Positions 1 to 64,000 of a DNA stretch of 64,000 nt are shown here, piece by piece (the stretch's first letter is position 1; every line of letters starts with the position of its first letter). The position numbers were made by a program, and so were the translations under genes. Source of the stretch: Neolewinella lacunae. Lineage in GTDB: Bacteria; Bacteroidota; Bacteroidia; Chitinophagales; Saprospiraceae. The notes beneath the pieces were generated by a model that saw nothing but the letters and a program-made list of their open reading frames with translations, did not search any database and was not told where the DNA came from. The DNA lies in assembly GCF_014349155.1 (NCBI RefSeq), contig NZ_JACSIT010000141.1:122919-186918 (forward strand). Direction: 5' to 3'.

Positions 1-271
1 GTACGTCGCCACCGCCCGCCGTGATATGGCATTCACACATGGCACAAGTGCCGCCGCCGCCACAGGCGGAGGGCAGGAAGACGCTGTTGTCCGAAAGAAC
101 GGAGAGCAGCGAGCTGCCGGGCTGCACGAGGAGGGGTTTTTCGGTATCGCCGTTGACGATGATCTTCACCTGCCCCTGGGGTACCAGGCGCTTGCGGGCC
201 ACCAGAAGGATGGAGATAAGAGCCAGTACGACAGCGGTAAAAATCACTACCGCGAGAATAATCGTTTGCAT
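1..271 (-). CDS. nqrF: Na+-translocating NADH:quinone reductase subunit F (partial, N-terminus only)
   Basis: This is the first 90 codons of NqrF, the NADH-oxidising subunit that carries a 2Fe-2S cluster and FAD; the rest lies beyond the window edge. The ATG complement is at 269-271 and the protein begins MQTIILAVVIFTAVVLALIS, a single N-terminal membrane anchor as in known NqrF. A ferredoxin-type cluster motif follows, with cysteines spaced C-x5-C-x2-C in CGGGGTCAMC, around residues 70-79. It is the last gene of nqrABCDEF, about 200 nt downstream of nqrE on the same strand. Only the anchor and part of the ferredoxin domain can be judged. Confidence 0.93.
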   Translation of the reverse strand, partial: MQTIILAVVIFTAVVLALISILLVARKRLVPQGQVKIIVNGDTEKPLLVQPGSSLLSVLSDNSVFLPSACGGGGTCAMCECHITAGGGDV

Positions 272-428
272 CTTATTAGAAGATTTATAGTTCCCGAACC
301 ATCCAATGGAGAAGGTCCGTGTTTTTTGTTTACTGCTAAAAGAGGGTTTGGGGCCGACTGTTTAGCGATCTGTATAAAAATAAAGCGACAATAACCGAAG
401 GAAAGCAGGGACGAAAGCATCAATCCCC

Positions 429-468
429 TTTAATCCTTTAATCCTTTACCCCCTTATTCCTTTAATCC
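429..468. repeat. Short TTTAATCC repeat between nqrE and nqrF
   Basis: The unit TTTAATCC occurs at 429-436, 437-444 and 461-468 with degenerate units between. On the transcribed (minus) strand this is a purine-rich GGATTAAA tract just after the nqrE stop codon. Function unknown; it could be a slippage-prone simple repeat. Confidence 0.6.
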
Positions 469-469
469 C

Positions 470-1078
470 TTACTTAGCGGGGCTCCAGCCACCGAACACC
501 GCCGGGTCGATACCGGAGAGGCTCAGGAAAGCCAGGCCCATCAGGCCCGTCAGCAGGAAGGCCATCCCCAGGCCGCGCAGGGCGGGCGGAACATTGCTGT
601 AGCGGATCCGCTCCCGGATGGCAGCAATGGCAATGATGGCCAGGAACCAGCCGAAGCCACCACCGAGGCCAAAGGCAACCGATTCGCCCAGGTTGTACTC
701 CCGGCTTACCATGAAAAGGCTTCCGCCCAGGATGGCACAGTTAACCGTGATGAGCGGCAAGAAGATACCGAGGGCGGCGTAGAGGCCGGGGCTGAACTTC
801 TCCACCACCATTTCCACCAGCTGCACCATTGAAGCGATAACGGCAATGAAAATGATGAAGCGCAGGAACTCCAGCTCAAAATTTACCAGCAGGTACTCAT
901 TGATCAACCAGTTGATCGGCATCGTAATGCCCAGTACAAAGATGACCGCCAAGCCCAGACCAAAGGCCGTGGAAAGCGACTTAGACACCGCCAGGAAGGA
1001 ACACATGCCCAGGAAGTAAGCCAGGATCATGTTCTCAATGAAGGCCGACTTAATGAAGATATTAATGAAATCACCCAT
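470..1078 (-). CDS. nqrE: Na+-translocating NADH:quinone reductase subunit E
   Basis: NqrE is an integral membrane subunit of the Na+ pump and, with NqrD, forms a pseudo-symmetric pair. The 202-residue protein starting MGDFINIFIKSAFIENMIL has the family's six hydrophobic segments. It includes SAFIENMILAYFLGMCSFLA near the N-terminus and AVNCAILGG-like VNCAILGGSLF in the middle, which carry the two conserved cysteines that hold an intramembrane iron site in this family. The open frame extends further upstream, but ATG at 1078 matches the usual NqrE start. It lies about 80 nt downstream of nqrD in a six-gene operon. Confidence 0.95.
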   Translation of the reverse strand: MGDFINIFIKSAFIENMILAYFLGMCSFLAVSKSLSTAFGLGLAVIFVLGITMPINWLINEYLLVNFELEFLRFIIFIAVIASMVQLVEMVVEKFSPGLYAALGIFLPLITVNCAILGGSLFMVSREYNLGESVAFGLGGGFGWFLAIIAIAAIRERIRYSNVPPALRGLGMAFLLTGLMGLAFLSLSGIDPAVFGGWSPAK

Positions 1079-1159
1079 GGGGGATAGAATTGTAGTAATG
1101 GAGTAAGATGGAGCAAGCAACGGTGCCCGGCCCTGGGCCCGGCACGTCTGGTACTGCAC

Positions 1160-1885
1160 CTAGGAAATGTCCACCAGCTTGGGGTTACGCGCCCGCTGCC
1201 ACCAGATCATCACGGCAATCACGAACATGGCCGCAACCGACATCACCATCAGGTTATTATTGGCGTACCAGCCGAAGAAAGTATTGCCCCACTGCCCGGT
1301 CGTGGCCGTATCAATCAGGTAGTTTTCGCCGGGGCCAATAATCTGGATGGCAATGGGACTGCCCGCAAAAAGGCTGCCTTTACCGAAAAGCTCCCGTACG
1401 AAACCAACGGCCACCAGGATCAGTCCGTAGCCCAGTCCGTTGCCAATGCCATCCAGGAAAGAACGCCAGGGCTTGTTGGCCATGGCGAAAGCTTCCAGAC
1501 GGCCCATCACGATACAGTTGGTGATGATCAGGCCAATGTAGACCGAAAGTTGCTTGTAAATGGGGAAGTTCACCGCCTTGAGCGCCTCGTTCACCAGGGT
1601 CACCAGCGTAGCAATGATGACCAGCTGCACGATCAGACGTACGGCTTTGGGGATGGTGTTGCGCAGCAGCGAAGTGACCAGGTTGGAAGCCGCCGTAACG
1701 AACACTACGGCAACGGCCATTACCAGCGAAGGGTAGACCAATGACGTTACCGCCAGCGCCGAACAAACGCCCAGGACCTGCACGGTGATCGGGTTGTTGT
1801 CCAGCAACGGATCACGCAGCAGTGCCTTCTCTTTTTTCCCGAACAAGGGCTCTTGCTCGGCTACTTTTGCTTTGGTGGTTGACAT
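1160..1885 (-). CDS. nqrD: Na+-translocating NADH:quinone reductase subunit D
   Basis: This 241-residue integral membrane subunit is paralogous to NqrE. A short charged N-terminus, MSTTKAKVAEQEPLFGKKEK, is followed by RDPLLDNNPITVQVLGVCSALAV, typical of NqrD. The central YIGLIITNCIVMGRLEAFAM contains the conserved membrane cysteine and NCIVMGR motif. Six hydrophobic segments are visible. The C-terminus WWQRARNPKLVDIS is hydrophilic. It sits between nqrC (39 nt upstream) and nqrE. Confidence 0.96.
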   Translation of the reverse strand: MSTTKAKVAEQEPLFGKKEKALLRDPLLDNNPITVQVLGVCSALAVTSLVYPSLVMAVAVVFVTAASNLVTSLLRNTIPKAVRLIVQLVIIATLVTLVNEALKAVNFPIYKQLSVYIGLIITNCIVMGRLEAFAMANKPWRSFLDGIGNGLGYGLILVAVGFVRELFGKGSLFAGSPIAIQIIGPGENYLIDTATTGQWGNTFFGWYANNNLMVMSVAAMFVIAVMIWWQRARNPKLVDIS

Positions 1886-1924
1886 ATGCTATTGTTTGGG
1901 GAATGCCGCCGCAGCGGGCCACAT

Positions 1925-2653
1925 TTATTTTTTGGAGGCACCGTCGGCCTCTTCCATGTAGGGTTGGTAAGCCTGCAGGCCTTCGTAGAGCATCTTCGAA
2001 ACGCCGTCGGCCGTCACCGTAGCGCCGCTCAGGCCATCTACTTCGTGCTCCTTATCGATGGCGCCGCCCTTGCGGACGTTTACGGAGACGTACTTATCGC
2101 CGTCGTAGATCTTCTTGCCTACAAACTGGGCTTTCCAGCTGGCGTTGTCCTTGATCTCGGCACCGAGGCCCGGGGTCTCGCCGGCGTGGTCGAAGGAAAC
2201 ACCGGCCACGGTATTCAGGTCTTCCTCCAGGGCGATATTGCCCCAGATCGCGTCCCAGAGACCGCTGCCGCGTACACTGAAGATATAGAAAGCTTTGCCA
2301 TCCAGGCTCACCTCGTACACCGGGTACACGCGCTCGGCTTCGGGCTTTTTGCGCTCTTTGGCCATGTCGACCTCAATGGCTTTCATGCCTTCCACCTTTT
2401 CTCCGGTTGCGGTTACGACGGCTTGCTCCACCTGCTTATCGAAGATATCGAGCACCTCCTGATCGCTCAGGGAGGCAACCGATTTTCCCGCTTGCTCCAG
2501 GGGCTTGGCAATGGCTTCCAGGATCTGCCGCTTGTTGAAAATGTCTTCGTTCTTCTTGGCAATCGGTCCGAGCAGTACCGTGGAGCCAGCCAGGGCCAGG
2601 GCTACCAGAATGGTCATGATCAAGCCGAAAGTGTAGATATAGCGCGTATTCAT
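1925..2653 (-). CDS. nqrC: Na+-translocating NADH:quinone reductase subunit C
   Basis: NqrC is a 242-residue subunit with one N-terminal membrane helix (TFGLIMTILVALALAGSTVLL) and a periplasmic FMN-binding domain. The motif SGATVT near residue 212 is the family flavinylation site, where the threonine carries FMN through a phosphoester bond. The upstream part with EAIAKPLEQAG and the FMN-domain segment GLGAEIKDNASWK fit the family. About 190 nt separate it from nqrB, and that gap contains an inverted pair of the dispersed 18-bp repeat. Confidence 0.96.
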   Translation of the reverse strand: MNTRYIYTFGLIMTILVALALAGSTVLLGPIAKKNEDIFNKRQILEAIAKPLEQAGKSVASLSDQEVLDIFDKQVEQAVVTATGEKVEGMKAIEVDMAKERKKPEAERVYPVYEVSLDGKAFYIFSVRGSGLWDAIWGNIALEEDLNTVAGVSFDHAGETPGLGAEIKDNASWKAQFVGKKIYDGDKYVSVNVRKGGAIDKEHEVDGLSGATVTADGVSKMLYEGLQAYQPYMEEADGASKK

Positions 2654-2680
2654 ACTAAATACTTTGAAATGCTTTGATTT

Positions 2681-2785
2681 GGGCGCGCCCGCAGGTACGG
2701 TGAAGGTCTTTTGAGCCGGGGGAGGAACTCAGCTGGCTGCTCCGCCCTTGCTTTTTAAGCTTTCCCTGCACCTGCGACCGCGCCC
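2681..2785. repeat. Inverted pair of the dispersed repeat between nqrB and nqrC (105 bp)
   Basis: A degenerate minus-orientation copy at 2681-2698 (GGGCGCGCCCGCAGGTAC) faces a plus copy at 2768-2785 (GCACCTGCGACCGCGCCC). The GGGCGC ends point outward, so the transcript could fold into a stem of about 18 bp closed over about 69 nt. It lies inside the nqr operon and might act as an intercistronic stem-loop. Two other compact pairs occur at 46640-46723 and 62258-62436. Confidence 0.75.
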
Positions 2786-2839
2786 CTGGAGAACAAACGA
2801 GGGAGACAAAAGTGGTGTCGTCTCCCCGTCGCTTGGGGC

Positions 2840-4231
2840 CTATTGGTAAGTACCGGCGTTGCCTACGGGCCGGTAATCCGAATCGCCGTTGAAAACTTTA
2901 ATGTCTCCCCGGCGGGTAATCAGTTCATCCCGTTGCTTGGCCATCGCCGAAGTGCGCTTGGCACGGCGCTTGGCGTTGGCCTGGTAGACGTAATGGTCGA
3001 TCAGGGGCGCAAAAGTGTTCATCAACAGGATGGAAAGCATCCAGCCCTCGGGGTAAGCCGGGTTCATCACGCGGATGATGAGGCCGATGAACGCAATCAG
3101 GAAGCCATAAATCCACTTACCCGTAGGCGTATCCGCACTGGAAACCGGGTCAGTAGCCATGAAGGTGATGGCAAACAGGAAGCTGCCCATCATCAACTGC
3201 CGCAGCGGGTGGATGGCCATGAATTTGAATACGCCGGGGGTGTCGGGACCCAGGTCGGCGGGAGCAATGGCGTTCATCATCAACGCCGCTACGAAGAAGC
3301 CGATGAGGCCACCAACAATCACCCGGTAGTCCGCAATGCGGGTCACCATCAGAAAGATCATCCCGATGACGATCAGCGGTACGCTCGTCTCGCCGATGGA
3401 TCCGGGGATGGTGCCCCAGAAGATTTGCCCTTCGGTGTAAACGGCCTCTACGCCAGCCCAGCCTTCCTTGGCGGCAATGCCCAGGGGAGTAGCGCCGGTG
3501 AAACCATCCACTACGGCCTGGCCGCCTTCGCCAAAGGTCGCCAGGCCCAGTCCGCTGAAAATCCAGTCAAAGGCGTGGTGTGCCCAGCCGTAGGAGGCCG
3601 CGAAGTATTCCGTGCCCACTTTTTCGATGCCGCTGATCCAGACCTCGTCTCCGGAGATCGTAGTCGGGTAAGCAAAGAAGATAAATACCCGGGCCAGCAA
3701 GGCGACGTTCCAGATGTTCATGCCCGTACCCCCGAAGGCTTCCTTACCCAGCACTACGGCGAAGGCAATGGCCACCGCCAGCCACACCAACGGAATATCC
3801 GGCGGCATGATAAGGGGAATGAGGGCACCGGAAACGAGGAAGCCCTCCTCAACGGAGTGCCCCTTGCGGGCCGCGTAAAAGAACTCAATGCCCAGGCCCA
3901 CCACGTGGGTTACCACGAAAATGGGGAGCACCTGGATGAGGCCGTAAACTACCTTAAGCAGAAAGCCTTCCAACAGGCCGGTGTGCTCACCGATGGCAAC
4001 GAAGTGCTGGTGGCCAATGTTCCAGGTGCCGAAAACGTACAGCAACTGGAGGGCCAGGACGACGTGCACCATGAGGCGCTTGAGGTCCATCCCGTCTTTG
4101 ATGTGCACGCCGCCTTTGGTGACGGTGGGGGGCTGGAAGAGGAAGGTATAGAATGCGTCGTAAGTCGTGTGGGCCAGCTTGTTGTTGTGGTCCGGTTCAA
4201 ACTTTTTGACGAAGTCGTGAAGTGCTTTCAT
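2840..4231 (-). CDS. nqrB: Na+-translocating NADH:quinone reductase subunit B
   Basis: NqrB (463 residues) is the large membrane subunit that carries covalent FMN and riboflavin and forms part of the Na+ path. The sequence KFEPDHNNKLAHTTYDAFYTFLFQPP at the start and GTGMNIWNVALLARVFIFFAYP are hallmark stretches. The motif DGFTGATPLG around residue 240 is the flavinylation site. About ten hydrophobic segments are visible. The C-terminus with DHYVYQANAKRRAKRTSAMAK is basic, and an extension of about 30 residues follows it. It lies about 55 nt downstream of nqrA. Confidence 0.96.
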   Translation of the reverse strand: MKALHDFVKKFEPDHNNKLAHTTYDAFYTFLFQPPTVTKGGVHIKDGMDLKRLMVHVVLALQLLYVFGTWNIGHQHFVAIGEHTGLLEGFLLKVVYGLIQVLPIFVVTHVVGLGIEFFYAARKGHSVEEGFLVSGALIPLIMPPDIPLVWLAVAIAFAVVLGKEAFGGTGMNIWNVALLARVFIFFAYPTTISGDEVWISGIEKVGTEYFAASYGWAHHAFDWIFSGLGLATFGEGGQAVVDGFTGATPLGIAAKEGWAGVEAVYTEGQIFWGTIPGSIGETSVPLIVIGMIFLMVTRIADYRVIVGGLIGFFVAALMMNAIAPADLGPDTPGVFKFMAIHPLRQLMMGSFLFAITFMATDPVSSADTPTGKWIYGFLIAFIGLIIRVMNPAYPEGWMLSILLMNTFAPLIDHYVYQANAKRRAKRTSAMAKQRDELITRRGDIKVFNGDSDYRPVGNAGTYQ

Positions 4232-4285
4232 GTTGCTATGCTAGCTGGTAAGGCAACTGCCGGGGTGGAGCTGCCGGTTTTTTGT

Positions 4286-5902
4286 TTATCCCTGTTGCAT
4301 CATCGTGGTGAGGCCATCGCGCAGGATGGTTTGCAGGGGCTGCTTGGATACGCAGACAAATTCGGCCAGGGCCACGTCTTCCTCAACGAGTTCGTAGATG
4401 CCCAACCCTTCCATCGCCTCGAAGTCATTGATCATAATGGCCTTCATGAGTTGCTGGGTGTAGATGTCCATCGGCATCACCTGTTCGTAGTCGTTGTTGA
4501 CCACAAAGGCGCGGCGTTCGCCGTGGGTATTGGTGGTAGCCGCGAACTTGCTGAAGGTGGGGATGGTGGGAGAAATGGAAGCGCGGGCTTTCAGCGGCAA
4601 GAGCCAGCCGAACAGCTCGGGTTGATCGCCTTCGGCCAATACAGTGACCTGGCGATCAAAAAAGCCCAGGAAGCCTTCCGTTCCTACGGCGCTGCCCGTC
4701 AGTACGTCTCCGCTCAGAACGCGGACGTTGGTGAGGGTTTCGCCTTTGAGCAATTCGCCGAGGTTGGCACCGGCGTGGGTGGCCACGTGGCGGGGGGTGG
4801 CAAGTTCGGCACCGGCCAGGGCTACAACCCGCTGGGTGGTGTAGCGGCCGTGGAGGAACAACTCGCCGATGGTCAGTACGGCATTAACGTCGAGGGTCCA
4901 GACGGTATCTGCGCCAACGCCGGCGGGGTGGATGTGGTGGATCTGTACGCCAACGTTACCAGCGGGGTGGGGACCACGGAAGTAGCGCTTCTCGGCGTGG
5001 ACAATGGAGGCGTAGGGGCTGGCAGTGTCGCCGCGGCCGTCGAGGCCGAGGTAGACCAGGCCGTCGGTTAGCCGGTTGAGTACGTCGATGCCCGCCTGAA
5101 ACGCTGCCTTCCGGCCAGCGATGGCCAGGGCACTGTCTGCGGCCAGCGGTGCGGTATCAAAGGTGGAGACGAAGATGTCGCGGGGGACGAGGTCGGGGTC
5201 GGCCACCACGTTGTAGGGGCGCTGGCGGATGCCCGGCCACGCGCCACTTTCGAGGAGGAATTCTACCAGCTCGCTGCGGCTGGCGTTGGCGGCCGGCACC
5301 GTGTAGGCGCGGCTTACCTGGTTGTTGTCGGCCAGAATTACGATCGCGTCAATGGCCCGCTTCAGGCCCCGCTTGATCTCGATCACCTCCCCACTGACGG
5401 GAGCGGCGAACTTGATGCGGTCGAGTTGCTTATCGTAAAAGACCGTATCGCCGGCTTTCACCGTATCGCCTACCTCCACCGTAACCTTGGGGATGGGCAT
5501 GAGGCCAACAAAATCGGGGGGCATGATGGCGAAGCGGGTGGCCTTCGTTTGGGTATCCACGTTGGTGGAGGCGGCACCTTCCAGTGGGATATCGTACCCC
5601 TTGCGAAGGGTGTAAACGTGCTCCTTATCCAAAAAGCCAGGCTTCTTGCTCGAAAACAGTTCGTTGATCCGGGGGTACAGGCCCATGTTGGCCTTTTCAC
5701 CGTTGATGCCAGACTGGTTGGACTCGATGACCATGAAGTTATCGGCCACGCTGACGACGATGAAAAAGAAGATCAACAGTGCCAGGCCCGCAAGGCCGTA
5801 GAACAGCAGGTTACCTCCGCTGGCAGCTGCCTGGGATTGGAGGGTGAAGTTGGCCAACAGCAGCAGGAAAAGTCCGCCCGTCAGTTGCTTGATGGATCTC
5901 AT
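4286..5902 (-). CDS. nqrA: Na+-translocating NADH:quinone reductase subunit A with N-terminal membrane anchor
   Basis: Residues from about 95 on match NqrA: HVYTLRKGYDIPLEGAAS corresponds to the usual start region, followed by VGDTVKAGDTVFYDK (lipoyl-like barrel) and GPHPAGNVGVQIHHIHPAG. Family members are usually about 446 residues and soluble, whereas this one is 538. The extra N-terminus has two hydrophobic segments (about residues 8-25 and 31-53), then a 40-residue linker. With two crossings, or a cleaved signal plus one anchor, the NqrA domain would stay in the cytoplasm where it belongs. No stop or frameshift interrupts the frame. First gene of the nqr operon; ATG at 5902. Confidence 0.93.
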   Translation of the reverse strand: MRSIKQLTGGLFLLLLANFTLQSQAAASGGNLLFYGLAGLALLIFFFIVVSVADNFMVIESNQSGINGEKANMGLYPRINELFSSKKPGFLDKEHVYTLRKGYDIPLEGAASTNVDTQTKATRFAIMPPDFVGLMPIPKVTVEVGDTVKAGDTVFYDKQLDRIKFAAPVSGEVIEIKRGLKRAIDAIVILADNNQVSRAYTVPAANASRSELVEFLLESGAWPGIRQRPYNVVADPDLVPRDIFVSTFDTAPLAADSALAIAGRKAAFQAGIDVLNRLTDGLVYLGLDGRGDTASPYASIVHAEKRYFRGPHPAGNVGVQIHHIHPAGVGADTVWTLDVNAVLTIGELFLHGRYTTQRVVALAGAELATPRHVATHAGANLGELLKGETLTNVRVLSGDVLTGSAVGTEGFLGFFDRQVTVLAEGDQPELFGWLLPLKARASISPTIPTFSKFAATTNTHGERRAFVVNNDYEQVMPMDIYTQQLMKAIMINDFEAMEGLGIYELVEEDVALAEFVCVSKQPLQTILRDGLTTMMQQG

Positions 5903-5999
5903 ACGCGGAAATGCGTTAAATCTAAGGTAAGTAGCCGCAACCGGCTGGTTTCAAGGTAAAAACAAAGCAGTGGAAAACTACCCCATTTGAACTTTCGCG

Positions 6000-6030
6000 C
6001 AAAGTTACGACAACGATACGTACTAAGCCA
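6000..6030 (-). promoter_or_regulatory. Putative nqr operon promoter
   Basis: On the minus strand TAACTTTG (6007 to 6000) fits the Bacteroidota -7 consensus TAnnTTTG. A weak -33 box TGG (consensus TTG) lies 20 nt upstream. A second candidate -7, TACCTTAG at 5929-5922, with TTG 22 nt upstream, lies closer to the nqrA start, so two promoters are possible. Confidence 0.45.
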
Positions 6031-6118
6031 GAAACTAAATTCCATGTTTAAGAGCACGTCTTATTTAGATTTAATCTGCTTAGCGATGGAAAATGATTAG
6101 CGGAAGGCGGAGTGGCAC

Positions 6119-6772
6119 TCATCGTGGGCCCACGTGCGGCTTGGATGCGCCGAATTCCACCATCTCGATGTCGTCCATGGTATTCTCGAACCAGATCAGG
6201 GGGGCGGGATTTTTATCGCCCGTGCAGGTGTCGCACTTAAAGAACAGATAGTACAGTTGCCAATATGCGCCCACCCGGTGGCGGAGTTGGGCCAGGCGTT
6301 CTTCGCTTTCGGTGAGGCGCTGGTAGAGGTGGGCGAGTCGCCAGCAGTAGTAAGCTTCGTCGTGTAGTTCCACTACCTCCAGCAGGAGCTGATCGTCGGT
6401 GTACCTGGCCAGGAAGTTGCGGGCGTAGATCGAGTGGTGGCGAGACCAATCGCGGGGCGAGCCCTTGTGTTCGATGTGTTTGAAGGTATCGTGCACCCAG
6501 CAGATGATGCGGAGTTTGCGGCGGGTGGCGGCGTCAATGGGCAGCCGATCGATGTTGGCATTGACTTCCAGGATGTGGGCCATGATGGTGCCCTCGGGAT
6601 GGCCAAACCGGGGGACGCCCCAAACGAGGCCCCGGCAAAACTCGGCGTCCTTGAGAAAGCTGGCTTCCAGCGGGGTCTCCGGTTGAAGGGCATCGTATAG
6701 TTCGGCGGAAGTCAAAACGCTGGGAGGTCTTTTCTTGGGCTTGAAGGGACGGTAATGGTAGAAGCCTGGCAC
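6119..6772 (-). CDS. HD-domain-like protein (putative metal-dependent phosphohydrolase)
   Basis: Function is not recognised with certainty. The protein shows an HD-superfamily-like pattern: GHPEGTIMAHILEVNANIDRL, then CWVHDTFKHIEHKG (HD pair), HHSIYARNFLARY and VVELHDEAYYCWR (another HD). These would supply the histidines and aspartates of a metal site. The C-terminus has CDTC. The frame is open to an ATG at 6946, but that extension is Arg/Pro-rich, looks non-coding and would leave only 18 bp to the divergent protease gene. I prefer the GTG at 6772 (MPGFYHYRPFKPKKRPP, 217 residues). The start is uncertain. Confidence 0.62.
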   Translation of the reverse strand: MPGFYHYRPFKPKKRPPSVLTSAELYDALQPETPLEASFLKDAEFCRGLVWGVPRFGHPEGTIMAHILEVNANIDRLPIDAATRRKLRIICWVHDTFKHIEHKGSPRDWSRHHSIYARNFLARYTDDQLLLEVVELHDEAYYCWRLAHLYQRLTESEERLAQLRHRVGAYWQLYYLFFKCDTCTGDKNPAPLIWFENTMDDIEMVEFGASKPHVGPR

Positions 6773-6964
6773 GGAGGGGAGGTTGGGGCCTCCTCTTGTT
6801 GCGCGCCTACTCCAGGCGAAAATAAGCGCCCGGAGGCAAAGGTAAGGGGTGGCGTAAGAATTCGCATCCGGCGGGACGGCCCATCTTCGGCGGGGGGGGT
6901 GTGGCCCGTGTTTTGCAACCCTGCTCGCGTTCTGCTGGTTAGCCATTATTACAACGTAAATGAT

Positions 6965-8140
6965 ATGGGCAAATTTCCGCAGTTCTTTACAGCGGCCCTG
7001 GGGGGTGGTGTGGTGGCCGCAACGGTAGTCTTGGCCGTCTTGTACCTCGTGGGCCTGCCCGCCCCGGCTCCTTCACCGTTCCCTGCACCTGCGGCCGCGC
7101 CCGTCTGGAACGCCAGCTCCGTACCCAGCTACCGCGTCAGCTACCCCAGTGCTGAGTCGCAAGTGGCTCCCGTTGACCTCCGCCGCGCCGCTCGCCTGGC
7201 CACGCCCACCGTGGTCCACATCACCGCCCAAAACAACAACGGCAGCGGCCGCGAGAACGTCAAAGCCCTGTTTGACCGGGAAAACAACCCGGAGTTTCGC
7301 GGCGGCGAAGGCTCGGGGGTGGTGTACAACGCCGAGGGTTACATCATCACCAACCACCACGTGGTGGCCAACACCACCAACATTACGGTGACCCTGGCCG
7401 ACCGCCGCACCTACCCCGCCAGCCTGGTGGGGTCTGACCCAAAATCGGACCTCGCGGTTTTGCGCATCGCCGAGCGCAACCTGCCTTTTCTGGAACTGGC
7501 CGACAGCGACGCGGCCGAGCCCGGGGAATGGGTGCTGGCCGTAGGCAGCCCACTCGGCCTGGTCAGTACCGTCACCGCTGGCATCGTCAGCGCCAAAGGC
7601 CGCAGCATCAGCCTGCTCCCTGATCTGGACGCCATCGAAAGTTTCATCCAGACGGACGCTGCCGTCAACCCCGGCAACAGCGGGGGGCCCTTGGTGACTG
7701 CCGAAGGCAAACTCCTGGGCATCAACACGGCCATCGCCTCCCGCACCGGCCGTTTCCAAGGCTACAGCTTTGCCATTCCCGTAAACCTAGTGCGGCGGAT
7801 CGCCGATGACCTCATCACCTACGGCAGCTACCAACGGGCTTTCCTCGGGGTGGAAATCTCGACCCTGACCCAGCAGGACCTCCAGCGTCTGCAAATCCAC
7901 GACCGCACCGAGGGCGTAGTGGTTGACGCCATTTTCCCGGGCGGTTCGGCGGCCCGGGCGGGAATGCAGGTGGACGACGTGATCATCCGCATCGGCGAAC
8001 GCGCCATCCGGGATTTGCCCGAGCTGACCGAAATCATCGGCCGGGCCCGGGCCAACGAAACGTTAAAAGTGACCGTAGTGCGCAACGGAAAAGAACTTGC
8101 CCTCGTCGTACCCCTACTGGCCGCTCCCAATGGGGAGTGA
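6965..8140 (+). CDS. HtrA/DegP-family periplasmic serine protease
   Basis: This 391-residue protein has an N-terminal membrane segment (about residues 10-30), a low-complexity Ala/Pro linker, a trypsin-like domain and one PDZ domain. The catalytic triad is visible: His in [10 protein letters not shown], Asp in KSDLAVLRI, Ser in NPGNSGGPL. The PDZ begins near FLGVEISTL and ends at the C-terminus. A perfect copy of the dispersed 18-bp repeat (7085-7102) encodes APAAAP at residues 41-46 of the linker. The ATG at 6965 is chosen because it directly precedes the hydrophobic anchor. The next gene, lptB, starts 62 nt downstream. Confidence 0.93.
7085..7102 (+). repeat. Dispersed 18-bp repeat, copy inside htrA
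   Basis: Exact GCACCTGCGGCCGCGCCC, in frame as APAAAP in the linker between the membrane anchor and the protease domain. Confidence 0.9.
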
Positions 8141-8172
8141 GCTGTCCCCCATCTTTCCTCCGTCCTGGGGTA

Positions 8173-8180
8173 TACCTTTG
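8173..8180 (+). promoter_or_regulatory. Putative lptB promoter (-7 element)
   Basis: TACCTTTG matches TAnnTTTG and lies 22 nt before the lptB ATG. No clear TTG -33 box is seen at the usual spacing. Confidence 0.45.
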
Positions 8181-8202
8181 CAACTTCCGAAAAACCGGTA
8201 CC

Positions 8203-8943
8203 ATGCGACTTAGAAGCGATAACCTGATCAAGAAATACGGCAGCCGCACGGTAGTGAAAGGCGTCTCCATCTACGTAGAACGCGGCGAGATCGTCGGGCT
8301 GCTGGGTCCTAACGGGGCGGGCAAAACCACGACCTTTTACATGACCGTGGGCTTCATCAAGCCCAACGAAGGCCGGGTGTACCTGAACGACCAGGACATT
8401 ACGGAACTGCCCATGTACAAGCGCGCACAGCTGGGCATTGGCTACCTGCCGCAGGAGGCTTCCGTATTCCGCAAACTGAGCGTGGAGGACAACATCTCTG
8501 CCGTACTGGAAATGACCAAGCTGAGCAAAGCGGAACAAAAGGACCGCCTCGAAGGCCTGATTGAAGAGTTTCGCCTGGAAAAAGTCCGCAAAAGCAACGG
8601 CGATACGCTCTCCGGCGGGGAACGGCGGCGCACGGAAATTGCCCGTGCCCTGGCCACTGACCCCATGTTTATTCTTTTGGATGAGCCCTTTGCGGGCATC
8701 GACCCCATTGCCGTGGAAGACATTCAGTACATCGTGGCGAAACTGAAGACCAAGAACATTGGTATTCTGATAACGGACCACAACGTACAGGAAACCCTGA
8801 GCATTACCGATCGTGCCTACCTCATGTTTGAAGGCAATATCCTGAAGGCGGGCAGCGCCGAAGAGCTGGCTGCCGATGAGATGGTCCGCAAGGTCTACCT
8901 CGGCAAAAATTTCGAACTCCGTCGCAAGGTAATCGAACTATAG
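8203..8943 (+). CDS. lptB: LPS export ABC transporter ATP-binding protein
   Basis: LptB (246 residues) is the cytoplasmic ATPase that drives lipopolysaccharide extraction through LptFG. Walker A is [10 protein letters not shown], the signature motif [16 protein letters not shown] and Walker [17 protein letters not shown], with switch histidine in [10 protein letters not shown]. The Q-loop stretch [19 protein letters not shown] and the LSGGERRR signature with its arginine run are typical of LptB. I start at ATG 8203 ([18 protein letters not shown]), since the upstream 22 codons resemble untranslated leader. The partners lptFG are not in the window. Confidence 0.95.
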
Positions 8944-8986
8944 CCTGCCTGGGCACCGGGGTGGATACCCAAGCAGGCTTGGTTTT
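8943..8986 (+). terminator. Putative terminator after lptB
   Basis: An inverted repeat pairs GCCTGC (8943-8948) plus the following TGGG with CCCAAGCAGGC (8968-8978), followed by TTGGTTTT. It begins at the lptB stop codon and separates lptB from the convergent lipoprotein gene. Confidence 0.6.
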
Positions 8987-9006
8987 AGCGCGACGCTTAC
9001 GAGGGT

Positions 9007-9486
9007 TTAGTGCTCGTGCGTAGTGCCGTCTTCGTGGGTATGGGCGGCACCGGTCAGTTCGGCGGCGGCGGCGATGGCGGAGGTCATGGCCATTTCCACC
9101 TTGGCAATGTCGGCTGCTTCTTCCTTGATGTAGGTCATGATGGCATCGTTGTCCATCCCGACGCGCAGTTCGTCGAGGGGCTTTACGCCTTGCATCCAGT
9201 CCATCATCCCGGTGTTCGCATCCTCGAGTTGCTCGTAGGCAGCAGTGAGGAGGTCTTTGCGGTCTTCGGGGAGGTCTGCGGTGCTCAATGCCTCTTTAAG
9301 GGCCCGCTGGCTGGCGGTGATTTGCCCCATCAATGGCATTACGCGGTCGTGGGCTTCCATCATGGATTCGTAGGCTTGTTCCTGGGCAGCGTTGGTGGCG
9401 TCAAGAGCGGCTTGTTCAACGGCGGCGCTGTCGTTGCCGCAAGCGACGAACAGGGCAACGAAAAGGAGGAGAGAAAAGTAACGCAT
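9007..9486 (-). CDS. Small lipoprotein with His-rich tail, unknown function
   Basis: The 159-residue protein has a lipoprotein signal (MRYFSLLLFVALFVACGND, lipobox VAC at Cys-16). A mostly helical Ala/Glu-rich body follows (QAALDATNAAQEQAYESMMEAHDRVMPLMGQI), and it ends AAHTHEDGTTHEH. The histidine-rich tail could bind a metal, but nothing nearby supports a specific role. Similar small viral-A-type-inclusion-like lipoproteins are common in Bacteroidota. It is convergent with lptB and stands alone. Confidence 0.82.
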   Translation of the reverse strand: MRYFSLLLFVALFVACGNDSAAVEQAALDATNAAQEQAYESMMEAHDRVMPLMGQITASQRALKEALSTADLPEDRKDLLTAAYEQLEDANTGMMDWMQGVKPLDELRVGMDNDAIMTYIKEEAADIAKVEMAMTSAIAAAAELTGAAHTHEDGTTHEH

Positions 9487-9605
9487 GGTTGATGTATTGG
9501 TATTTGTTGGTAGTGAAAGCTAAAGCGACCGGCGGGGGCAAATGTTTAGCGCCTTTGCCGGTTTGGCGCAGCGCCGGCCCGGGTTGACCCAGCGGTTTGG
9601 GGCTG

Positions 9606-9613
9606 CAAAGTTA
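9606..9613 (-). promoter_or_regulatory. Putative promoter of the His-rich lipoprotein gene (-7 element)
   Basis: TAACTTTG on the minus strand (9613 to 9606) is a perfect TAnnTTTG, 120 nt upstream of the ATG at 9486. No clear -33 box is seen. Confidence 0.4.
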
Positions 9614-9711
9614 AGCACGACAGACAGACCGTTATTGTACCCGGCCATAGGCGATCAAACCAGTTCGGCCGTGCCCGCCACCGGACTTGCGTATCCATTG
9701 CCCAGCTGTCT

Positions 9712-11799
9712 TCAGCGCCACACGATGCGGTAGCTCAACACGGGAATCAGGCCCAGCTGGTAACGGGTGTTGGCTCGCATCAGGAAGGTATCGTAGTAGA
9801 CGTTACCCACGTTCTGGATACCCGCCGCGTTTTGGAGGTCGAGGGCCAGCGTGGTGGTGGTTTTGGTCCGGGTCTTGGTTTTGTAGAGCCGCAGGTCGGG
9901 GCGGAAGTAGGTGCCGGTAGAATTGACGAAGCCCAAGCGGTAATCCTGGGGCGCGAAGTAGCTGACGATGCCTTCTTGTGCTGGTGCAACGATGCTGCCG
10001 TAGCGTTCGCCGCCGTGGGCGATGAGGGCGAAGTTGAGTCCCAGCACCCGCGCGCGGTCCTTGCGGTCTTTGCCTTGCCACTCGCGGCCGGCCGTCAGTT
10101 TGGCCAGGAAGTCGGCGCTGAAGCGGTCTTTGCTCCAGTTTCCGTCGGTCTGCTCCGTTTCGGCCCGCAGTAGGGTGACGCTGCCCCGGTAGTACCAACC
10201 TTGGGTTTTACGCCCACCGCCTGCCTCCAGCTCCAGGCCGATGCGGCGGGTGTTGGCCCTGGCGGCGAAATCCAGGTTGGGGTCGGCTTCGAGGAGATTA
10301 TTGGCGCTGTAAAGAAAGCCGTCTAGTTCCGCCGCCAGGTCATCGGTCGTGGCTTGCCCGAACACTGCGAGGCGGAAGTCGATCGTTCCAATTTTGCTGC
10401 CGTAAGCCAGGTTAAGCCGGCTCGTCGCGATGGGGTCAAGCGGCTGCGGATTAGCCTCCTCCCTGCTCAGCAACGCCACGAGGGGGGCGGAGTGGATGAC
10501 CTCGGCCGCCAGGCTGAAGAGACCGCGGGAGGTGCGGAAGTCCAGGCGGTTGCGCACATCAAGGGCGGTACCTTCTACGTCTCCGGAAAAAAGCCCCACT
10601 CTGAGGCCACCTTCCAATGTCAGGCGATCGCCGGCCAGTTTATAGCCCAGCAGGGGGCTGAGGGCATTGACGGTGGCCGCTACGGTCCGCAAGGAGGTAC
10701 TACCGCCCAGCGTGTCGCGGAAAAAGTAAAGCGCCTGGCTGTTTTGGCCCAAAAACTCCGCGCCTGCTTTCACTTCCAGCCAGTCGTTCAGCGGCCGCAC
10801 GTACTGTAGATTGCCCGAGTACTGGCTCAAAGAGGCAGCCGAGGCGGCCAAAGCATCCGCAGGTCCGAGGGCCCTTTGTGATCGGTCTGGCTCCGTACTG
10901 GAATAAGCAAATCCCCCCGTCAGTTTTGCTGAACCCAAGGGAAGGCCCAGACTGAGGCCGTAGACGTTGACGTCGTTGCGGTAGGCGATTTCGTACAAAT
11001 CCTTTTGGCTTTCCGGGGCCGTCTCGGCCGGGTCGGGGCCCACAAAGTCGTTGCTGCTGTCGCCGTGGATGCCAAATACACTCAGTTCCCCGCCCGCCCA
11101 GGCGTGGTGCAGGTGGGCATTGACGTCGGAAAAGCGGATGGACTCCCCGCCGAAGTCGGCCCCCAATTCCGCCAGCAAGCCCGTGAAGCTGGTGCGGCCG
11201 TTGATGAGGTAACTCGTCTGCCCCGACTTCCCGATCGGCCCTTCCGCCGTCAGGTCAAAACCGATGAGGCCCGCCTGGGCCTGGTACTTGCGGCGGCTTT
11301 TGCTGCCGGGGCGAAGTTGCAGGTCGAAAGTACCTCCCCCCGCGAAGCCATACTCCACGGGCAGGCTGCCGGCCAGGAAGCCGGAGTTATCGAGCACCTG
11401 GGCCGAGATGGCGTTCACGCCGCCGCCGTTCAGGGTGGGGAAGTCGTAAAATGTCCCGGCGTTGGCCGTATGGTTGGGGTTGGCAATGGCCAGCCCGTTG
11501 AGCCGCCAGAGGTTGGCGTTGGGGCTGTTGCCGCGCACGCTCAGGTGGTTGGCCTGGTCATTGGTTTGCACTACGCCGGGCAGCAGGGCCACGAGGCGGG
11601 CGGGATCGTAAAACGTTCCGGGCAGGCGGTACACCTCCTCAATCGTAAAGCGCTGGGCCAGCGGATCGGTGGGCTTATAACTGGCGCGCACTTCCGCCCC
11701 GGGCAGCTCGTACACCCCACCGAAGCTGAGGCTATCCTGGCCCGGCAGCTGGCCGCCGAGCAGTGCCACGAAGACAATAAGGGAAAGAATGTTTTTCAT
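9712..11799 (-). CDS. TonB-dependent receptor (outer membrane)
   Basis: A 695-residue outer-membrane protein with signal peptide MKNILSLIVFVALLGGQLPGQ. The plug-like region includes FYDPARLVALLPGVVQTNDQANHLSVRGNSPNANLWRLNG (an RGNSP motif and the LNG turn of TonB plugs). The rest is a barrel of alternating aromatic and charged strands ending in an aromatic strand, YQLGLIPVLSYRIVWR. There is no carboxypeptidase-like N-terminal domain and no SusD-like partner, so the substrate cannot be named. ATG 11799 precedes the signal peptide; the open frame extends to 11856 through a copy of the dispersed repeat and is probably leader. Confidence 0.85.
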   Translation of the reverse strand: MKNILSLIVFVALLGGQLPGQDSLSFGGVYELPGAEVRASYKPTDPLAQRFTIEEVYRLPGTFYDPARLVALLPGVVQTNDQANHLSVRGNSPNANLWRLNGLAIANPNHTANAGTFYDFPTLNGGGVNAISAQVLDNSGFLAGSLPVEYGFAGGGTFDLQLRPGSKSRRKYQAQAGLIGFDLTAEGPIGKSGQTSYLINGRTSFTGLLAELGADFGGESIRFSDVNAHLHHAWAGGELSVFGIHGDSSNDFVGPDPAETAPESQKDLYEIAYRNDVNVYGLSLGLPLGSAKLTGGFAYSSTEPDRSQRALGPADALAASAASLSQYSGNLQYVRPLNDWLEVKAGAEFLGQNSQALYFFRDTLGGSTSLRTVAATVNALSPLLGYKLAGDRLTLEGGLRVGLFSGDVEGTALDVRNRLDFRTSRGLFSLAAEVIHSAPLVALLSREEANPQPLDPIATSRLNLAYGSKIGTIDFRLAVFGQATTDDLAAELDGFLYSANNLLEADPNLDFAARANTRRIGLELEAGGGRKTQGWYYRGSVTLLRAETEQTDGNWSKDRFSADFLAKLTAGREWQGKDRKDRARVLGLNFALIAHGGERYGSIVAPAQEGIVSYFAPQDYRLGFVNSTGTYFRPDLRLYKTKTRTKTTTTLALDLQNAAGIQNVGNVYYDTFLMRANTRYQLGLIPVLSYRIVWR

Positions 11800-11836
11800 G
11801 GCTGTAGCATTCAAGCGGGCCAACCAAAACAAACTT

Positions 11837-11854
11837 TTGCGCGGCCGCAGGTGC
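11837..11854 (-). repeat. Dispersed 18-bp repeat, upstream of TonB receptor gene
   Basis: On the minus strand GCACCTGCGGCCGCGCAA (16 of 18 matches to consensus). It lies in the presumed 5' leader and abuts a TACCTTTG -7 element. Confidence 0.85.
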
Positions 11855-11861
11855 AAAGGTA
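11854..11861 (-). promoter_or_regulatory. Putative promoter (-7 element) of the TonB receptor gene
   Basis: TACCTTTG on the minus strand, a TAnnTTTG match 55 nt upstream of ATG 11799; its last G is the first base of the dispersed repeat. No clear -33 box. Confidence 0.45.
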
Positions 11862-11961
11862 GAATTTACAACAGCATGGAAAGGGCGGAGGCAACTTTCT
11901 TCCATTTCCATGACATTCTCCTTGTGCCCTTCAACACCTAAAATCTTTTTCCGCAAAAGGC

Positions 11962-11993
11962 TTGCACGGTTCACAGGCCGTATTCTATCTTTG
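11962..11993 (+). promoter_or_regulatory. tRNA-Val promoter
   Basis: TTG at 11962-11964, 21-nt spacer, then TATCTTTG at 11986-11993. This is a full match to the Bacteroidota -33/-7 pattern, placed 16 nt before the tRNA. Confidence 0.75.
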
Positions 11994-12009
11994 CGGTCCC
12001 TTAATGGAA

Positions 12010-12087
12010 GGGCGGTTAGCTCAGTTGGTTTAGAGCACCTCGTTTACACCGAGGGGGTCGGGGGTTCGAGCCCCTCACTGCCCACCA
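12010..12087 (+). tRNA. tRNA-Val (anticodon TAC)
   Basis: A complete cloverleaf: acceptor GGGCGGT pairs with ACTGCCC, D-loop TTAGCTCAGTTGGTTTAGAGC, anticodon arm CCTCG-TTTACAC-CGAGG with anticodon TAC, T-arm GGGGGTTCGAGCCCC, discriminator A. CCA is encoded at 12085-12087. Confidence 0.96.
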
Positions 12088-12145
12088 TCCACCACGCCAA
12101 TTTCCGCAGCTGCGGGAGTTGGCGTTTTTGTTTTGGCCCGACCTC

Positions 12146-12282
12146 AAGGTATTGTCGCGGCTTCAGCCCGACCCCTAAGGTATTGTCGCGGCTTCAGCCC
12201 GACTTCTCCCCAGTTTTGGGCGTCAGCCCAACCACCCCACACCAAAACTCGCCCAAGGTATTATCGCAGCTTCAGCCCGACC
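12146..12282. repeat. Three direct repeats of about 28 bp downstream of tRNA-Val
   Basis: A unit containing TATTGTCGCGGCTTCAGCCC appears at 12146-12173 and 12177-12203, and a variant (TATTATCGCAGCTTCAGCCC) at 12255-12282. Partial GGCTTCAGCCC-like pieces lie between. The unit holds the small palindrome GGCTTCAGCC, so each copy could form a hairpin. The 291-bp gap 12088-12378 otherwise shows no gene. Confidence 0.85.
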
Positions 12283-12378
12283 CTAAACCCCAAGGCCCAA
12301 AAATTCAAAACCCAAGCAACGCCCCCCGCCCAAACCCCATCCCTTAAGCCAGCACGATTTCCCAACCAGCCCCTGCCC

Positions 12379-13854
12379 ATGGTCGGCCAATTCTTCCGCA
12401 ACGCCCTCTTTCAGGTCAGCCTCAACGTGCTGGTCAAAGGGGTTTACCTGTTCGGGGTGGAGCGTGTGGTGCAAAACACCTTGCCGGCGGGCGACTACGG
12501 CCTGTACTTCAGTCTCCTCGGCCTGGGCATGCTCTTTCAGGTAATTGCCGATTTTGGTCTCCAGCTCTACAACAGCCGCGAGCTGAGCGGGCACCGACAC
12601 TTACTGGGCAAGTATTTCCCCTATTTTCTGGGTACCAAGCTCTTGCTGGGCCTGGTATTTTTTGTCCTCCTCCTCGGCGCGGGCTGGTGGCTCGGTTACC
12701 GGGGTGCAGAGCTGACCTTGCTGGTGCTGGCCGGACTGGCGCAGTTCGCCAATAGCCTGGTGCTGTACCTCCGTTCCAACCTCGCCGGAATGGGCCGCTT
12801 TGCCCTCGATGGCTGGTTCAGTATTCTTGATAAGGTTTTGCTCATCGCCACCGTTGGCGGGCTGTTGTGGTTCGCTCCGGCGGAGCTGACGGTTCTGCGG
12901 TTCGCCGCCCTCCAATTCCTGAGTTGGGGGCTTACCGCGCTGCTCTTGTTCCTCGCACTCCGTCAGCGCCTGCCGCGTCGCCTGCCCCGTTTCCGCTGGC
13001 CCACCGTTTTGCTCCTGTTGCTGCGCGGTGGCCCCTTTGCCCTTTCCGTTTTTTTGGTGGTGGCCTATACCAAGCTTGACGGCGTAATGATCGAGCGATT
13101 GCTGCCCGACGGGGCTACGGCGGCCAGCCACTACGCGGCGGCCTACCGCCTGCTCGATGCGCTCAATATTTTCGGCTGGCTGCTGGCCGGCCTGCTGCTG
13201 CCCATGTACGCCCGCCTCTACGCGCGGGGCGAAAGCCTGTTGCCCTTGCTGCGCTTCAGTGTGCAATTGCTGCTGGCGGGCGGCTTGTGTGCCGCCATCC
13301 CCCTGGCCACCTACCGCCACGAAATCGTAGGCGCACTTTATCATTTTGCGGAGCCCCGCACGGGTCATATCCTGCTGTTTTTGGCGGGCAGTTTCGTGGC
13401 CCAGTGCCTGAATTATGCCTACGGTTCGCTGCTATCCGCCACGGGCTACATCGGGCAGATGAATGGCATTTTCACCCTCGGTATTGTCCTCAACCTGGCG
13501 GGCAATTGGTGGGCCATCCACCACTACGGGGCGCCGGGAGCAGCGGCGGTGACTTTCCTTACCCAGGCCTTCGTAGCCGCCCTGCAGGCCGTTTTGGCCC
13601 ATCGCTGGCTGGGGCTTCCGGGCACTGCGGTGGCCTGGTGGCGTCTCGCGCTGCTGCTGTCCGTGCTCCTGGTTGGGGCCGCAGTGCTGCGCTGGCCCGC
13701 AATGGCACCGGTGTGGTGGCTGGGCCTGCCCGTGCTGGCCATGCTGGGGGCGGCGGCCACCCTCTTGCTGGGCTTGGTAGACCTGCGGCGCTTGCGGGAA
13801 TTGGGCGCGGACGCAGGTGCCCGGGCCGTTGCAAAAAGCAGTGACGGTAAATGA
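12379..13854 (+). CDS. Polysaccharide/oligosaccharide flippase-like membrane protein
   Basis: A 491-residue protein with about 12-14 hydrophobic segments, of the polysaccharide transporter (Wzx-like, MATE-superfamily) type. The N-terminal amphipathic start MVGQFFRNALFQVSLNVLVKG and the following YLFGVERVVQNTLPAGDYGLYFSLLGLGML are typical. It probably moves a lipid-linked glycan or a related lipid across the inner membrane, but no glycosyltransferases are nearby. The frame is open upstream to 12133 only because it crosses the direct repeats; ATG 12379 begins the membrane protein. A repeat copy (13803-13820) encodes GADAGA in the hydrophilic tail at about residues 476-481. Confidence 0.85.
   Translation: MVGQFFRNALFQVSLNVLVKGVYLFGVERVVQNTLPAGDYGLYFSLLGLGMLFQVIADFGLQLYNSRELSGHRHLLGKYFPYFLGTKLLLGLVFFVLLLGAGWWLGYRGAELTLLVLAGLAQFANSLVLYLRSNLAGMGRFALDGWFSILDKVLLIATVGGLLWFAPAELTVLRFAALQFLSWGLTALLLFLALRQRLPRRLPRFRWPTVLLLLLRGGPFALSVFLVVAYTKLDGVMIERLLPDGATAASHYAAAYRLLDALNIFGWLLAGLLLPMYARLYARGESLLPLLRFSVQLLLAGGLCAAIPLATYRHEIVGALYHFAEPRTGHILLFLAGSFVAQCLNYAYGSLLSATGYIGQMNGIFTLGIVLNLAGNWWAIHHYGAPGAAAVTFLTQAFVAALQAVLAHRWLGLPGTAVAWWRLALLLSVLLVGAAVLRWPAMAPVWWLGLPVLAMLGAAATLLLGLVDLRRLRELGADAGARAVAKSSDGK
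13803..13820 (-). repeat. Dispersed 18-bp repeat, copy in the flippase C-terminus
   Basis: Minus-strand GCACCTGCGTCCGCGCCC; read from the plus strand it is translated as GADAGA close to the C-terminus. Confidence 0.88.
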
Positions 13855-13915
13855 TAATCTGCGGGAGAAGCCAGGCCACAAAAAACCAAATCCGCCCCCG
13901 TCCGTTCCTTAGCGC

Positions 13916-15013
13916 ATGTACGTCCAGCAACACTTCGGCAAGCAAGGCATTCTGCTCGTCAACCTCGGTACCCCCGATGCACCTACACCCCGTGCGGTCA
14001 ACCGCTACCTCGGGGAGTTTCTCACCGATCCCCGGGTGATCGATAACCTGCCCGGCCTCGCCCAGCAAGTCCTGGTGCGCGGCATCATCGCCCCCATCCG
14101 GTCCGGCATCGTCAATCCCTTCAAGCCCGGCGGTTCCACCAAATTATACCAGGAGCTGTGGACGGAAAACGGCAGCCCGCTGAAATACTACGGCGAAATA
14201 CTCACTGCTGCGGTCACCGAGCGGCTGGGCGATGAATACGTCGTCCGCCTGGCCATGCGCTACCAGCAACCCAGCATCGAATCGGCCGTGCGCGAACTCA
14301 TCGCCGAAGGCGTCAGCTCCATCACCGTTTTCCCGCTTTTTCCCCAGTACGCCAGTGCCACCACCGGTAGCGTCCACCAGGAAGTGATGCGGGTGCTGAG
14401 CAAAGAACAGACCATTCCCAACGTCCACCTCGTCAACAGCTACTACGAACACCCGCTACTCATCAAGGTTTTTGCCGATAATGCCCGTGATGTGGGCCCC
14501 CTGAGCCAGTGGGACCACATCATCTTCAGCTACCACGGCCTCCCCCAGCGCCAGTTGAAAAAAGCGGATAACTCCGGTTGCCACTGCTACAAGGTAGAAG
14601 GCTGCTGCAACCGCATCGGCCAGGTCAATCAGTTCTGCTACAGCGCCCAGTGCCACGCCACCACCCGCGCCATCGTTGCCGAACTCGGCTTACCCGAAGG
14701 CAGCTACACGACCTCTTTCCAAAGTCGACTGGGCTTCGACGACTGGGCCAAGCCCTACACGATCGATGTGCTCGAAGACCTGGCCAAGAACAAAGGGGCA
14801 AAAAAGCTGCTCTGCTTCTCCCCCGCCTTTGTGGCCGATTGCCTGGAGACCACCATCGAGATCGGAGTAGAATACCAAGAAGAGTTCGAAGCATGGGGCG
14901 GCGAACACATTCAACTCGTCCCATCTCTCAACGACGATCCCCGCTGGATCGACGCGGTGGTGGGCATGCTCACCGAACGGATGGGAGAAAAGGTGTTAAC
15001 GGAAGGGCAGTAA
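13916..15013 (+). CDS. hemH: Ferrochelatase
   Basis: Ferrochelatase (365 residues) inserts Fe2+ into protoporphyrin IX, the last step of heme b synthesis. It begins GILLVNLGTPDAPTPRAVNRYL, the family N-terminal signature. The metal-site histidine is in FSYHGLPQRQL and the glutamate in FVADCLETTIEIG. Four cysteines in CHCYKVEGCC and FCYSAQC may support a cluster or structural role, as in cysteine-rich bacterial homologues. It fits the strong heme demand of the cbb3 oxidase encoded at 31-39 kb, although it is separate from that operon. Confidence 0.96.
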   Translation: MYVQQHFGKQGILLVNLGTPDAPTPRAVNRYLGEFLTDPRVIDNLPGLAQQVLVRGIIAPIRSGIVNPFKPGGSTKLYQELWTENGSPLKYYGEILTAAVTERLGDEYVVRLAMRYQQPSIESAVRELIAEGVSSITVFPLFPQYASATTGSVHQEVMRVLSKEQTIPNVHLVNSYYEHPLLIKVFADNARDVGPLSQWDHIIFSYHGLPQRQLKKADNSGCHCYKVEGCCNRIGQVNQFCYSAQCHATTRAIVAELGLPEGSYTTSFQSRLGFDDWAKPYTIDVLEDLAKNKGAKKLLCFSPAFVADCLETTIEIGVEYQEEFEAWGGEHIQLVPSLNDDPRWIDAVVGMLTERMGEKVLTEGQ

Positions 15014-15115
15014 AGGGGAGGCGCTACGTATGACTTCCAGGCATTTCACCGACCACTGTTTCAAACTGTCGTCAAGGAGTAGCTGTAAGATGCTGCTCGC
15101 TAGCTAAGAGGGTGC

Positions 15116-16093
15116 TTAAGAGTTGGCAATTTGATTTTCTTCTTCCCAAAGCACCACCATCAAACGGGCAAAGTGTGGCAATCCCCTGGCGACCGTAGCC
15201 TTCACAACCGCTCCATTTTTAAAGCCGGCCAGCTGCGCTACTCGCTCGTAATCCATATTTTTTGCTTTCATCATGTGCCGGAATCGCGTTGCCCAGTCTT
15301 GCCGGATTTTCACGGCAATGATGGACTCAAAATGCCGCCAATGCCACTCTTGGATTTCACCGGCTTCATAACTCATCCGAACGAATTCACGCGTTACCTC
15401 CAACTCTGAAAATGAGGGGTTATTTTTCTTAATCCAATCCCGAGTACCCAGCACACCAAAGTTAAAGAAGCTAGCCGCTAAAGCAATTCGCTTACTGCCG
15501 GGGAAAGAAGAGTAAATTTTCACTTGCTGAGCTGCTGCTGCCTCCGTCACGTTTTCCATTTTCTCCCAGTATTCATGCGTGTTTATGTTTAGCCGAGCGA
15601 TCCAATCATTCAAATAGTTCCAATTGATGTCGGGTGCTTTTACCAAGTAATGAAGATCTCCCAGCTGCTTTTCACTTTTTGAAACGTCGTACCATTTAAG
15701 TTTGCCGATAATCAGGTCCTCGATTGCACAGAAGTAAACTTCTTTATCCAAAAACGCCTGCTTTTGTCGTCGTTGAAAAGCGGCCCAATTATAATCCGAA
15801 TCATTGTAAGCCATTATGTCAAACCGAATCCCAGTAGACCAATCCGTCAGGTTAAACATACCTACGGATGTAAAAAGCGACTCAAACATTTCCACTTGAT
15901 CAGCCCATTCGGGAAAGTGGCTAACGAAGTTTCTTATTCCAGAAGCGTAGATCTGAACTACTACGTCGATGTCATTTGTAGTCCTCGACCTGTTATGATA
16001 ACTGGTAGCGAAGCCACCAACAATCATATAGTCAAGACCTTCTTGCTCTAAAGCATCGACGATCTTTCCGAGGGCTTCTTTGATCGGGTCCAT
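15116..16093 (-). CDS. Nucleotidyltransferase-like protein with C-terminal helix-turn-helix-like region
   Basis: Residues about 1-150 resemble MNT/AbiEii-type nucleotidyltransferases: YMIVGGFATSYHN, then RTTNDIDVVVQI (the D-x-D metal pair) and IEDLIIGKLKWYDVSKSEKQLGDLHYL. A central segment (FPGSKRIALAASFFNFGVLGTRDWI) is a recognisable but unnamed helical region. The last 50 residues (KNMDYERVAQLAGFKNGAVVKATVARGLPHFARLMVVL) look like an XRE-type HTH. At 325 residues it may be a fused antitoxin/toxin-like or defence protein. GC content is clearly lower than in neighbours, suggesting transfer. Start chosen at ATG 16093, with an alternative at 16141. Confidence 0.75.
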   Translation of the reverse strand: MDPIKEALGKIVDALEQEGLDYMIVGGFATSYHNRSRTTNDIDVVVQIYASGIRNFVSHFPEWADQVEMFESLFTSVGMFNLTDWSTGIRFDIMAYNDSDYNWAAFQRRQKQAFLDKEVYFCAIEDLIIGKLKWYDVSKSEKQLGDLHYLVKAPDINWNYLNDWIARLNINTHEYWEKMENVTEAAAAQQVKIYSSFPGSKRIALAASFFNFGVLGTRDWIKKNNPSFSELEVTREFVRMSYEAGEIQEWHWRHFESIIAVKIRQDWATRFRHMMKAKNMDYERVAQLAGFKNGAVVKATVARGLPHFARLMVVLWEEENQIANS

Positions 16094-16325
16094 GCCCCAA
16101 AGATAACATATGTTAACCAACTTGGCGTATAAATTGCTCACCCTAACAAGTCATAGTGGGCAGAACCCGGAGCGTATAGGCTCTCATTGCATCAGGCTAG
16201 ACTGACAAATCCAAGTGAAGGGAAGTAAGTCCGCCCATCTGTTCCTGCCTTCCCTAAACCCTCGCCAGCGTGTCAAATTCCGGGCGGTCCACAGGCGCGG
16301 CAGTGGCCAGCCGGGTGGAGGCCCT

Positions 16326-16333
16326 TATCTTCG
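16326..16333 (+). promoter_or_regulatory. Putative bioD promoter (-7 element)
   Basis: TATCTTCG, one mismatch from TAnnTTTG, 23 nt before the bioD ATG, with a weak TGG 21 nt upstream. Confidence 0.35.
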
Positions 16334-16356
16334 CCGCCCAGTAGCTACCCAAGCCC

Positions 16357-16986
16357 ATGTTTTTCCTCTCCGGTATCCACACCGACGCGGGCAAGACCGT
16401 CACCGCCGCCTTCTTGCAAATGGCCCTCAACGCCGATTACTGGAAGCCCATCCAGGCGGGTGATCTGGCTTTTGGGGACACCGACCGGGTACGGGCCTGG
16501 ACGGGTGCGGCAGCCGAGCGTTTCCATCCCGTTCGCCACGCCCTCCGTACGCCCGCCAGCCCCCACTACGCCGCCCGCTTGGATGGGGTGGAAATTGCCC
16601 TGACGGATTTCACCCTGCCCGCCACCAACGGACGCTCCCTCATCGTGGAGGGCGCGGGGGGCCTACTCGTCCCTATCAACGAACGGGAGACGGTGGCCGA
16701 TCTGATCGTGCACTTCGGCTTGCCGGTGGTTTTGGCTTCGCGGCATTACCTCGGCAGCATCAACCACACTTTGCTCAGCATCGCCTACCTGCGGCAGCGG
16801 GGCATTCCCCTGGCGGGTCTGATCTACTCGGGCGGAGACAGCCCGGAGACCGTCCGGATCATCGGCGAGCAAACGGGGGTATGGCCCCTGGCGGAGCTGC
16901 CCGAGTGGCCAGAAATCAACCGGGCCAACCTTGCCGAGGCCGTAAAAACCTGGGGGGCCAGGGTGAGCAAAGCTTTGGTACCCTAA
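16357..16986 (+). CDS. bioD: Dethiobiotin synthetase
   Basis: BioD (209 residues) forms the ureido ring of dethiobiotin from diaminopelargonate, CO2 and ATP. The P-loop is GIHTDAGKTVTAA, close to the family GTDTxVGKT. The motifs YWKPIQAG, IVEGAGGLLVPINERETVADL and VVLASRHYLGSINHTLLS follow in the expected order. No other biotin gene is in the window. It is convergent with the large lipoprotein gene and their stop codons overlap by 4 bp (16983-16986). Confidence 0.93.
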   Translation: MFFLSGIHTDAGKTVTAAFLQMALNADYWKPIQAGDLAFGDTDRVRAWTGAAAERFHPVRHALRTPASPHYAARLDGVEIALTDFTLPATNGRSLIVEGAGGLLVPINERETVADLIVHFGLPVVLASRHYLGSINHTLLSIAYLRQRGIPLAGLIYSGGDSPETVRIIGEQTGVWPLAELPEWPEINRANLAEAVKTWGARVSKALVP

Positions 16987-19900
16987 CTCTCTTCCCCTTT
17001 AACCGTAACGAGGAAGGCTACCAGGTCGCGGATTTCCCGTTTACTCAGCTTGCCTTCTACCGAGGGCATACTGGATGGCAGTGTTTCCTCCTCCGCGATG
17101 TCTTCGCGGGGGATGGTGCGGATGTCGGTCTTGCCGGTCTTCACCTTCAAATGGGCAGGGGTACGTTCCAGGACGATGCCGGAAAGGGCAGTTTGGTCTT
17201 TGAGGGTTACCAACACCGTCTCGTGGCCGGGAGAGAGGGCGGCACTGGGCCGAATGATGGAGGTCAGGATTTCCCGGGGGCTCAGGCGGCTTCCTACGCC
17301 CTCCAGTCCGGGCCCTACGTTGCCGCCGTATTCGAAGATGGCGTGGCAGCGGGTACACTGGGCCGTTGCGTTGCGCATAAAAATTCGCTGCCCCGTCCGG
17401 GCATCACCGCCCACCAGCGCCGATGCGAATAGGCCCAGGTCATCTTCGGCCGTCTTCTTGGCCGCGTAGGCATCGAGTTGGGCCCGCAGTGCCGGACTGC
17501 CTTCCCTGGCTTCAATGGTCTCGATCAGGTCGAGGTGGAGGGCGGGAGCGAGCTTGCCGCTTTCCATTTTTTCTACGAGGGTGCCGAGGTAGGTTGCCGC
17601 ACCTTCGACGGATAGTTTACCCAGTCCCGTCAGGGCCGCCTGTGCTTCCTGCGTACTTCCCTTCTCGATGATTTCAGCGTATAGCCCTACCGCTTTATCA
17701 GGATCAATGCTGGACTGTGGCAGCAGGGAAAGTGCCTGGGCCCTTACGCCACTATCCCGATCGTTCATGGCGGCGCGGAGGAGGTTTTCCAGATCAGGGG
17801 CCTTCAATTTATCGAGTGCGACCAGGGCGACAGAGCGGATGTTGGCGGAGCGGTCTTTGGTCACCAGGGCGGTAAGTTGCTCCGTCGTGCTGGCGATCTG
17901 GAGGATGGCGGCGGCCTGGATGGCGGCGGCACGGGTAGCTTCGTCTCCGCTGGCGATGAGGCTGGCGATGCCACCACCCAATTTTTCCTGTACGTAGGTC
18001 GCGTCGCGTTTGCGCGGGCCCCGGTAGCGTCCGTCAACGCGGTCAAAGAGCGATGGTTCGGCCCAGTGAGCCAGGGTGGCAAGGGCTTCGGCGCGCAGGA
18101 TGGCGGGTGCAGCGGGGTTATTGGCGTAGGCTACCAGAAGATCGACGTTGGCTTTTTCGCCGACGTTGAGGTTGGCGTTGATGGCCCGGCGTACGAGGGC
18201 CTCACTTTGCCATTCCACCTTACCCAGCACCTGCGCCAGCGCCCCCATCGCTTCGGGAATCTGGAAATCGTCGTTGATGCCACGGGCTGCTTCCGCTACT
18301 ACGTATTCGTCCGCATCGTTCAGGAATTTGGCAATTTCCGGGGAGTTCATCCGCCGCAGGGCCACCACGGCGATGGTGCGCAGGGCGCGGGAGGTATCGG
18401 TGGTCAGGGCCGTTAGCGCAGCGGCGTCGCCAATGCGGCCCAGGGCAACCATGCCGCCGTGACGCAACCAGCTGTCCTGGCCACCGTCCGCCCGCAACAT
18501 GGCCAGAATGGGGGCAACCCCTTCGCCGGAAGCAGTGCGGCCCAGGGCCTCCATGGCAAAAAAGCGCACGCGCGGGCTGGTGTGGCCCAGCAGCCCGATA
18601 AGGGGCTCGTTGGCGCTGCCATCCCGCAAATCACCAATCATCTTGGCGGCCTGGGCCACAATTTCCGGATCCTTATCCGCCAGGAAAGGGTGCAAGGCCG
18701 TGCCCCCGGCGTAGCCCAGGCGCTGCATCTGGGCCATGCCCCAGATCGCGTGGATGCGGGCCAACTGGGAGGTACTGCCCGTCGCCATTTTCTGTAGTGC
18801 GGCGAAGCCTTCTTCCCCCCGCTTCGCCAGGGCAAACTGGGCATTGCGGCGAATCCGCTGGTCCTGGTGGCCCAGCAGATCGGCTAAGGCCTGGTCTTCT
18901 TTGGTGGCAAAATCTTCGTTGAGTAAGGCTTTGACCTCCTCGCGTTTGGCCATTTCTGCGCCGGCGGCGGCACCCATATCCAGCTTCCAGATCCGCCCGG
19001 CGTCTTTGGTGCCCCAGCCGTTGATCCAGTCGCCGAAGTAAAGTGCGCCATCGGGCCCAAAATCCAGGCCCGTAGGCAGCAGGCCCTGCACCACTTCCTG
19101 GGTTTTGGCCAGGGCGAAGCCGGCCCCATCTGGCTTCATCTGGAAAGCGTGGATGGGGGAGTTGCTGGGGGAGCCGCGGAACTCGGCCACGAAGAAGTGG
19201 TCGTACCAGGCCGGACTCAGCGCCGTGCCGGGGTTGTAGACCAGGCCCGTGGGGCCGTTAACGAAATTCTGGATGGGCGGCAGGAAGTAGGCCGCTTGTT
19301 CCGCGTGGCGGGGGAGGTACATCCCCTCGTTCATCCACACTTTGTAGTCGTTGTTGGTGGGGTCGGTGTACTTTCCGAACTGCCAGTTGATGCGCCAGCC
19401 CGAGTCCGATCCGTCAATGAGGTAAACCAGGCGCTCCCGTTCGCCGGGGTGGTCGCCGTCGTTGTCTACCGTGATGAGGTTGCCAAACTGATCAAAAGCA
19501 AACTCGTGGGTATTGCGCACCCCCATGGCAAAGACTTCGAAATTGGAACCGTCGGGGTCGCAGCGGACGACCACCCCGCGGTTGGGGTATTTCCATTCTT
19601 TACCGGATTTATCGACGACGTTGGCACCAATGTCGCCGATGCCCCACCAGATGCGGCCCTGGGGACCAACGGTGACCCCCGACATGCCGTGGCCGCTGAA
19701 ACCTACGTGAACGGCGTAGCCGTGGCTGATGGACTCGGTCTGGTCGGCAATGCCGTTCTTGTTGCGGTCCTGGGTACGCCACAGGTCGGGGCCAACGGCC
19801 ACGTACACTTCTCCGTCGTGGAATTCCACGCCGTTGGCCACGTCGGTAATCTCCTCACCGAAGTCGGAAAGGTAGCGTTGGGCACGGTCGGCTACGCCGT

Positions 19901-20411
19901 CGCCGGTCTGGTCAGTCAGGAACCATACTTGTTCTTTTTCGACGGTCAGGTCGCGCCAGTCTTTGACGCCGTCTCCGTTGAGGTCTTTGAGGTGCAGCTC
20001 GGATTCGTCGCTGTCGGCCGAAAAGGTTTCGCGGAGGAAGGCCCGGCGGTCTTCGACGGACTGAAATGAGATAGAAGCCGTCATCCAATTGCTGTGGCCG
20101 CGGATGTCAAATTCAGAATTTTCCTGGCGGGTGGCGCTGGTGTAGAAGATGCGGCCGTCGGGCGCTACACTGATGGCAATGGGGTCGGTCACCAGCGAAT
20201 CGGCGGCCCAGACGGAGAGGTCAAAGCCATCAGCCAGGACAACGGACGCCTCACTGCGCAGCTTCCCGGCTTCGCTGGCCGCCGTGGCGGGGTCAATCTC
20301 AATGGCCAGTGCCGGATATTTATCGGTAATCTCGGGGGTGGGGGAACAGGCGTAAGCGAGGCCCGTAATAATGATAGCAAGGCCCAGGAGGCGCGCCAAG
20401 ACGGTTTTCAT
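16983..20411 (-). CDS. Large lipoprotein: beta-propeller, HEAT repeats and C-terminal cytochrome c
   Basis: A 1142-residue predicted lipoprotein (lipobox LAYACSP, Cys-22). The first 470 residues form a sugar-dehydrogenase/PQQ-type beta-propeller (VAPDGRIFYT, GPQGRIWWGIGDIGAN, GDHPGERERLVYLIDGSDSGWRINWQ, LDFGPDGALYFGDWINGWG). Residues about 500-950 are HEAT-like repeats. A C-terminal heme c domain carries CTRCHAIFEYGGNVGPGLEGVG with a distal-methionine candidate later. This architecture is common in Planctomycetes and Bacteroidota and is thought to be a periplasmic oxidoreductase, though its substrate is unknown. Confidence 0.88.
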   Translation of the reverse strand: MKTVLARLLGLAIIITGLAYACSPTPEITDKYPALAIEIDPATAASEAGKLRSEASVVLADGFDLSVWAADSLVTDPIAISVAPDGRIFYTSATRQENSEFDIRGHSNWMTASISFQSVEDRRAFLRETFSADSDESELHLKDLNGDGVKDWRDLTVEKEQVWFLTDQTGDGVADRAQRYLSDFGEEITDVANGVEFHDGEVYVAVGPDLWRTQDRNKNGIADQTESISHGYAVHVGFSGHGMSGVTVGPQGRIWWGIGDIGANVVDKSGKEWKYPNRGVVVRCDPDGSNFEVFAMGVRNTHEFAFDQFGNLITVDNDGDHPGERERLVYLIDGSDSGWRINWQFGKYTDPTNNDYKVWMNEGMYLPRHAEQAAYFLPPIQNFVNGPTGLVYNPGTALSPAWYDHFFVAEFRGSPSNSPIHAFQMKPDGAGFALAKTQEVVQGLLPTGLDFGPDGALYFGDWINGWGTKDAGRIWKLDMGAAAGAEMAKREEVKALLNEDFATKEDQALADLLGHQDQRIRRNAQFALAKRGEEGFAALQKMATGSTSQLARIHAIWGMAQMQRLGYAGGTALHPFLADKDPEIVAQAAKMIGDLRDGSANEPLIGLLGHTSPRVRFFAMEALGRTASGEGVAPILAMLRADGGQDSWLRHGGMVALGRIGDAAALTALTTDTSRALRTIAVVALRRMNSPEIAKFLNDADEYVVAEAARGINDDFQIPEAMGALAQVLGKVEWQSEALVRRAINANLNVGEKANVDLLVAYANNPAAPAILRAEALATLAHWAEPSLFDRVDGRYRGPRKRDATYVQEKLGGGIASLIASGDEATRAAAIQAAAILQIASTTEQLTALVTKDRSANIRSVALVALDKLKAPDLENLLRAAMNDRDSGVRAQALSLLPQSSIDPDKAVGLYAEIIEKGSTQEAQAALTGLGKLSVEGAATYLGTLVEKMESGKLAPALHLDLIETIEAREGSPALRAQLDAYAAKKTAEDDLGLFASALVGGDARTGQRIFMRNATAQCTRCHAIFEYGGNVGPGLEGVGSRLSPREILTSIIRPSAALSPGHETVLVTLKDQTALSGIVLERTPAHLKVKTGKTDIRTIPREDIAEEETLPSSMPSVEGKLSKREIRDLVAFLVTVKGEES

Positions 20412-20537
20412 GATCTACTTTTTTGGTATTGATACTCCCTACAGTACGGGCCTAAGGTACAAAGGGAATCCAGAGTGGGCCACATAATTTAAACACCCCC
20501 TGAAAGTGTTAAAAGTCAGCGTTTTTGAAAAAAATAC

Positions 20538-20569
20538 TTGCCAAGACAACATTTGCCGCACTATCTTTA
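20538..20569 (+). promoter_or_regulatory. phhA promoter
   Basis: TTG at 20538-20540, 21-nt spacer, TATCTTTA at 20562-20569. This is the same spacing as the tRNA-Val promoter, 53 nt before the phhA ATG. Confidence 0.65.
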
Positions 20570-20622
20570 TTTTCTTAATAACCGCCGGATCTGCGCCCGG
20601 TGAGGTCTCTAAATACTGACTT

Positions 20623-21360
20623 ATGTCCGCCACGCTTCCAGTCCAACAAGATTATTCCGCCTACACGCCGCAGGATTATGCGGTATGGCAACAACTGACC
20701 GAACGGCAAACGAAGGCCCTGCGCCAGCACGCGTGCCAGGAATACCTGGAGTGTTTAGAAGCCCTCCACCCCGTGCTGGGTCCGGAGCATCCGCCGCGCT
20801 TTACGGATTTGAATGTGCAGCTCCGTGCGGCCCACGGTTGGTCGATCAAGGTCGTCCCGGGCTTCTTGCCCGTCGGCGAGTTTTTTGCCTTGCTGGCCAG
20901 CCGGCGCTTTTGCTCCAGCACCTGGCTGCGCAAGCCCGAGCAACTGGACTACCTGGAGGAGCCCGACATGTTCCACGACATCTACGGCCACATCCCGCTG
21001 TACCTGAATGCGGACTATGCCACTTTTGCCGAGCGACTGGGCAAATTGGGCGTCCGTTGGGCCGAAGACGAAGAAAAAATCACCCAACTGCAACGCCTCT
21101 ACTGGTTCACCATCGAGTTTGGCGTGATGCGGCAGGAAGACGGAGCAGTAAAAGTTTACGGTGCTGGCATCTGCAGCAGCTACGGTGAGACAATGCACGT
21201 TTTCAACGATCCTGCCGTAGAAGTGGTACCCTTTACCCTGGATGCCGTGCTGGCTCAGGATTTCATCATCACCGAGGTGCAGAACAAGTACTTTGCCATC
21301 CGCGACTTCAGTGAGCTTTGGGCGGTGGTGGATGAACTGGAGCGCCGCTGGAGCAAGTAG
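20623..21360 (+). CDS. phhA: Phenylalanine 4-monooxygenase
   Basis: PhhA (245 residues) hydroxylates phenylalanine to tyrosine using tetrahydropterin, O2 and Fe2+. The iron ligands are visible: the two histidines of MFHDIYGHIPL and the glutamate of YWFTIEFGVM. RFTDLNVQLRAAHGWSIKVVPGFLPVGEFFALLASRRF and the C-terminal PFTLDAVLAQDFIITEVQ also match prokaryotic aromatic amino acid hydroxylases, and the length is typical for the short bacterial form. No pterin dehydratase (PhhB) is adjacent. Confidence 0.96.
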   Translation: MSATLPVQQDYSAYTPQDYAVWQQLTERQTKALRQHACQEYLECLEALHPVLGPEHPPRFTDLNVQLRAAHGWSIKVVPGFLPVGEFFALLASRRFCSSTWLRKPEQLDYLEEPDMFHDIYGHIPLYLNADYATFAERLGKLGVRWAEDEEKITQLQRLYWFTIEFGVMRQEDGAVKVYGAGICSSYGETMHVFNDPAVEVVPFTLDAVLAQDFIITEVQNKYFAIRDFSELWAVVDELERRWSK

Positions 21361-21388
21361 ATGCAGGCCTGATGGTGGAGAGTACGGT

Positions 21389-22129
21389 CTATCCCAAACG
21401 CGCCTTCATCGCCTCCCAGAGAAGTATGCCCGCTGCGACGCTGACGTTGAAGCTGTTGATGTCTCCGGCCTGCGGAATGCGGAAGCGCACGTCGGCGGCG
21501 CGGCCCACCCCCTCGCTGATGCCTTCGCCCTCCGCACCCATTACGATGCAGAGGGGCTCGGTAAGCTTCAGTTCGTGGAGGTAAGTCTCCGCCTGGAGGT
21601 CGCTGGCAATTACCTGCACCCCGCTCATCCGCAGCAATTCTACGGTATTGACCAGGCTTTTTTCCCGGCAAACGGGCAAACGCAGCAGGGCGCCGGCGCT
21701 GCTTTTCACCGCATCTGCCGTCAGGCCGGCACTGTTTTTCTGCGGGATGATCAGGGCGTGGCCGCCACAGACTTCCGCCGAGCGGGCGATGGCCCCCAGG
21801 TTACGAACGTCCGTTACTCCATCCAATAAGAGCAGCAAAGGCGTCTCCCCACGCTCGTAGATCATCGGCAGCAGGTCTTCGATTTTCTGGTAGGGCGCGG
21901 CCGCCAGCTGGGCCACTACGCCCTGGTGATTGCCCCGTACCATGCGCTGTAATTTGTTGGTGGGGATGATGGTGAAGGGGACTTCCATCATCTTACACAG
22001 TCCACGGAGTTCTTTCTCAAAATCGCCGCGGGTGCCCTGTTGCAGGAAAACTTTGTCTACCGGACGGCTGGACTGGAGGGCTTCTAAAACGGGGTGGCGA
22101 CCGTAAATCAGGTCTTCTCTTTCTTTCAT
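21389..22129 (-). CDS. rlmB: 23S rRNA (guanosine-2'-O-)-methyltransferase RlmB/TrmH family
   Basis: A 246-residue SpoU-family knotted methyltransferase. The N-terminal substrate-binding domain begins REDLIYGRHPVLEALQSSRPVDKVFLQQG. Motif 1 is LLDGVTDVRNLGAIARSAEVCGGHALII, motif 2 CIVMGAEGEGIS and motif 3 FRIPQAGDINSFNVSVAAGILLWE. By these it probably methylates G2251 of 23S rRNA, though close TrmH paralogues cannot be excluded. ATG 22129 overlaps the upstream gene's stop as ATGA, so the two are co-transcribed and probably translationally coupled. Confidence 0.93.
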   Translation of the reverse strand: MKEREDLIYGRHPVLEALQSSRPVDKVFLQQGTRGDFEKELRGLCKMMEVPFTIIPTNKLQRMVRGNHQGVVAQLAAAPYQKIEDLLPMIYERGETPLLLLLDGVTDVRNLGAIARSAEVCGGHALIIPQKNSAGLTADAVKSSAGALLRLPVCREKSLVNTVELLRMSGVQVIASDLQAETYLHELKLTEPLCIVMGAEGEGISEGVGRAADVRFRIPQAGDINSFNVSVAAGILLWEAMKARLG

Positions 22130-23586
22130 GCTGGAGACGTTTCCGCCGGGCTGCTCTCCTGTACCAGCCATTGCCGGGCAACCAGAGGGTCCGTTTCCAG
22201 AATGCTCTGGTGCAGCGCGGTCATTTTCTTGTGGTAGGTATTCCGGTCAACAAAGCCAAGCTGTCGTTTTAAATTGACCAGTTGTTTGGAATAACGGGTG
22301 TAATTGAGGTAGCTGCGCTTATCCCGCACGCTGATGCTTTTGTTGCGCCGGACGTAAAGCCGGAAGGTCTCCAGCAGGTTGAGGGCATAGTCGTGGTCTT
22401 CCTGGTCGTAGGCAATCCGGACTTCCAGCAAGACCCGCGCCAGGTGATAGGTGACGTCAGAGTCGGTTACCCGGATGAGCAGTTTGGCCGCTTCGTCAAG
22501 CCGCTTGAGGGAATAAAGGAACTGGGCCTTGTTGAGGGCGTAGGCGTTTTCGCGCTTGCTTTCGGGCAGGCGTTCGCGGTTCTTTTCGATGAAGTGCTCC
22601 GTCCATTCCACTTCCCCGTTGGCGGAGCCAAGGGTAACGATATTCTTGTAGTCCCACTCACTGATCTCTTCCTTGTTGTACATGATGCCCGTAGTGATGC
22701 CGCGTTGGTAGAGGCTGAACAATTCCATGCGATAGTCGGAGTGGCCGCTCATGATGCGCTGGATACAGTAGTTGCTGGCAAAACCAAACAGGTCTTTTCG
22801 CTGGAGCGGGGGCAGGCGGTCCAGGCCCTCGTCGAGATAATAGCGCATTCTTTCGTAGTGCACCACCTCGTCGGGCTCCCGGAGGCTGAGCAAGATGTGG
22901 TAGTAGCAGTCGATGCTGGATTCCCCTTCTTCCCGGCGCAGCTGCAGGCCTTTTTCGGAGCCGAGAAAAGCCAGCATGGGATCCAGAAACAGCAGGTCGT
23001 ACTGGGTGTTGCGGAACATCATATTGGCCGTCAACTGGCAGGCGTGGCGGAGTTTTTCAACCAGGTAGTAGCGGTCCAGATGGTCGATCATCGCCTGCGG
23101 GTTGCGGGTGTCGGAGCGGTTGGCGTTATCTCGGTGGTAGGTATAGATGGCCTTTAGTTCATAGGCTGCCAGGTGGGCGTCGCCATCGCGGTAGGGGTGC
23201 TTGTCCACCATCCGGTCCAGCCTTTTGCCCCGGTTTTCGAGCAGTTCGAAGCGTTGCAGGTCGCGGGTGCGTTTCAGGGTGAGGACCTCTTCGCGGAAGG
23301 TTTCCTGCTGCAGTTGCTCCACGGCCAGGAAGCGGTTGACCAGTTTCATGAGCGACGACTGCAAATCGGCCAGGCCTTGCTCCGTCCCGCTGCCTTTCAC
23401 GGCATCCTCGGCCCGCGCTTCGGTGAGCCGGGGGCTGGGTTTGGCAAGTTCTTTCAGGATAAAATCCAGCAGGCGGGAGGTGCCCTCGTGGCGGTTAAAG
23501 TAGGGGCTGCGCACAAACTGCCGCAGGCGTTCGCGTTCGCGCCCGTCCATCGCTTCAATCTGTTGTACTACTTTGGCGTCTTGCAT
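22126..23586 (-). CDS. Conserved hypothetical protein, helical-repeat type
   Basis: A 486-residue protein with no recognised catalytic motif. It begins DAKVVQQIEAMDGRERERLRQFVRSPYFNRHEGTSRLLDFI and is highly charged and helical throughout, with no signal peptide. Segments such as NAYALNKAQFLYSLKRLDEAAKLLIRV and HLARVLLEVRIAYDQEDHDYALNLLETF resemble TPR-like repeats. Similar proteins of this size are widespread but unnamed in Bacteroidota. Overlap with rlmB (ATGA) suggests a shared operon. A repeat copy lies 55 nt upstream of the ATG. Confidence 0.85.
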   Translation of the reverse strand: MQDAKVVQQIEAMDGRERERLRQFVRSPYFNRHEGTSRLLDFILKELAKPSPRLTEARAEDAVKGSGTEQGLADLQSSLMKLVNRFLAVEQLQQETFREEVLTLKRTRDLQRFELLENRGKRLDRMVDKHPYRDGDAHLAAYELKAIYTYHRDNANRSDTRNPQAMIDHLDRYYLVEKLRHACQLTANMMFRNTQYDLLFLDPMLAFLGSEKGLQLRREEGESSIDCYYHILLSLREPDEVVHYERMRYYLDEGLDRLPPLQRKDLFGFASNYCIQRIMSGHSDYRMELFSLYQRGITTGIMYNKEEISEWDYKNIVTLGSANGEVEWTEHFIEKNRERLPESKRENAYALNKAQFLYSLKRLDEAAKLLIRVTDSDVTYHLARVLLEVRIAYDQEDHDYALNLLETFRLYVRRNKSISVRDKRSYLNYTRYSKQLVNLKRQLGFVDRNTYHKKMTALHQSILETDPLVARQWLVQESSPAETSPA

Positions 23587-23640
23587 GGAGGCCTAAAGAT
23601 AAGGGGAGGAAGGGAGTGCGGAACTACTGAACTCAAAACC

Positions 23641-23658
23641 GGGCGCTGCCGCAGGTGC
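23641..23658 (-). repeat. Dispersed 18-bp repeat, between CotH gene and the helical-repeat gene
   Basis: Minus-strand GCACCTGCGGCAGCGCCC (one substitution), preceded by ACTTT. Confidence 0.85.
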
Positions 23659-23703
23659 AAAGTCTGCTTGAATGAGCGAAGTGAGGGCCGGGTCTGGGCG
23701 GGC

Positions 23704-26031
23704 TCAAGGCCGGGAGGTAACTACCCGCAGGGCAACTACGGCCAGCAAAACGAGCAGCCCAAAGCCAATCCGCCAGTAAAAATCGCTGCTCGTCAGCACC
23801 GCGCTTTCCAGCTCCCGGGGATTGGGCTGGCCGGGAGTGCCGGGGCCCGCAGCGGTGGCCCAGTAGCGGGGGTCGGTGTTGTCCAAGCCAGGATCCGTCA
23901 GGGCGTACACAAAATCCCCCGGAGTAGGCTCGGGGGCGAAGTCGATGCTGTTGACGAAAGCGCCGAGCGGACCGTAAATGCCCAGGGTTTCGCCGCTTTT
24001 GCGCAGGCCAAAGGGGAGGGCCAGGGGAGTTGGTAAGCCCGGGTAGGCTGCGGCGAAGCGGACGGGGTCTTCGCTCAATACCAGGTAGCCGCCGGCGCGC
24101 AGGTCCAGCGCCGGCAGGCGCAACTCGTGGGTACCGTCGGTGATCTGCCAATCACGGAGGTTGACCGTTTGGGCGCTGCGGTTGTGGATTTCCAGCCAAT
24201 CGCCCGCTGCTGCGCTGGCCGGACAAATCTCGGTGAAAACGATGCGCTCCGCCAGGGCGTGGCGCAGGGGCTCGAAATTGGCCCGGATGCGGCGGGGCCG
24301 GGCGTCCGCCAGGTCCAACTCTACCGTGGGGTCGGTTGCTTCCAGCCCTTCCCAGCCCTGAAAGACGTACCCTTTTTCGGCCACGGCCCGGAGGTGGATG
24401 GGAAAGTGGGCGAAGTAACGGCCACGAATGCCTTCCTCCCCGGCCGCGACGTTGTGGTTGAGCACTACCCGCCCGCCTGGCCCGGCAGCGACGTACACCT
24501 CCCGGTCTTCGCCCGCCGCGAAGTGGGTACGCAGGTGCTCACGCAGGTAGGTGGGGCGTTCGCGGGCGAAGGTGCGCAGTCGGTCCAGGTGAATCCGCCA
24601 GTGCTGCTCGCTCCCCTTCCAGCGGGCGAGCTGCCGGGGCATGTCTTGCTCCAGCTCGGCCACCCGCTTTTCGATGGCGGCCAGAACGGTGGCGGGAGCA
24701 AAGTCGGTATGCAGGTAATCGAGGCTGCGGTTGACGAAACCGCAGCGGTAGTGGGGGTTGGTCAGCAGCTTGCGTTGGAGGAGGGTAGACCAGGGCGGGT
24801 TGGGCCAGGCGGGGCCATTGGCTTCGGTAAAAAAGGCGAGGGTATTGCGCCGGTAGGCTTCGCCGTCGTGGAGGCCAAAGCCCTGGTCAACGTCATAAAG
24901 TATCCAGCGCCAGCGGCTTGCGGGGTCGCTGCGGTTGCGCCAGTAGCGGATATTGCCGCCGGCGTCGCGGTTATCGAAGTAGGTCTGGGCAATCTGGAGG
25001 CGTTGGTAGTTGTCTACGTCCATCAGCTCCTGCACGCGGCGGTAGGGGCCGGGCTGGCTCAGGTCGTTGGCCGCAACGAAGTCGATCAGGCGTTGGTAGC
25101 TGCCCAGCTGGCCGTGTTTGACGGTTTCTTCGTGTTCCAGCAGGTCGATGTCGTCTTTGTCGGCAATGTCGTGGCGGTCGGCAATGAACTGCGGGTTGAT
25201 TTTTTCGCGCAAGTGGTAAATGCCCCAGTATTTGCCGTTGAGGTACACCTGGACGGGCCGGGCGGCCTGGTGGTCGAGGTCCCAGCTGGGGTCACGCAGC
25301 AGTCCGGTCAGGAGGGCATCCCGCAGGTAAGCCCGCTGCCAGTCGGACCCCCCGTTGCGGACGACAAGGAACTGGCAATCCTCGGGGCCCTCCGGCCCGA
25401 AAAGGGGATGGCGGAAGCGCTTGGCACCGTAGGCCTTGCGGGCGGAGAGGGAAAAGGATTTCTGGGCGTGCAGGCGGCTCATCCCGCCGAACATCCGCCA
25501 GTCGGTAGTGGCGCTGAAAACGTTGCGGCCATCGGTTTCGATCAGGTCAACGTGGGCGGGGTGTTGCTTGCGCGTCCACCAGTTGGCACCGGGCTGTTTC
25601 CAGTCGCCCGGGTCGGCCCCTGGCCCGGCCACGAACCAGCCGTGGACGGGGTCGAACAGTCGCCAGGGATCAATGATGACGGCTACGGTGAGCAGGCGGG
25701 TGGGGGGTTCACCGATGAGGTAGGTGCCCCCGTGGGGTGGTCCCTGGGGCCGGCCAGCGCTGTCAAAAGCCTGGAAGCGCAGCACGGTGGTGCGTTCCAG
25801 CCGCAGGGCTTCCGTATAGCTGAGGGAGTTGGCCGTGGGGGTGCTGCCGTCGAGGGTGTAGCGTACGCCGGCGGGCAAGGTCAGGGTTTGCGGACCGGGG
25901 TAGAAGCCGGCCGCCAGACTCGCTCCGCTCCCTTGCCCCAACACTGCACCTGCGACAGCGCCCCAAAAAAGCAGCGCGCCGTAACGAAAGTTGCGCCGCA
26001 AAAAGGAAAGGACTGGCAGCAAGGAAGGCAA
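23704..26031 (-). CDS. CotH kinase-family secreted protein with lamin-tail domain and C-terminal membrane anchor
   Basis: A 775-residue protein with an N-terminal hydrophobic export signal, a chitobiase/Big-like segment (GVRYTLDGSTPTANSLSYTEAL), a CotH-type kinase-fold domain and a lamin-tail domain (RIVFTEICPASAAAGDWLEIHNRSAQTVNLRDWQITDG). The CotH part includes KSFSLSARKAYGAKRF, VQVYLNGKYWGIYHLREKINPQFIADR and RWRWILYDVDQGFGLH. It ends in one membrane helix (FYWRIGFGLLVLLAVVALRVV) followed by TSRP. Known CotH proteins phosphorylate secreted proteins; the role here is inferred. Repeat copy 25946-25963 encodes GAVAGA in the signal segment. Confidence 0.88.
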   Translation of the reverse strand: MPSLLPVLSFLRRNFRYGALLFWGAVAGAVLGQGSGASLAAGFYPGPQTLTLPAGVRYTLDGSTPTANSLSYTEALRLERTTVLRFQAFDSAGRPQGPPHGGTYLIGEPPTRLLTVAVIIDPWRLFDPVHGWFVAGPGADPGDWKQPGANWWTRKQHPAHVDLIETDGRNVFSATTDWRMFGGMSRLHAQKSFSLSARKAYGAKRFRHPLFGPEGPEDCQFLVVRNGGSDWQRAYLRDALLTGLLRDPSWDLDHQAARPVQVYLNGKYWGIYHLREKINPQFIADRHDIADKDDIDLLEHEETVKHGQLGSYQRLIDFVAANDLSQPGPYRRVQELMDVDNYQRLQIAQTYFDNRDAGGNIRYWRNRSDPASRWRWILYDVDQGFGLHDGEAYRRNTLAFFTEANGPAWPNPPWSTLLQRKLLTNPHYRCGFVNRSLDYLHTDFAPATVLAAIEKRVAELEQDMPRQLARWKGSEQHWRIHLDRLRTFARERPTYLREHLRTHFAAGEDREVYVAAGPGGRVVLNHNVAAGEEGIRGRYFAHFPIHLRAVAEKGYVFQGWEGLEATDPTVELDLADARPRRIRANFEPLRHALAERIVFTEICPASAAAGDWLEIHNRSAQTVNLRDWQITDGTHELRLPALDLRAGGYLVLSEDPVRFAAAYPGLPTPLALPFGLRKSGETLGIYGPLGAFVNSIDFAPEPTPGDFVYALTDPGLDNTDPRYWATAAGPGTPGQPNPRELESAVLTSSDFYWRIGFGLLVLLAVVALRVVTSRP
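25946..25963 (+). repeat. Dispersed 18-bp repeat inside the CotH gene signal segment
   Basis: GCACCTGCGACAGCGCCC (two central substitutions). On the gene's strand it encodes GAVAGA at residues 24-29. Confidence 0.85.
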
Positions 26032-26049
26032 TTTTCGGGGGCAGGTGGC

Positions 26050-26057
26050 GAAAGATA
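26050..26057 (-). promoter_or_regulatory. Putative CotH gene promoter (-7 element)
   Basis: TATCTTTC on the minus strand (one mismatch from TAnnTTTG), 19 nt upstream of the ATG at 26031. Confidence 0.4.
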
Positions 26058-26189
26058 GCCCGGGCCACCGACTTTTTCCGATATTCGGCCTTGACAGCCG
26101 CCACAGCGGCCCGTTTTACCCTCACCCGCAGCCCTATTCGGCGGGTATTCACGCAAAAACCGCCCAAAACACAAGCATTCCCGCCCGCC

Positions 26190-27071
26190 ATGCGCCACTC
26201 CATCGAAAACCACTGCCTGCGCCTGACCGTCAAAGAAGTCGGCGCCGAACTTTCCAGCCTCGTCCACCTCCCCAGCGGCCGCGAGTACATCTGGCAAGCC
26301 GACCCCGCCATCTGGGGCAGCCACGCCCCCGTGCTTTTCCCGATCATCGGCGTGCTGAAAGACGGTAAAACCACCATCGACGGCCAGGAATACCGCATCC
26401 CCAAACACGGCATGGTGCGCCACAACCAAAATCTCGAGCCTTACTCCCACACCGAAGACCGCCTGACTTTTCGCCTGAACTGGGACGAAAAAACCCTGGA
26501 ACAGTACCCTTACGAATTCGACTTCCGCGTCACCTACCGCCTGCGTGAAGAGCACGTGATCGTCTACCACGAAATCCGTAACGAGGACGACAAAACGATG
26601 TATTTCTGCCTCGGCGGTCATCCTGCCTTTCGCGTGCCTTGCTTCGAAGGAGACCGGTACGAAGATTATTTCCTCCGCTTCGAAAGCCCCGAAGACGCCC
26701 GCAGCTACCTGGTTTTGCCCGATGGGACGATTGGCCAGGACACCCGCGAAGTGCCGTGGCGCGACGGCAACATCCTGCCCCTCACCCACAATCTTTTTGC
26801 CCACGATGCGCTGGTGTTCAAAGACCTCCACTCGCACAGCGTCATCCTCGAAAGTGCCCGTAGCGGCCCCGTCCTGAAGCTCGATTATGCGGGCTGGACG
26901 CACTTCGGGATCTGGGCCAAACCCGAGGGCGATTTTGTTTGCCTCGAACCCTGGATGGGGCTTTCGGACCCCGCCGATAGCGACGGACAATTCAAACACA
27001 AGGAGGGCATCATCTCCCTGGAGCCCGGCGAAACTTACGAGATGAGTTTCGACATTAAGATACTGCTGTAG
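26190..27071 (+). CDS. Aldose 1-epimerase-family protein
   Basis: A 293-residue protein of the galactose mutarotase-like fold. Family features include VKEVGAELSSLVHLPSGREYIWQADPAIWGSHAPVLFPIIG, KHGMVRHNQ, MYFCLGGHPAFRVP with the catalytic-type histidine, and VCLEPWMGLSDPADSDGQFKHKEGIISLEPGE. It is closest to the YeaD/LacX-type branch, whose members act on hexose or hexose-6-phosphate anomers; the substrate is not known. The ATG at 26190 is the first with a recognisable N-terminus. It is divergent from the CotH gene. Confidence 0.92.
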   Translation: MRHSIENHCLRLTVKEVGAELSSLVHLPSGREYIWQADPAIWGSHAPVLFPIIGVLKDGKTTIDGQEYRIPKHGMVRHNQNLEPYSHTEDRLTFRLNWDEKTLEQYPYEFDFRVTYRLREEHVIVYHEIRNEDDKTMYFCLGGHPAFRVPCFEGDRYEDYFLRFESPEDARSYLVLPDGTIGQDTREVPWRDGNILPLTHNLFAHDALVFKDLHSHSVILESARSGPVLKLDYAGWTHFGIWAKPEGDFVCLEPWMGLSDPADSDGQFKHKEGIISLEPGETYEMSFDIKILL

Positions 27072-27072
27072 A

Positions 27073-27090
27073 GGGCGCGGCCGCAGGTGC
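27073..27090 (-). repeat. Dispersed 18-bp repeat after the epimerase gene
   Basis: Exact consensus on the minus strand, directly after the epimerase stop codon. It is followed by a C/G-tract hairpin that also accompanies the copy at 62419. Confidence 0.9.
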
Positions 27091-27118
27091 TCCCCCCCCA
27101 CCCCCCCGATGGGGGGAG
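27090..27118. terminator. C/G-tract hairpin between convergent genes
   Basis: CTCCCCCC (27090-27097) can pair with GGGGGGAG (27111-27118) over a 13-nt loop. It sits between the ends of the epimerase and the response-regulator genes, so it may end transcription from both sides. There is no clear U tract. Confidence 0.45.
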
Positions 27119-27159
27119 AATGGACGAAGAGCGAGGGATGACCCCCGCCAAAAACTGCT

Positions 27160-28209
27160 TTACACCAACAATCCGCGTAAGCCTTCCACCTCCTGAATAA
27201 CGAGTTTTTTGCCCTGGTTGGCTACCAAACCCTCGCGCTTAAAGTCGGAGAGGGCGCGGATGACGCTTTCCTTTGTGCTGCCCACCATTTGGGCGAGTTC
27301 TTCGCGCGATAGCTCGATGGGCTGGCCGGCGTACTTCTGGTGCAGGTCGCAAAGAACCAGCGCCGTGCGCCGCCGTACACTGTCGTAAGCCTGGTGAACG
27401 AGGCGTTCGCTGTGGGCCACCACCCGGCTGGCCATGAGGCGCATCAGGGCCTCGGTGATGTTGCGGTCGGTATTGAGCAGCTTGAGGAGGCTATCCGTGG
27501 CCAGCGCCTGCAGGGTCGCTCCGCTGGACGCCCCACGGGCAGTATAGTGAAAAGGCGCGCGTTCCAAGACGGAAGGGATGCCAAAAACCTCCCCTTCGCC
27601 CAGCTCCGCGATGATGTAATCCCGGCCATACTCGTGGGAGCGGCTGAGGTGAACGCGACCGCCACTAACCCGGTAGATGAAGTGTGGGTATTCGCCCTCG
27701 CGGACAATCGTCTGGCCCGCATCGATGAGCAGTGGCCGCCCCGTTTCCGCAAAGGCCTTTTCCAGGCGGGCAAAGCCTCCTTCGGGGTTGCTCAGGTGGG
27801 CAGTGGCCGCGCCGGAGGGGTCGGTACCGCGCAATTTGGCTTTTTTGAGCCGGGTGCGGATGACGCTGAGCAGCTCGTCTTTGTAGAAAGGCTTGGTGAT
27901 GTAGTCGTCCGCCCCCAGGTTCATCCCCCGGCGGATGTCGTCCTTTTCCGTGCGGGCGGTCAGGAAAATGAAGGGGATGCCGCTGGTGCGTTCGTTTTCG
28001 CTGAGCAGGTTGAGTACGCCGTAGCCATCCAGTTCGGGCATCATCACGTCGCAGAGAATCAGGTCGGGCGAGGCCTGGATGGCGGTTTTTACGCCCGCCA
28101 GCCCGTTGGGTTCGGCCAGGACGGTGTAGCCATAGAGTTCGAGGATTTCGGCCAGGTTTTCCCGGACTTCCTCGTTGTCTTCAATGATCAGAATGGTGGT
28201 GGTTTCCAT
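27160..28209 (-). CDS. Response regulator: receiver domain fused to CRP/FNR-type DNA-binding protein
   Basis: A 349-residue regulator. Residues about 5-120 form a receiver domain: IIEDNEEVRENLAEIL (acidic pair), DLILCDVMMPELDG (phospho-Asp), FIFLTARTEKDD (Thr/Ala switch) and ITKPFYKDELL (Lys). Residues about 145-260 are a cyclic-nucleotide-binding-like barrel (LLIDAGQTIVREGEYPHFIYRVSGGRVHLSRS, GEGEVFGIPSVLE). The C-terminal Crp HTH is ELSREELAQMVGSTKESVIRALSDFKREGLVANQGKKLVI. No N-terminal FNR cysteine cluster is seen. It lies 11 nt downstream of the FixL-like kinase gene. By motif and context it should activate the twin-dyad promoters of the cbb3 island. Confidence 0.93.
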   Translation of the reverse strand: METTTILIIEDNEEVRENLAEILELYGYTVLAEPNGLAGVKTAIQASPDLILCDVMMPELDGYGVLNLLSENERTSGIPFIFLTARTEKDDIRRGMNLGADDYITKPFYKDELLSVIRTRLKKAKLRGTDPSGAATAHLSNPEGGFARLEKAFAETGRPLLIDAGQTIVREGEYPHFIYRVSGGRVHLSRSHEYGRDYIIAELGEGEVFGIPSVLERAPFHYTARGASSGATLQALATDSLLKLLNTDRNITEALMRLMASRVVAHSERLVHQAYDSVRRRTALVLCDLHQKYAGQPIELSREELAQMVGSTKESVIRALSDFKREGLVANQGKKLVIQEVEGLRGLLV

Positions 28210-28220
28210 AGCGGTGGGGT

Positions 28221-29420
28221 TCAGATCTGCTCGGGGCCCAAGGGGATTAAGACGGTGAAGGCCGACCCTTTGCCCAAGGTACTGGTAAATTCGACGGTGC
28301 CTTCCAGTAATTTCACGTAGTGATCGACGATGTTGAGGCCCAGGCCAGTACCCTGCACATTTTCTACGTTGCGGGCCCGGAAAAAACGGTCGAAAAGGTG
28401 GACCTGGTCTTCGGCGGGAATGCCAATGCCCTGGTCTTGGACGGTAATAAAGCATTGTTCCTGCCGCCGACCGGTGGAAATGCGGATCTCCTGCCCGGGG
28501 GAAGAATACTTGGCAGCGTTGGAAATGAGGTTGACGAGGACGTGGCGCAGCAATTTCGGGTCGCTGACGATCAGCTTGGGTTCCTCGGCCAGCTCCAGGA
28601 TGATCCGCTGGGCGTCTTTCATTTGCCCTTCGCTGGACTCTACGCAGGTGGCCACCAGTGCGCGCAAATCGATCAGGCGGGGCAGCGCGGTGATTTCTCC
28701 CTGCTCCAGTTTGGAGAGGGAAAGAAAGTCGTTCAACACCTCGGTGAGTTGTAAGACGGCGTCCTTGATGCGGGTGACGTGTTTTTCGCGCTTGGGTTGT
28801 TCCGTTGTTTCCTTGTAGAGCTCGATCAGCTCGATGGAGCTTAGCACGGTGCTCAGGGGCGTTTTGAACTCGTGGCTGGCCATGCTCAGGAAGCGGCTCT
28901 TGAGTTCATTGAGTTCGCGCTCTTTGCTGAGGGCCTTTTGCAGTTCCCGCTCCCGTTCCCGGAGGGCGGCGGTGCGTTCTTCGACTTTGTTTTCCAGTTC
29001 CGTGTTGAGTTCCTCCACCCGGCGTTGGGCGCGTTTGAACTCCGAAAGGTCGTGAAGAATACCGGTGTAGATCGTCTGTCCGTCCAGATGGACTTCACTC
29101 ACGGCCAGGCGCAGGGGGAAAATCTCGCCGTCCTTGCGCCGGCCGATGACCTCCCGCCCGATGCCGATGATGTGTTTCTGGCCGGTGGCGTGGTAGCGGT
29201 GCAGGTAATCATCGTGGTGGGCGCGGTCGTGCTCACCCATTAGCATATTTACTTTTTGCCCCCGCAGTTCCTTGGCCGCGTATCCAAAAAGTTCGCAGGC
29301 CGCCTGGTTGACGTTCTCGATAACGCCTTGGGTGCTCATGGTGATGATGCCGTCGGTGGCCATTTCAAACAAGGCCCGGAGGCGGCGGCTGTCTTCCTCA
29401 CCCAGTTTATGCTCGGTCAT
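28221..29420 (-). CDS. FixL-like PAS sensor histidine kinase
   Basis: A 399-residue cytoplasmic kinase with one PAS domain and no membrane segment. The PAS core HRYHATGQKHIIGIGREVIGRRKDGEIFPLRLAVSE is strikingly like the heme PAS of rhizobial FixL. Histidines in EHDRAHHDDYLHRY sit where FixL has its proximal heme ligand. A coiled coil (RVEELNTELENKVEERTAALRERERELQKAL) leads to the H-box MASHEFKTPLSTVL, N-box LISNAAKYSS, and G boxes DQGIGIP and GTGLGLNIV. It probably senses O2 and phosphorylates the receiver-CRP protein encoded just downstream. Heme binding is inference. Confidence 0.92.
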   Translation of the reverse strand: MTEHKLGEEDSRRLRALFEMATDGIITMSTQGVIENVNQAACELFGYAAKELRGQKVNMLMGEHDRAHHDDYLHRYHATGQKHIIGIGREVIGRRKDGEIFPLRLAVSEVHLDGQTIYTGILHDLSEFKRAQRRVEELNTELENKVEERTAALRERERELQKALSKERELNELKSRFLSMASHEFKTPLSTVLSSIELIELYKETTEQPKREKHVTRIKDAVLQLTEVLNDFLSLSKLEQGEITALPRLIDLRALVATCVESSEGQMKDAQRIILELAEEPKLIVSDPKLLRHVLVNLISNAAKYSSPGQEIRISTGRRQEQCFITVQDQGIGIPAEDQVHLFDRFFRARNVENVQGTGLGLNIVDHYVKLLEGTVEFTSTLGKGSAFTVLIPLGPEQI

Positions 29421-29450
29421 CGGCGTCGGTTTAGCTTTCTACGGATGTGG

Positions 29451-29458
29451 TAAAGGTA
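29451..29458 (-). promoter_or_regulatory. Putative promoter of the FixL-like kinase gene (-7 element)
   Basis: TACCTTTA on the minus strand, 31 nt upstream of ATG 29420. It overlaps a perfect small palindrome, GGTAAG-GGGC-CTTACC (29455-29470), which could be an operator. Confidence 0.38.
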
Positions 29459-29588
29459 AGGGGCCTTACCGACAAAAAGTGCCCCTGGCAGTAACCAGAG
29501 GCACGAGAACTGTACTTACAATAAATATCCCCAGACCGATAAACTCTAAATTCTTAACGGGGGTGGACCTTGCACCTGTCCTTACCCG

Positions 29589-29606
29589 GCACCTGCGTCC
29601 GCGCCC
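29589..29606 (+). repeat. Dispersed 18-bp repeat upstream of the FixL-like gene
   Basis: GCACCTGCGTCCGCGCCC; a half copy (GCACCTGTCC) precedes it at 29572. Together with the copy at 27073 it brackets the two-gene regulatory unit, ends outward. Confidence 0.88.
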
Positions 29607-29657
29607 GGTAAGAAAACCAGGACGCTGGGCAATTAATGGGTGCGGAGTGTTCCGTTA

Positions 29658-29891
29658 TCAGGCCACCTGCTGGGTGCGGGTAGGTTTATTTTTCATTTTT
29701 ACGGCTTTTGCCTCAGCGGCGCCTACTGTGGGTTCGGGCAGGAAGCTCACGCCCAGCACGGCACTGAGAAAGAGCGGGAGGGCGAGGATGGCGACCAGGG
29801 GTTGACCGATAAAGAGGCCACCAATTACGCAGGCCATCATCAGGAAAAAGCGGATCAGGACGCTATCAAAGGAGCAGGCGAAAAAGCGCAT
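29658..29891 (-). CDS. Small membrane protein in the cbb3 island
   Basis: A 77-residue protein, MRFFACSFDSVLIRFFLMMACVIGG onward, with two hydrophobic segments (about residues 10-30 and 32-50) and a charged tail (EAKAVKMKNKPTRTQQVA). No family is recognised. It is supported as a real gene because its start lies 54 nt from a twin-dyad promoter identical in layout to those of hemN and ccoS. It could assist oxidase assembly or redox homeostasis; this is only context. Confidence 0.68.
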   Translation of the reverse strand: MRFFACSFDSVLIRFFLMMACVIGGLFIGQPLVAILALPLFLSAVLGVSFLPEPTVGAAEAKAVKMKNKPTRTQQVA

Positions 29892-29913
29892 GTGTTTGTG
29901 TTTTGTTGTGTCA

Positions 29914-29980
29914 CAAATTTCGGGCGCTCAGCCAGCGTGGGCACTGATGCAGGTCACGGGGTAAAATGATCTGTGTCACC
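29914..29980 (-). promoter_or_regulatory. Twin-dyad activator promoter of the small membrane protein gene
   Basis: Dyads TGA-N6-TCA lie at 29945-29956 and 29967-29978 (22 bp apart); the distal one reads GGTGACACAGATCATT on the minus strand. A 23-nt gap leads to GAAATTTG (29921 to 29914), a weak -7 element. The ATG is 54 nt from the proximal dyad. Confidence 0.7.
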
Positions 29981-29996
29981 CTCCGTGCTGTTCAGC

Positions 29997-30401
29997 TCAC
30001 ACGTAGTCTTCCAGCCGGATGGGCTCCTGATCGATCAGGCGGATCAGGTCCAGGGTCGTCACGATTCCCACCAGTTTGTCCTCCTCTAACACGGGCAAGG
30101 CGTGAAATTTATTGAGGGTAAACAGGTTGGCGGCGGTGCGCACGGTATCGGAGGGTTCCAGCTTGGCGACGTGGGCCGTCATGATATCGCTCACGGTGTT
30201 GAGGCCGCTGCCGGGGAAACTCAGCTTCAGGAAATCCGATTGGCTGAGAATGCCGGCCAAACGCCCCTCGGGGGTAAGCACCGGGAGGTGGTGTACTCCG
30301 TGCCGGACCAGTAGGTCGATGGCTACGGTGACGGGGGTATGAATAGTCACCGTGGCGAGGTCCGTCGTCATGATGGTAGCGATTTTTGTAAGGAGATTCA
30401 T
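29997..30401 (-). CDS. CBS-domain protein
   Basis: A 134-residue protein made of two CBS motifs. The first is IMTTDLATVTIHTPVTVAIDLLVRHGVHHLPVLTPEGRLAGILSQSDFLKL, the second IMTAHVAKLEPSDTVRTAANLFTLNKFHALPVLEEDKLVGIVTTLDLIRLI. Such pairs bind adenosyl ligands and act as energy sensors. It is at the downstream end of the cbb3 gene string, 52 nt after the TauE/SafE-like gene. CBS proteins often accompany cbb3 oxidase genes in Bacteroidota; the partner is unknown. Confidence 0.92.
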   Translation of the reverse strand: MNLLTKIATIMTTDLATVTIHTPVTVAIDLLVRHGVHHLPVLTPEGRLAGILSQSDFLKLSFPGSGLNTVSDIMTAHVAKLEPSDTVRTAANLFTLNKFHALPVLEEDKLVGIVTTLDLIRLIDQEPIRLEDYV

Positions 30402-30453
30402 AATTTATTGCTTTTAAGCTTAAGTATAATGGAAGTTAAGGTTGGAGCACCCA

Positions 30454-31137
30454 TCAATGGCACATTGGCGGGAAGGCCAGTTGCTGAAAGTTGTAGAAAT
30501 CGTTGGGCAGGTAGGCCGTCCAGCCCCGCCAAAGCAGGAGCAGCCCGGCCAGGCCAATGACGTAAGGCGTGAAGGCCGCCAGGCGGTCGGGGCCCAGGCG
30601 GACGATGCGGCGGCCCAGGAAGAGACTGCCCAGCAACAGGGGCAGCGTCCCGAGGCCAAAGGCCAGCATGAAGGCGGCACCCTTCGCCGGGCTGCCCGCG
30701 TTGGCCGCCGCAATGACGGCCAGGTAAACCAGGCCGCAGGGCAGCAAACCGTTGCACGCCCCCAGCACCAGCTTGGCCCGCAAACCTCCCTGCGCGGCAA
30801 AGGTGGCGGCCACCCCGCGCAGCCGCAGTTGGAAGCGGGCAAACCACGGCTGCCGCGCCAGCAGCTTACCGGGGTCCAGGCGCAGTACGGCAAAGGCCAC
30901 CAACAGCCCCCCCGAAACCAGGGCCACCGTGCTCTGGGCGTTCCAGAGTTGCATCCCCAGCCCGAGGCTGCCGAGCAATGCCCCCAGCAAGAGGTAAACC
31001 CCAATGCGCCCCGTCTGGTAGGCCAGGGCAGATCGCAGCCCGTTGCCCGCCCCCATGGCCAGCATCAGCGGGCCACACATGCCTACGCAGTGCAGGCTGC
31101 CGGTCAGGCCCAGGGCGAAGGCGATGCTCAGTTCCAC
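30454..31137 (-). CDS. Sulfite exporter TauE/SafE-family (DsbD/UreH-like) membrane protein
   Basis: A 227-residue membrane protein with about six hydrophobic segments. It begins MELSIAFALGLTGSLHCVGMCGPLMLAMG; the paired cysteines of HCVGMCGP and the second LGACNGLLPCGLVY motif are typical of the UreH/TauE-like proteins encoded with cbb3 oxidases. In that setting such proteins are thought to take part in copper handling or thiol chemistry during oxidase assembly. It starts 12 nt after ccoH and is certainly in the same transcript. Confidence 0.9.
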   Translation of the reverse strand: MELSIAFALGLTGSLHCVGMCGPLMLAMGAGNGLRSALAYQTGRIGVYLLLGALLGSLGLGMQLWNAQSTVALVSGGLLVAFAVLRLDPGKLLARQPWFARFQLRLRGVAATFAAQGGLRAKLVLGACNGLLPCGLVYLAVIAAANAGSPAKGAAFMLAFGLGTLPLLLGSLFLGRRIVRLGPDRLAAFTPYVIGLAGLLLLWRGWTAYLPNDFYNFQQLAFPPMCH

Positions 31138-31149
31138 GGTACCCGGAAT

Positions 31150-31587
31150 TTAAAGGGTGAGGTCCAGCTCGTCGTAGTACCCTACGCCAGCTTTTTTCCA
31201 TTCCACAATGACGCGGTAGCGGCCCAGGGGCAGTCCGGCAACGTTGAGGGGCATCCTGCCATCGGCCGCCACGGCCAGGGCCGCCCGCCGGTCGTTGGTC
31301 TTGCTGCTCGGCCGGTACAAGAGCACACTCCCTTCAATTGCTCCCGCCGGAGCGGCGGGGAATTGGAGGGCGGGGCCGTCGGCCGTATGGTCCAGGCGCA
31401 GGCCCTCCGTGAGTCCTCTGCTGTTCTGGCGGCGGTCAAATTCTTGTTGGTAGTTGATGTCGCGCGCGTAGTAATCTTCGTACACCAGGCTGTTGTCAAA
31501 GTTGCGGCTTTTCACCACCACGATTACGAGGGTGCTGACAAAAAAGGCGTAGAAAAGGAAGATGCCGTGGCCCCAGTGGAGTTTCAT
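31150..31587 (-). CDS. ccoH: FixH/CcoH-family oxidase assembly protein
   Basis: A 145-residue protein with one N-terminal membrane helix (WGHGIFLFYAFFVSTLVIVVVKS) and an extracytoplasmic beta-rich domain ending LPLGRYRVIVEWKKAGVGYYDELDLTL. NFDNSLVYEDYYARDINYQQEFDRRQN right after the helix is characteristic of Bacteroidota FixH. It aids stable assembly of cbb3 oxidase. One nucleotide separates it from ccoG upstream. Confidence 0.93.
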   Translation of the reverse strand: MKLHWGHGIFLFYAFFVSTLVIVVVKSRNFDNSLVYEDYYARDINYQQEFDRRQNSRGLTEGLRLDHTADGPALQFPAAPAGAIEGSVLLYRPSSKTNDRRAALAVAADGRMPLNVAGLPLGRYRVIVEWKKAGVGYYDELDLTL

Positions 31588-31588
31588 G

Positions 31589-33184
31589 TCATTTGTTTTT
31601 GTGGGGATGTACGAATGTGGTGTAGAGGTGCTCCACCTCCTTGCCCTCTACCGTCACGCTGATCTCTACCTGCCCGTTAAAGGCGGGCCCGGGGTCGGCG
31701 GGGAGGTCCACGAAAAGTGCCCCTTCGGTGATTTTTCCGGGCTGGGCGGCGGGGGCCGTGCCTACGAAGCGGACTTTTGCGCCCGGCATTTTCACCACGC
31801 TGAAGTCCAGCGGCAGTTCGTCGCCGGTTTTGTTGACAATCTGGTAGCTGTACAGGTTGTTGTAGCTGCCGTCGGCGTTCTCCTGGTACAGCAGGCCAGG
31901 GGTGCGGAGCAGCAGCACGTCGAGGCCATCGCGGCCACCGAGCAAGACGATGTTCAGGGCGATGAGGGCCAGCAGTACGCCCGAATAGGCCATCACCCGG
32001 GGGGTCCAGATCCGGCGTTGCTGCCGCGCCACGCCGCTTTCGCTGTCGTAGCGGATCAGGCCGCGGGGTCGCTCAATTTTGTCCATCACCTCGTCGCAGG
32101 CGTCGATGCAGGCCGTGCAGTTGATGCACTCCAGCTGGATGCCGTTGCGGATGTCAATGCCCGTCGGGCACACCTGCACGCAGAGGCCGCAGTCGATGCA
32201 GTCGCCCTTGCGTACGGGTTCGGTGTCCAGCTGCAAAACATCGGCAGCCGTATAGTTTTGGGTGGGCGCGGCCGCAGGTGCCGGGGTGGTGGATGCGGAG
32301 CGATGACCGTCCCGCTCCAGGGCGGCTTCCATGCGGTGCAGGATCTGATCGCTGCAGCTTTCGCGGCCCTCCCGGCAGTCGGCACAGTCCGTACAACTGC
32401 TCTTTTTAGGTTGCCCCTTGCGGATTTTCCCCCGGGGCTCCCCGCGCTCGTAGTCGTAGATTACATTGATGCTGTCGTCATCGAGCAATACCCCCTGCAA
32501 GCGGCCGTAAGGGCAAATGGCAATGCACACCTGCTCCCGCATATTCGCAAACACGAAGTAGAACACGCCGATGAACACCACGATGGCCAGGAAGCCCAGC
32601 GGCGCATCCAGGGGAGATTGCCGGACCGTCGCCAAAACCGCATCCGTACCGATGATGTAGGCCAGGAAAGTGTGGGCAATCACGGCGGAAATGAGGAGGA
32701 AGAGCCCTTGCTTGAGCACCCTCTTGCGGATTTTCTCCGCACTCCAGGGGGCCTGGGCCAAGCGCCGCTGGGCGTTGGCATCGCCTTCCACCCAGTACTC
32801 AATTTTCCGGAAGACCATTTCCATGAAGATGGTTTGCGGACAAACCCACCCGCAAAAGATCCGCCCGAAAACGACGGTAAACAGCGCGATAAAGACCACT
32901 CCGGTGATCATCAGAATGGCAAAGAGGTGAAAATCCTGGGGCGAAAAGCTGAGCCCGAAAAGGATGAAGCGGCGCTCAAGTACATTGAGCAGTACCAGCG
33001 GTGCACCGCCTACGCGCAGCCAGGGCAAGCCAAACAAGATGGCCAGCAGCACAAAGCTGAGGTAGGTACGCCAACGGTAATACCGCCCCCTGGGCTGCTT
33101 GGGGAATACCCAGCGGCGCTTTCCTTCGGCATCAACCGTGCCGATGCTGTCCCTGAAACTCTCCTTTTGGCCACCGGTGCCCAT
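31589..33184 (-). CDS. ccoG: cbb3 oxidase accessory protein CcoG (RdxA/FixG), with Cys-containing insertion
   Basis: A 531-residue membrane iron-sulfur protein implicated in copper reduction during cbb3 assembly. Several hydrophobic segments precede the motifs FCGWVCPQTIFME and CICPYGRLQGVLLDDDSINVIYDYERGEPRGK. The two 4Fe-4S sites are CIDCGLCVQVCPTGIDIRNG and CINCTACIDACDEVMD. The C-terminus is an Ig-like FixG domain. Between RGEPRGK and the first ferredoxin motif lies an extra stretch of about 65 residues containing CTDCADCREGRESC and a repeat-encoded APAAAP linker (residues 302-307). I do not recall this in usual CcoG. One nucleotide separates it from ccoP. Confidence 0.94.
   Translation of the reverse strand: MGTGGQKESFRDSIGTVDAEGKRRWVFPKQPRGRYYRWRTYLSFVLLAILFGLPWLRVGGAPLVLLNVLERRFILFGLSFSPQDFHLFAILMITGVVFIALFTVVFGRIFCGWVCPQTIFMEMVFRKIEYWVEGDANAQRRLAQAPWSAEKIRKRVLKQGLFLLISAVIAHTFLAYIIGTDAVLATVRQSPLDAPLGFLAIVVFIGVFYFVFANMREQVCIAICPYGRLQGVLLDDDSINVIYDYERGEPRGKIRKGQPKKSSCTDCADCREGRESCSDQILHRMEAALERDGHRSASTTPAPAAAPTQNYTAADVLQLDTEPVRKGDCIDCGLCVQVCPTGIDIRNGIQLECINCTACIDACDEVMDKIERPRGLIRYDSESGVARQQRRIWTPRVMAYSGVLLALIALNIVLLGGRDGLDVLLLRTPGLLYQENADGSYNNLYSYQIVNKTGDELPLDFSVVKMPGAKVRFVGTAPAAQPGKITEGALFVDLPADPGPAFNGQVEISVTVEGKEVEHLYTTFVHPHKNK
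32264..32281 (-). repeat. Dispersed 18-bp repeat inside ccoG
   Basis: Exact consensus on the coding strand, in frame as APAAAP within the insertion before the ferredoxin-like motifs. Confidence 0.9.
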
Positions 33185-33185
33185 G

Positions 33186-34085
33186 TTACTTGCTTAAAGG
33201 TTCTGTAATTTCCTCCGCGTATTCCACGCCCTCCGGAGCCTTGGCATTGGGGGGAGAAGTTCCGCCGATGCTTTTGATGAAGCTGGCCAGTTCCTGCATG
33301 TCACGCGGACGCAATTCGCTCTTCCAGGCAATCATACCTTTTTCGGGGACTCCGTACTTGATGGTCTTGAAGACCTCCCCGACGCTGCCGCCGTGGAGCC
33401 AGAACTTATCCGTCAGGTTGGGGCCAATACCCCCCTCTCCCAACTGCCCGTGGCAAACGGCACACTTCGCAGAAAACAAGGTGCGTCCTTTCTCGATGGC
33501 CTCGTTTTCCACCAACAGCGGCACGTTGGTCTCATCAATGGCATCCTCCTGGGTCGCCAGGTAGGCTTTTACTTCGGCGGCGGCATTTTCCATCTCGTAG
33601 ACGTAGCTTTCGTGTTGCAGGTTGCCGTAGTCCGAAAAGTGGACAAACCAGATGTACACGGGGGCAAAGGCCATGGTCAGGTACAACACCCCTTTCCACC
33701 AGGGTGGCAGGTTGTTGTCCAGTTCCTTGATGCCGTCGTAGTTGTGGGAGAGCATAATTTCTTCTTCCGCTTCCAGCGGCACCCCGCCCTTCATGCGGTC
33801 GTAGAGGCGCTTCCACCAGGGTTCCGTCATGGCAGCGGGCAGGGGGATGCCGACCTTTTGCAATACTTCCGGGTGGTATTGCTCCAGCATCCGCAGGCGT
33901 TGCATGCCCATCAGGGTAAAGCTCAGGTTAATGACGGCTCCCATCCCGGCCAGAAAAACCACCAGCATCAAGACGAGCAGCAGTTGCTCGAGTACGCTCA
34001 TTCCGGAGAACAAGCCTCCGGGGGCCACCTCCGCAACCGGCGCGGTGGCTTGCAACAACAGAGAATGATAAATTGAGGAATTCAC
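33186..34085 (-). CDS. ccoP: cbb3-type cytochrome c oxidase subunit III (single-heme CcoP)
   Basis: A 299-residue subunit with an N-terminal membrane helix (VLEQLLLVLMLVVFLAGMGAV), a cytoplasmic-like loop with HNYDGIKELDNNLPPWWKGVLYLTMAFAPVYIWF (the CcoP core), and a periplasmic heme c domain with CAVCHGQLGEGGIGPNLTD and later KGMIAWKSEL. Only one CxxCH is present, whereas proteobacterial CcoP usually has two. Its ATG overlaps the ccoQ stop (ATGA at 34082-34085). Confidence 0.95.
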   Translation of the reverse strand: MNSSIYHSLLLQATAPVAEVAPGGLFSGMSVLEQLLLVLMLVVFLAGMGAVINLSFTLMGMQRLRMLEQYHPEVLQKVGIPLPAAMTEPWWKRLYDRMKGGVPLEAEEEIMLSHNYDGIKELDNNLPPWWKGVLYLTMAFAPVYIWFVHFSDYGNLQHESYVYEMENAAAEVKAYLATQEDAIDETNVPLLVENEAIEKGRTLFSAKCAVCHGQLGEGGIGPNLTDKFWLHGGSVGEVFKTIKYGVPEKGMIAWKSELRPRDMQELASFIKSIGGTSPPNAKAPEGVEYAEEITEPLSK

Positions 34086-34270
34086 GCTGCATCGTTTTTA
34101 TCAGTGGTAGAATAGCTGTCTTGCAGGGGTTGCTGCTCCACTTCCGCGTAGCTTTCGCGCCCCCGGCCCAGGACCATGAGCAGTACGAGGGAGAAGACGG
34201 CGAAAAAAGTGAGCAGGGCCATGATGGCGAGCCAGTTGATGTCGGCGCCGGCCAATAAGTACTTTGCCAT
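34082..34270 (-). CDS. ccoQ: cbb3-type oxidase small subunit CcoQ-like
   Basis: A 62-residue protein with one hydrophobic helix, INWLAIMALLTFFAVFSLVLLMVLGRGRESY, followed by an acidic tail. Size, single helix and position between ccoNO and ccoP identify it as CcoQ, which stabilises the complex. It starts 12 nt after ccoNO and overlaps ccoP by 4 nt. Confidence 0.85.
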   Translation of the reverse strand: MAKYLLAGADINWLAIMALLTFFAVFSLVLLMVLGRGRESYAEVEQQPLQDSYSTTDKNDAA

Positions 34271-34282
34271 TTTCGGGTGGTT

Positions 34283-36451
34283 TTATTTTTTGCTGGGGGT
34301 TACGGCCTCCGCCTTGATGTCGGTTCCGAGTCGTTGGAGGTAAGCAATGAGCGCCACCACCTGCCGTTCTTCCAGTTCGGGGTCTTCAACGCCCTGTTCG
34401 CGCAGGCTCGTAGCAATTGCGGCGGCCTGGGCGTTGAGGTCATCGATGGCCACTTCGGCGTAGCCTTCGGGGTAGGGCGTACCCAAACTTTGAAGGACCC
34501 GGATTTTCGCCGCCAGGTAACGGGTATCCGTTTTGCGCTTCAACATCCAGGCGTAGGCGGGCATGATGCTGCCGGGGCTCGTGGAGTTGGGGTCTTCCAT
34601 GTGCCGGTAGTGCCAGATGTCGAGGTACTTGCCGCCCAGGCGGTGAACGTCCGGCCCCGTCCGCTTACTTCCCCAGAGGTGCGGACGGTCGTAGATGAAT
34701 TCACCCGATAGCGAGTACTGCCCGTAGCGCTCCGTTTCCGAGCGGAAGGGGCGGATCATCTGGCTGTGGCAGTTGTTGCAGCCGTTGGCAATGTAAATGT
34801 CGCGGCCTTCCAATTCAAGCGGGCGGTACGGGTTGACGGAGGCAATGGTTGGCACGTTCTCATCCACTACGACCATCGGGAAAATCTCTGCCAGGCCGCC
34901 GATGAGGATGACGACGGTAGAACCAACCAGCAGCTGCACGGGCCGCCGCTCAATCCAGCGGTGCCAGTATTCACCCTTGTGTCCTGCGGGGCTCGCCGCC
35001 AGGGGGGGAGCACTCGCGGGCTCGTCGGCCAGCAATTCGCCCTGCTTAACCGTCTTAATGAGGTTGTACACCATAATGAAAACGCCCACTACGTAGATCG
35101 TCCCCCCCAGGGCCCGGAGCATGTACATCGGCATAATGGCGTTAACCGTTTCCAGGAAGTTGCCGTACTGCAGCAGGCCATCGGGCGTAAACTGCTTCCA
35201 CATGGAACTCTGCGTCCAGCCCGCCCAGTAAAGCGGAACGGCGTAGAAAAGCGTACCCAGCGTAGCAATCCAGAAGTGGACGTTGGCCAGTTTGGTGCTG
35301 AACAAGGTGGTGCGGAAAATCCGGGGAATGATGTAGTACAGGACCCCGAAAGTGAGCATGCCGTTCCAGCCCAGAGTGCCAATGTGGACGTGCCCTACTG
35401 TCCAGTCCGTGTAGTGGCTGATGGCGTTGACGCTCTTGATGGAGAGCAGCGGGCCTTCCAGCGTAGCCATACCGTAGGCCGTGATGGCCACTACCATCAT
35501 TTTCAGTACGGGGTCTTCGCGGACCTTATCCCAGGCCCCGCGCAGGGTCAGCAGGCCGTTCAGCATCCCCCCCCAGCTCGGGGCAATGAGCATCAAACTG
35601 AAGACCATCCCCAGGCTCTGCGCCCAGTCCGGCAAACTCGTGTACAACAAGTGGTGGGGGCCCGCCCAGATGTAGATGAAGATCAGGGCCCAGAAGTGGA
35701 TGATCGACAGGCGGTAGCTGAATACCGGCCGGTTGGCCGCTTTGGGCAGGAAGTAGTACATCAGGCCCAGGTAAGGCGTAGTAAGGAAAAACGCCACGGC
35801 ATTGTGCCCATACCACCACTGCACCAGCGCATCCTGCACCCCGGCAAAAACGGGATAACTCTTGAGCAAACCAACGGGAAGCTCCAGGCTATTGCCCACG
35901 TGCAGTACCGTCACCGTCACCCAGGTGGCAATGTAAAACCAGATCGCTACGTAGAGGTGGCGCTCCCGCCGCTGCAGGATGGTCATGAAGAGGTTGATGC
36001 CGAATACAATCCACACCAGGGCAATGGCAATGTCAATCGGCCACTCCAGCTCCGCGTATTCCTTACTGGTGGTAATCCCCAACGGCAGCGTAATGGCCGC
36101 CGCCAGAATGATGGCCTGCCAGCCGTAGTAGTGGATGTTGCTCAGCGCGCGCGAATACATCCGCGTTTTCAGCAAGCGCTGGAGCGAGTAGTACACCCCC
36201 ATGTAAATTCCGTTGCCTACAAAAGCAAAAATGACGGCATTGGTATGCAGCGGCCGAATCCGGCCAAAGGTGGTCTCGGCGGTAAAATTGAGCACGGGCC
36301 ACACCATTTGCAGGGCGGCCAACAAACCTACAATCATACCAATCAAACCCCAAAAAGCAGTGGCGTACGCAAATTTCTTGACGATCTCGTTGTCGTACGC
36401 AAAGTTTTCCAGTGCCATATCGGTACTGGTGGCAGAAGCTGTTTTAGTCAT
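34283..36451 (-). CDS. ccoNO: Fused cbb3 oxidase subunits I and II (CcoN-CcoO)
   Basis: A 722-residue fusion. Residues about 1-480 are the heme-copper subunit I: the metal-site histidines appear in YGHNAVAFFLTTPYLG, GPHHLLYTSLPDWAQ and DWTVGHVHIGTLGWNG. Residues about 500-722 are the membrane-anchored cytochrome c subunit II, with CNNCHSQMIRPFRSE and later PGSIMPAYAWML. The enzyme reduces O2 to water with high affinity and pumps protons. Fusion of N and O fixes 1:1 stoichiometry and is known in Bacteroidota. It overlaps ccoS by 8 nt. Confidence 0.96.
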   Translation of the reverse strand: MTKTASATSTDMALENFAYDNEIVKKFAYATAFWGLIGMIVGLLAALQMVWPVLNFTAETTFGRIRPLHTNAVIFAFVGNGIYMGVYYSLQRLLKTRMYSRALSNIHYYGWQAIILAAAITLPLGITTSKEYAELEWPIDIAIALVWIVFGINLFMTILQRRERHLYVAIWFYIATWVTVTVLHVGNSLELPVGLLKSYPVFAGVQDALVQWWYGHNAVAFFLTTPYLGLMYYFLPKAANRPVFSYRLSIIHFWALIFIYIWAGPHHLLYTSLPDWAQSLGMVFSLMLIAPSWGGMLNGLLTLRGAWDKVREDPVLKMMVVAITAYGMATLEGPLLSIKSVNAISHYTDWTVGHVHIGTLGWNGMLTFGVLYYIIPRIFRTTLFSTKLANVHFWIATLGTLFYAVPLYWAGWTQSSMWKQFTPDGLLQYGNFLETVNAIMPMYMLRALGGTIYVVGVFIMVYNLIKTVKQGELLADEPASAPPLAASPAGHKGEYWHRWIERRPVQLLVGSTVVILIGGLAEIFPMVVVDENVPTIASVNPYRPLELEGRDIYIANGCNNCHSQMIRPFRSETERYGQYSLSGEFIYDRPHLWGSKRTGPDVHRLGGKYLDIWHYRHMEDPNSTSPGSIMPAYAWMLKRKTDTRYLAAKIRVLQSLGTPYPEGYAEVAIDDLNAQAAAIATSLREQGVEDPELEERQVVALIAYLQRLGTDIKAEAVTPSKK

Positions 36452-36602
36452 TGTCAGAAGATTTGGGTTCCTCGAAGAGGATTCTAATGGATGGCGTTAC
36501 CTCATCATCGTACTGGCCGGTGCCTACCGCCCAGAAGAAGGCGAGCAGGAAGCCAACGGCAATCAGCAGACTAAGCAGGATGAGCAGGAGGATTACTTTC
36601 AT
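36444..36602 (-). CDS. ccoS: cbb3 oxidase maturation protein CcoS
   Basis: A 52-residue protein, MKVILLLILLSLLIAVGFLLAFFWAVGTGQYDDEVTPSIRILFEE. The single helix followed by FxWAxxxGQYDD...P is the CcoS signature; it is needed for cofactor insertion into cbb3 oxidase. ATG 36602 is preferred over an upstream ATG at 36653 because a twin-dyad promoter lies 52 nt before it. It leads directly into ccoNO. Confidence 0.93.
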   Translation of the reverse strand: MKVILLLILLSLLIAVGFLLAFFWAVGTGQYDDEVTPSIRILFEEPKSSDND

Positions 36603-36622
36603 AGCGGAGTTCCTTAACGGCT

Positions 36623-36689
36623 GCAAGGTCCGGCGACCGGCCAGCCTGGGCACTGAAGCGCATCATCGGCGGGAATGATTTGTATCATT
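36623..36689 (-). promoter_or_regulatory. Twin-dyad activator promoter of ccoS-ccoNO
   Basis: Dyads TGA-N6-TCA at 36654-36665 and 36676-36687, 22 bp apart; the distal one is AATGATACAAATCATT on the minus strand. After 23 nt comes GACCTTGC (36630 to 36623) as a weak -7 element. The region also aligns base by base over about 50 bp with the one at 29914-29980. Confidence 0.75.
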
Positions 36690-39138
36690 TTCTGGCCGGG
36701 TCTACCCTCGCACCGGGCCGGTGAATGCCGAGGTCCACCAGCCAGGCTCCGACAGTGGCCACCACCACTATCGTTACGGAACTGAGTGGCATCAAAATGG
36801 CCGCCACCACCGGGCTGAGCGTGCCCGTTACCGCGTAATACAGGCCCACCGCGTTGTAGCAAAAGGCCAGGGCGAAGGTGAGGGCCAACACCCAGCGCAG
36901 GCGGACCGCCGCTGCCAGCACCTCGGGCAGGAACGGCAATTGTTCGCCCTGCACAATCCCGTCACAGGCGGGGTTAAAGCGGGACGCATCGTCATTCACG
37001 GCCAGCCCGACGCTGGCCGCAGCGAGCGCGCCGGCATCATTCAGGCCATCGCCCACCATCAATACCCGGTGGGGGCCGGCCTGCAGCTCATTGATCCGGG
37101 AGCGCTTATCGAAAGGACTTTGCTGAAATAAGGTCTGCCCGGGTTCGAGGTAAGCGCTCCAGGTATTGCGCACCGGTGCCTGATCCCCCGAAAGCAGCCA
37201 GGTTGCCCCCCGCTTCCCCAGTTGCCGCAGCATTTCGCCCACTCCCGGGCGCAAATTCACCGCCGCAGGCACCATTTGAAAGTACGGGTTGCCGTCCACC
37301 GTTGCATTCGTCCCCCCTTCCAGGGCCCCTGTGCCGCAGAAAGCCGGTGTACCGATGCGGAACTCCCGACCCTCGTGCTGCAAGTACAGGCCTTGCCCTA
37401 CGCTTTCGGTAACCCCGGCGGTAAACACCTCCGGAAGTTTACCCTGGGAAGTTTCCAGCGCCGCCCGGATGGCCCGGCTTTTGGGGTGGTCCGACTGTCT
37501 CGCCATCGCCAGAAAGACGCCGTCAAAAAAAGCGACGCGCTCCTGGAGGAAGTGCAGTTGCTCCGTCAACCCCTCTCCCGTCAGGGTACCCGTTTTGTCG
37601 AATACAAAGGTGTCCGTATTGGCCAGTTCCCGGATCACGGCGGGGCCCCGGAAATAGTAACCCCGCGCCGCCAGCAGGCGCTGCAAGGTACCGTAGGCGA
37701 AGGGAGCCGCCAGCGCCAGGGCACAGGGGCAGGCAATGATCAGCACCGCCGTCGCCGCCCGGTAGGCCGTGGCCACGTCGCGGGAGTACCAGTACACCAG
37801 CGTGGCCGCCGAGAGCAATAACAAGAAAACGGTGAAGACCCGGATGAGGCCCTCGGGCGGCGCAACCTCGCCCAACTCCTGCCGCTTGCCCTCCCGCAGC
37901 CACAGTTGCAAAAGGTAGCTTTGCTCGGCGGGCTTACTCACCACCATGCGCAGGGCCGTATCCGTAGCGCGCCCGCCGGCGAATACCTCTGCATGCGGGG
38001 CTACCGACTGCGGAACAGCCTCGCCGGTGACGAAACTGTAGTCGATCGCGGCGGGCACCTGGCCGGATAAGTAGCCGTCGGCGGGAATCAACTGCCCGGG
38101 CCGCACGAGTAATACATCCCCCGCCACCACGTCTTCACTGGCCACCGCCTCTAGCTCACCCGCCGCATTTTCCCGGTAAGCCGCAATCGGGAAGTAGTCG
38201 TGGTAGTTGCGGTCAAAGTTGAGCCGGGCGAAGGTATAAGACTGGAACCAGCGTCCGATCAGCAGGAAAAAGACCAGTCCGGCCAGGCTATCCAGGTAGC
38301 CTGGGCCACTGCCCGACACCAGTTCGTAAACGGAGCGGCCAAACAAGGCCACCATCCCGATGGCAATCGGCACGTCAATCGTCATCCGCCGGGCAGTCAC
38401 GGCATACCAGGCCGCCGAGAAAAAGCCCCGCCCGGCGTACAACAACACTGGCAAACTCAGGCCCAGCATCAGGTAACCCATGGCCGCCGCCATCCACTCC
38501 GCACCCGCATCGCTGCCCAGTGCCGAGGGCAATACCTCCGATAAGCCAAAGTATTCCGGGAAGCTCAGCAGCATGATGTTGCCAAAACAGAAGCCCGCCA
38601 CGCCAATGCGGTAAATCAGGGCCCGGTTTTCGGGCTGCTGCGTGGCCTCCGCCTGGGTTCGGAGGTGGGGCGGGTACCCGATGCGGTCGAGTTGCTCCGC
38701 CACCTGCCGCAGCGTCACCTGCCGCGGATCAAACACGATGGCCGCGTTGCGCCGCGAAAAATCTACGCTGCACGCCCGCACGCCCGGCAACAACTGCGGT
38801 AGCCGCTCCAGTAACCAGACGCAGGAGGCACAGTGAATGGCTGGCAACTCCAGGTCAATGTGGCAGCGCTCCGCATCCCGGTAGCGCAGCACCCTCTCCG
38901 CCAGCTTGGGCACGTCGAGCCAGGCGTAGTCCCGCCCGTCGTCCACCTTCCTGCGGCCCGCAGCCTCCTCCATTCCGTAGAAGTCGAGGAGATTGTTATC
39001 TTTTAAAATGGTGTAGACCGTAGCACAGCCCGCACAGCAAAATACCCGCCCGTTTTCTTCGGTTTGGTCTTCCCGGCAAACCTCTCCGCAGTGGGTACAG
39101 TGGGTGGTGGCCAAGGTTTGGTCAATGAGGGTTCCCAT
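36685..39138 (-). CDS. ccoI: Copper-transporting P-type ATPase for cbb3 oxidase (CcoI/FixI)
   Basis: An 817-residue P1B-type ATPase. The N-terminus has a cysteine-rich CTHCGEVC...FCCAGC segment and a heavy-metal domain with HCASCVWLLERLP. The transmembrane CPC motif is CPCALALAAPFAYG, the phosphorylation site DKTGTLTGEG, and the hinge GDGLNDAGAL. It supplies Cu to the cbb3 catalytic site. It starts 2 nt after hemN and ends 82 nt before ccoS. Its last codons overlap the distal half of the twin-dyad promoter of ccoS. Confidence 0.95.
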   Translation of the reverse strand: MGTLIDQTLATTHCTHCGEVCREDQTEENGRVFCCAGCATVYTILKDNNLLDFYGMEEAAGRRKVDDGRDYAWLDVPKLAERVLRYRDAERCHIDLELPAIHCASCVWLLERLPQLLPGVRACSVDFSRRNAAIVFDPRQVTLRQVAEQLDRIGYPPHLRTQAEATQQPENRALIYRIGVAGFCFGNIMLLSFPEYFGLSEVLPSALGSDAGAEWMAAAMGYLMLGLSLPVLLYAGRGFFSAAWYAVTARRMTIDVPIAIGMVALFGRSVYELVSGSGPGYLDSLAGLVFFLLIGRWFQSYTFARLNFDRNYHDYFPIAAYRENAAGELEAVASEDVVAGDVLLVRPGQLIPADGYLSGQVPAAIDYSFVTGEAVPQSVAPHAEVFAGGRATDTALRMVVSKPAEQSYLLQLWLREGKRQELGEVAPPEGLIRVFTVFLLLLSAATLVYWYSRDVATAYRAATAVLIIACPCALALAAPFAYGTLQRLLAARGYYFRGPAVIRELANTDTFVFDKTGTLTGEGLTEQLHFLQERVAFFDGVFLAMARQSDHPKSRAIRAALETSQGKLPEVFTAGVTESVGQGLYLQHEGREFRIGTPAFCGTGALEGGTNATVDGNPYFQMVPAAVNLRPGVGEMLRQLGKRGATWLLSGDQAPVRNTWSAYLEPGQTLFQQSPFDKRSRINELQAGPHRVLMVGDGLNDAGALAAASVGLAVNDDASRFNPACDGIVQGEQLPFLPEVLAAAVRLRWVLALTFALAFCYNAVGLYYAVTGTLSPVVAAILMPLSSVTIVVVATVGAWLVDLGIHRPGARVDPARK

Positions 39139-39140
39139 GG

Positions 39141-40490
39141 TCAGATGGCTTGGCTGAAGGTTTTTGCGCTGGGCTGCTGCCGCCAGTAATGGTCGTCCAG
39201 CGGCAGACAGATGTTACGCAGGAAGGGCTTGCCCGCCGCAGTTACCTCCACCCGGTAGGGCGAGCGCGTGATGATGCCGTCGGCGGCCATGTCGTTCCAC
39301 TGGTCCACCGCCCGGCCCAGGGCATCGCAGCGCAGGGCTTCGGGCCGCCAGTCCGTTTTTCCCTGGCACATGAGGTTGAGGATGTGGCGGCGCACCACCT
39401 GGTCTTCCTGGCTCAGGCGGTGCCCCTTCACGATGGGCAGGCGTTTTTCCTCCAGCACGATGCGGGAGTAGACGTCGAATTTTTTCTCGTTCTGCACGTA
39501 GGTGTCCCAGCTGTCCCCGATGGAGGAGCAGCCGAGCGCAATCGTCACCGGCGAGTCGGCCGTGGTATAGCCCATGAAGTTGCGGTGCATCCGTCCCGTA
39601 GCCGCCGCGCGGTAGAGGTCGTCGGTGGGCAGGGCAAAATGGTCGAGGCCGATGTCCCGGTAGCCCGAGGCTTCGAGCAGGTCGCGGCCCGTAGCGTAGA
39701 GTTGCCATTTTTCGGTTCCGCCGGGCACGTCCGCCTCGTCGTAGGCCCGCTGTCCTTTGCTCACCCAGGGCACGTGGGCGTAGCCGTAAAACGCGATGCG
39801 GTCGGGCCGGAGTTCCTGGATTTTCACGGCCGTTCGGATGATGTCATTCTCCGTCTGCCGGGGCAAGCCGTAGATGATGTCGAAATTGATGGAAGCGTAG
39901 CCGGCGGCCCGGGCGGCGTCGACGGTCCGCTCCACGTCCGCCTCCGTTTGCCGGCGGTTGATCAGGCGCATGATGGCCGGGTTGAAGTCTTGCACGCCGA
40001 TGCTGATGCGGTTAAAACCACGGGAGGCCAACACTTTCAGGTGCTCGGGGGTGGTGCTGTTGGGGTGGGCCTCAAAGGCGAAGCAGTGGTCGTCAGCCAC
40101 CTCGGCGTGGGCCAAAATGCCGTCCACCAGGCGGGCCAATGACGCCGGAGAAAAAAACGTGGGCGTCCCTCCCCCCAGGTGCAGCTCTTTTAGGCGCGGA
40201 CGCAGGTGCAGGGATTGGACGTAGAGCGACCATTCCGCCAGAACGGCATCAATGTAGGGATCCTCAACCGAGTGCCGTTTGGTGATGTGTTTGTTGCAAC
40301 CGCAATAGGTACAGAGTTCTTCGCAAAAGGGCAGGTGGATGTACAGGCTCAGCTCCCGGTGTTCGGCCAATTGCCCGTTGAGGCGCTCCAGCCAATGCTC
40401 GGGCGTAGGGGCTTCCTTTTCCCAGTAGGGGACCGTAGGATAGCTGGTATAGCGGGGGACGGGAAGATTGTACTTATCGATGAGCGTCAC
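39141..40490 (-). CDS. hemN: Oxygen-independent coproporphyrinogen III oxidase
   Basis: HemN (449 residues) is a radical-SAM enzyme that makes protoporphyrinogen IX without O2. The SAM cluster motif is FCEELCTYCGCN (C-x3-C-x2-C), preceded by VPRYTSYPTVPYW. GGGTPTFFS, FEAHPNSTTPEHL and GVQDFNPAIMRLINRRQ follow. I chose GTG 40490 (MTLIDKYNLPVPRYTSYP), which fits the family N-terminus and places the start 53 nt from the twin-dyad promoter; an ATG at 40577 would lie inside an operator. A repeat copy encodes HLRPRL at about residues 95-100. First gene of the cbb3 string. Confidence 0.95.
   Translation of the reverse strand: MTLIDKYNLPVPRYTSYPTVPYWEKEAPTPEHWLERLNGQLAEHRELSLYIHLPFCEELCTYCGCNKHITKRHSVEDPYIDAVLAEWSLYVQSLHLRPRLKELHLGGGTPTFFSPASLARLVDGILAHAEVADDHCFAFEAHPNSTTPEHLKVLASRGFNRISIGVQDFNPAIMRLINRRQTEADVERTVDAARAAGYASINFDIIYGLPRQTENDIIRTAVKIQELRPDRIAFYGYAHVPWVSKGQRAYDEADVPGGTEKWQLYATGRDLLEASGYRDIGLDHFALPTDDLYRAAATGRMHRNFMGYTTADSPVTIALGCSSIGDSWDTYVQNEKKFDVYSRIVLEEKRLPIVKGHRLSQEDQVVRRHILNLMCQGKTDWRPEALRCDALGRAVDQWNDMAADGIITRSPYRVEVTAAGKPFLRNICLPLDDHYWRQQPSAKTFSQAI
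40192..40209 (-). repeat. Dispersed 18-bp repeat inside hemN
   Basis: Minus-strand GCACCTGCGTCCGCGCCT; in frame as HLRPRL, just before KELHLGGGTPTF. Confidence 0.85.
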
Positions 40491-40511
40491 GGGTCCGTTT
40501 TCGTTTGGCCC

Positions 40512-40578
40512 CAAAGGTCCCGCCCCGGCCAAAATCAAACGCTGATCCACGTCTACCCCCGCAATGATATATGTCATT
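40512..40578 (-). promoter_or_regulatory. Twin-dyad activator promoter of hemN
   Basis: A proximal dyad TGA-N6-TCT (40543-40554, one mismatch) and distal perfect dyad AATGA-N6-TCATT (40563-40578) are 22 bp apart. After 23 nt comes GACCTTTG (40519 to 40512), then GTG at 40490, 53 nt from the proximal dyad. Confidence 0.72.
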
Positions 40579-40644
40579 CCGGGCCAAAGCCCTTGCCAGG
40601 CGCCTGCCAACATCCCTTGCTGTTCCCCTGGGGCGACGGGCCTG

Positions 40645-40662
40645 GCACCTGCGGCCGCGCCC
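40645..40662 (+). repeat. Dispersed 18-bp repeat between ligase and hemN
   Basis: Exact GCACCTGCGGCCGCGCCC, 7 nt beyond the ligase stop codon. Confidence 0.9.
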
Positions 40663-40669
40663 TACTCCC

Positions 40670-42268
40670 TCATCCCCCGTAGGCGGCGAGGATGGCCAGC
40701 AGGTCTTCCTTGGTGTTGGCCTCGCTGGCTGGCTTGTCTTCCCGCCAGCGCAGCATGCGCGGGAAGCGGAGGGCGACGCCCGATTTGTGCCGCCCGGAGG
40801 CCTGGATGCCCTCGAAGCCGATCTCAAAAACCAGCTCGGGTTTGACGCTACGCACGGGCCCGAAGCGCTCGACGGTATTGCGGCGCACCCAGTTGGTGAT
40901 GCGGTTGAACTCCTGGTCGGTGAGCCCGGAGTAGGCCTTGGTGAAGGGGACCAACTGCTCGCCCTCCCACACCCCGAAGGTGAAATCGGTGTAGAGGTTG
41001 GCCCGCCGCCCGTGGCCCCGCTGGGCGTAGATCATCACCGCGTCGATGGTGAGGGGGTCGACTTTCCACTTCCACCAGTCGCCCTTTTTGCGGCCCTGCC
41101 GGTAGGGGCTGTCGCGGTGTTTGAGCATCAAGCCTTCGCTGCACTGGGCGCGGGCGGTGGCGCGCTCGGCCGCCAGGTCTTCCCATTTTTCCCAGGCCAC
41201 GGTGGGCGAAAGCCGCAGAATGTGCTCGGCCCCGGCGTCCTGCACCAGCCCTTCGAGGGCTTCCCGCCGCCGGGCGAGGGGCCACTGCCGGATGTCTTGC
41301 CCGGCCAACTCCAGCAGGTCGTAGGCCATCAGCACTACGGGAACATCCTGAAGAATTTTCTTACTCAGCGTCTTGCGTCCGATGCGGGTTTGCAGCAGGT
41401 TGAAGCCCAGGGGAGCGCCCGCCGCGTAGGGCAAAATTTCGCCGTCCACCACCGTTCCGTCGGGCAGTAAGTCGGCCAGCGGCGCGTATTCGGGGTACTT
41501 GTCCGTTACGAGTTCTTCGCCGCGCGACCACACGAAGAGGCTTCCGTCGCGCACGATCAGCTGCCCGCGGATGCCGTCCCACTTGTGCTCCGCCTGCCAG
41601 TCGGCGGGGTTCCCCAGGCCGTCGGGCGGTCCCTCCAGCTGGTAGGCCAGGTAGAAGGGGTAGGGACGGCTGATGTCGTCGGTGGCGGATGCGCCGTGGA
41701 TCAGGTCCTGGAACGTGGTGTCGTTGGGCGTCCAGTTGCCCATCAGGCGGTGGGCAAGGCTGGTTTCTTCGATGCCGGTGGCCTGGCTCAGGGCGCGGGT
41801 CATGAGCTTTTGGCTGACGCCGACCCGAAAATTGCCGGTGATGAGTTTGTTGAACAGGTAGCGTTCGGTGGTCTCCAGCACTTGCCAGGCGGCCAGCACG
41901 GCTTCCCGCTTGCCGGCTTCGTCGTACTCGGCCAGGCTTTCGACGACCCGGATCCAGGCGGAGAGGCTGCGGTCGTCGGCCTCCGTGGGCGGCGGCAAGA
42001 CGAGGGCGATGGTCTCGGCCAGGTCTCCCACCACGTGGTAGCTTTCTTCCAGGATCCAGGGGTCGATGCCCGCGTAGTCGGCCGCCCACTCCCTGAGGAG
42101 GCGGGAGTTGACGGTGCGCCGCGGCCGGCGGTGACTCAGCAGGGCGATGGTCCAGAGTTTGTCCTGTTCCTCCGTTACCGCAACGAAGTAATCGGCCAGG
42201 GCGGCGACCTTTTCGTTGGTCTTCGTCGTGCGGTCGAGGCGGCGAAACATGGCGGCAAAGTGTTTCAT
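40670..42268 (-). CDS. ATP-dependent DNA ligase
   Basis: A 532-residue ligase of the archaeal/LigB-like ATP-dependent class. The adenylation lysine is in QAEHKWDGIRGQ (motif I KxDGxR). Other motifs are SRGEELVTDKYPEY (III), VVDGEILPY (IIIa), SEGLMLKHRDSPY (IV) and WWKWKVDPLTIDAVMIYA (V). An N-terminal DNA-binding domain precedes it. With the exonuclease encoded directly upstream it forms the ligase-associated repair pair known from many bacteria, whose helicase and phosphoesterase partners are not in this window. The start ATG overlaps the exonuclease stop (ATGA, 42265-42268). Confidence 0.94.
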   Translation of the reverse strand: MKHFAAMFRRLDRTTKTNEKVAALADYFVAVTEEQDKLWTIALLSHRRPRRTVNSRLLREWAADYAGIDPWILEESYHVVGDLAETIALVLPPPTEADDRSLSAWIRVVESLAEYDEAGKREAVLAAWQVLETTERYLFNKLITGNFRVGVSQKLMTRALSQATGIEETSLAHRLMGNWTPNDTTFQDLIHGASATDDISRPYPFYLAYQLEGPPDGLGNPADWQAEHKWDGIRGQLIVRDGSLFVWSRGEELVTDKYPEYAPLADLLPDGTVVDGEILPYAAGAPLGFNLLQTRIGRKTLSKKILQDVPVVLMAYDLLELAGQDIRQWPLARRREALEGLVQDAGAEHILRLSPTVAWEKWEDLAAERATARAQCSEGLMLKHRDSPYRQGRKKGDWWKWKVDPLTIDAVMIYAQRGHGRRANLYTDFTFGVWEGEQLVPFTKAYSGLTDQEFNRITNWVRRNTVERFGPVRSVKPELVFEIGFEGIQASGRHKSGVALRFPRMLRWREDKPASEANTKEDLLAILAAYGG

Positions 42269-43302
42269 TCGGCGGCGGCGTTTTCCTGGTCCAGGTCCTC
42301 TTTTTTCGTCGCCATCTCGGCCAGTTCTCCCTCGTAGTCGGTCTCCAGGGCTACGGCGTTCAGGCCGGTCCCGCGCAGGTATTTGCTGAAGATGCTCGTG
42401 TAGCCGTGGGTGACGTAAACGTGTTCCGCTCCGGTCAGGACAATGGCTTCCAACAGTGCGGGCCAATCGCAGTGGTCGCTCAGGACGAAGCCGCGGTCGG
42501 CTCCCCGGCGGCGGCGCGCACCCCGCAATGACATCCACCCCGAGGCCGTGCCTACGCTGGCGGCACCAAATTTTTTCATCCAGGGCTGTCCGATGGCTCC
42601 GGGGGTGGCAATGACGAGGTGGCCGGGGTAGTCCTTGCGCGGCACGGCGGAAGTAACCCGAATGGTGGGCGGCAAGGCGACGCCCTGCTGGCGGAGGACC
42701 TCGTTGGTGTTTTCAATCGCCCCGTGGGTATAGACCCGCCCGATGCCGTGGTCGAGGCCGCAGAGCAGGCGTTGGGCCTTGCCGAGGGCGTAGCCGGTCA
42801 AGACGCTGACTTTCCCTTCCGCCTGGTTGGCCCGCCACCACGCGTTGATGTCGGCAAAGACTTCTTCCTGCGGTGCCCAGCGGTAGACGGGCAAGCCGAA
42901 GGTCGACTCCGTGATGAAGTGGTGGCAGCGCACGGGTTCCCAGGGCTCACTCAGGCCGTCGTTTTCCAGTTTGTAATCGCCGCTGGCTACCCAAATTTCT
43001 CCGCCGTATTCCACGCGGATCTGGGCGGAGCCGATGATGTGGCCAGCGGGATGGAAGCTGAATTTCACCCCGTTGATGGTGGTCACCTGTCCGTATTCGA
43101 CGGTGGTGAGGCTTACCTCGCCGAGGCGATGGCGGATGACGGGCGCTGCGCTGCGCGTAGCCAGGTAATGCTTGTTTCCCCAGCGGGAATGGTCGGCGTG
43201 GCCGTGGGTGATGAGCGCACGGTCGACTGGCTTCCAGGGGTCGATGTAGACCTGGGCGCGGGGGCAGTAGATGCCGCGGTCGTTGAATTCTAGTAGGGGC
43301 AT
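42265..43302 (-). CDS. Ligase-associated DNA exonuclease (metallo-beta-lactamase fold)
   Basis: A 345-residue SNM1/Artemis-like nuclease. The metal motif is ALITHGHADHSRWG, followed by FHPAGHIIGSAQIRVE, WVASGDYKLENDG, FITESTFGLPVYRW and, in the beta-CASP part, FVLSDHCDWPALLEAI and VYVTHGYTSIFSKYL. Orthologues co-occur with the ATP-dependent ligase, here in a 4-nt overlapping operon. It probably trims DNA ends before ligation. ATG 43302 is preferred over the upstream ATG 43389, since MPLLEFNDRGIYCP is the family start. Confidence 0.94.
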   Translation of the reverse strand: MPLLEFNDRGIYCPRAQVYIDPWKPVDRALITHGHADHSRWGNKHYLATRSAAPVIRHRLGEVSLTTVEYGQVTTINGVKFSFHPAGHIIGSAQIRVEYGGEIWVASGDYKLENDGLSEPWEPVRCHHFITESTFGLPVYRWAPQEEVFADINAWWRANQAEGKVSVLTGYALGKAQRLLCGLDHGIGRVYTHGAIENTNEVLRQQGVALPPTIRVTSAVPRKDYPGHLVIATPGAIGQPWMKKFGAASVGTASGWMSLRGARRRRGADRGFVLSDHCDWPALLEAIVLTGAEHVYVTHGYTSIFSKYLRGTGLNAVALETDYEGELAEMATKKEDLDQENAAAE

Positions 43303-43425
43303 TGATGGCCTAACGGCTGGCCAGCCCTTTGGGTTTGGTTTGTCAGCGCCACCCAACTCCCCCCGGCGAGGACCTGGCCCGTAAGCCAACTCCTCGCCGG
43401 GGGAAATTGCGGCGGCAAGCCCGAG

Positions 43426-46400
43426 TTAGTGCAGCAAGGTCTGGAGCCAACCCGCTCCCAATGGCTGGTGGATCGCCCGCTTCCAAAGCGTAGTCGACGT
43501 CCAGCGCTGTTGCTGGGAGCCCGCGTCCGTGCCATCCGTCTCAGCCGCCAGGAAATCGGCCTTAGCCGTCCAGGTGATCTGGGCTTCCGGCGCGAGCTTT
43601 TGGTTGATGGCCGCAACGTCTTCCTGGAGGATTTGCTCGAAGCGGACCATCTCTGCGGCCAGCTGCTTGCGGATGCGGGCGGCTTCGTTGACCTGGCTTT
43701 CGGACGGACGACCGGGGAAGGTGCTGATGTCGAAGTAGAGGCTGCCCATTTCTTCGCGGAGGAGCGACCCTTCGTTGACGTAGCCATCGCCGCCCAAGAA
43801 CACGAGGCTGGATTTGAGTTTGGCTACTTTTTCCTTCAGCGATGTATTCATTTGCTGGACCTTCTTGTTGGTCGGGTTCAGCGCCTTGGCCTGCTTTTCC
43901 ACTTCGCTGAGCACCTCGTATACCCAGGCCAGGGTTTCGGTATCCTCGTAAACTTTCATCAGGAGCTGGCGTTGGGCCTCGCGGGCTTCGACGGGGTAAA
44001 TATCGTCTTCAGCTACGCCCAGTTCCAGGGTCGTCTCGTAGGTATCCTTGTTTTTGATGAGTTTTACCTGGTATTCACCGGCGGCCATGCTGGGCCCGGA
44101 GAGGGTACCAAACAGGGCCATGCGGTTATCGCTCGGCGCGGCTTTGGGCTTCTTGATGGTGGTGGGCAGGCTGACGACGTTGAGCCCCGCCCCTTTGCCG
44201 GCGGAGATGGTGCGGAGCAATTCCCCGTCTTTCCAGATTTCCACGTACATCGTCCCGAACGTATGCCGCTTCTGGTTATAGTACATGATCTGAGCAGCGT
44301 TGGATTTGCTGGCACCGACGAAGGTGCCGCTGCCGCTGAAGTCTCCCGCGCCCAGTCCACCGCCGCCGCCAAGGTTAGCGGGGGCCACTTTCAGGAAAGC
44401 CAATTTTTCCTGGGTGATCGCGGGCGTTATTTGCCGCAGGGCTTCGACGTCGTCTAACACGATGACGCCCCGGCCGTGGGTGGCCAGCACCAGGTCGGCT
44501 TCGCGGGGGTGAATGACCATGTCGCGGATGCCCACCATCGGGACATTGTTCCGGAAAGGAGCCCAGCTGCTGCCGCCATCCAGGCTGATGTACAGGCCGA
44601 ATTCCGTCCCCAGGAAAAGGAGATTGGGATTGACCAGGTCCTGGCGAACGCTCAGGGCGTAGCCTTCCACGTTGTCGTCCGTGAGCTCCGTCCAGCTCTG
44701 CCCGCCGTCGGTGGTCCTGTAAAGGTACGGCGTACGATCGCCCGTGCGGTGGCCATCGAAAGTGACGAAGGCGGTGTTGACGTCGTGGGGACTGGGCTCT
44801 ACGAAGGTTACCCAAGTATTGGCGGGCAAGCCCGGGATTTTATCGTTCAGCTTTTCCCAGCTTTTTCCGCCGTCGGTGGTGCGCTGGAGGTTGCCGTCGT
44901 CGGTACCCACCCAAACCACGTCTTTATTCACCGGGCTTTCCGCTACGGCGTAGATGGTGGTGTGGTTTTCGGCGGTGGAATTGTCGATGCTCAGGCCGCC
45001 GGAAAGGTGCTGTTGCTGCTTGGTCTTGTCGTTGGTGGTCAGGTCAGGGCTGATACGTTCCCAGCTGTCGCCGTTGTTGACCGAGCGGTAGAGGTACTGG
45101 GCGGCGAAGTAGAGCCGGGCACCGTCTTTGCTCAGGTGAACGGGCGCGTTCCAGTTGAAGCGCAGGGGCTGTTCGGCGCTGGTGGCGTAGGGGGGGATGG
45201 ACTTCGCCTGCCCGCTCCGCTCGTCGTAGCGCACCAGTTTACCACCCTGGTATTCGCTGAATACGATGTGGCTTTCAGTGGGGTGACGGAAGCTGTAGAA
45301 ACCGTCGCCGCCGAAGGTCTGTTTCCAGGCGGAATTGCTTACGCCGTTGGGGCTGGTATTAGGGGCAAACCAGGAGCCATTGTCCTGCAAGCCGCCGTAG
45401 ACGCGGTAGGGCCTGGCGTTGTCGACGCTGACGTGGTAGAACTGGCTGATGGGCAGGTTCATCCACATCTTGAAGGTGTAGCCCCGGTCGAGGCTTTCGT
45501 AGACGCCGCCGTCGGTGGCCACCAGGATGTGCTTGCCGTTGCTGGGGTCAATCCAGATGTCGTGAAAATCGGAGTGAACAGCGGGGTCGAAGTTGCGCCA
45601 GCGGGCACCGCCGTCTTCGCTGATGATGCCGTTGAGGCCGCACTTGGCGACAATGTCGGGGTTGCTGGGGTCAACGGTCAGGGCGCTGAAGTAGAAGGGG
45701 CGGATGCTGTTGTTGCGGTTGTTGCCGGTTTTGGTCCAGCTCTGCCCACCGTCTGCACTGCGGTACATGCCCTTGGTGGCTTCGGTGCCCGTTTCCACGC
45801 TGGCGTAGACGATTTGGGAGTTGCTGGCGGCGATGGCAATGCCGATGCGACCGAGTTTTTCGTCGGGCAGCCCGTTGCTGAGTTTTACCCAGTTTTTGCC
45901 GCCGTCGGTGGTTTTGTAGAGGCCCGAATTACCCTTGTAGCCAGAATCGAAAGTCCAGGGCAAGCGGCGGTGGCTCCACATGGCGGCGTACAAGACATCG
46001 GGGTTGTTGGGGTCCATTTTCAGGCTGGCCGCGCCGGCGTCGGCGTCGAGGTAGAGGACTTTCTCCCAGCTTTGGCCGCCGTTGACGGACTTAAAGACGC
46101 CGCGTTCTTCGTTGCTGTCCCAGAGGTGGCCCATGGCGGCAACGTACAGTACATTGGCGTCTTCGGGGTGTACGGCAATGTCAGCAATTCTTTCGCTGTC
46201 TTCCAGCCCGATGGAGGTCCACTGCTGCCCATTGTCGGTAGATTTATAGACGCCTTTGCCGATGCTGACGCTGTTGCGCGTCCAGGGTTCTCCCGTACCG
46301 ACGTAGATGGTCTGGGGCTGGGAAGGTGCGATGGCGATGGCCCCGATGCTTTGGGGGTGCTCATCAAAAACGGGCTGGAGGGCGCCGCCGGCGGTAGTCG

Positions 46401-46608
46401 TCCGCCACACGCCGCCGCCCGCCGCGCCAATGAAGATGGTAGTGTGGTCTTGGGGATTAACGGCGATGCAGCTGACGCGGCCCGACATGACGGCCGGGCC
46501 AATCTGCCGCGCGCGCAAATCCCCAAAAAGGGCAGTAGTAGTGGTAAAATCCTGGGCACTAAGGCCAGCCCCAATGGCCAGCAACAGTAGGGTGAATATC
46601 GTTCTCAT
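43426..46608 (-). CDS. Secreted BNR/sortilin-like repeat protein
   Basis: A 1060-residue exported protein (signal MRTIFTLLLLAIGAGLSAQ). About 700 residues form a VPS10/sortilin-like propeller with repeated Asp-box/BNR units, for example GVYKSTDNGQQWTSIG, GVFKSVNGGQSWEKVL, GLYKTTDGGKNWVKLS, MYRSADGGQSWTKTG and LYRTTDGGQSWTELT. After that come a beta domain (YYNQKRHTFGTMYVEIWKDGEL) and a helical C-terminus. Such proteins are annotated as glycosyl hydrolases, but no catalytic residue is identifiable here, so a structural or binding role is equally likely. Confidence 0.9.
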   Translation of the reverse strand: MRTIFTLLLLAIGAGLSAQDFTTTTALFGDLRARQIGPAVMSGRVSCIAVNPQDHTTIFIGAAGGGVWRTTTAGGALQPVFDEHPQSIGAIAIAPSQPQTIYVGTGEPWTRNSVSIGKGVYKSTDNGQQWTSIGLEDSERIADIAVHPEDANVLYVAAMGHLWDSNEERGVFKSVNGGQSWEKVLYLDADAGAASLKMDPNNPDVLYAAMWSHRRLPWTFDSGYKGNSGLYKTTDGGKNWVKLSNGLPDEKLGRIGIAIAASNSQIVYASVETGTEATKGMYRSADGGQSWTKTGNNRNNSIRPFYFSALTVDPSNPDIVAKCGLNGIISEDGGARWRNFDPAVHSDFHDIWIDPSNGKHILVATDGGVYESLDRGYTFKMWMNLPISQFYHVSVDNARPYRVYGGLQDNGSWFAPNTSPNGVSNSAWKQTFGGDGFYSFRHPTESHIVFSEYQGGKLVRYDERSGQAKSIPPYATSAEQPLRFNWNAPVHLSKDGARLYFAAQYLYRSVNNGDSWERISPDLTTNDKTKQQQHLSGGLSIDNSTAENHTTIYAVAESPVNKDVVWVGTDDGNLQRTTDGGKSWEKLNDKIPGLPANTWVTFVEPSPHDVNTAFVTFDGHRTGDRTPYLYRTTDGGQSWTELTDDNVEGYALSVRQDLVNPNLLFLGTEFGLYISLDGGSSWAPFRNNVPMVGIRDMVIHPREADLVLATHGRGVIVLDDVEALRQITPAITQEKLAFLKVAPANLGGGGGLGAGDFSGSGTFVGASKSNAAQIMYYNQKRHTFGTMYVEIWKDGELLRTISAGKGAGLNVVSLPTTIKKPKAAPSDNRMALFGTLSGPSMAAGEYQVKLIKNKDTYETTLELGVAEDDIYPVEAREAQRQLLMKVYEDTETLAWVYEVLSEVEKQAKALNPTNKKVQQMNTSLKEKVAKLKSSLVFLGGDGYVNEGSLLREEMGSLYFDISTFPGRPSESQVNEAARIRKQLAAEMVRFEQILQEDVAAINQKLAPEAQITWTAKADFLAAETDGTDAGSQQQRWTSTTLWKRAIHQPLGAGWLQTLLH

Positions 46609-46639
46609 GATTAATTGGCTTACTTATGGGCTATAAAAA

Positions 46640-46723
46640 GAGCGCGGACGCGGGTGCTGCGGAGTCGTTGGACTTCCCTTGCTCTCCCCGTAGGGTTCGA
46701 GCATTGCACCTGCGTCCGCGCCC
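46640..46723. repeat. Compact inverted pair of the dispersed repeat (84 bp)
   Basis: Minus copy 46640-46657 (GAGCGCGGACGCGGGTGC) and plus copy 46706-46723 (GCACCTGCGTCCGCGCCC) form imperfect 18-bp ends around 48 bp. It is flanked by A-rich DNA (TAAAAAG and AAAAAAG) and lies between two minus-strand genes with no other feature. Confidence 0.82.
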
Positions 46724-46742
46724 AAAAAAGTCTACTTACTTA

Positions 46743-47471
46743 CTACTTTTTGGGCAGCATAAACATCTCGTCTTTCACTTCGGGGTTGAGAACGACCTCG
46801 TTGACGTTGATTTTCTGGATCGTGGTACCGTTGTACTTAACGTCCATGAACATGGGGATCATGACGCTTTCCACCTCCTGGTAGTCGCTCAGGTAGGTTT
46901 CCACGACGACGCCTTTCTGGGGGCCGGACTTGACGGTCATCATGGTCATGATGGGCACCATGTACTCCTGATCGAAGTAGTAGGTGATGTCGTGGCCATC
47001 GTCGTTGGTCACGTGCACGCCGTAGGTGGCCGTTCCTTCGACTTCCTTGCCTTCGACCAACTCGAGTTTGAAGCCGCGCTCTTCGGAGTTGATGAATTCG
47101 GAGAGGAATTTGGTGCTCCGCATTTGCTCGGATTCGTCGTCGCTCATTGGCGTGGGCTCGGTGATGCCCATGAAGGGCATGACCTGCCAGGCGGTTTTTC
47201 CGTCGTAGGCCTGGATGATGGTTTGGCCCTGGACGTCCACTTTAAGGTGCTGCTTATCGCCCTCGGCGGAGACGATTTCCATGGGGAATTCCATGCCCTG
47301 CATCGAAGCTTTCCCTTTGATTTTCATGGCTTTGATGGCCAGCCAGGCGTCTTTTCCGCCGGTGTTTTCGATGTAGGTGTCCCCGATTTCGCGGGCGGTG
47401 GGGGCGTCCTGGGCGGTCAGGCCCGCCGTCCCGATCAGTAAAAAGGCAAATAGTGCAATAAGCTGTTTCAT
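46743..47471 (-). CDS. Exported LolA/LppX-like outer membrane lipoprotein-sorting family protein
   Basis: A 242-residue protein with signal peptide MKQLIALFAFLLIGTAGLTAQ. The mature part begins AREIGDTYIENTGGKDAWLAIKAMKIKGKASMQGMEFPMEI and continues with strand-rich stretches (QAYDGKTAWQVMPFMGI, TYYFDQEYMVPIMTMMTVK, INVNEVVLNPEVKDEMFMLPKK), resembling the half-barrel LolA/LolB fold seen in many Bacteroidota proteins. It might carry a lipid or lipoprotein; no substrate can be named. ATG 47471 precedes the signal peptide. Confidence 0.85.
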   Translation of the reverse strand: MKQLIALFAFLLIGTAGLTAQDAPTAREIGDTYIENTGGKDAWLAIKAMKIKGKASMQGMEFPMEIVSAEGDKQHLKVDVQGQTIIQAYDGKTAWQVMPFMGITEPTPMSDDESEQMRSTKFLSEFINSEERGFKLELVEGKEVEGTATYGVHVTNDDGHDITYYFDQEYMVPIMTMMTVKSGPQKGVVVETYLSDYQEVESVMIPMFMDVKYNGTTIQKINVNEVVLNPEVKDEMFMLPKK

Positions 47472-47555
47472 CTCAATGGCATTTTTGGTGGGCGCAGGTC
47501 TCCCCGCATGGCCCGAGGTTAAGTGAATAGTTTTTAATGCGAACAAAACTTACCC

Positions 47556-47563
47556 CAAAGATA
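47556..47563 (-). promoter_or_regulatory. Putative promoter of the LolA-like gene (-7 element)
   Basis: TATCTTTG on the minus strand, a perfect TAnnTTTG, 85 nt upstream of ATG 47471. No -33 box at the usual distance. Confidence 0.45.
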
Positions 47564-47618
47564 CCGCTTGGCGAGCACGAGGTGGTTTCTCTTCGATCAA
47601 TGCAGGTAGTTTTTCGAT

Positions 47619-47636
47619 GGGCGCGGCCGCAGGTGC
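47619..47636 (-). repeat. Dispersed 18-bp repeat between LolA-like and DHFR-like genes
   Basis: Exact consensus on the minus strand. The rest of the gap 47472-47736 holds only the promoter element above. Confidence 0.9.
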
Positions 47637-47736
47637 GGGGGAAGGGATGGGGAGCGGGGGCTGCTCGGAAGCACCAAGGAATCTAGTTGCTGAAGAACAC
47701 ACGCTCTAAGCGTAAACCTCTTTTCAACCGGCCCCG

Positions 47737-48270
47737 CTACCCTTTCCGCCGGTAGTGCCGCTGCACCAGTGCTCCCAGGTACACTTCCGACTTTACCAGT
47801 TCCAACTCCAGCGGCTCGGGCAGCCCCCCGAACAATGGAATACCGCCGCCGAGCAAAACCGGAATGGTGGTGATGACCAGTTCATCAATCAGCCCAGCGC
47901 GCAGAAAAGACTGAATCGTTCGTCCACCGTCAATCCACAGGTTGTGGTGGCCCTGGCTGTGAATTTTCGCCAGTATCGCTTCCGGTGGGCCACTTAGCAG
48001 TTGTACTTTATCCGCGAAACCTTCCGGCACGGAGGTCATCGTTTCGCTTAACACGAAAACGGGCATGGCGTAGGGCCAATCCACCCCAAAGCCGAGGACG
48101 GTTTCAAAAGAATGCCGTCCCATCACCAACGCGTCGATTCCCGCCGTAAACGCCAGGTAACCAACGTCATCACCTTCCGGGTTCGGCACGGTTTCCAGCC
48201 AGTGGACACCGCCGTCTGGATCGGCAATAAAGCCATCAAGGCTGGTGGCAATAAACACGGCGTTCTTCAT
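47737..48270 (-). CDS. Dihydrofolate reductase-family protein (RibD C-terminal type)
   Basis: A 177-residue protein. MKNAVFIATSLDGFIADPDGGVHWLE is the typical start of YyaP/YwjB-like proteins, followed by ALVMGRHSFETVLGFGVDWPY, LWIDGGRTIQSFLRAGLIDELVITTIPVLLGGGIPLF. The fold binds NADPH and reduces pterin or pyrimidine-like substrates, but the physiological substrate of this branch is unknown. Stand-alone gene. Confidence 0.93.
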   Translation of the reverse strand: MKNAVFIATSLDGFIADPDGGVHWLETVPNPEGDDVGYLAFTAGIDALVMGRHSFETVLGFGVDWPYAMPVFVLSETMTSVPEGFADKVQLLSGPPEAILAKIHSQGHHNLWIDGGRTIQSFLRAGLIDELVITTIPVLLGGGIPLFGGLPEPLELELVKSEVYLGALVQRHYRRKG

Positions 48271-48334
48271 ACTGGCTGGCGCTTAATCGTTAAGCCAAGG
48301 TAGGCTAAAACTAACAAATCAGCGCAAACGCGCC

Positions 48335-49285
48335 CTACTCCCCCACCAACCTAACCCAATAATCCCGCTCCATCTCCGCCGCATCAATGTCCTCGTACAT
48401 CCACACCATGCGCCGGGTGTTTTCCGGTGGCGTTTGGACGGCCATTTCGCTGGCCTGGCTGGGTTTCAGGAAGGCTTGCAGCAGCGCGACGTCCCACATC
48501 GTCCATTGCCTGGCACCGGGTGCGTGTTGCTCCCAGCGCTGGCGCAGGTAAGTCCCCATTGCACCGGCCTTGGCCAGCTGGGCGAAGGTGTTTTCTTGCT
48601 CCCAGGTGTATTTAATGGCGACGGAAATCGGCATCACGTGCAGCTCCAGCTCTGCGGCGTTGAGCAGGTAGTTGGCCGCGTTAAGGTCGCGGCGGATGTT
48701 GAACTCGTCTTTGTTCCAAAATCCCCCGGCGAAGTCGTAGCGAAAGCCCAGCACGTAGGCCACAATTTTCTCTTTGATGGTCGTATCGAGCGCGATGGCC
48801 GACGCCAGGTTGGTGGCCGCCCCGATACACAGCACAGCGAGTTTTTCGCCGGCGGGCGTGGCGTGGGCTTCGCGGATGATGAGCTGCGCGGCGGGGCTAT
48901 CGCGGGGGTCGTAATCGCCCCAGGGTTTGCCCATTATGAGGTCGGCGCCCAGGGGGTGGGGCAGGTCCAGCCGCCCCGCCAGCCGCAGCAGGTCTTCGTT
49001 CAGGCGTTGGCTCTGGTACACGGTGCTGTCGCCGCTCCACACGTGAAACCACTGCGCAGAACTGAGCCCAAGAAAATCCACCGTGGTATCCGGCAGCGCG
49101 TAGGCGATGGCAAACAGGTCGTCAATCTCGTTGGCCGTGTCGGAATCGAGGATCATCCGCACGGGCTGGCCTGCGGGCCATGCGTGGCGTTGGGGGGCTA
49201 CCTCGGGCGCTGTTTCTGTTTCCGGGGCGCGGTCGCAGGTGCAGAGAAGAGACAAGAGGAGCAGGGGAAGGCAAACACGCAGCAT
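48335..49285 (-). CDS. Nucleoside hydrolase-family lipoprotein
   Basis: A 316-residue protein of the inosine-uridine nucleoside N-ribohydrolase fold. The calcium/ribose motif appears as MILDSDTANEIDDLFAIAYAL (family consensus DTDxGxDDxxA, with changes). The signal LRVCLPLLLLSLLC ends at a lipobox-like Cys-15, so it is probably a periplasmic lipoprotein. The dispersed repeat (49225-49242) spans this junction and encodes the CTCDRAP sequence. Catalytic activity is plausible but the N-terminal Asp cluster is slightly divergent. Confidence 0.88.
   Translation of the reverse strand: MLRVCLPLLLLSLLCTCDRAPETETAPEVAPQRHAWPAGQPVRMILDSDTANEIDDLFAIAYALPDTTVDFLGLSSAQWFHVWSGDSTVYQSQRLNEDLLRLAGRLDLPHPLGADLIMGKPWGDYDPRDSPAAQLIIREAHATPAGEKLAVLCIGAATNLASAIALDTTIKEKIVAYVLGFRYDFAGGFWNKDEFNIRRDLNAANYLLNAAELELHVMPISVAIKYTWEQENTFAQLAKAGAMGTYLRQRWEQHAPGARQWTMWDVALLQAFLKPSQASEMAVQTPPENTRRMVWMYEDIDAAEMERDYWVRLVGE
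49225..49242 (-). repeat. Dispersed 18-bp repeat at the lipobox of the nucleoside hydrolase gene
   Basis: Coding-strand GCACCTGCGACCGCGCCC, in frame as (C)TCDRAP at the presumed lipid-attachment site, residues 15-21. Confidence 0.87.
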
Positions 49286-49310
49286 CGGGCAACAACAGGT
49301 AGGTAGTGGC

Positions 49311-49318
49311 GAAAGATA
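49311..49318 (-). promoter_or_regulatory. Putative promoter of the nucleoside hydrolase gene (-7 element)
   Basis: TATCTTTC on the minus strand, 26 nt upstream of ATG 49285; one mismatch from TAnnTTTG. Confidence 0.4.
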
Positions 49319-49425
49319 CTCCAACGGCATCCGTCAGCAAAGTAGGCGCAATAAGGTGGTTAAACCATTCGGTACGTTTACCCGTTGCCGACGTATCGTA
49401 GGACTCACACTAAAATCTCTGCTTA

Positions 49426-50268
49426 ATGCACCCTAAACTACTGTCATCCTTAAGCTTATTGGTAATCATCTTACTGCTGCCCGGCTACGCTGCGGCGCAA
49501 TCCCTCCGTTTATCCGTGGTCAGTAATACCGGCGAGGCCGTCCCTTACGCCACCGTCTTCGCCGTCGCCCTGGAGAAGGGCTTGATTACCGACGATAAAG
49601 GGCAGTTCACCCTGGATTGGGAAAACGCCGCCGATACTACCACCGTGACGATCTCCTCGGTCGGCTTCCAGACCACTACTTTCAGCCACCAGCACCTGAG
49701 CAAGTTAGCGAACGCCAACGAGGCCATCGTCCTGCCCAAGGCAACGTACACCCTGGCCGACGTAGAAGTCAGGGATAAGCGACTGCAGCTGAGAAAAAAA
49801 CGCCTTGGCCTGCCGGGCTTCCTCAATGCTACCTACATTCAGCGCGTTGGGTCTAAGTCCTATTTCCTGGAGGCAGGCCCCATCATCCGCCCACAAAAAC
49901 GTTGCCGCCTCGATGCCGTAGAACTGCGGGTCCAAGACATGGATGCCGATACCGTTCTAATGGACGTCAATGTCTACGCCCTTGAAGGAAGCAAAGTTCA
50001 AGAGCAGTTGCTGCGGGAGCGATTATTCGTTTCGGTGACCAGGCAGGAGGTTGGCAAGGACCTCACCGTAAATTTGCTGCCACAAGATTTGTGGATTGAC
50101 GGGGATTTTCTGGTCACCTTCCGCCTCCTTAAAGTCGTTGGCAACGAAGGCAAATTTGGCTTCAAAGGCAAAACCGGCTATCGCCATGGCCTTAGCCGGG
50201 CAGAAAATGGCAAGTGGGAAAAAACCTACGTAACCCCCGCTTTATTTGCCGTAGTCAGCTACGAATAA
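49426..50268 (+). CDS. Exported protein with CarboxypepD-regulatory-like domain
   Basis: A 280-residue protein with signal MHPKLLSSLSLLVIILLLPGYAAAQ. The N-terminal domain (SVVSNTGEAVPYATVFAVALEKGLITDDKGQFTLDW, TISSVGFQTTTF) is the carboxypeptidase-regulatory-like module used in Bacteroidota envelope proteins. The rest (GPIIRPQKRCRLDAVELRVQDMDADTVLMDVNVYAL) is a beta-rich region of unknown role. It lacks a TonB barrel. Confidence 0.86.
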   Translation: MHPKLLSSLSLLVIILLLPGYAAAQSLRLSVVSNTGEAVPYATVFAVALEKGLITDDKGQFTLDWENAADTTTVTISSVGFQTTTFSHQHLSKLANANEAIVLPKATYTLADVEVRDKRLQLRKKRLGLPGFLNATYIQRVGSKSYFLEAGPIIRPQKRCRLDAVELRVQDMDADTVLMDVNVYALEGSKVQEQLLRERLFVSVTRQEVGKDLTVNLLPQDLWIDGDFLVTFRLLKVVGNEGKFGFKGKTGYRHGLSRAENGKWEKTYVTPALFAVVSYE

Positions 50269-50341
50269 GGAATAAGCGCCAGAGCAACTGCCCCAGAAGC
50301 AGCGCAGCGGAGGAACGCTTAGCGCCAAAGTTACACCTTAA

Positions 50342-50869
50342 TTATTCCAGGCGAATCCAATCCAGTTCCAGCCGAAAATCCTGTTCTTCCTTGTTCCCGA
50401 TCAGGATGGCGACTTCAGAGAGCAGCTCCGCCGGATAATCGGGCAGGTCCAGCGAGCGACCGCGAAACTGGGGTTTCATCGTGGACAGGTCGAGGATGAT
50501 TTCCTCCCATTCGCCCGTCGTTTCGAAGTAGGTGACGTAGCTGTGCCGGTCGTTATCGCTCGTTTTGGCCCGAAACTGGTACCTTTTGCCATCGCCCTTT
50601 ACCCGCAGCACGGCTTTGGTGTGCCCTTCGATGCGGATGGTCGGCATCCGGTAGCGGAGGGAGCTGAAGCCGCCGTTGTTTTCCAGCGAGACGTGGCCGG
50701 TATATTCACCGTGGCCCGCCGCGTTGAGCCGGAAGTAGCCGGCGGAGCGCCCGCCCATTACGGTGTCGTCTACGGTTACCCAGTCGGATACGTCCGCTTC
50801 GGGGGTGAAGTTGAATAGGGTCATGGGAGGGGTTTGGGGGATCAGGAAAAGGAGGAAGAGGAGGGGCAT
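50342..50869 (-). CDS. CIA30-family protein
   Basis: A 175-residue protein of the NADH:ubiquinone oxidoreductase intermediate-associated protein 30 fold. Matching stretches are WVTVDDTVMGGRSAGYFRL, GHVSLENNGGFSSLRYRM, YQFRAKTSDNDRHSYVTYFETTGEWEEIILDLSTMKPQFRGRSL and VAILIGNKEEQDFRLELDWI. The first 15 residues are hydrophobic (MPLLFLLFLIPQTPP) and could be a short export signal or an over-long start; ATG at MTLFNF is the alternative. A carbohydrate-binding role is possible; function unknown. Confidence 0.88.
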   Translation of the reverse strand: MPLLFLLFLIPQTPPMTLFNFTPEADVSDWVTVDDTVMGGRSAGYFRLNAAGHGEYTGHVSLENNGGFSSLRYRMPTIRIEGHTKAVLRVKGDGKRYQFRAKTSDNDRHSYVTYFETTGEWEEIILDLSTMKPQFRGRSLDLPDYPAELLSEVAILIGNKEEQDFRLELDWIRLE

Positions 50870-50963
50870 GGTAGGGTAACGGGGAGGGGCAGCTTGGTTC
50901 GGGCGGGAATGCCGGGATGGATACCAAGGTCATAAAACCAACATTTAGCGGTTTTAGCAACAT

Positions 50964-53231
50964 CTACTTCACTTCCACCTCTAACAACTGGCTAGTATCC
51001 ACCCCCAGAATATCCACCACCTTCACCATCACCCGGTAGGTGCCGGGCTTTAGGTACGCCCTGGGGCTGGTAGTGAACTCCAGGCTGCGGTCTTGCTTGG
51101 TGCGGAAGCTCTGCCATTCGTTTTCGAAGATGTAGTTACCCGTCCATTGCTCCTCGATCTCACCGGCTTCGTTCTGGATGCGGATGATCTCTTTTTTGCT
51201 GTCGTAGTCGAAATCAACACTCCAGTAGTCGATCCAGTCGTGCCAGTTCTTGGTCAGGATTTCGCGGTCTTGTACGCCTTTCTGATTTTTACTCACTTTG
51301 ATGATCTGGCCACCGTCGATGATGACTTCACTCTTGCCCTTGGCCAAGGCACTTTCCACGGCGGGCAGGTCGTCTTGGGTGTAGTTGGTCACGAAGTCTT
51401 CCAGGGTTATGGTGACTTCAGCACGTGCTTTTTCGGGCGCGGACGCAGGTGCAGGGGATGGGTTTAAAGCAAAGGAAGCCCGCAGGTAGCTCACATCGTA
51501 AAATTTCACCTGGCCCTTCTTCACCGCCCGCTCGTCGAACACGTCTTTGGGGATGTAGCGCGGGCGGATGCGCACGTTGTGGCTCTCGGCCACCTCCTGG
51601 GTGACGCGAGGAAACAAGCCCTGCTCAAACTCGAAGCCCAGCACGTCCAGCTGGGTGTAGCCCAGCTTGCGGCATTCTTCCACCACTTCCCGGACGCGGC
51701 TTTCCGTTACCGGCACGTCCAGCGGCCCTACGTGCACCATCCGACCACCCCGCCGGCCGTGCAGCTGGGTGTGCCCTTCCAGCCGCTCGGCTTTGTAGGC
51801 TTCCAGGATCAGGTTCAGGTAGGTGTCTTCCCGGCTCACCCGCTGCTCATCGCTCATTTCGGCCAGGAAAAACTGCCGCTCGTATTTGCCCAGATTCAGC
51901 AGCTCGAAGGCGCGGAAGTCTTGTCCTTTTTCCTTCAGCTCCCGCTGTACCCCGATCAGCCGCTTGCGCGTGGTGTGCACCGCGAAGCGCCCCAGGTCGG
52001 TCGCGATCCACTTGCGGTTGAGCTTGGCGGCTACCGCCGCCGTCGTGCCGGAACCGCAAAAGAAGTCAGCTAATAGATCACCTTCATTGGAAGAGGTTTT
52101 AATGATTCTTTCCAAGAGGGCTTCTGGTTTCTGAGTAGGATATCCGATTCGTTCCGTAGACGTTGGACTAATTCTATTAACATCATCCCATAAATCTGTG
52201 ACGGGAGTGCCTTTCGCGTCTTTCAGATACTTTTTCCTACTTAATGATTTGCCCGTTGAAGAAACAACAATTAACCCTTCATCATAGAGCTCTTGCATTT
52301 TCTCCTTTGAGTATCTCCAATATCCTTTCACCCCTAAAAAATCATAAAACGGATTCCCTTTTGCGGCTCCTCCTGGCCCATCAACTGGTGTGTGCCGATA
52401 GATACCCATAGAGTCTTTGTATTTGTAATCTCGCTTTAATATTTTTTCAGAGTATGCTTCGTACTGTGGGTTCCAAATAAATTTATCACTTTTAGAAAAG
52501 ATATAAATATAATCAGTAATCCTACCATAATGGGTAGCACCTTGACCAGCATCCCCATGGGCATGTGACCTCTTCCACGAAATCGTGTTGTGGTAGTTGT
52601 CATAACCAAATATATCTTGCAACAATAGCTGTACGGAACTAGCGACTTGCCACCCAACATGCACATAAATACTCCCGTCCTCCGCCAGGAGCGAGTGAAT
52701 GAGTTTCAGCCGTTCGTACATCATGGATAGATAAGAGGAAATCCCCCGCTGCCAGGTATCGCGGTAGGCGATTTCTTCCAGTACAGATTGGGTTTTGGTG
52801 GCGGTTTCGCCCCCGATCTCGATGGTGTGGCTAAAGTCGGCCCCGACGGCGAAGGGCGGGTCGATGTAAACGAGTTTGAGGCCGCCTTCGGCTTCGATCT
52901 GTTCACGCAGGGGCCCGTGGGCGAGGCTGGAGAGGATGAGTTTGTTGTCGCCCCAGATCAGTTTGTCGTGCCAACCCTGGCGCTGTCTTCCCTTCAGGTC
53001 GAACATACTGAAGTTGGCTCCTTCCGAAGTGGCTTCGCGGCGGGGCTCGTCGATGTGTTCGATGTGGTGGAAGGGCAGCACGGCGCGGGTAACGGCCTCG
53101 TCGCGTCCGTTCCAGAACAGGAATACGTCTTCCTCATCGGCGGCGAGCTTGTAGAGGTCTTCCTTGGGCAGGGTCTGGCCGTTTTTGATGAGGTCGATGA
53201 TGCGGTCGCGGTCGGCGGGAGATAGGTTCAT
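50964..53231 (-). CDS. mod: Type III restriction-modification system, DNA methyltransferase (Mod) subunit
   Basis: A 755-residue adenine-specific methyltransferase. The catalytic motif is KLVYIDPPFAVGADF (DPPF, about residue 125) and the SAM-binding motif LADFFCGSGTTAAVAAKL (about residue 390), which is the beta-class order. The region between them (residues about 185-385, DNA 52075-52680) should hold the target-recognition domain and is much more AT-rich than the flanks, suggesting exchange. Near the C-terminus the repeat at 51435-51452 encodes APASAP (residues 594-599). It is the last gene of res-fic-mod. Confidence 0.94.
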   Translation of the reverse strand: MNLSPADRDRIIDLIKNGQTLPKEDLYKLAADEEDVFLFWNGRDEAVTRAVLPFHHIEHIDEPRREATSEGANFSMFDLKGRQRQGWHDKLIWGDNKLILSSLAHGPLREQIEAEGGLKLVYIDPPFAVGADFSHTIEIGGETATKTQSVLEEIAYRDTWQRGISSYLSMMYERLKLIHSLLAEDGSIYVHVGWQVASSVQLLLQDIFGYDNYHNTISWKRSHAHGDAGQGATHYGRITDYIYIFSKSDKFIWNPQYEAYSEKILKRDYKYKDSMGIYRHTPVDGPGGAAKGNPFYDFLGVKGYWRYSKEKMQELYDEGLIVVSSTGKSLSRKKYLKDAKGTPVTDLWDDVNRISPTSTERIGYPTQKPEALLERIIKTSSNEGDLLADFFCGSGTTAAVAAKLNRKWIATDLGRFAVHTTRKRLIGVQRELKEKGQDFRAFELLNLGKYERQFFLAEMSDEQRVSREDTYLNLILEAYKAERLEGHTQLHGRRGGRMVHVGPLDVPVTESRVREVVEECRKLGYTQLDVLGFEFEQGLFPRVTQEVAESHNVRIRPRYIPKDVFDERAVKKGQVKFYDVSYLRASFALNPSPAPASAPEKARAEVTITLEDFVTNYTQDDLPAVESALAKGKSEVIIDGGQIIKVSKNQKGVQDREILTKNWHDWIDYWSVDFDYDSKKEIIRIQNEAGEIEEQWTGNYIFENEWQSFRTKQDRSLEFTTSPRAYLKPGTYRVMVKVVDILGVDTSQLLEVEVK
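51435..51452 (-). repeat. Dispersed 18-bp repeat inside mod
   Basis: Coding-strand GCACCTGCGTCCGCGCCC, in frame as APASAP. Confidence 0.89.
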
Positions 53232-53255
53232 GGATGATCAGTTCTTCGGTGAGGG

Positions 53256-53263
53256 TAAAGGTA
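53256..53263 (-). promoter_or_regulatory. Putative promoter of mod (-7 element)
   Basis: TACCTTTA on the minus strand, 25 nt upstream of ATG 53231. It would allow mod to be expressed apart from fic. Confidence 0.35.
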
Positions 53264-53333
53264 AGTTTAGTGCCATTGCTTTTTCGGGATGAAATAGCTA
53301 CTGCTTCGGATGGGTCTTTTGGTCTTGTCTGCT

Positions 53334-54410
53334 TTATCCCGCAGCCAGGATGTCAATGAGGCGGTCATTTACAAAGTATTTGTCCCGTCCAATTTTATGT
53401 TCAGTGAGGATGCCCGTCTTGGTCAGAATGCTGAGATACTTCCGGGCGGTCAGTGGATGAACATTGAGGTCCTCCGCCACCACTTGAATTTTAGTGTAAG
53501 GATGTCGGAAAAGATTGTTCAGCAAATCCTGGCTATAGACTTTGGGATGATCTTGCCGGAGTTTTCGTTTTACTTGCTGCATAGCGGTGCGGATTTGCGA
53601 GATTAGGAAAATACTCTGTTTAGCAGTTTCCTCTATACCGCGCAGTATATAAACGACCCAGTCTTCCCACTCACCCCGATCTCGTACAGCTTGTAATAGC
53701 CGGTAATAATCTTCTTTGTGTGCAATGATGTAACGACTCAGGTAAAGAATGGGAAGTTCTAGCAGCCCTTGTTGTACCAAATAGAGGATGTTGATAATTC
53801 TTCCCGTTCTTCCGTTCCCGTCGTAGAAAGGATGGATGCTTTCAAACTGGTGGTGAATGATGGCCATTTTGATAAGGGGGTCCAATGAACAAAGCTGATC
53901 ATCGTTCAGGTATCGTACAAGACCGTCGAGGTGCCGGTTTATTTCATCGGGGTGCTGGGGCGGTACGTACACCACTTCACCGGTTTTGTCGTTTTCCAGT
54001 TTAGTACCCGGACTGGTACGAATTCCGGCTCGGTTTCGTTCGAGTTCTTCCTGAATTTTAATAATGTGTGGGCGGGTGATGAGCCCGGTTGATTTAACAT
54101 CAACAAATCCCTGCCGTAGTGCTACTGCATAACGTTGAACTTCCTTGGTGGCGGGGGAATGTCGTTCCGACAGAGCTATTTCTGCCCGGAAAAGCTCGTC
54201 TTGGGTAGTTATGATGTTCTCAACCGCAGAGCTGTCCTGTGCTTCCCTGATCGTAAGCGTATTGATCAGTACCTGCTCATTAGGGATCGTCCGCGCGGTT
54301 CCCTTCAGTTCCGCCAGTGCACGTGAAGCCGCGTTGAGTGCCTGAAAAACAGGTACCGTGGCAAAGTTGTAGCTAAGCGGCAAGTCTGGTATGTTGTAAG
54401 TTGGTCTCAT
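53334..54410 (-). CDS. Fic-family protein (AMP-transferase) with C-terminal winged helix
   Basis: A 358-residue Fic protein. The catalytic motif is HPFYDGNGRTGR and the N-terminal inhibitory motif is DSSAVENI (S/T-x3-E-N/G form), so it is a class II, self-inhibited enzyme. It begins with a Fic-N domain (RPTYNIPDLPLSYNFATVPVFQALNAASRAL). The C-terminal LLNNLFRHPYTKIQVVAEDLNVHPLTARKYLSILTKTGIL is a winged helix-turn-helix that could bind its own promoter. Start chosen at ATG 54410; 54437 is possible. It sits between res and mod. Confidence 0.93.
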   Translation of the reverse strand: MRPTYNIPDLPLSYNFATVPVFQALNAASRALAELKGTARTIPNEQVLINTLTIREAQDSSAVENIITTQDELFRAEIALSERHSPATKEVQRYAVALRQGFVDVKSTGLITRPHIIKIQEELERNRAGIRTSPGTKLENDKTGEVVYVPPQHPDEINRHLDGLVRYLNDDQLCSLDPLIKMAIIHHQFESIHPFYDGNGRTGRIINILYLVQQGLLELPILYLSRYIIAHKEDYYRLLQAVRDRGEWEDWVVYILRGIEETAKQSIFLISQIRTAMQQVKRKLRQDHPKVYSQDLLNNLFRHPYTKIQVVAEDLNVHPLTARKYLSILTKTGILTEHKIGRDKYFVNDRLIDILAAG

Positions 54411-54451
54411 AAAACAAGAATAGGCAAAAAAAAGCAACTTACTTTCAAAAC

Positions 54452-54504
54452 AGTTATAAAAAATGCGATTTTTTATAACTATCCGGGCCGATAGTTATAA
54501 AGAA
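54452..54504. promoter_or_regulatory. Overlapping palindromic operator upstream of fic
   Basis: Two perfect inverted repeats overlap: AGTTATAAAAAA (54452-54463) with TTTTTTATAACT (54469-54480), and TTATAACTATC (54473-54483) with GATAGTTATAA (54490-54500). They give three AGTTATAA half-sites in alternating orientation, about 40-95 bp upstream of the fic ATG, suited to a dimeric winged-helix regulator. Confidence 0.7.
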
Positions 54505-54536
54505 GTGGCCTTTTGTATGCTTATCCATCCTACCTT

Positions 54537-54554
54537 GCACCTGCGGCCGCGCCC
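54537..54554 (+). repeat. Dispersed 18-bp repeat downstream of res
   Basis: Exact GCACCTGCGGCCGCGCCC, 24 nt beyond the res stop codon. Confidence 0.9.
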
Positions 54555-54578
54555 GGAAAGTGATGGTGGAGAGCATGG

Positions 54579-57257
54579 TCATTCCGGTACGAGCGCCACC
54601 GTATCCGCGTAATGCGTGTCGATCAGGTGCTGGAATCTGGTGGCCCGGTTGGAGTAGTCTACCCAGTCGTCCCAGGTAACGTAGAGTGGTTCATAACGGT
54701 AGTCGCTTTGCAGCGCGTTGACATCGCGGCACCACTTGACGAGGCGAATGATCTTGCGGCGGTCATCGGCATCGGCCCGCCCCTTGGTTTCGGCGATGTA
54801 GATCGTTCGGTTATCGGTGAGCTTGACCAGGAAATCCGGGTAGAAGCGACTGATGCCTCCCTTGGCGTTTTGGTACTCAACGTGAAAATTGATACCACCC
54901 TGTCCCAGCGTATTTTTGGCGTAGGCTTTCACGTCGGGGAAATCTTCGCAGAGGGCGGCAAAGCCTTTTTCCATATCATTATCGCCCAAGGTGATGTTAA
55001 ACACCGATTTTTTGCTGGTGACAAAGGGTTCAAAAGCCTTGGCGACCGGGCGGGCTTCGAGCAGGCTGCGGTAGCCTTGCAGGGCTGTCGTTTGCTTATC
55101 GGTGATGACGAGGCGGGTAATGGCGGTGTTGAACACATCGTGCACAATTTTCTGAACACCGGGGTTACTGAGGTTAACGAGCACATCGTTATCCAGCGGA
55201 TCAACCGTTTTGCCAAAAAGCTGGTGGCGGGCAAAAGCTTCCACTTTTGGGTAGAGGATATCGAACCCGCTGAAGAGGCGGTTACTCCGCAGGATGGCAT
55301 CGGTATGAAACTGAAGTACGTTGCGCCAGTTCGGCACGAAGTCGGGTAATTCGGTAAGGTGACTGAACTCGCCGTGAAAGTTCTTGAAAACGATCTCACG
55401 CACATCCCCCACAAAATCCTGCATGGTAGCGATAGGATGCGACAGTCCTTCGATACTTAACTTACTCAACTGTTCATAATCACGCACAATACGAGGCTCT
55501 AAAACAGGCAGAGGAATGTCGAGCTCGTGAAGTTCCTCCGACGTTTTGTGGTCATCGATTTCGACGATTAGAGGAGCTAAACCCCGGGTTCCGGGTCGCC
55601 CCAAATCGGCTTTACGGAAGGTAATACCCTGGTCTTTCAGGTCTTCGATGAAACGGATAAAGCCGGACGTACCGACGACGACGAGGTTCTCTTCTACGTC
55701 CAGCGGGAACATCTTACGAAGTCCGCGGCCAATGGCTTGTTCCGGCAGAATTTTCGCTTTAGAGCTATAGGGGCGCAGGCCGACGATAGTGGTAACGTTG
55801 CGCACGTCCCATCCTTCGCGCAGCATCATGACTGAGGTGACGGCGCGGTAGGGGCTGTCGTCGCTATCCACCGCATCGGCGGCCTGCCGCAACTCATCCA
55901 GTACCGCCAGGTTTTTGGCTGATTTGCTTTCACTGATGCTTCCATCTTTATTGGTATGGATGCTGAGCACCTTTCCGCGCATGAGCGGGTAGTTGGTTTC
56001 CAGAAACTGCTTAGCCTCGTCGGCTTCCTTTGTGGTCATCGTCATGATGAACAACAAAGGCGTTTTGTGCTTTTTGAGTACCTGGTACTGCTTTTCCCAT
56101 TCGACGTAACCCAACTGAAGATGATCGCGATAGCGTTCTGCGAAATCGTTGCTGTCGCGTTCCTTCACCCGATTGCGGCTGGCTTCGTCGGGCAGCACAG
56201 GAATTTTGACAACGTTGTGGTTGATCGCCTCTACCAGCGGGTAGTCAGCAATAGTCTGGACGAAAATGGCCCCGTCGTCGTGCTTAGGTGTTGCGGACAC
56301 ATCTACCTGCATTCGTAGCCCGGGTACGCCCCGTTGGGTAAAACGATCGTAGATGGCCTCTATGGCCTGAAACCAGGCGAGGGATTTATCGTGGACGTGG
56401 TGGGCTTCATCGTTTAACACTACGAGGTCTTGCAAACGGTCACTCCTTAATAGTTTGCCGAGGTCCAGATTACCACCGGTATCTGCGTTGGGCTTCACTT
56501 TCATCCCCAGGAACATCTCTTCCTTGCTTGGTTTTTGCTCGTCACCGACGTAGATACGGTGGATGTTGGTGAGGAAGATATTGCCCCGGTCAGAGATAGG
56601 ACCAACCTCGTCCTGTATGTGAAGGGAAGGTTGAAAGTCTTCGGTCCAGTTATTGTCCCGGTATCCATCCGGCGGGAGGAATGGGTCTTCAAAAAAGTAT
56701 TTCAACCCTCGAAAGTCCTTCAGCAGCCGGTTGAGGACAATGATATTGGGAGAAATAAGCAGGAAATTGGCGGAGAGCGGGCTATTTGCTTCATAAAGCT
56801 TGTGGAAGTACGACCAGACGAGGACCAGACCGAGGACTTTAGTCTTACCGGTTCCAGTTGCCATTTTGATGACGTAACGTGCCCAATCTTCATCGAACAT
56901 ACCATGGCTTACCATGCCTGCAGCATTTAGTCTGATCATATTGAACTTGTCTCGGTACTGTTTGACTTCGTACAAATAGGCGATAGACTCAAATGCTTCC
57001 CGCTGCGCAAAGTAAAACTGGAAGTAATTCTCCGTTCCAGGGATGCGGTGTTCGGTTTCGAACCAATATTCGATCAGTGCCAGCGTGGTTCTTGATGCGC
57101 CGGGGTAGCCGCTGGTTCGCCATTCGTGAACCAGCCTCCGCGTTTCCGCCACCAGTGGAGGTAAGAGTTTGGGGGATTCCTCGACAGACAGTTGGGCAGG
57201 GGCGGGTCTCCAGCGTTCTTCCGGCGGGGTAATTTTGAAGGGGCGGGTGTTTTCCAT
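54579..57257 (-). CDS. res: Type III restriction-modification system, restriction (Res) subunit
   Basis: An 892-residue helicase-nuclease. Walker A is MATGTGKTKV (about residue 135) and the DEAD-like box NDEAHHVHD. VSATPKHDDG, SVMMLREGWDVRNVTTIVGLRPYSSKAKILPEQAIGRGLRKM are SF2 motifs III-VI. The C-terminal nuclease motif appears in RFYPDFLVKLTDNRTIYIAETKG (PD-ExK). It cuts only when it meets the unmethylated site as a complex with Mod. It precedes fic and mod on the minus strand, whereas mod usually comes first in type III systems. Confidence 0.94.
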   Translation of the reverse strand: MENTRPFKITPPEERWRPAPAQLSVEESPKLLPPLVAETRRLVHEWRTSGYPGASRTTLALIEYWFETEHRIPGTENYFQFYFAQREAFESIAYLYEVKQYRDKFNMIRLNAAGMVSHGMFDEDWARYVIKMATGTGKTKVLGLVLVWSYFHKLYEANSPLSANFLLISPNIIVLNRLLKDFRGLKYFFEDPFLPPDGYRDNNWTEDFQPSLHIQDEVGPISDRGNIFLTNIHRIYVGDEQKPSKEEMFLGMKVKPNADTGGNLDLGKLLRSDRLQDLVVLNDEAHHVHDKSLAWFQAIEAIYDRFTQRGVPGLRMQVDVSATPKHDDGAIFVQTIADYPLVEAINHNVVKIPVLPDEASRNRVKERDSNDFAERYRDHLQLGYVEWEKQYQVLKKHKTPLLFIMTMTTKEADEAKQFLETNYPLMRGKVLSIHTNKDGSISESKSAKNLAVLDELRQAADAVDSDDSPYRAVTSVMMLREGWDVRNVTTIVGLRPYSSKAKILPEQAIGRGLRKMFPLDVEENLVVVGTSGFIRFIEDLKDQGITFRKADLGRPGTRGLAPLIVEIDDHKTSEELHELDIPLPVLEPRIVRDYEQLSKLSIEGLSHPIATMQDFVGDVREIVFKNFHGEFSHLTELPDFVPNWRNVLQFHTDAILRSNRLFSGFDILYPKVEAFARHQLFGKTVDPLDNDVLVNLSNPGVQKIVHDVFNTAITRLVITDKQTTALQGYRSLLEARPVAKAFEPFVTSKKSVFNITLGDNDMEKGFAALCEDFPDVKAYAKNTLGQGGINFHVEYQNAKGGISRFYPDFLVKLTDNRTIYIAETKGRADADDRRKIIRLVKWCRDVNALQSDYRYEPLYVTWDDWVDYSNRATRFQHLIDTHYADTVALVPE

Positions 57258-57303
57258 TTAAGAGAATCCGATTTTGGCGAAGGCTGAAATTATTTCAAAG
57301 GGA

Positions 57304-57311
57304 GAAAGATA
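57304..57311 (-). promoter_or_regulatory. Putative res promoter (-7 element)
   Basis: TATCTTTC on the minus strand, 47 nt upstream of ATG 57257; the same element precedes the CotH and nucleoside hydrolase genes. Confidence 0.38.
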
Positions 57312-57561
57312 GGTCCTGATTCATCATATAAGAAGGATCAGCTGAAAAATCGGCCTTTTTCTTGTTTCTGGCATCTTGCTTGGTTGAGGGTGTCTTAATC
57401 CGACTTTCCAGAAAGACACTCGGGTAAGGCCAGGCTCTATTTGATCGTAACAAGCAGAATCCCCGCCATCCCGTACTTTCCACCCTTACTTGAATTTGGC
57501 CGATTCGCCAACTGGTCGCACTAAACGCCGGGTGATTCAGCGTTCTCTTACAACTTCCCTT

Positions 57562-57579
57562 GCACCTGCGACAGCGCCA
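57562..57579 (+). repeat. Dispersed 18-bp repeat upstream of res
   Basis: GCACCTGCGACAGCGCCA, three differences from consensus; preceded by CCCTT as in several other copies. Confidence 0.78.
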
Positions 57580-57614
57580 CAAAAAGCAAGCAACGAATTA
57601 ATTACCCCCCAACC

Positions 57615-58139
57615 CTAGCGCACCACGCGCAAGTTCACCTCCCGCTGGGTGTAACGGAAGCCCCCGCTGGTTCTGCCGGGGCAGTCGCTGCAACGCAGCA
57701 CCAGGCTGGCGCCATCGCGCTGGAAGGCAAATTCCAGGCCTTCCGCCGCCCAGGCCTTCACGGCGGGGGCATCAGCAAAGGCCGAAAACGCCATCTTCTT
57801 CGCGCCGCTTTCTTCTTCGGCGTAGGTGTACTGCACCGGGGTGGTGGCACCGCAGTCGTCAACCACCGCTTTACACCAGGTGCCGCTGCAGGTGCGGAAG
57901 CCCAGCTGCACGTGACCCAGTTGTTCGGTCCGGGAATCACCCGCACTACCCTCCTTGGGGTTGGAGAAGGTGACGCTTTCCAGGAAGACCATACTCGGCA
58001 AACCCGTGCCGCTCTGGACGGCGGCGTCGTTAAAGGTGATTTCTTCGCCAAAGAGCCCGATCAGTCCGCCCCCTTCTTCGAGGCAGCTGGTGAAAAGGGC
58101 GGCGGTAAGCAGGCAGAGGAGTAGATTTTTCACGCGCAT
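57615..58139 (-). CDS. Lipoprotein of unknown function
   Basis: A 174-residue predicted lipoprotein: MRVKNLLLCLLTAALFTSCLEEGGG, with lipobox TSC at Cys-19. The mature part is beta-rich with paired cysteines (FRTCSGTWCKAVVDDCG and LRCSDCPG) that may form disulfides. No family is recognised. Single gene, divergent from the GH3/beta-lactamase fusion gene. Confidence 0.82.
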   Translation of the reverse strand: MRVKNLLLCLLTAALFTSCLEEGGGLIGLFGEEITFNDAAVQSGTGLPSMVFLESVTFSNPKEGSAGDSRTEQLGHVQLGFRTCSGTWCKAVVDDCGATTPVQYTYAEEESGAKKMAFSAFADAPAVKAWAAEGLEFAFQRDGASLVLRCSDCPGRTSGGFRYTQREVNLRVVR

Positions 58140-58327
58140 AATTGGAAAGGGTTAAGCCTTGGTGACCCGGCGAATGGGTCGCCACACGACCCTCATTTCC
58201 GCCACGCCCCCAAAACCGGGTTATTTTTCGCCAGAACGGCCGCCCTAAGATGCGGGCGATTTTATTTTCCCACAAGTCCCCTGGCACACATTTTTCCGGG
58301 TTTTTCGCTTTTTGGCAAAATTTTAAC

Positions 58328-58355
58328 TTGCGTAAGCCGTGATTTTGTACTTTGG
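58328..58355 (+). promoter_or_regulatory. Putative promoter of the GH3/beta-lactamase fusion gene
   Basis: TTG at 58328-58330, a 17-nt spacer and TACTTTGG at 58348-58355 (one mismatch from TAnnTTTG), 57 nt upstream of the ATG. Confidence 0.42.
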
Positions 58356-58412
58356 GGCCGTTCTACGTTGGCTTTCCTGTTCGCATTTTACCCTATCTCG
58401 CCCCGGTCATTT

Positions 58413-61403
58413 ATGAAATTGCTCCTTTCACTTCGTTTTACCCTCCTCCTTCTCCTGGGTGCTTGTGCATCCCTGTTGACCGCCCAGAAGCCGTATCTGG
58501 GGGATCTTTCCTACATCACCCCGGAAGAGCAACGCTGGGTAGACTCCGTTTACCAGACCCTGAGCCCCGACGGGCAATTGGGCCAGCTTTTCATGCTCCG
58601 CGCCCACAGCGACCGGGGCCCCGAGCACATCGCCCAGGTCCGAGCCGAAATCGAGCGCTACCAGGTGGGTGGGCTCTGCTTTTTCCAGGGGACGCCCGAG
58701 AAGCAACTGGAACTGACCAACATCTACCAGCACCTCTCCCGGGTGCCGCTTTTCGTGTCCATGGACGCCGAATGGGGTCTGGGCATGCGCCTGCCCGACC
58801 AAACGATCAGCTTCCCCAAGCAAATCGCCCTCGGCGCCATCCGCAAAAATGAACTGCTTTACGACCTGGGGGCGGAGATCGCCCGGCAGATGCACCGCAT
58901 CGGCGTTAACGTCAGCTTCAGCCCCGTGCTGGACATCAACAACAACCCTAGCAACCCCGTCATCAACACCCGCAGCTTCGGCGAAGACCGCTACAACGTT
59001 ACCATCAAGGGCTACCAGTACATGAAGGGGCTCCAGGAAAACGGGATCATGGCCAGCGCCAAACACTTCCCTGGCCATGGCGATACGAACGTGGACAGCC
59101 ACTACGGGCTGCCCGTCATTGCCCACCCCCGCGCCCGGCTGGATAGCCTGGAGCTTTACCCCTTCCAGTCCCTCATCCGCTACGGCATCGGCAGCATCAT
59201 GGCCGCCCACCTGCAAATCCCCGCCCTCGATAGCCGCCCCAACCGGCCTTCCTCGCTCAGCAAGCCCATCGTCACTAACCTCCTGCGCCAGGAAATGGGC
59301 TTTACCGGCCTGGTCTTCACCGACGGACTGGAGATGGAAGGCGTAACGAAGCACTACGGCAACGGCGAAGTGGAAGCCGAGGCCATCGCCGCCGGCTCCG
59401 ACATCCTCCTCCTGCCCGAAAGCACGCCGGCCGCCTTCGCCGCCATCAAGCGCTACCTCGCCGAAGGAAAAATTACCCAGGATGCCATTGAGGAGAAAGT
59501 CCGGCGCATTCTCCTGGCCAAGCACCGCCTCGGCCTCACCCGCGCTACCTTCCCCCCGGTGGAAAACCTGCGCGGCGAGCTCAACCCACCCGAAGCCTAC
59601 GCCCTCAAGCAGAAGCTCTTCGAAAACGCCATGACCCTGGTGCGGGATAGCGATGGACTTGTTCCCATCACCGGACTGGAAAAGCGCAAAACCATCGCCG
59701 TTCACGTCGGCCTGGCTGCCCCCACCGCCTTTTCCACGCGCCTGGACGACTACGGCAAGGTTACCCACCTCAACGCCACGTACGGCGTCTCCCCGGCCGA
59801 ACGGAGCAAAATCATTGACGGGGTAAGTGAAGACGACCTCGTCATCGTGGCCCTCTACAGCGACGGCAGCCGTTTTCTGGAAAAAGTGCCCGTGGGCCCC
59901 GAAGTATTGGCCCTGCTGCGGGGTCTTGACGCCAAAGCCCGGCTCATCGTCACCGTTTTTGGCAACCCTTATTCCCTGAGTGCGCTCGACGGGGCGGGCA
60001 CGGTCTTGATGGCCTACAGCCGCGACGAAGTGGCCCAGGATGCGGCCGCCCAGGCGCTCTTCGGGGCCAACAAAATCGATGGTCGTTTGCCCATCACCGC
60101 CAGCCCTGCGGCCCGCTTCAATGCGGGGATAGAAACCCATCCCGTTGCCCGGATGGGTTACGCCAAACCCGAAGCCACGGGCATTGACGGCAACTTGCTG
60201 GCCGCCAAAGTAGGCATCCTGGCCCGCGAAGCCATGGCCCGCAAAGCCACCCCGGGGATGGTCGTCTTGGTCGCCCGCCAAGGCAAAATCGTTTACGAAG
60301 AAGCCTTCGGGTACCACACCTACCGCAAGAAACGTCCGGTGTATACCAACGATGTGTACGACCTGGCTTCCGTCACCAAAGTGGCCGCTACGACCCTTTC
60401 CATTATGAAACTGGTGGACGATGGGAAGCTCGACCTGGACGTTCCCATCCGGCAGTATTTACCCGACGTGGCGGGCACTCCCCTGGAATCGCTCACCCTG
60501 CGGCCCATCCTGGCCCACCGCGCGGGTTTGCGCAGCTGGATTCCTTTTTACCAGGAAACGCTCAACCCCAGTAAAAAGCCCAGCTCACAGTGGTACCGCA
60601 CCGAGCCCACCGGCGATTTTCGAATCCCCGTCACCGAAAAGCTCTTTCTGCACCGGGATTACGTCGACTCCATCTGGCACCAGATTTACACCAACGAGTT
60701 GCCCAACGTAGGGGAATACCGCTACAGCGACCTGGGCTTTTACCTCATGGCCAAAATCGTCGATCAGGTCAGTGGCTACCCCCTGGATGAATACGCCGAC
60801 CGCAACTTCTACCGCCCGATGGGCCTCACCACCCTTACGTACAATCCCCTAGGCAAGGTCTCTAAAAGCCGCATTCCACCAACGGAGGAAGACAAATACT
60901 TCCGCCAGGGCGTCGTGCAGGGAACGGTCCACGACATGGGTGCCGCCATGCTCGGTGGGGTAAGCGGCCACGCCGGCCTGTTTGGCACGGCCAGCGACCT
61001 GGCGACCATCTTTCAGATGCTGTTACAGGAAGGCAGCTACGGTGGCCGGCAGTACCTCCGCCCCGAAACCGTCCGGCTTTTCACTTCCCGCTACGCCAAC
61101 GAGACCCGCCGTGGACTGGGCTTTGACATGATGCAGCTTAACCCCAAGCGCAAAATGAATCTTTCCCCGCTGGCCTCCGAAAGGGCATTTGGCCACCTGG
61201 GTTTTACCGGAACCGCCGTGTGGGCCGATCCCGTCGAAGACCTCGTTTTCGTCGTGCTGTCCAACCGGACCTACCCCAGCATGAACAACAATCTTTTCAG
61301 CAACCTCGATACCCGCGTACGCCTCCACACGGCCGTGTACGAGTCCATCCAGCGGGAAGATGTGCTCGTAGCGCTGCCCCCGCTGGATGGCAAAGCCCGG
61401 TGA
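58413..61403 (+). CDS. Bifunctional GH3 beta-N-acetylglucosaminidase and serine beta-lactamase-like hydrolase
   Basis: A 996-residue exported protein (signal KLLLSLRFTLLLLLGACASLLTAQ). Residues about 40-580 are a NagZ-type GH3 domain, with AKHFPGHGDTNVDSHYGLPVI carrying the H-D dyad used as acid/base and VFTDGLEMEGV with the nucleophile Asp. Residues about 610-990 are a class C beta-lactamase/DD-peptidase-like domain with the SxxK motif in DLASVTKVAATTL, a YSD motif in YRYSDLGFYLMAK, and HLGFTGTAVW near the end. Both activities act on peptidoglycan fragments. Start ATG 58413 precedes the signal. Confidence 0.94.
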   Translation: MKLLLSLRFTLLLLLGACASLLTAQKPYLGDLSYITPEEQRWVDSVYQTLSPDGQLGQLFMLRAHSDRGPEHIAQVRAEIERYQVGGLCFFQGTPEKQLELTNIYQHLSRVPLFVSMDAEWGLGMRLPDQTISFPKQIALGAIRKNELLYDLGAEIARQMHRIGVNVSFSPVLDINNNPSNPVINTRSFGEDRYNVTIKGYQYMKGLQENGIMASAKHFPGHGDTNVDSHYGLPVIAHPRARLDSLELYPFQSLIRYGIGSIMAAHLQIPALDSRPNRPSSLSKPIVTNLLRQEMGFTGLVFTDGLEMEGVTKHYGNGEVEAEAIAAGSDILLLPESTPAAFAAIKRYLAEGKITQDAIEEKVRRILLAKHRLGLTRATFPPVENLRGELNPPEAYALKQKLFENAMTLVRDSDGLVPITGLEKRKTIAVHVGLAAPTAFSTRLDDYGKVTHLNATYGVSPAERSKIIDGVSEDDLVIVALYSDGSRFLEKVPVGPEVLALLRGLDAKARLIVTVFGNPYSLSALDGAGTVLMAYSRDEVAQDAAAQALFGANKIDGRLPITASPAARFNAGIETHPVARMGYAKPEATGIDGNLLAAKVGILAREAMARKATPGMVVLVARQGKIVYEEAFGYHTYRKKRPVYTNDVYDLASVTKVAATTLSIMKLVDDGKLDLDVPIRQYLPDVAGTPLESLTLRPILAHRAGLRSWIPFYQETLNPSKKPSSQWYRTEPTGDFRIPVTEKLFLHRDYVDSIWHQIYTNELPNVGEYRYSDLGFYLMAKIVDQVSGYPLDEYADRNFYRPMGLTTLTYNPLGKVSKSRIPPTEEDKYFRQGVVQGTVHDMGAAMLGGVSGHAGLFGTASDLATIFQMLLQEGSYGGRQYLRPETVRLFTSRYANETRRGLGFDMMQLNPKRKMNLSPLASERAFGHLGFTGTAVWADPVEDLVFVVLSNRTYPSMNNNLFSNLDTRVRLHTAVYESIQREDVLVALPPLDGKAR

Positions 61404-61410
61404 GATTAGC

Positions 61411-61601
61411 CGGACGCTCAAAGGAACGTTTTCCAGACAGGATAATGGTTTTCGCTGTGCTCATCCATTATCCTGCCTGGAAAACGAACCCTTCGAGGTC
61501 CTGAAATCAACTCAAGTTGAAGCGTCGATTTTGGCTGCGGTTGCCAAGCGGAGCGTAGCGTAGACGGGTAACCGCAGCCAAAATCGTCCTTTGAGCGTCC
61601 G
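61411..61601. mobile_element. 191-bp inverted-repeat element with two internal hairpins (MITE-like)
   Basis: Perfect 15-bp terminal inverted repeats CGGACGCTCAAAGGA (61411-61425) and TCCTTTGAGCGTCCG (61587-61601) enclose two long hairpins. One has arms 61428-61448 and 61465-61485 (one mismatch, 16-nt loop). The other has arms 61526-61545 and 61567-61586 (one mismatch, 21-nt loop). There is no open reading frame of interest. A nonautonomous element or structured RNA are both possible. Confidence 0.72.
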
Positions 61602-61639
61602 CCCGAAAACCATCGCGTGGCCAGCGGGGTTTTCCGCGC

Positions 61640-62254
61640 ATGCAAGACCTGATCCACCAAGCCCTCGCCGCCGGGCGCACTTATCCAGCGTACCGCAAGT
61701 ACCTCACCGAACTCCTCGCGGCGGGTAAAACCACTGGCCCCAACCAGTCCGAACTCTACCTGCGCATCGCTCACCTCAACCAGGCGCGGATGGACCGCCT
61801 GGATAAACAAGCGCGCTTCGTTCCGGAATTGCTCGAAACCCTGGCTACGCTCCAAAAAAAATACATTTTTCTGGTCTTGACCGAAGGCTGGTGCGGAGAC
61901 GCCGCGCAGATTGTCCCCATCTTGCATCACCTGGAATTACACAGCCCCAACATCTCTCTCACGTTGGTTTTAAGGGATGAGCATTTGGCGCTGATGGACG
62001 AATTCCTGACCGATGGCGGCCGCTCCATCCCGAAAGTCATTGCCCTGGACGCGGAGACCCACGCGGTGCTCGGCAACTGGGGCCCCCGGCCAGCCGAAGC
62101 CCAGCGCATGAGCATGGCCTATAAGTACCAACCCGCTCCGAAGGAGGATTACGAAACCCACCACACCGCCCTCCACACCTGGTACGCACGCGATAAAACG
62201 GTGAGCACCCAACGGGAACTGGCCGACTTTTTACGGCAACTCGAAGCGCAATAG
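61640..62254 (+). CDS. Thioredoxin-family protein
   Basis: A 204-residue cytoplasmic protein. FLVLTEGWCGDAAQIVPILHHLEL places a single cysteine at the thioredoxin active-site position (GWCGD, residue 85), with the second cysteine replaced by Asp. IPKVIALDAETHAVLGNWGPRP matches the family's cis-Pro strand. Such one-cysteine thioredoxin-like proteins are common in Bacteroidota, with unclear activity. It starts 39 nt after the inverted-repeat element. Confidence 0.88.
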   Translation: MQDLIHQALAAGRTYPAYRKYLTELLAAGKTTGPNQSELYLRIAHLNQARMDRLDKQARFVPELLETLATLQKKYIFLVLTEGWCGDAAQIVPILHHLELHSPNISLTLVLRDEHLALMDEFLTDGGRSIPKVIALDAETHAVLGNWGPRPAEAQRMSMAYKYQPAPKEDYETHHTALHTWYARDKTVSTQRELADFLRQLEAQ

Positions 62255-62257
62255 AGC

Positions 62258-62436
62258 GGGCGCGGACGCAGGTGCAACAGCTGTCGCGCTGGTCATCAGG
62301 AAGTCCAAAAAAGTCGCTCCTCGTGTAGGTCCGGCTCGGATGGGGAGAACTTCCGCCGGGAGTTTCCTTTCTTTGCTCCTTGTCCCTACTCCCCCCTTTG
62401 GGGGGTCGGGGGGGGGGAGCACCTGCGGCCGCGCCC
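62258..62436. repeat. Inverted pair of the dispersed repeat with C/G hairpin (179 bp)
   Basis: Minus copy 62258-62275 (GGGCGCGGACGCAGGTGC) and plus copy 62419-62436 (exact consensus), ends outward, enclose 143 bp. The inner side of the right copy carries a hairpin CCCCCC-TTT-GGGGGG (62391-62405) and aligns with the sequence next to the copy at 27073. It follows the thioredoxin-like gene stop and could also act as a terminator before uvrB. Confidence 0.82.
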
Positions 62437-62491
62437 TGAAATTCACCACCACCGCCCCAAAACAGCGAACCTTTTTATCAACATTTTTATT

Positions 62492-62499
62492 TACCTTAG
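62492..62499 (+). promoter_or_regulatory. Putative uvrB promoter (-7 element)
   Basis: TACCTTAG, one mismatch from TAnnTTTG, 23 nt before the uvrB ATG; preceded by T-rich DNA rather than a clear TTG box. Confidence 0.4.
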
Positions 62500-62522
62500 C
62501 GCAATATCCAACAAGTTAGCAC

Positions 62523-64000
62523 ATGGCTTTTGCCCTCAAGTCTCCCTTTTCGCCCACCGGCGACCAGCCCCAGGCCATCGAACAACTGGTGGGCAACGTA
62601 CGGCGGGGTGAGCGCAGCCAGGTCCTGCTGGGCGTAACGGGTTCCGGCAAGACCTTTACGATGGCCAACACCATCGCCCAGCTCAACCGGCCGACCCTGG
62701 TACTCACCCACAACAAGACGCTGACGGCCCAGCTCTACGGCGAATTCAAGGAATTTTTCCCCGATAACGCCGTCGAATACTTCGTCAGTTACTACGATTA
62801 CTACCAGCCCGAGGCCTACATCGCCACCAGCGATACCTTCATCGAGAAAGACCTGGCCATCAACGAAGAGGTAGATAAACTCCGCCTCCGCGCCACGTCC
62901 AACCTGCTGACGGGGCGGCGCGACATCATCATCGTAGCCTCCGTCAGTTGCATCTACGGTATGGGCAACCCCGAAGACTACAAATCGGGCATCATCCGCC
63001 TGAAAAAGGGCCAGGTGAAAAGCCGCAACGGTTTGCTCTACGACCTGGTGGACAGTCTTTACAGCCGCACTGAAACCGACTTCCGCCGCGCCACCTTTCG
63101 CGTGCGGGGGGATACGGTAGACATCCATTTGCCCTACGCCGAGTACGGCATGCGCATCATCTTTTTCGGCGATGAGATTGAGGCCATTGAGCGGATGGAG
63201 ATTGAAACCGGCAAACGGATCGAATCGCTGGAATTCGGCGCCATTTTTCCGGCCAACCTCTACGTCGCCCCCAAGGAAAGGCTCAACGGCATCCTGCGCG
63301 ACATCGAAGACGAGCTCTACGAACAGGAGCGCTACTTCGAGCGGGAGGGCCGCGTCCTGGAAGCCAAGCGGATCCACGAACGCGTGCAGTTTGACCTCGA
63401 AATGATGCGCGAACTGGGCTACTGCAACGGCGTGGAAAACTACAGCCGCTTTTTCGACCGCCGCAAACCGGGCACCCGCCCCTTCTGCCTGCTCGATTAT
63501 TTCCCGGATGATTACCTGATGATCATCGACGAGAGCCACGTGACCATCCCCCAGGTGCGGGGCATGTTTGGCGGCGACCGCGCCCGCAAGCTGAGCCTGG
63601 TCAATTTCGGCTTCCGCCTGCCCTCGGCGATGGACAACCGCCCCCTGAATTTTACCGAGTTTGAAAGCCTGATCAACCAGGTCATCTACGTCTCCGCCAC
63701 GCCCGGCGACTACGAACTGGAACAAACCGGCGGCGAGATCGTCGAGCAACTCATCCGCCCCACCGGCCTGATTGACCCGCCCATTGAGGTGCGCCCCAGC
63801 CTTCACCAGATCGATGACCTGCTGGAAGAGATCGATAACCGCGTCAAACGCAACGAGCGCGTCCTGGTCACCACCCTCACCAAACGGATGAGCGAAGAAC
63901 TGACCAAATACCTGGAAAACCTCAGCGTGAAAGTCCGCTACATCCACAGCGAGGTGGATACTATGGAGCGGGTGGAAATTTTGCGCGACCTCCGCCTCGG
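62523..64000 (+). CDS. uvrB: Excinuclease ABC subunit B (partial, N-terminal 492 codons)
   Basis: UvrB is the damage-verifying helicase-like subunit of nucleotide excision repair. It begins FALKSPFSPTGDQPQAIEQLV, the family signature, with Walker A GVTGSGKTFTMAN near residue 38. The beta-hairpin region is YYDYYQPEAYIATSDTFIEKDLAINEEVDKLR, followed by SVSCIYGMGNPEDY, FCLLDYFPDDYLMIIDESHVTIPQ (DESH box) and YVSATPGDYELE. The gene runs off the window end within the second helicase domain (TTLTKRMSEELTKYLENLSVKVRYIHSEVDTMERVEILRDLR). Confidence 0.97.
   Translation, partial: MAFALKSPFSPTGDQPQAIEQLVGNVRRGERSQVLLGVTGSGKTFTMANTIAQLNRPTLVLTHNKTLTAQLYGEFKEFFPDNAVEYFVSYYDYYQPEAYIATSDTFIEKDLAINEEVDKLRLRATSNLLTGRRDIIIVASVSCIYGMGNPEDYKSGIIRLKKGQVKSRNGLLYDLVDSLYSRTETDFRRATFRVRGDTVDIHLPYAEYGMRIIFFGDEIEAIERMEIETGKRIESLEFGAIFPANLYVAPKERLNGILRDIEDELYEQERYFEREGRVLEAKRIHERVQFDLEMMRELGYCNGVENYSRFFDRRKPGTRPFCLLDYFPDDYLMIIDESHVTIPQVRGMFGGDRARKLSLVNFGFRLPSAMDNRPLNFTEFESLINQVIYVSATPGDYELEQTGGEIVEQLIRPTGLIDPPIEVRPSLHQIDDLLEEIDNRVKRNERVLVTTLTKRMSEELTKYLENLSVKVRYIHSEVDTMERVEILRDLRL

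Follow-up and report, generated by a model that had tools for sequence, protein, structure and literature searches.

A predicted low-oxygen regulon in Bacteroidota with paired CRP/FNR-type operators and a receiver-CRP fusion protein as its probable activator

Proteins of the CRP/FNR superfamily read DNA through a helix in which a glutamate and an arginine are found, and at class II promoters the activator is centred at -41.5. The operator consensus of FNR and FixK is TTGA-N6-TCAA, according to passages of PMC4999443 and PMC9104804. In Bacteroidota, promoters carry a -7 element, TAnnTTTG, which is numbered T-12 to G-5 (a passage of PMC6847099). Among the matches listed from the open-access literature, no paper appears to describe a regulon such as the one presented here. 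We propose, with a probability of about 0.8, that the paired dyads described in the following are operators of a low-oxygen regulon, which are read by a fusion of a receiver and a CRP-type protein (REC-CRP) under the control of a neighbouring FixL-like kinase.

The window, i.e. the whole stretch of 64,000 nucleotides from Neolewinella lacunae that was analysed, contains three promoters, A, B and C, all on the minus strand, in which two TGA-N6-TCA dyads are spaced by exactly 22 bp and the proximal dyad is followed after 23 nt by a -7 box:

29967..29978, minus strand: site A distal dyad, TGACACAGATCA, predicted centre -63.5
29945..29956, minus strand: site A proximal dyad, TGACCTGCATCA, predicted centre -41.5
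29914..29921, minus strand: site A -7 box, GAAATTTG, 23 nt past the proximal dyad; ATG at 29891
36676..36687, minus strand: site B distal dyad, TGATACAAATCA
36654..36665, minus strand: site B proximal dyad, TGATGCGCTTCA
36623..36630, minus strand: site B -7 box, GACCTTGC; ccoS ATG at 36602
40565..40576, minus strand: site C distal dyad, TGACATATATCA
40543..40554, minus strand: site C proximal dyad, AGACGTGGATCA, one mismatch
40512..40519, minus strand: site C -7 box, GACCTTTG; hemN GTG at 40490

These coordinates confirm the layout that an earlier note on this DNA had described, including the one mismatch in a single dyad of the hemN promoter (the proximal one), the distances of 54 (A), 52 (B) and 53 nt (C) from dyad to start codon, and the G that stands in place of T at the first base of all three -7 boxes. 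The palindromes have the TGA/TCA half-sites of CRP/FNR superfamily operators. With at most one mismatch, the whole window holds exactly three twin dyads, namely A, B and C, while 100 dinucleotide shuffles gave a mean of 0.02, and none of them had three or more. In the N. lacunae genome (5.8 Mb), there are 4 exact twins versus 0 for a reversed control, and 15 versus 3 at up to one mismatch. Twins combined with the -7 pattern gave 9 matches versus 2 at up to three mismatches; a single dyad with TAnnTTTG at up to one mismatch (21 versus 13 in the same genome) was too noisy and was dropped.

Two genomes of the same genus, G193 and G116, retain all three promoters. Among the three species, 32 of the 36 positions of the dyad cores are invariant; the stretches that separate distal from proximal dyad have 3 such positions of 30, and the 23-nt spacers have 14 of 69. 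At site A, the distal dyad is conserved in both relatives, as is the proximal one in G193, and in G116 the latter has a single mismatch; the -7 box reads GAAATTTG in G193 and GATATTTG in G116. At site B, it has the same letters in both, and the odd opening G is kept at A and B across all three species.

The layout is phylum-wide, a point that goes beyond the material of the earlier note. In 80 loci of the cbb3 oxidase gene ccoNO, which were picked independently of the motif, 52 dyad pairs have a spacing of 22 bp, versus a mean of 0.62 for each other spacing, and nine control motifs gave 0 or 1 pairs in the same loci. We use these loci in place of a spacing histogram of family regions (46 pairs at 22 bp), which is circular in that 14 of its 17 regions had been chosen around twin matches. 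While ORFs of at least 150 aa cover 83% of the DNA of the ccoNO loci, 48 of the 52 twin sites lie outside them. At an offset of 23 nt, TAnnTTTG is found in 28 of 89 twin sites and TAnnTTT in 40, against means of 0.59 and 1.20 per offset, respectively. In 248 genomes of the family, we count 1355 exact twins and 38 matches to the reversed control. A chance origin of the layout is ruled out by the shuffles, the spacing histogram, the nine control motifs and the reversed pattern. The dyad pair is not obligatory, since single-dyad promoters with the same 23 nt exist, notably in Flavobacteriaceae. With the published -7 numbering, the dyad centres are predicted from the sequence to lie at -41.5 and -63.5, and a -33 TTG is not conserved in the profile of 47 oriented twin sites; together with the fixed 23 nt, this argues for the class II geometry of a CRP/FNR-type activator, as previously suggested. 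The outer bases of TTGA-N6-TCAA are not a feature of these sites, T preceding TGA in 18% of 520 half-sites versus 31% in the background.

The genes behind the three promoters are the following:

29658..29891, minus strand: small membrane protein gene, target of site A, without Pfam or NCBIfam match
29997..30401, minus strand: CBS-pair protein
30454..31137, minus strand: DsbD_2-family membrane protein
31150..31587, minus strand: ccoH/fixH (Pfam FixH)
31589..33184, minus strand: ccoG (TIGR02745)
33186..34085, minus strand: ccoP (Pfam FixP_N, Cytochrome_CBB3)
34283..36451, minus strand: ccoNO fusion, cbb3 oxidase subunits I/II (NCBIfam PRK14485, 1230 bits)
36444..36602, minus strand: ccoS, first gene behind site B, named by position and its small membrane-protein form
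36685..39138, minus strand: heavy-metal P-type ATPase, called ccoI for its location between hemN and ccoS
39141..40490, minus strand: hemN (TIGR00538, 390.6 bits), start taken as GTG 40490

For ccoI, TIGR01494 is over its cut-off and the heavy-metal subfamily models are under theirs; its stop codon is the first TGA of the distal dyad of site B. Twin sites recurrently precede ccoNO, ccoI, hemN and genes for UspA, CBS, small membrane and PAS kinase proteins. In 87 tested twin promoters, the small membrane protein of site A or a relative lies downstream of 8, relatives of the CBS-pair protein, which elsewhere have a twin promoter of their own, of 4, and relatives of ccoS of 3.

The proteins that may read and control these promoters are encoded nearby:

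27160..28209, minus strand: REC-CRP fusion regulator of 349 aa, the leading candidate for the binder (Pfam Response_reg, cNMP_binding, HTH_Crp_2)
28221..29420, minus strand: PAS histidine kinase (Pfam PAS, HisKA, HATPase_c), gene adjacent to REC-CRP

The receiver and CRP parts form a single ORF. The cNMP-binding fold and Crp-type helix-turn-helix are recognized over cut-off (PF00027, PF13545, PF00325), and the protein matches a solved CRP/FNR structure with an E-value of 4.8e-17. The receiver (PF00072, E 1.3e-26) contains the stretch LILCDVMMPELDG, whose aspartate we take to be the phospho-acceptor. The stretch GEVFGIPSVLERAPFHYTA presumably corresponds to the place where E. coli CRP carries the R-S pair of its cAMP-binding cassette, which is missing here, and there are only two cysteines in the 349 residues, one in each part. 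Binding by cAMP-CRP or a classical FNR is not favoured, as the FNR-type cysteine set and the TTGA start are both missing.

REC-CRP and twins co-occur. At least two twins are found in 157 of the 175 family genomes with REC-CRP and in 17 of the 73 without, a count in which some negatives may be misses, since the search scored eight candidates per genome. A stricter threshold, which moved eight genomes with best E-values of 1e-38 to 1e-58 (possibly receiver-only matches) to the absent side, gave 151 of 167 versus 23 of 81, and both the association and the odds stand. Among genomes without CcoNO, twins occur in 46 of 52 with REC-CRP versus 8 of 59 without it; the effect is weaker where CcoNO is present (111 of 123 versus 9 of 14), and CcoNO still accompanies twins in the absence of REC-CRP (9 of 14 versus 8 of 59, odds ratio 11.5). 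That twins are a mere by-product of cbb3 oxidase is not favoured, as the association is strongest without CcoNO and because one genome of the genus (G006) has REC-CRP and four twins, yet no CcoNO match; in the 20 kb that surround the REC-CRP gene of this genome, there is no twin at up to one mismatch. A further member of the genus (G242) has neither REC-CRP nor twins. In 26 of the 32 genera that include both kinds of genomes, twins are more numerous in the REC-CRP carriers; they are equally numerous in 4 genera and fewer in 2 (27, 3 and 2 without the eight unclear genomes). There are exceptions: 8 family genomes have REC-CRP and no exact twin, 17 have at least two twins and no detected REC-CRP, and in the wider phylum, 3 to 7 twins are present in G283, G254, G255 and G248 with no REC-CRP found, and the flavobacteria G285, G287 and G288 have REC-CRP and 0 twins. 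An exact twin lies no more than about 1.5 kb away in only 2 of 30 REC-CRP loci (L133-L162) that were fetched regardless of the motif. Overall, the co-occurrence holds when the oxidase, a rival CRP protein and genus are controlled for, which supports the receiver-CRP protein, the candidate of the earlier note, as the putative activator.

The odds are about even that binding specificity is a property of a wider CRP clade with a helix of the type GTA-x-E-x-x-IR, for which the receiver is an optional input and whose REC-less members use the same sites in some species. REC-less proteins of this type are found in the twin-bearing cbb3 loci L055, L085, L096, L108 and L122; REC-CRP was not found in the L055 and L122 genomes, which have 4 and 7 twins, and is located elsewhere in those of L085 and L096. 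This reading is compatible with REC-CRP as the binder in N. lacunae, where it is the only CRP-type protein with an E-x-x-IR helix.

Of 59 REC-CRP ORFs, a set in which three genomes are counted twice, 51 have a PAS kinase next to them. The nearest solved structure to the PAS domain of the window kinase is the heme-PAS domain of Bradyrhizobium japonicum FixL (E 2.8e-29), and the aligned residues H-D-x-Y-x-x-R...HIIGIGR are identical in both; we take them to include the proximal histidine and the arginine of the IIGIGR loop. Judged by these residues, the partner kinase is FixL-like, which the earlier note had no data to address. It is unlikely that the sensor reads another signal than oxygen, such as NO, redox state or carbon supply: the FixL-type motif, as searched, is missing from 16 of the 51 adjacent kinases, and a Saprospiraceae CRP homologue is assigned by phylogeny to the carbon-sensing MalR in a passage of PMC8510549, but the best solved relative of the window kinase is FixL, and the targets agree with FixK-type regulons (hemN, cco and universal stress genes) as outlined in passages of PMC4999443 and PMC9104804.

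We consider it very unlikely that the binder is another CRP/FNR-type protein and REC-CRP merely travels along. One such candidate, C22:117404, has a Pfam match and a helix, VSREAISR, that retains E and R, and its gene lies about 8 kb from a triple-dyad promoter of a rhodanese/MBL gene. Once REC-CRP is known, however, it is uninformative (odds ratios 1.5 with REC-CRP and 1.2 without), whereas REC-CRP is informative both in genomes that have this rival (29.2) and in those that lack it (22.3). Two further CRP-type proteins of N. lacunae lack the E..R helix pair, and we reject all three as binders, two on this ground and C22:117404 on co-occurrence. That the sites serve a repressor or are passive repeats is highly improbable, given that the fixed 23 nt, unconserved -33 and degenerate -7 box of the genus fit activation, that no tandem repeat was found at 27000-41000, and that the bases between the two dyads lack conservation.

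In the proposed activation by REC-CRP, two dimers, two helical turns from each other, would occupy the twin dyads on the same side of the double helix. The dimer on the proximal dyad (-41.5) would stand in for the -33 contact and recruit RNA polymerase in class II fashion to the weak -7 box, and the distal dimer (-63.5) may contribute a class I contact or cooperative binding. The neighbouring kinase, which resembles an oxygen sensor and may bind heme, would presumably phosphorylate REC-CRP, so that the two proteins would accomplish in one step what takes rhizobia FixL, FixJ and FixK. More tentatively, and rather doubtfully, the exact 22-bp pair might be the target of a dimer of dimers driven by phosphorylation, in which the receivers of neighbouring REC-CRP dimers pair with each other. 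If so, the kinase signal would make the dimers fill both dyads cooperatively. Such a two-component switch would use the geometry of CRP, and the promoter spacing would fit the receiver-receiver interface.

A large part of the Bacteroidota would thereby gain a candidate regulon for the response to oxygen, comprising a sensor and an effector. Its promoter code is readable, and strict enough for predicting target genes from sequence. It also poses the question of why many lineages have two dyads at exactly 22 bp and others, such as Flavobacteriaceae, have one.

Like the Bacteroidota promoters with TTTG and TAnnTTTG elements described in a passage of PMC6847099, the present ones have the -7 element and its numbering, but their -33 region is unconserved and replaced by the proximal dyad, and a G opens the -7 boxes of the window. 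With proteobacterial FNR/CRP class II promoters, they share the predicted activator centre, whereas a second dyad at exactly 22 bp prevails here, the -7 element is of the Bacteroidota type, and REC-CRP is devoid of the cysteine cluster that would hold an FNR-type iron-sulfur centre. The closest parallel is the rhizobial FixL-FixJ-FixK(2) system, with which the locus shares, by sequence, a FixL-like heme-PAS kinase, a CRP/FNR-type effector, the TGA-N6-TCA core and cbb3 oxidase and hemN as targets. Unlike in that system, receiver and effector are one protein, neither FixJ nor a step of fixK transcription would be needed, each promoter has two dyads and a Bacteroidota -7 box, and the half-site is A-TGA-T/C, not TTGA. 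By analogy, REC-CRP and its kinase look like that rhizobial cascade reduced to two proteins.

The layout that the earlier note had claimed for three promoters of the window, in which two TGA-N6-TCA dyads lie 22 bp apart and the proximal one stands 23 nt before a -7 box of the TAnnTTTG type, was found at all three. These sites, together with a regulator and its partner kinase, are:

Site A, minus strand: twin-dyad promoter of a small membrane protein gene (29658-29891)
Site B, minus strand: twin-dyad promoter of ccoS
Site C, minus strand: twin-dyad promoter of hemN
27160-28209, minus strand: REC-CRP, a receiver-CRP fusion regulator of 349 aa
28221-29420, minus strand: PAS histidine kinase

At up to one mismatch, the window holds exactly three twins, against a mean of 0.02 in dinucleotide shuffles. 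Across all 154 contigs of the 5.8 Mb genome, there are only four exact twins, sites A and B among them, versus none for a reversed motif pattern, and 15 at up to one mismatch, including site C, versus three. The third exact twin, upstream of a metallo-beta-lactamase/rhodanese gene, belongs to a larger array:

G000:C22:125994-126049 (L001 1501-1556): triple dyad in successive 22-bp steps, the third dyad with one mismatch

This array is followed after 24 nt by the -7 box TAATTTTG, and the metallo-beta-lactamase and rhodanese protein encoded downstream is presumably persulfide-dioxygenase-like. The fourth exact twin is on contig C90 (minus strand), where TAATTTTA follows after 23 nt. At site B, the TGA stop codon of ccoI (36685-36687) doubles as the first TGA of the distal dyad, so that operator and gene end overlap.

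The same geometry recurs across the phylum. We fetched 80 loci around CcoNO, the fused cbb3 oxidase subunits, from named genomes; being picked by CcoNO, this sample is independent of the motif. TGA-N6-TCA pairs occur 52 times at a spacing of 22 bp, spread over 32 loci, and four times at 23 bp, compared with a mean of 0.62 pairs per spacing between 12 and 80 bp (22 excepted), and nine control motifs yield 0 or 1 pairs each at 22 bp. Within 70 nt on either side of these twins, there are 22 copies of TAnnTTTG, of which 19 sit at offset 23. Across 89 distinct twin sites, which comprise the CcoNO loci plus own and family loci fetched in part by motif, offset 23 holds TAnnTTTG in 28 and TAnnTTT in 40, and the matching offset 27 holds TTTG in 52; the profile of 47 oriented twin sites shows no -33 TTG. 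When a pair is spaced 23 bp, TAnnTTT still tends to stay at 23 nt (8 of 11 such pairs), so it is the proximal dyad whose position is fixed. Twin sites are mostly non-coding: ORFs of at least 150 aa cover 83% of the DNA in the CcoNO loci, yet 48 of the 52 twins there fall outside them, as do 93 of 98 when family regions are added. The numbering published in PMC6847099 has the Bacteroidota -7 element run from T-12 to G-5 and the start follow after 4-5 nt. Combined with the fixed 23 nt, this numbering gives predicted dyad centres of -41.5 and -63.5, the values of the earlier note.

Dyads of the CcoNO loci that lack a recognisable partner 22 bp upstream are likewise enriched for TAnnTTTG at 23 nt, with 16 cases versus 1.48 per other offset. 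Defined by a partner with at least two mismatches, 20 such single-dyad cases were found, nine of them in eight flavobacterial loci (L094, L095, L100, L111, L119, L120, L124 and L125), part of which we assign to Flavobacteriaceae by genus, the others being titled so. The other 11 are in other taxa, and one of these, L086, has a partner at 23 bp. Seven of the eight flavobacterial loci have the single dyad directly upstream of the cbb3 genes; an exact twin is absent from all six Flavobacteriaceae genomes searched, and L064, titled Flavobacteriaceae, has two one-mismatch twins. Taken together, the -41.5 dyad looks like the general one and the -63.5 dyad specific to lineage or gene. Loci whose titles name other phyla (Calditrichota, Ignavibacteria and relatives, Neomarinimicrobiota, Verrucomicrobia) number 13, and an exact twin is present in L046 alone.

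In 248 evenly drawn family genomes, exact twins number 1355, versus 38 for the reversed control, and 203 genomes have at least one. REC-CRP was scored as present in 175 genomes, where the top-scoring match of the window protein reached E <=1e-38, a threshold of our own setting; at least two twins occur in 157/175 genomes with REC-CRP versus 17/73 without (Fisher p 1e-24). Eight genomes at E 1e-38 to 1e-58 possibly have receiver-only matches, and scoring them as absent gives 151/167 versus 23/81. To reduce the effect of kinship, we compared genomes within the 32 genera holding both carriers and non-carriers: carriers have more twins in 26, equally many in four and fewer in two (p 3e-6), or 27, three and two without the eight unclear genomes.

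The association holds in genomes lacking CcoNO (46/52 versus 8/59) and is weaker in those bearing it (111/123 versus 9/14); CcoNO adds nothing when REC-CRP is present (odds ratio 1.2) and has an effect when it is absent (9/14 versus 8/59). Another CRP-type protein might bind the twins instead. Four proteins of the own genome pass the Pfam cut-off, and an E..R pair in the recognition helix is found only in REC-CRP and in one encoded on contig C22 (G000:C22:117404-118048, L129). At least two twins occur in 132/146 genomes with REC-CRP versus 10/41 without where this rival is present, and in 25/29 versus 7/32 where it is absent; across the 248 genomes, it has no association with twins once REC-CRP is fixed. 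The rival protein has a CC pair (TFSCCMND), and its gene adjoins an ORF resembling, by eye, a SulP transporter, with the rhodanese gene about 8 kb away; it may control sulfur genes through a thiol-based mechanism. Geometry and co-occurrence support and extend the earlier reading of a class II CRP-type activator, with REC-CRP as the candidate binder; binding, start sites and oxygen response are predictions of this reading.

There are exceptions. Eight family genomes have REC-CRP but no twin, and 17 have at least two twins with no fusion detected. Among the 49 genomes behind the CcoNO loci, chosen in part for having twins, G248, G254, G255 and G283 have 3 to 7 twins and no fusion-length REC-CRP match, and REC-CRP occurs with no twin in three flavobacteria. 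An exact twin lies within about 1.5 kb of REC-CRP in only 2 of 30 loci fetched irrespective of motif. CRPs of like helix type that lack the receiver sit in some twin-bearing cbb3 loci (L055, L085, L096, L108 and L122), so that the receiver probably serves as an input module and DNA specificity would stem from elsewhere.

Promoters A, B and C are all kept in two genomes of the same genus, G193 and G116. In an alignment made by eye and anchored on the dyads, 32/36 positions are invariant in the dyad cores, 9/36 in the inner dyads, 3/30 between dyads and 14/69 in the spacer; for the -7 boxes of A, B and C the figures are 7/8, 8/8 and 3/8, with an apparent one-base shift at site C in G193. Within the same genus, G242 has neither REC-CRP nor twin; in G006 the 20 kb around REC-CRP are free of twins even with one mismatch allowed, and a CcoNO search gave no match, though this genome carries four twins elsewhere.

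The partner kinase gene ends 11 bp before REC-CRP. Its PAS region best matches, among solved structures, FixL of B. japonicum (E 2.8e-29), and the two align over H-D-x-Y-x-x-R ... HIIGIGR, a stretch that we take to hold the heme ligand and the residues responding to O2. Of 59 REC-CRP ORFs (three genomes counted twice), 51 have a PAS kinase as a neighbour, and 35 of these 51 kinases carry the FixL-type motif in strict or relaxed form, 20 in the strict one. Outside the family, the motif is missing from many neighbouring kinases, so that some of them may respond to a signal other than oxygen.

Promoters that combine a twin with a good -7 box number 99, and 87 of them are followed by an ORF of at least 60 aa.

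Targets of twin promoters (n=87), assigned by phmmer against seeds from the window or the own genome; the selection of many loci by CcoNO inflates the cco counts
ccoNO: 13
ccoI: 10
small membrane protein (window's own counted): 8
UspA: 7
hemN: 5
CBS: 4
ccoS: 3
PAS kinase: 3
ccoG: 1
other: 33

The small membrane protein, which matches no Pfam or NCBIfam family, recurs as a target across genera, and its promoters have the -7 box GATATTTG four times (L033, L199, L201, L202). In several family genomes, CcoN and CcoO match in a common reading frame that one stop codon interrupts (e.g. G064:C29:24000-26123; G157:C5:11031-13151); the window has an open fusion. In the own genome, twin plus -7 box at up to three mismatches gives nine matches versus two for the control: sites A, B and C, three ahead of Usp proteins (PF00582), one ahead of an FAD-dependent oxidoreductase, and one each on C90 and C86. 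The oxidoreductase, which matches Pfam Pyr_redox_2 alone and has a degenerate distal dyad, presumably resembles sulfide:quinone reductase.

FixK-type regulons, as described in PMC4999443 and PMC9104804, include oxidases, hemN, universal stress and Hsp20 proteins. The FixK2 and FnrN/FixK consensus given there starts with TTGA, whereas 520 half-sites from 130 twin sites yield A-TGA-T/C, with T preceding TGA in 18% versus a background of 31%; the core is thus shared with FNR/FixK operators and the flank is not. By literal matching in the open-access literature, no title or abstract opening among the matches listed concerned REC-CRP, twin dyads or the regulation of cbb3 in Bacteroidota; in the phylogeny of PMC8510549, a CRP homologue from Saprospiraceae falls near MalR (carbon). 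Judged from sequence, the combination of a FixL-like kinase and a fused receiver-CRP effector with a strict twin-dyad promoter code is new as a variant.
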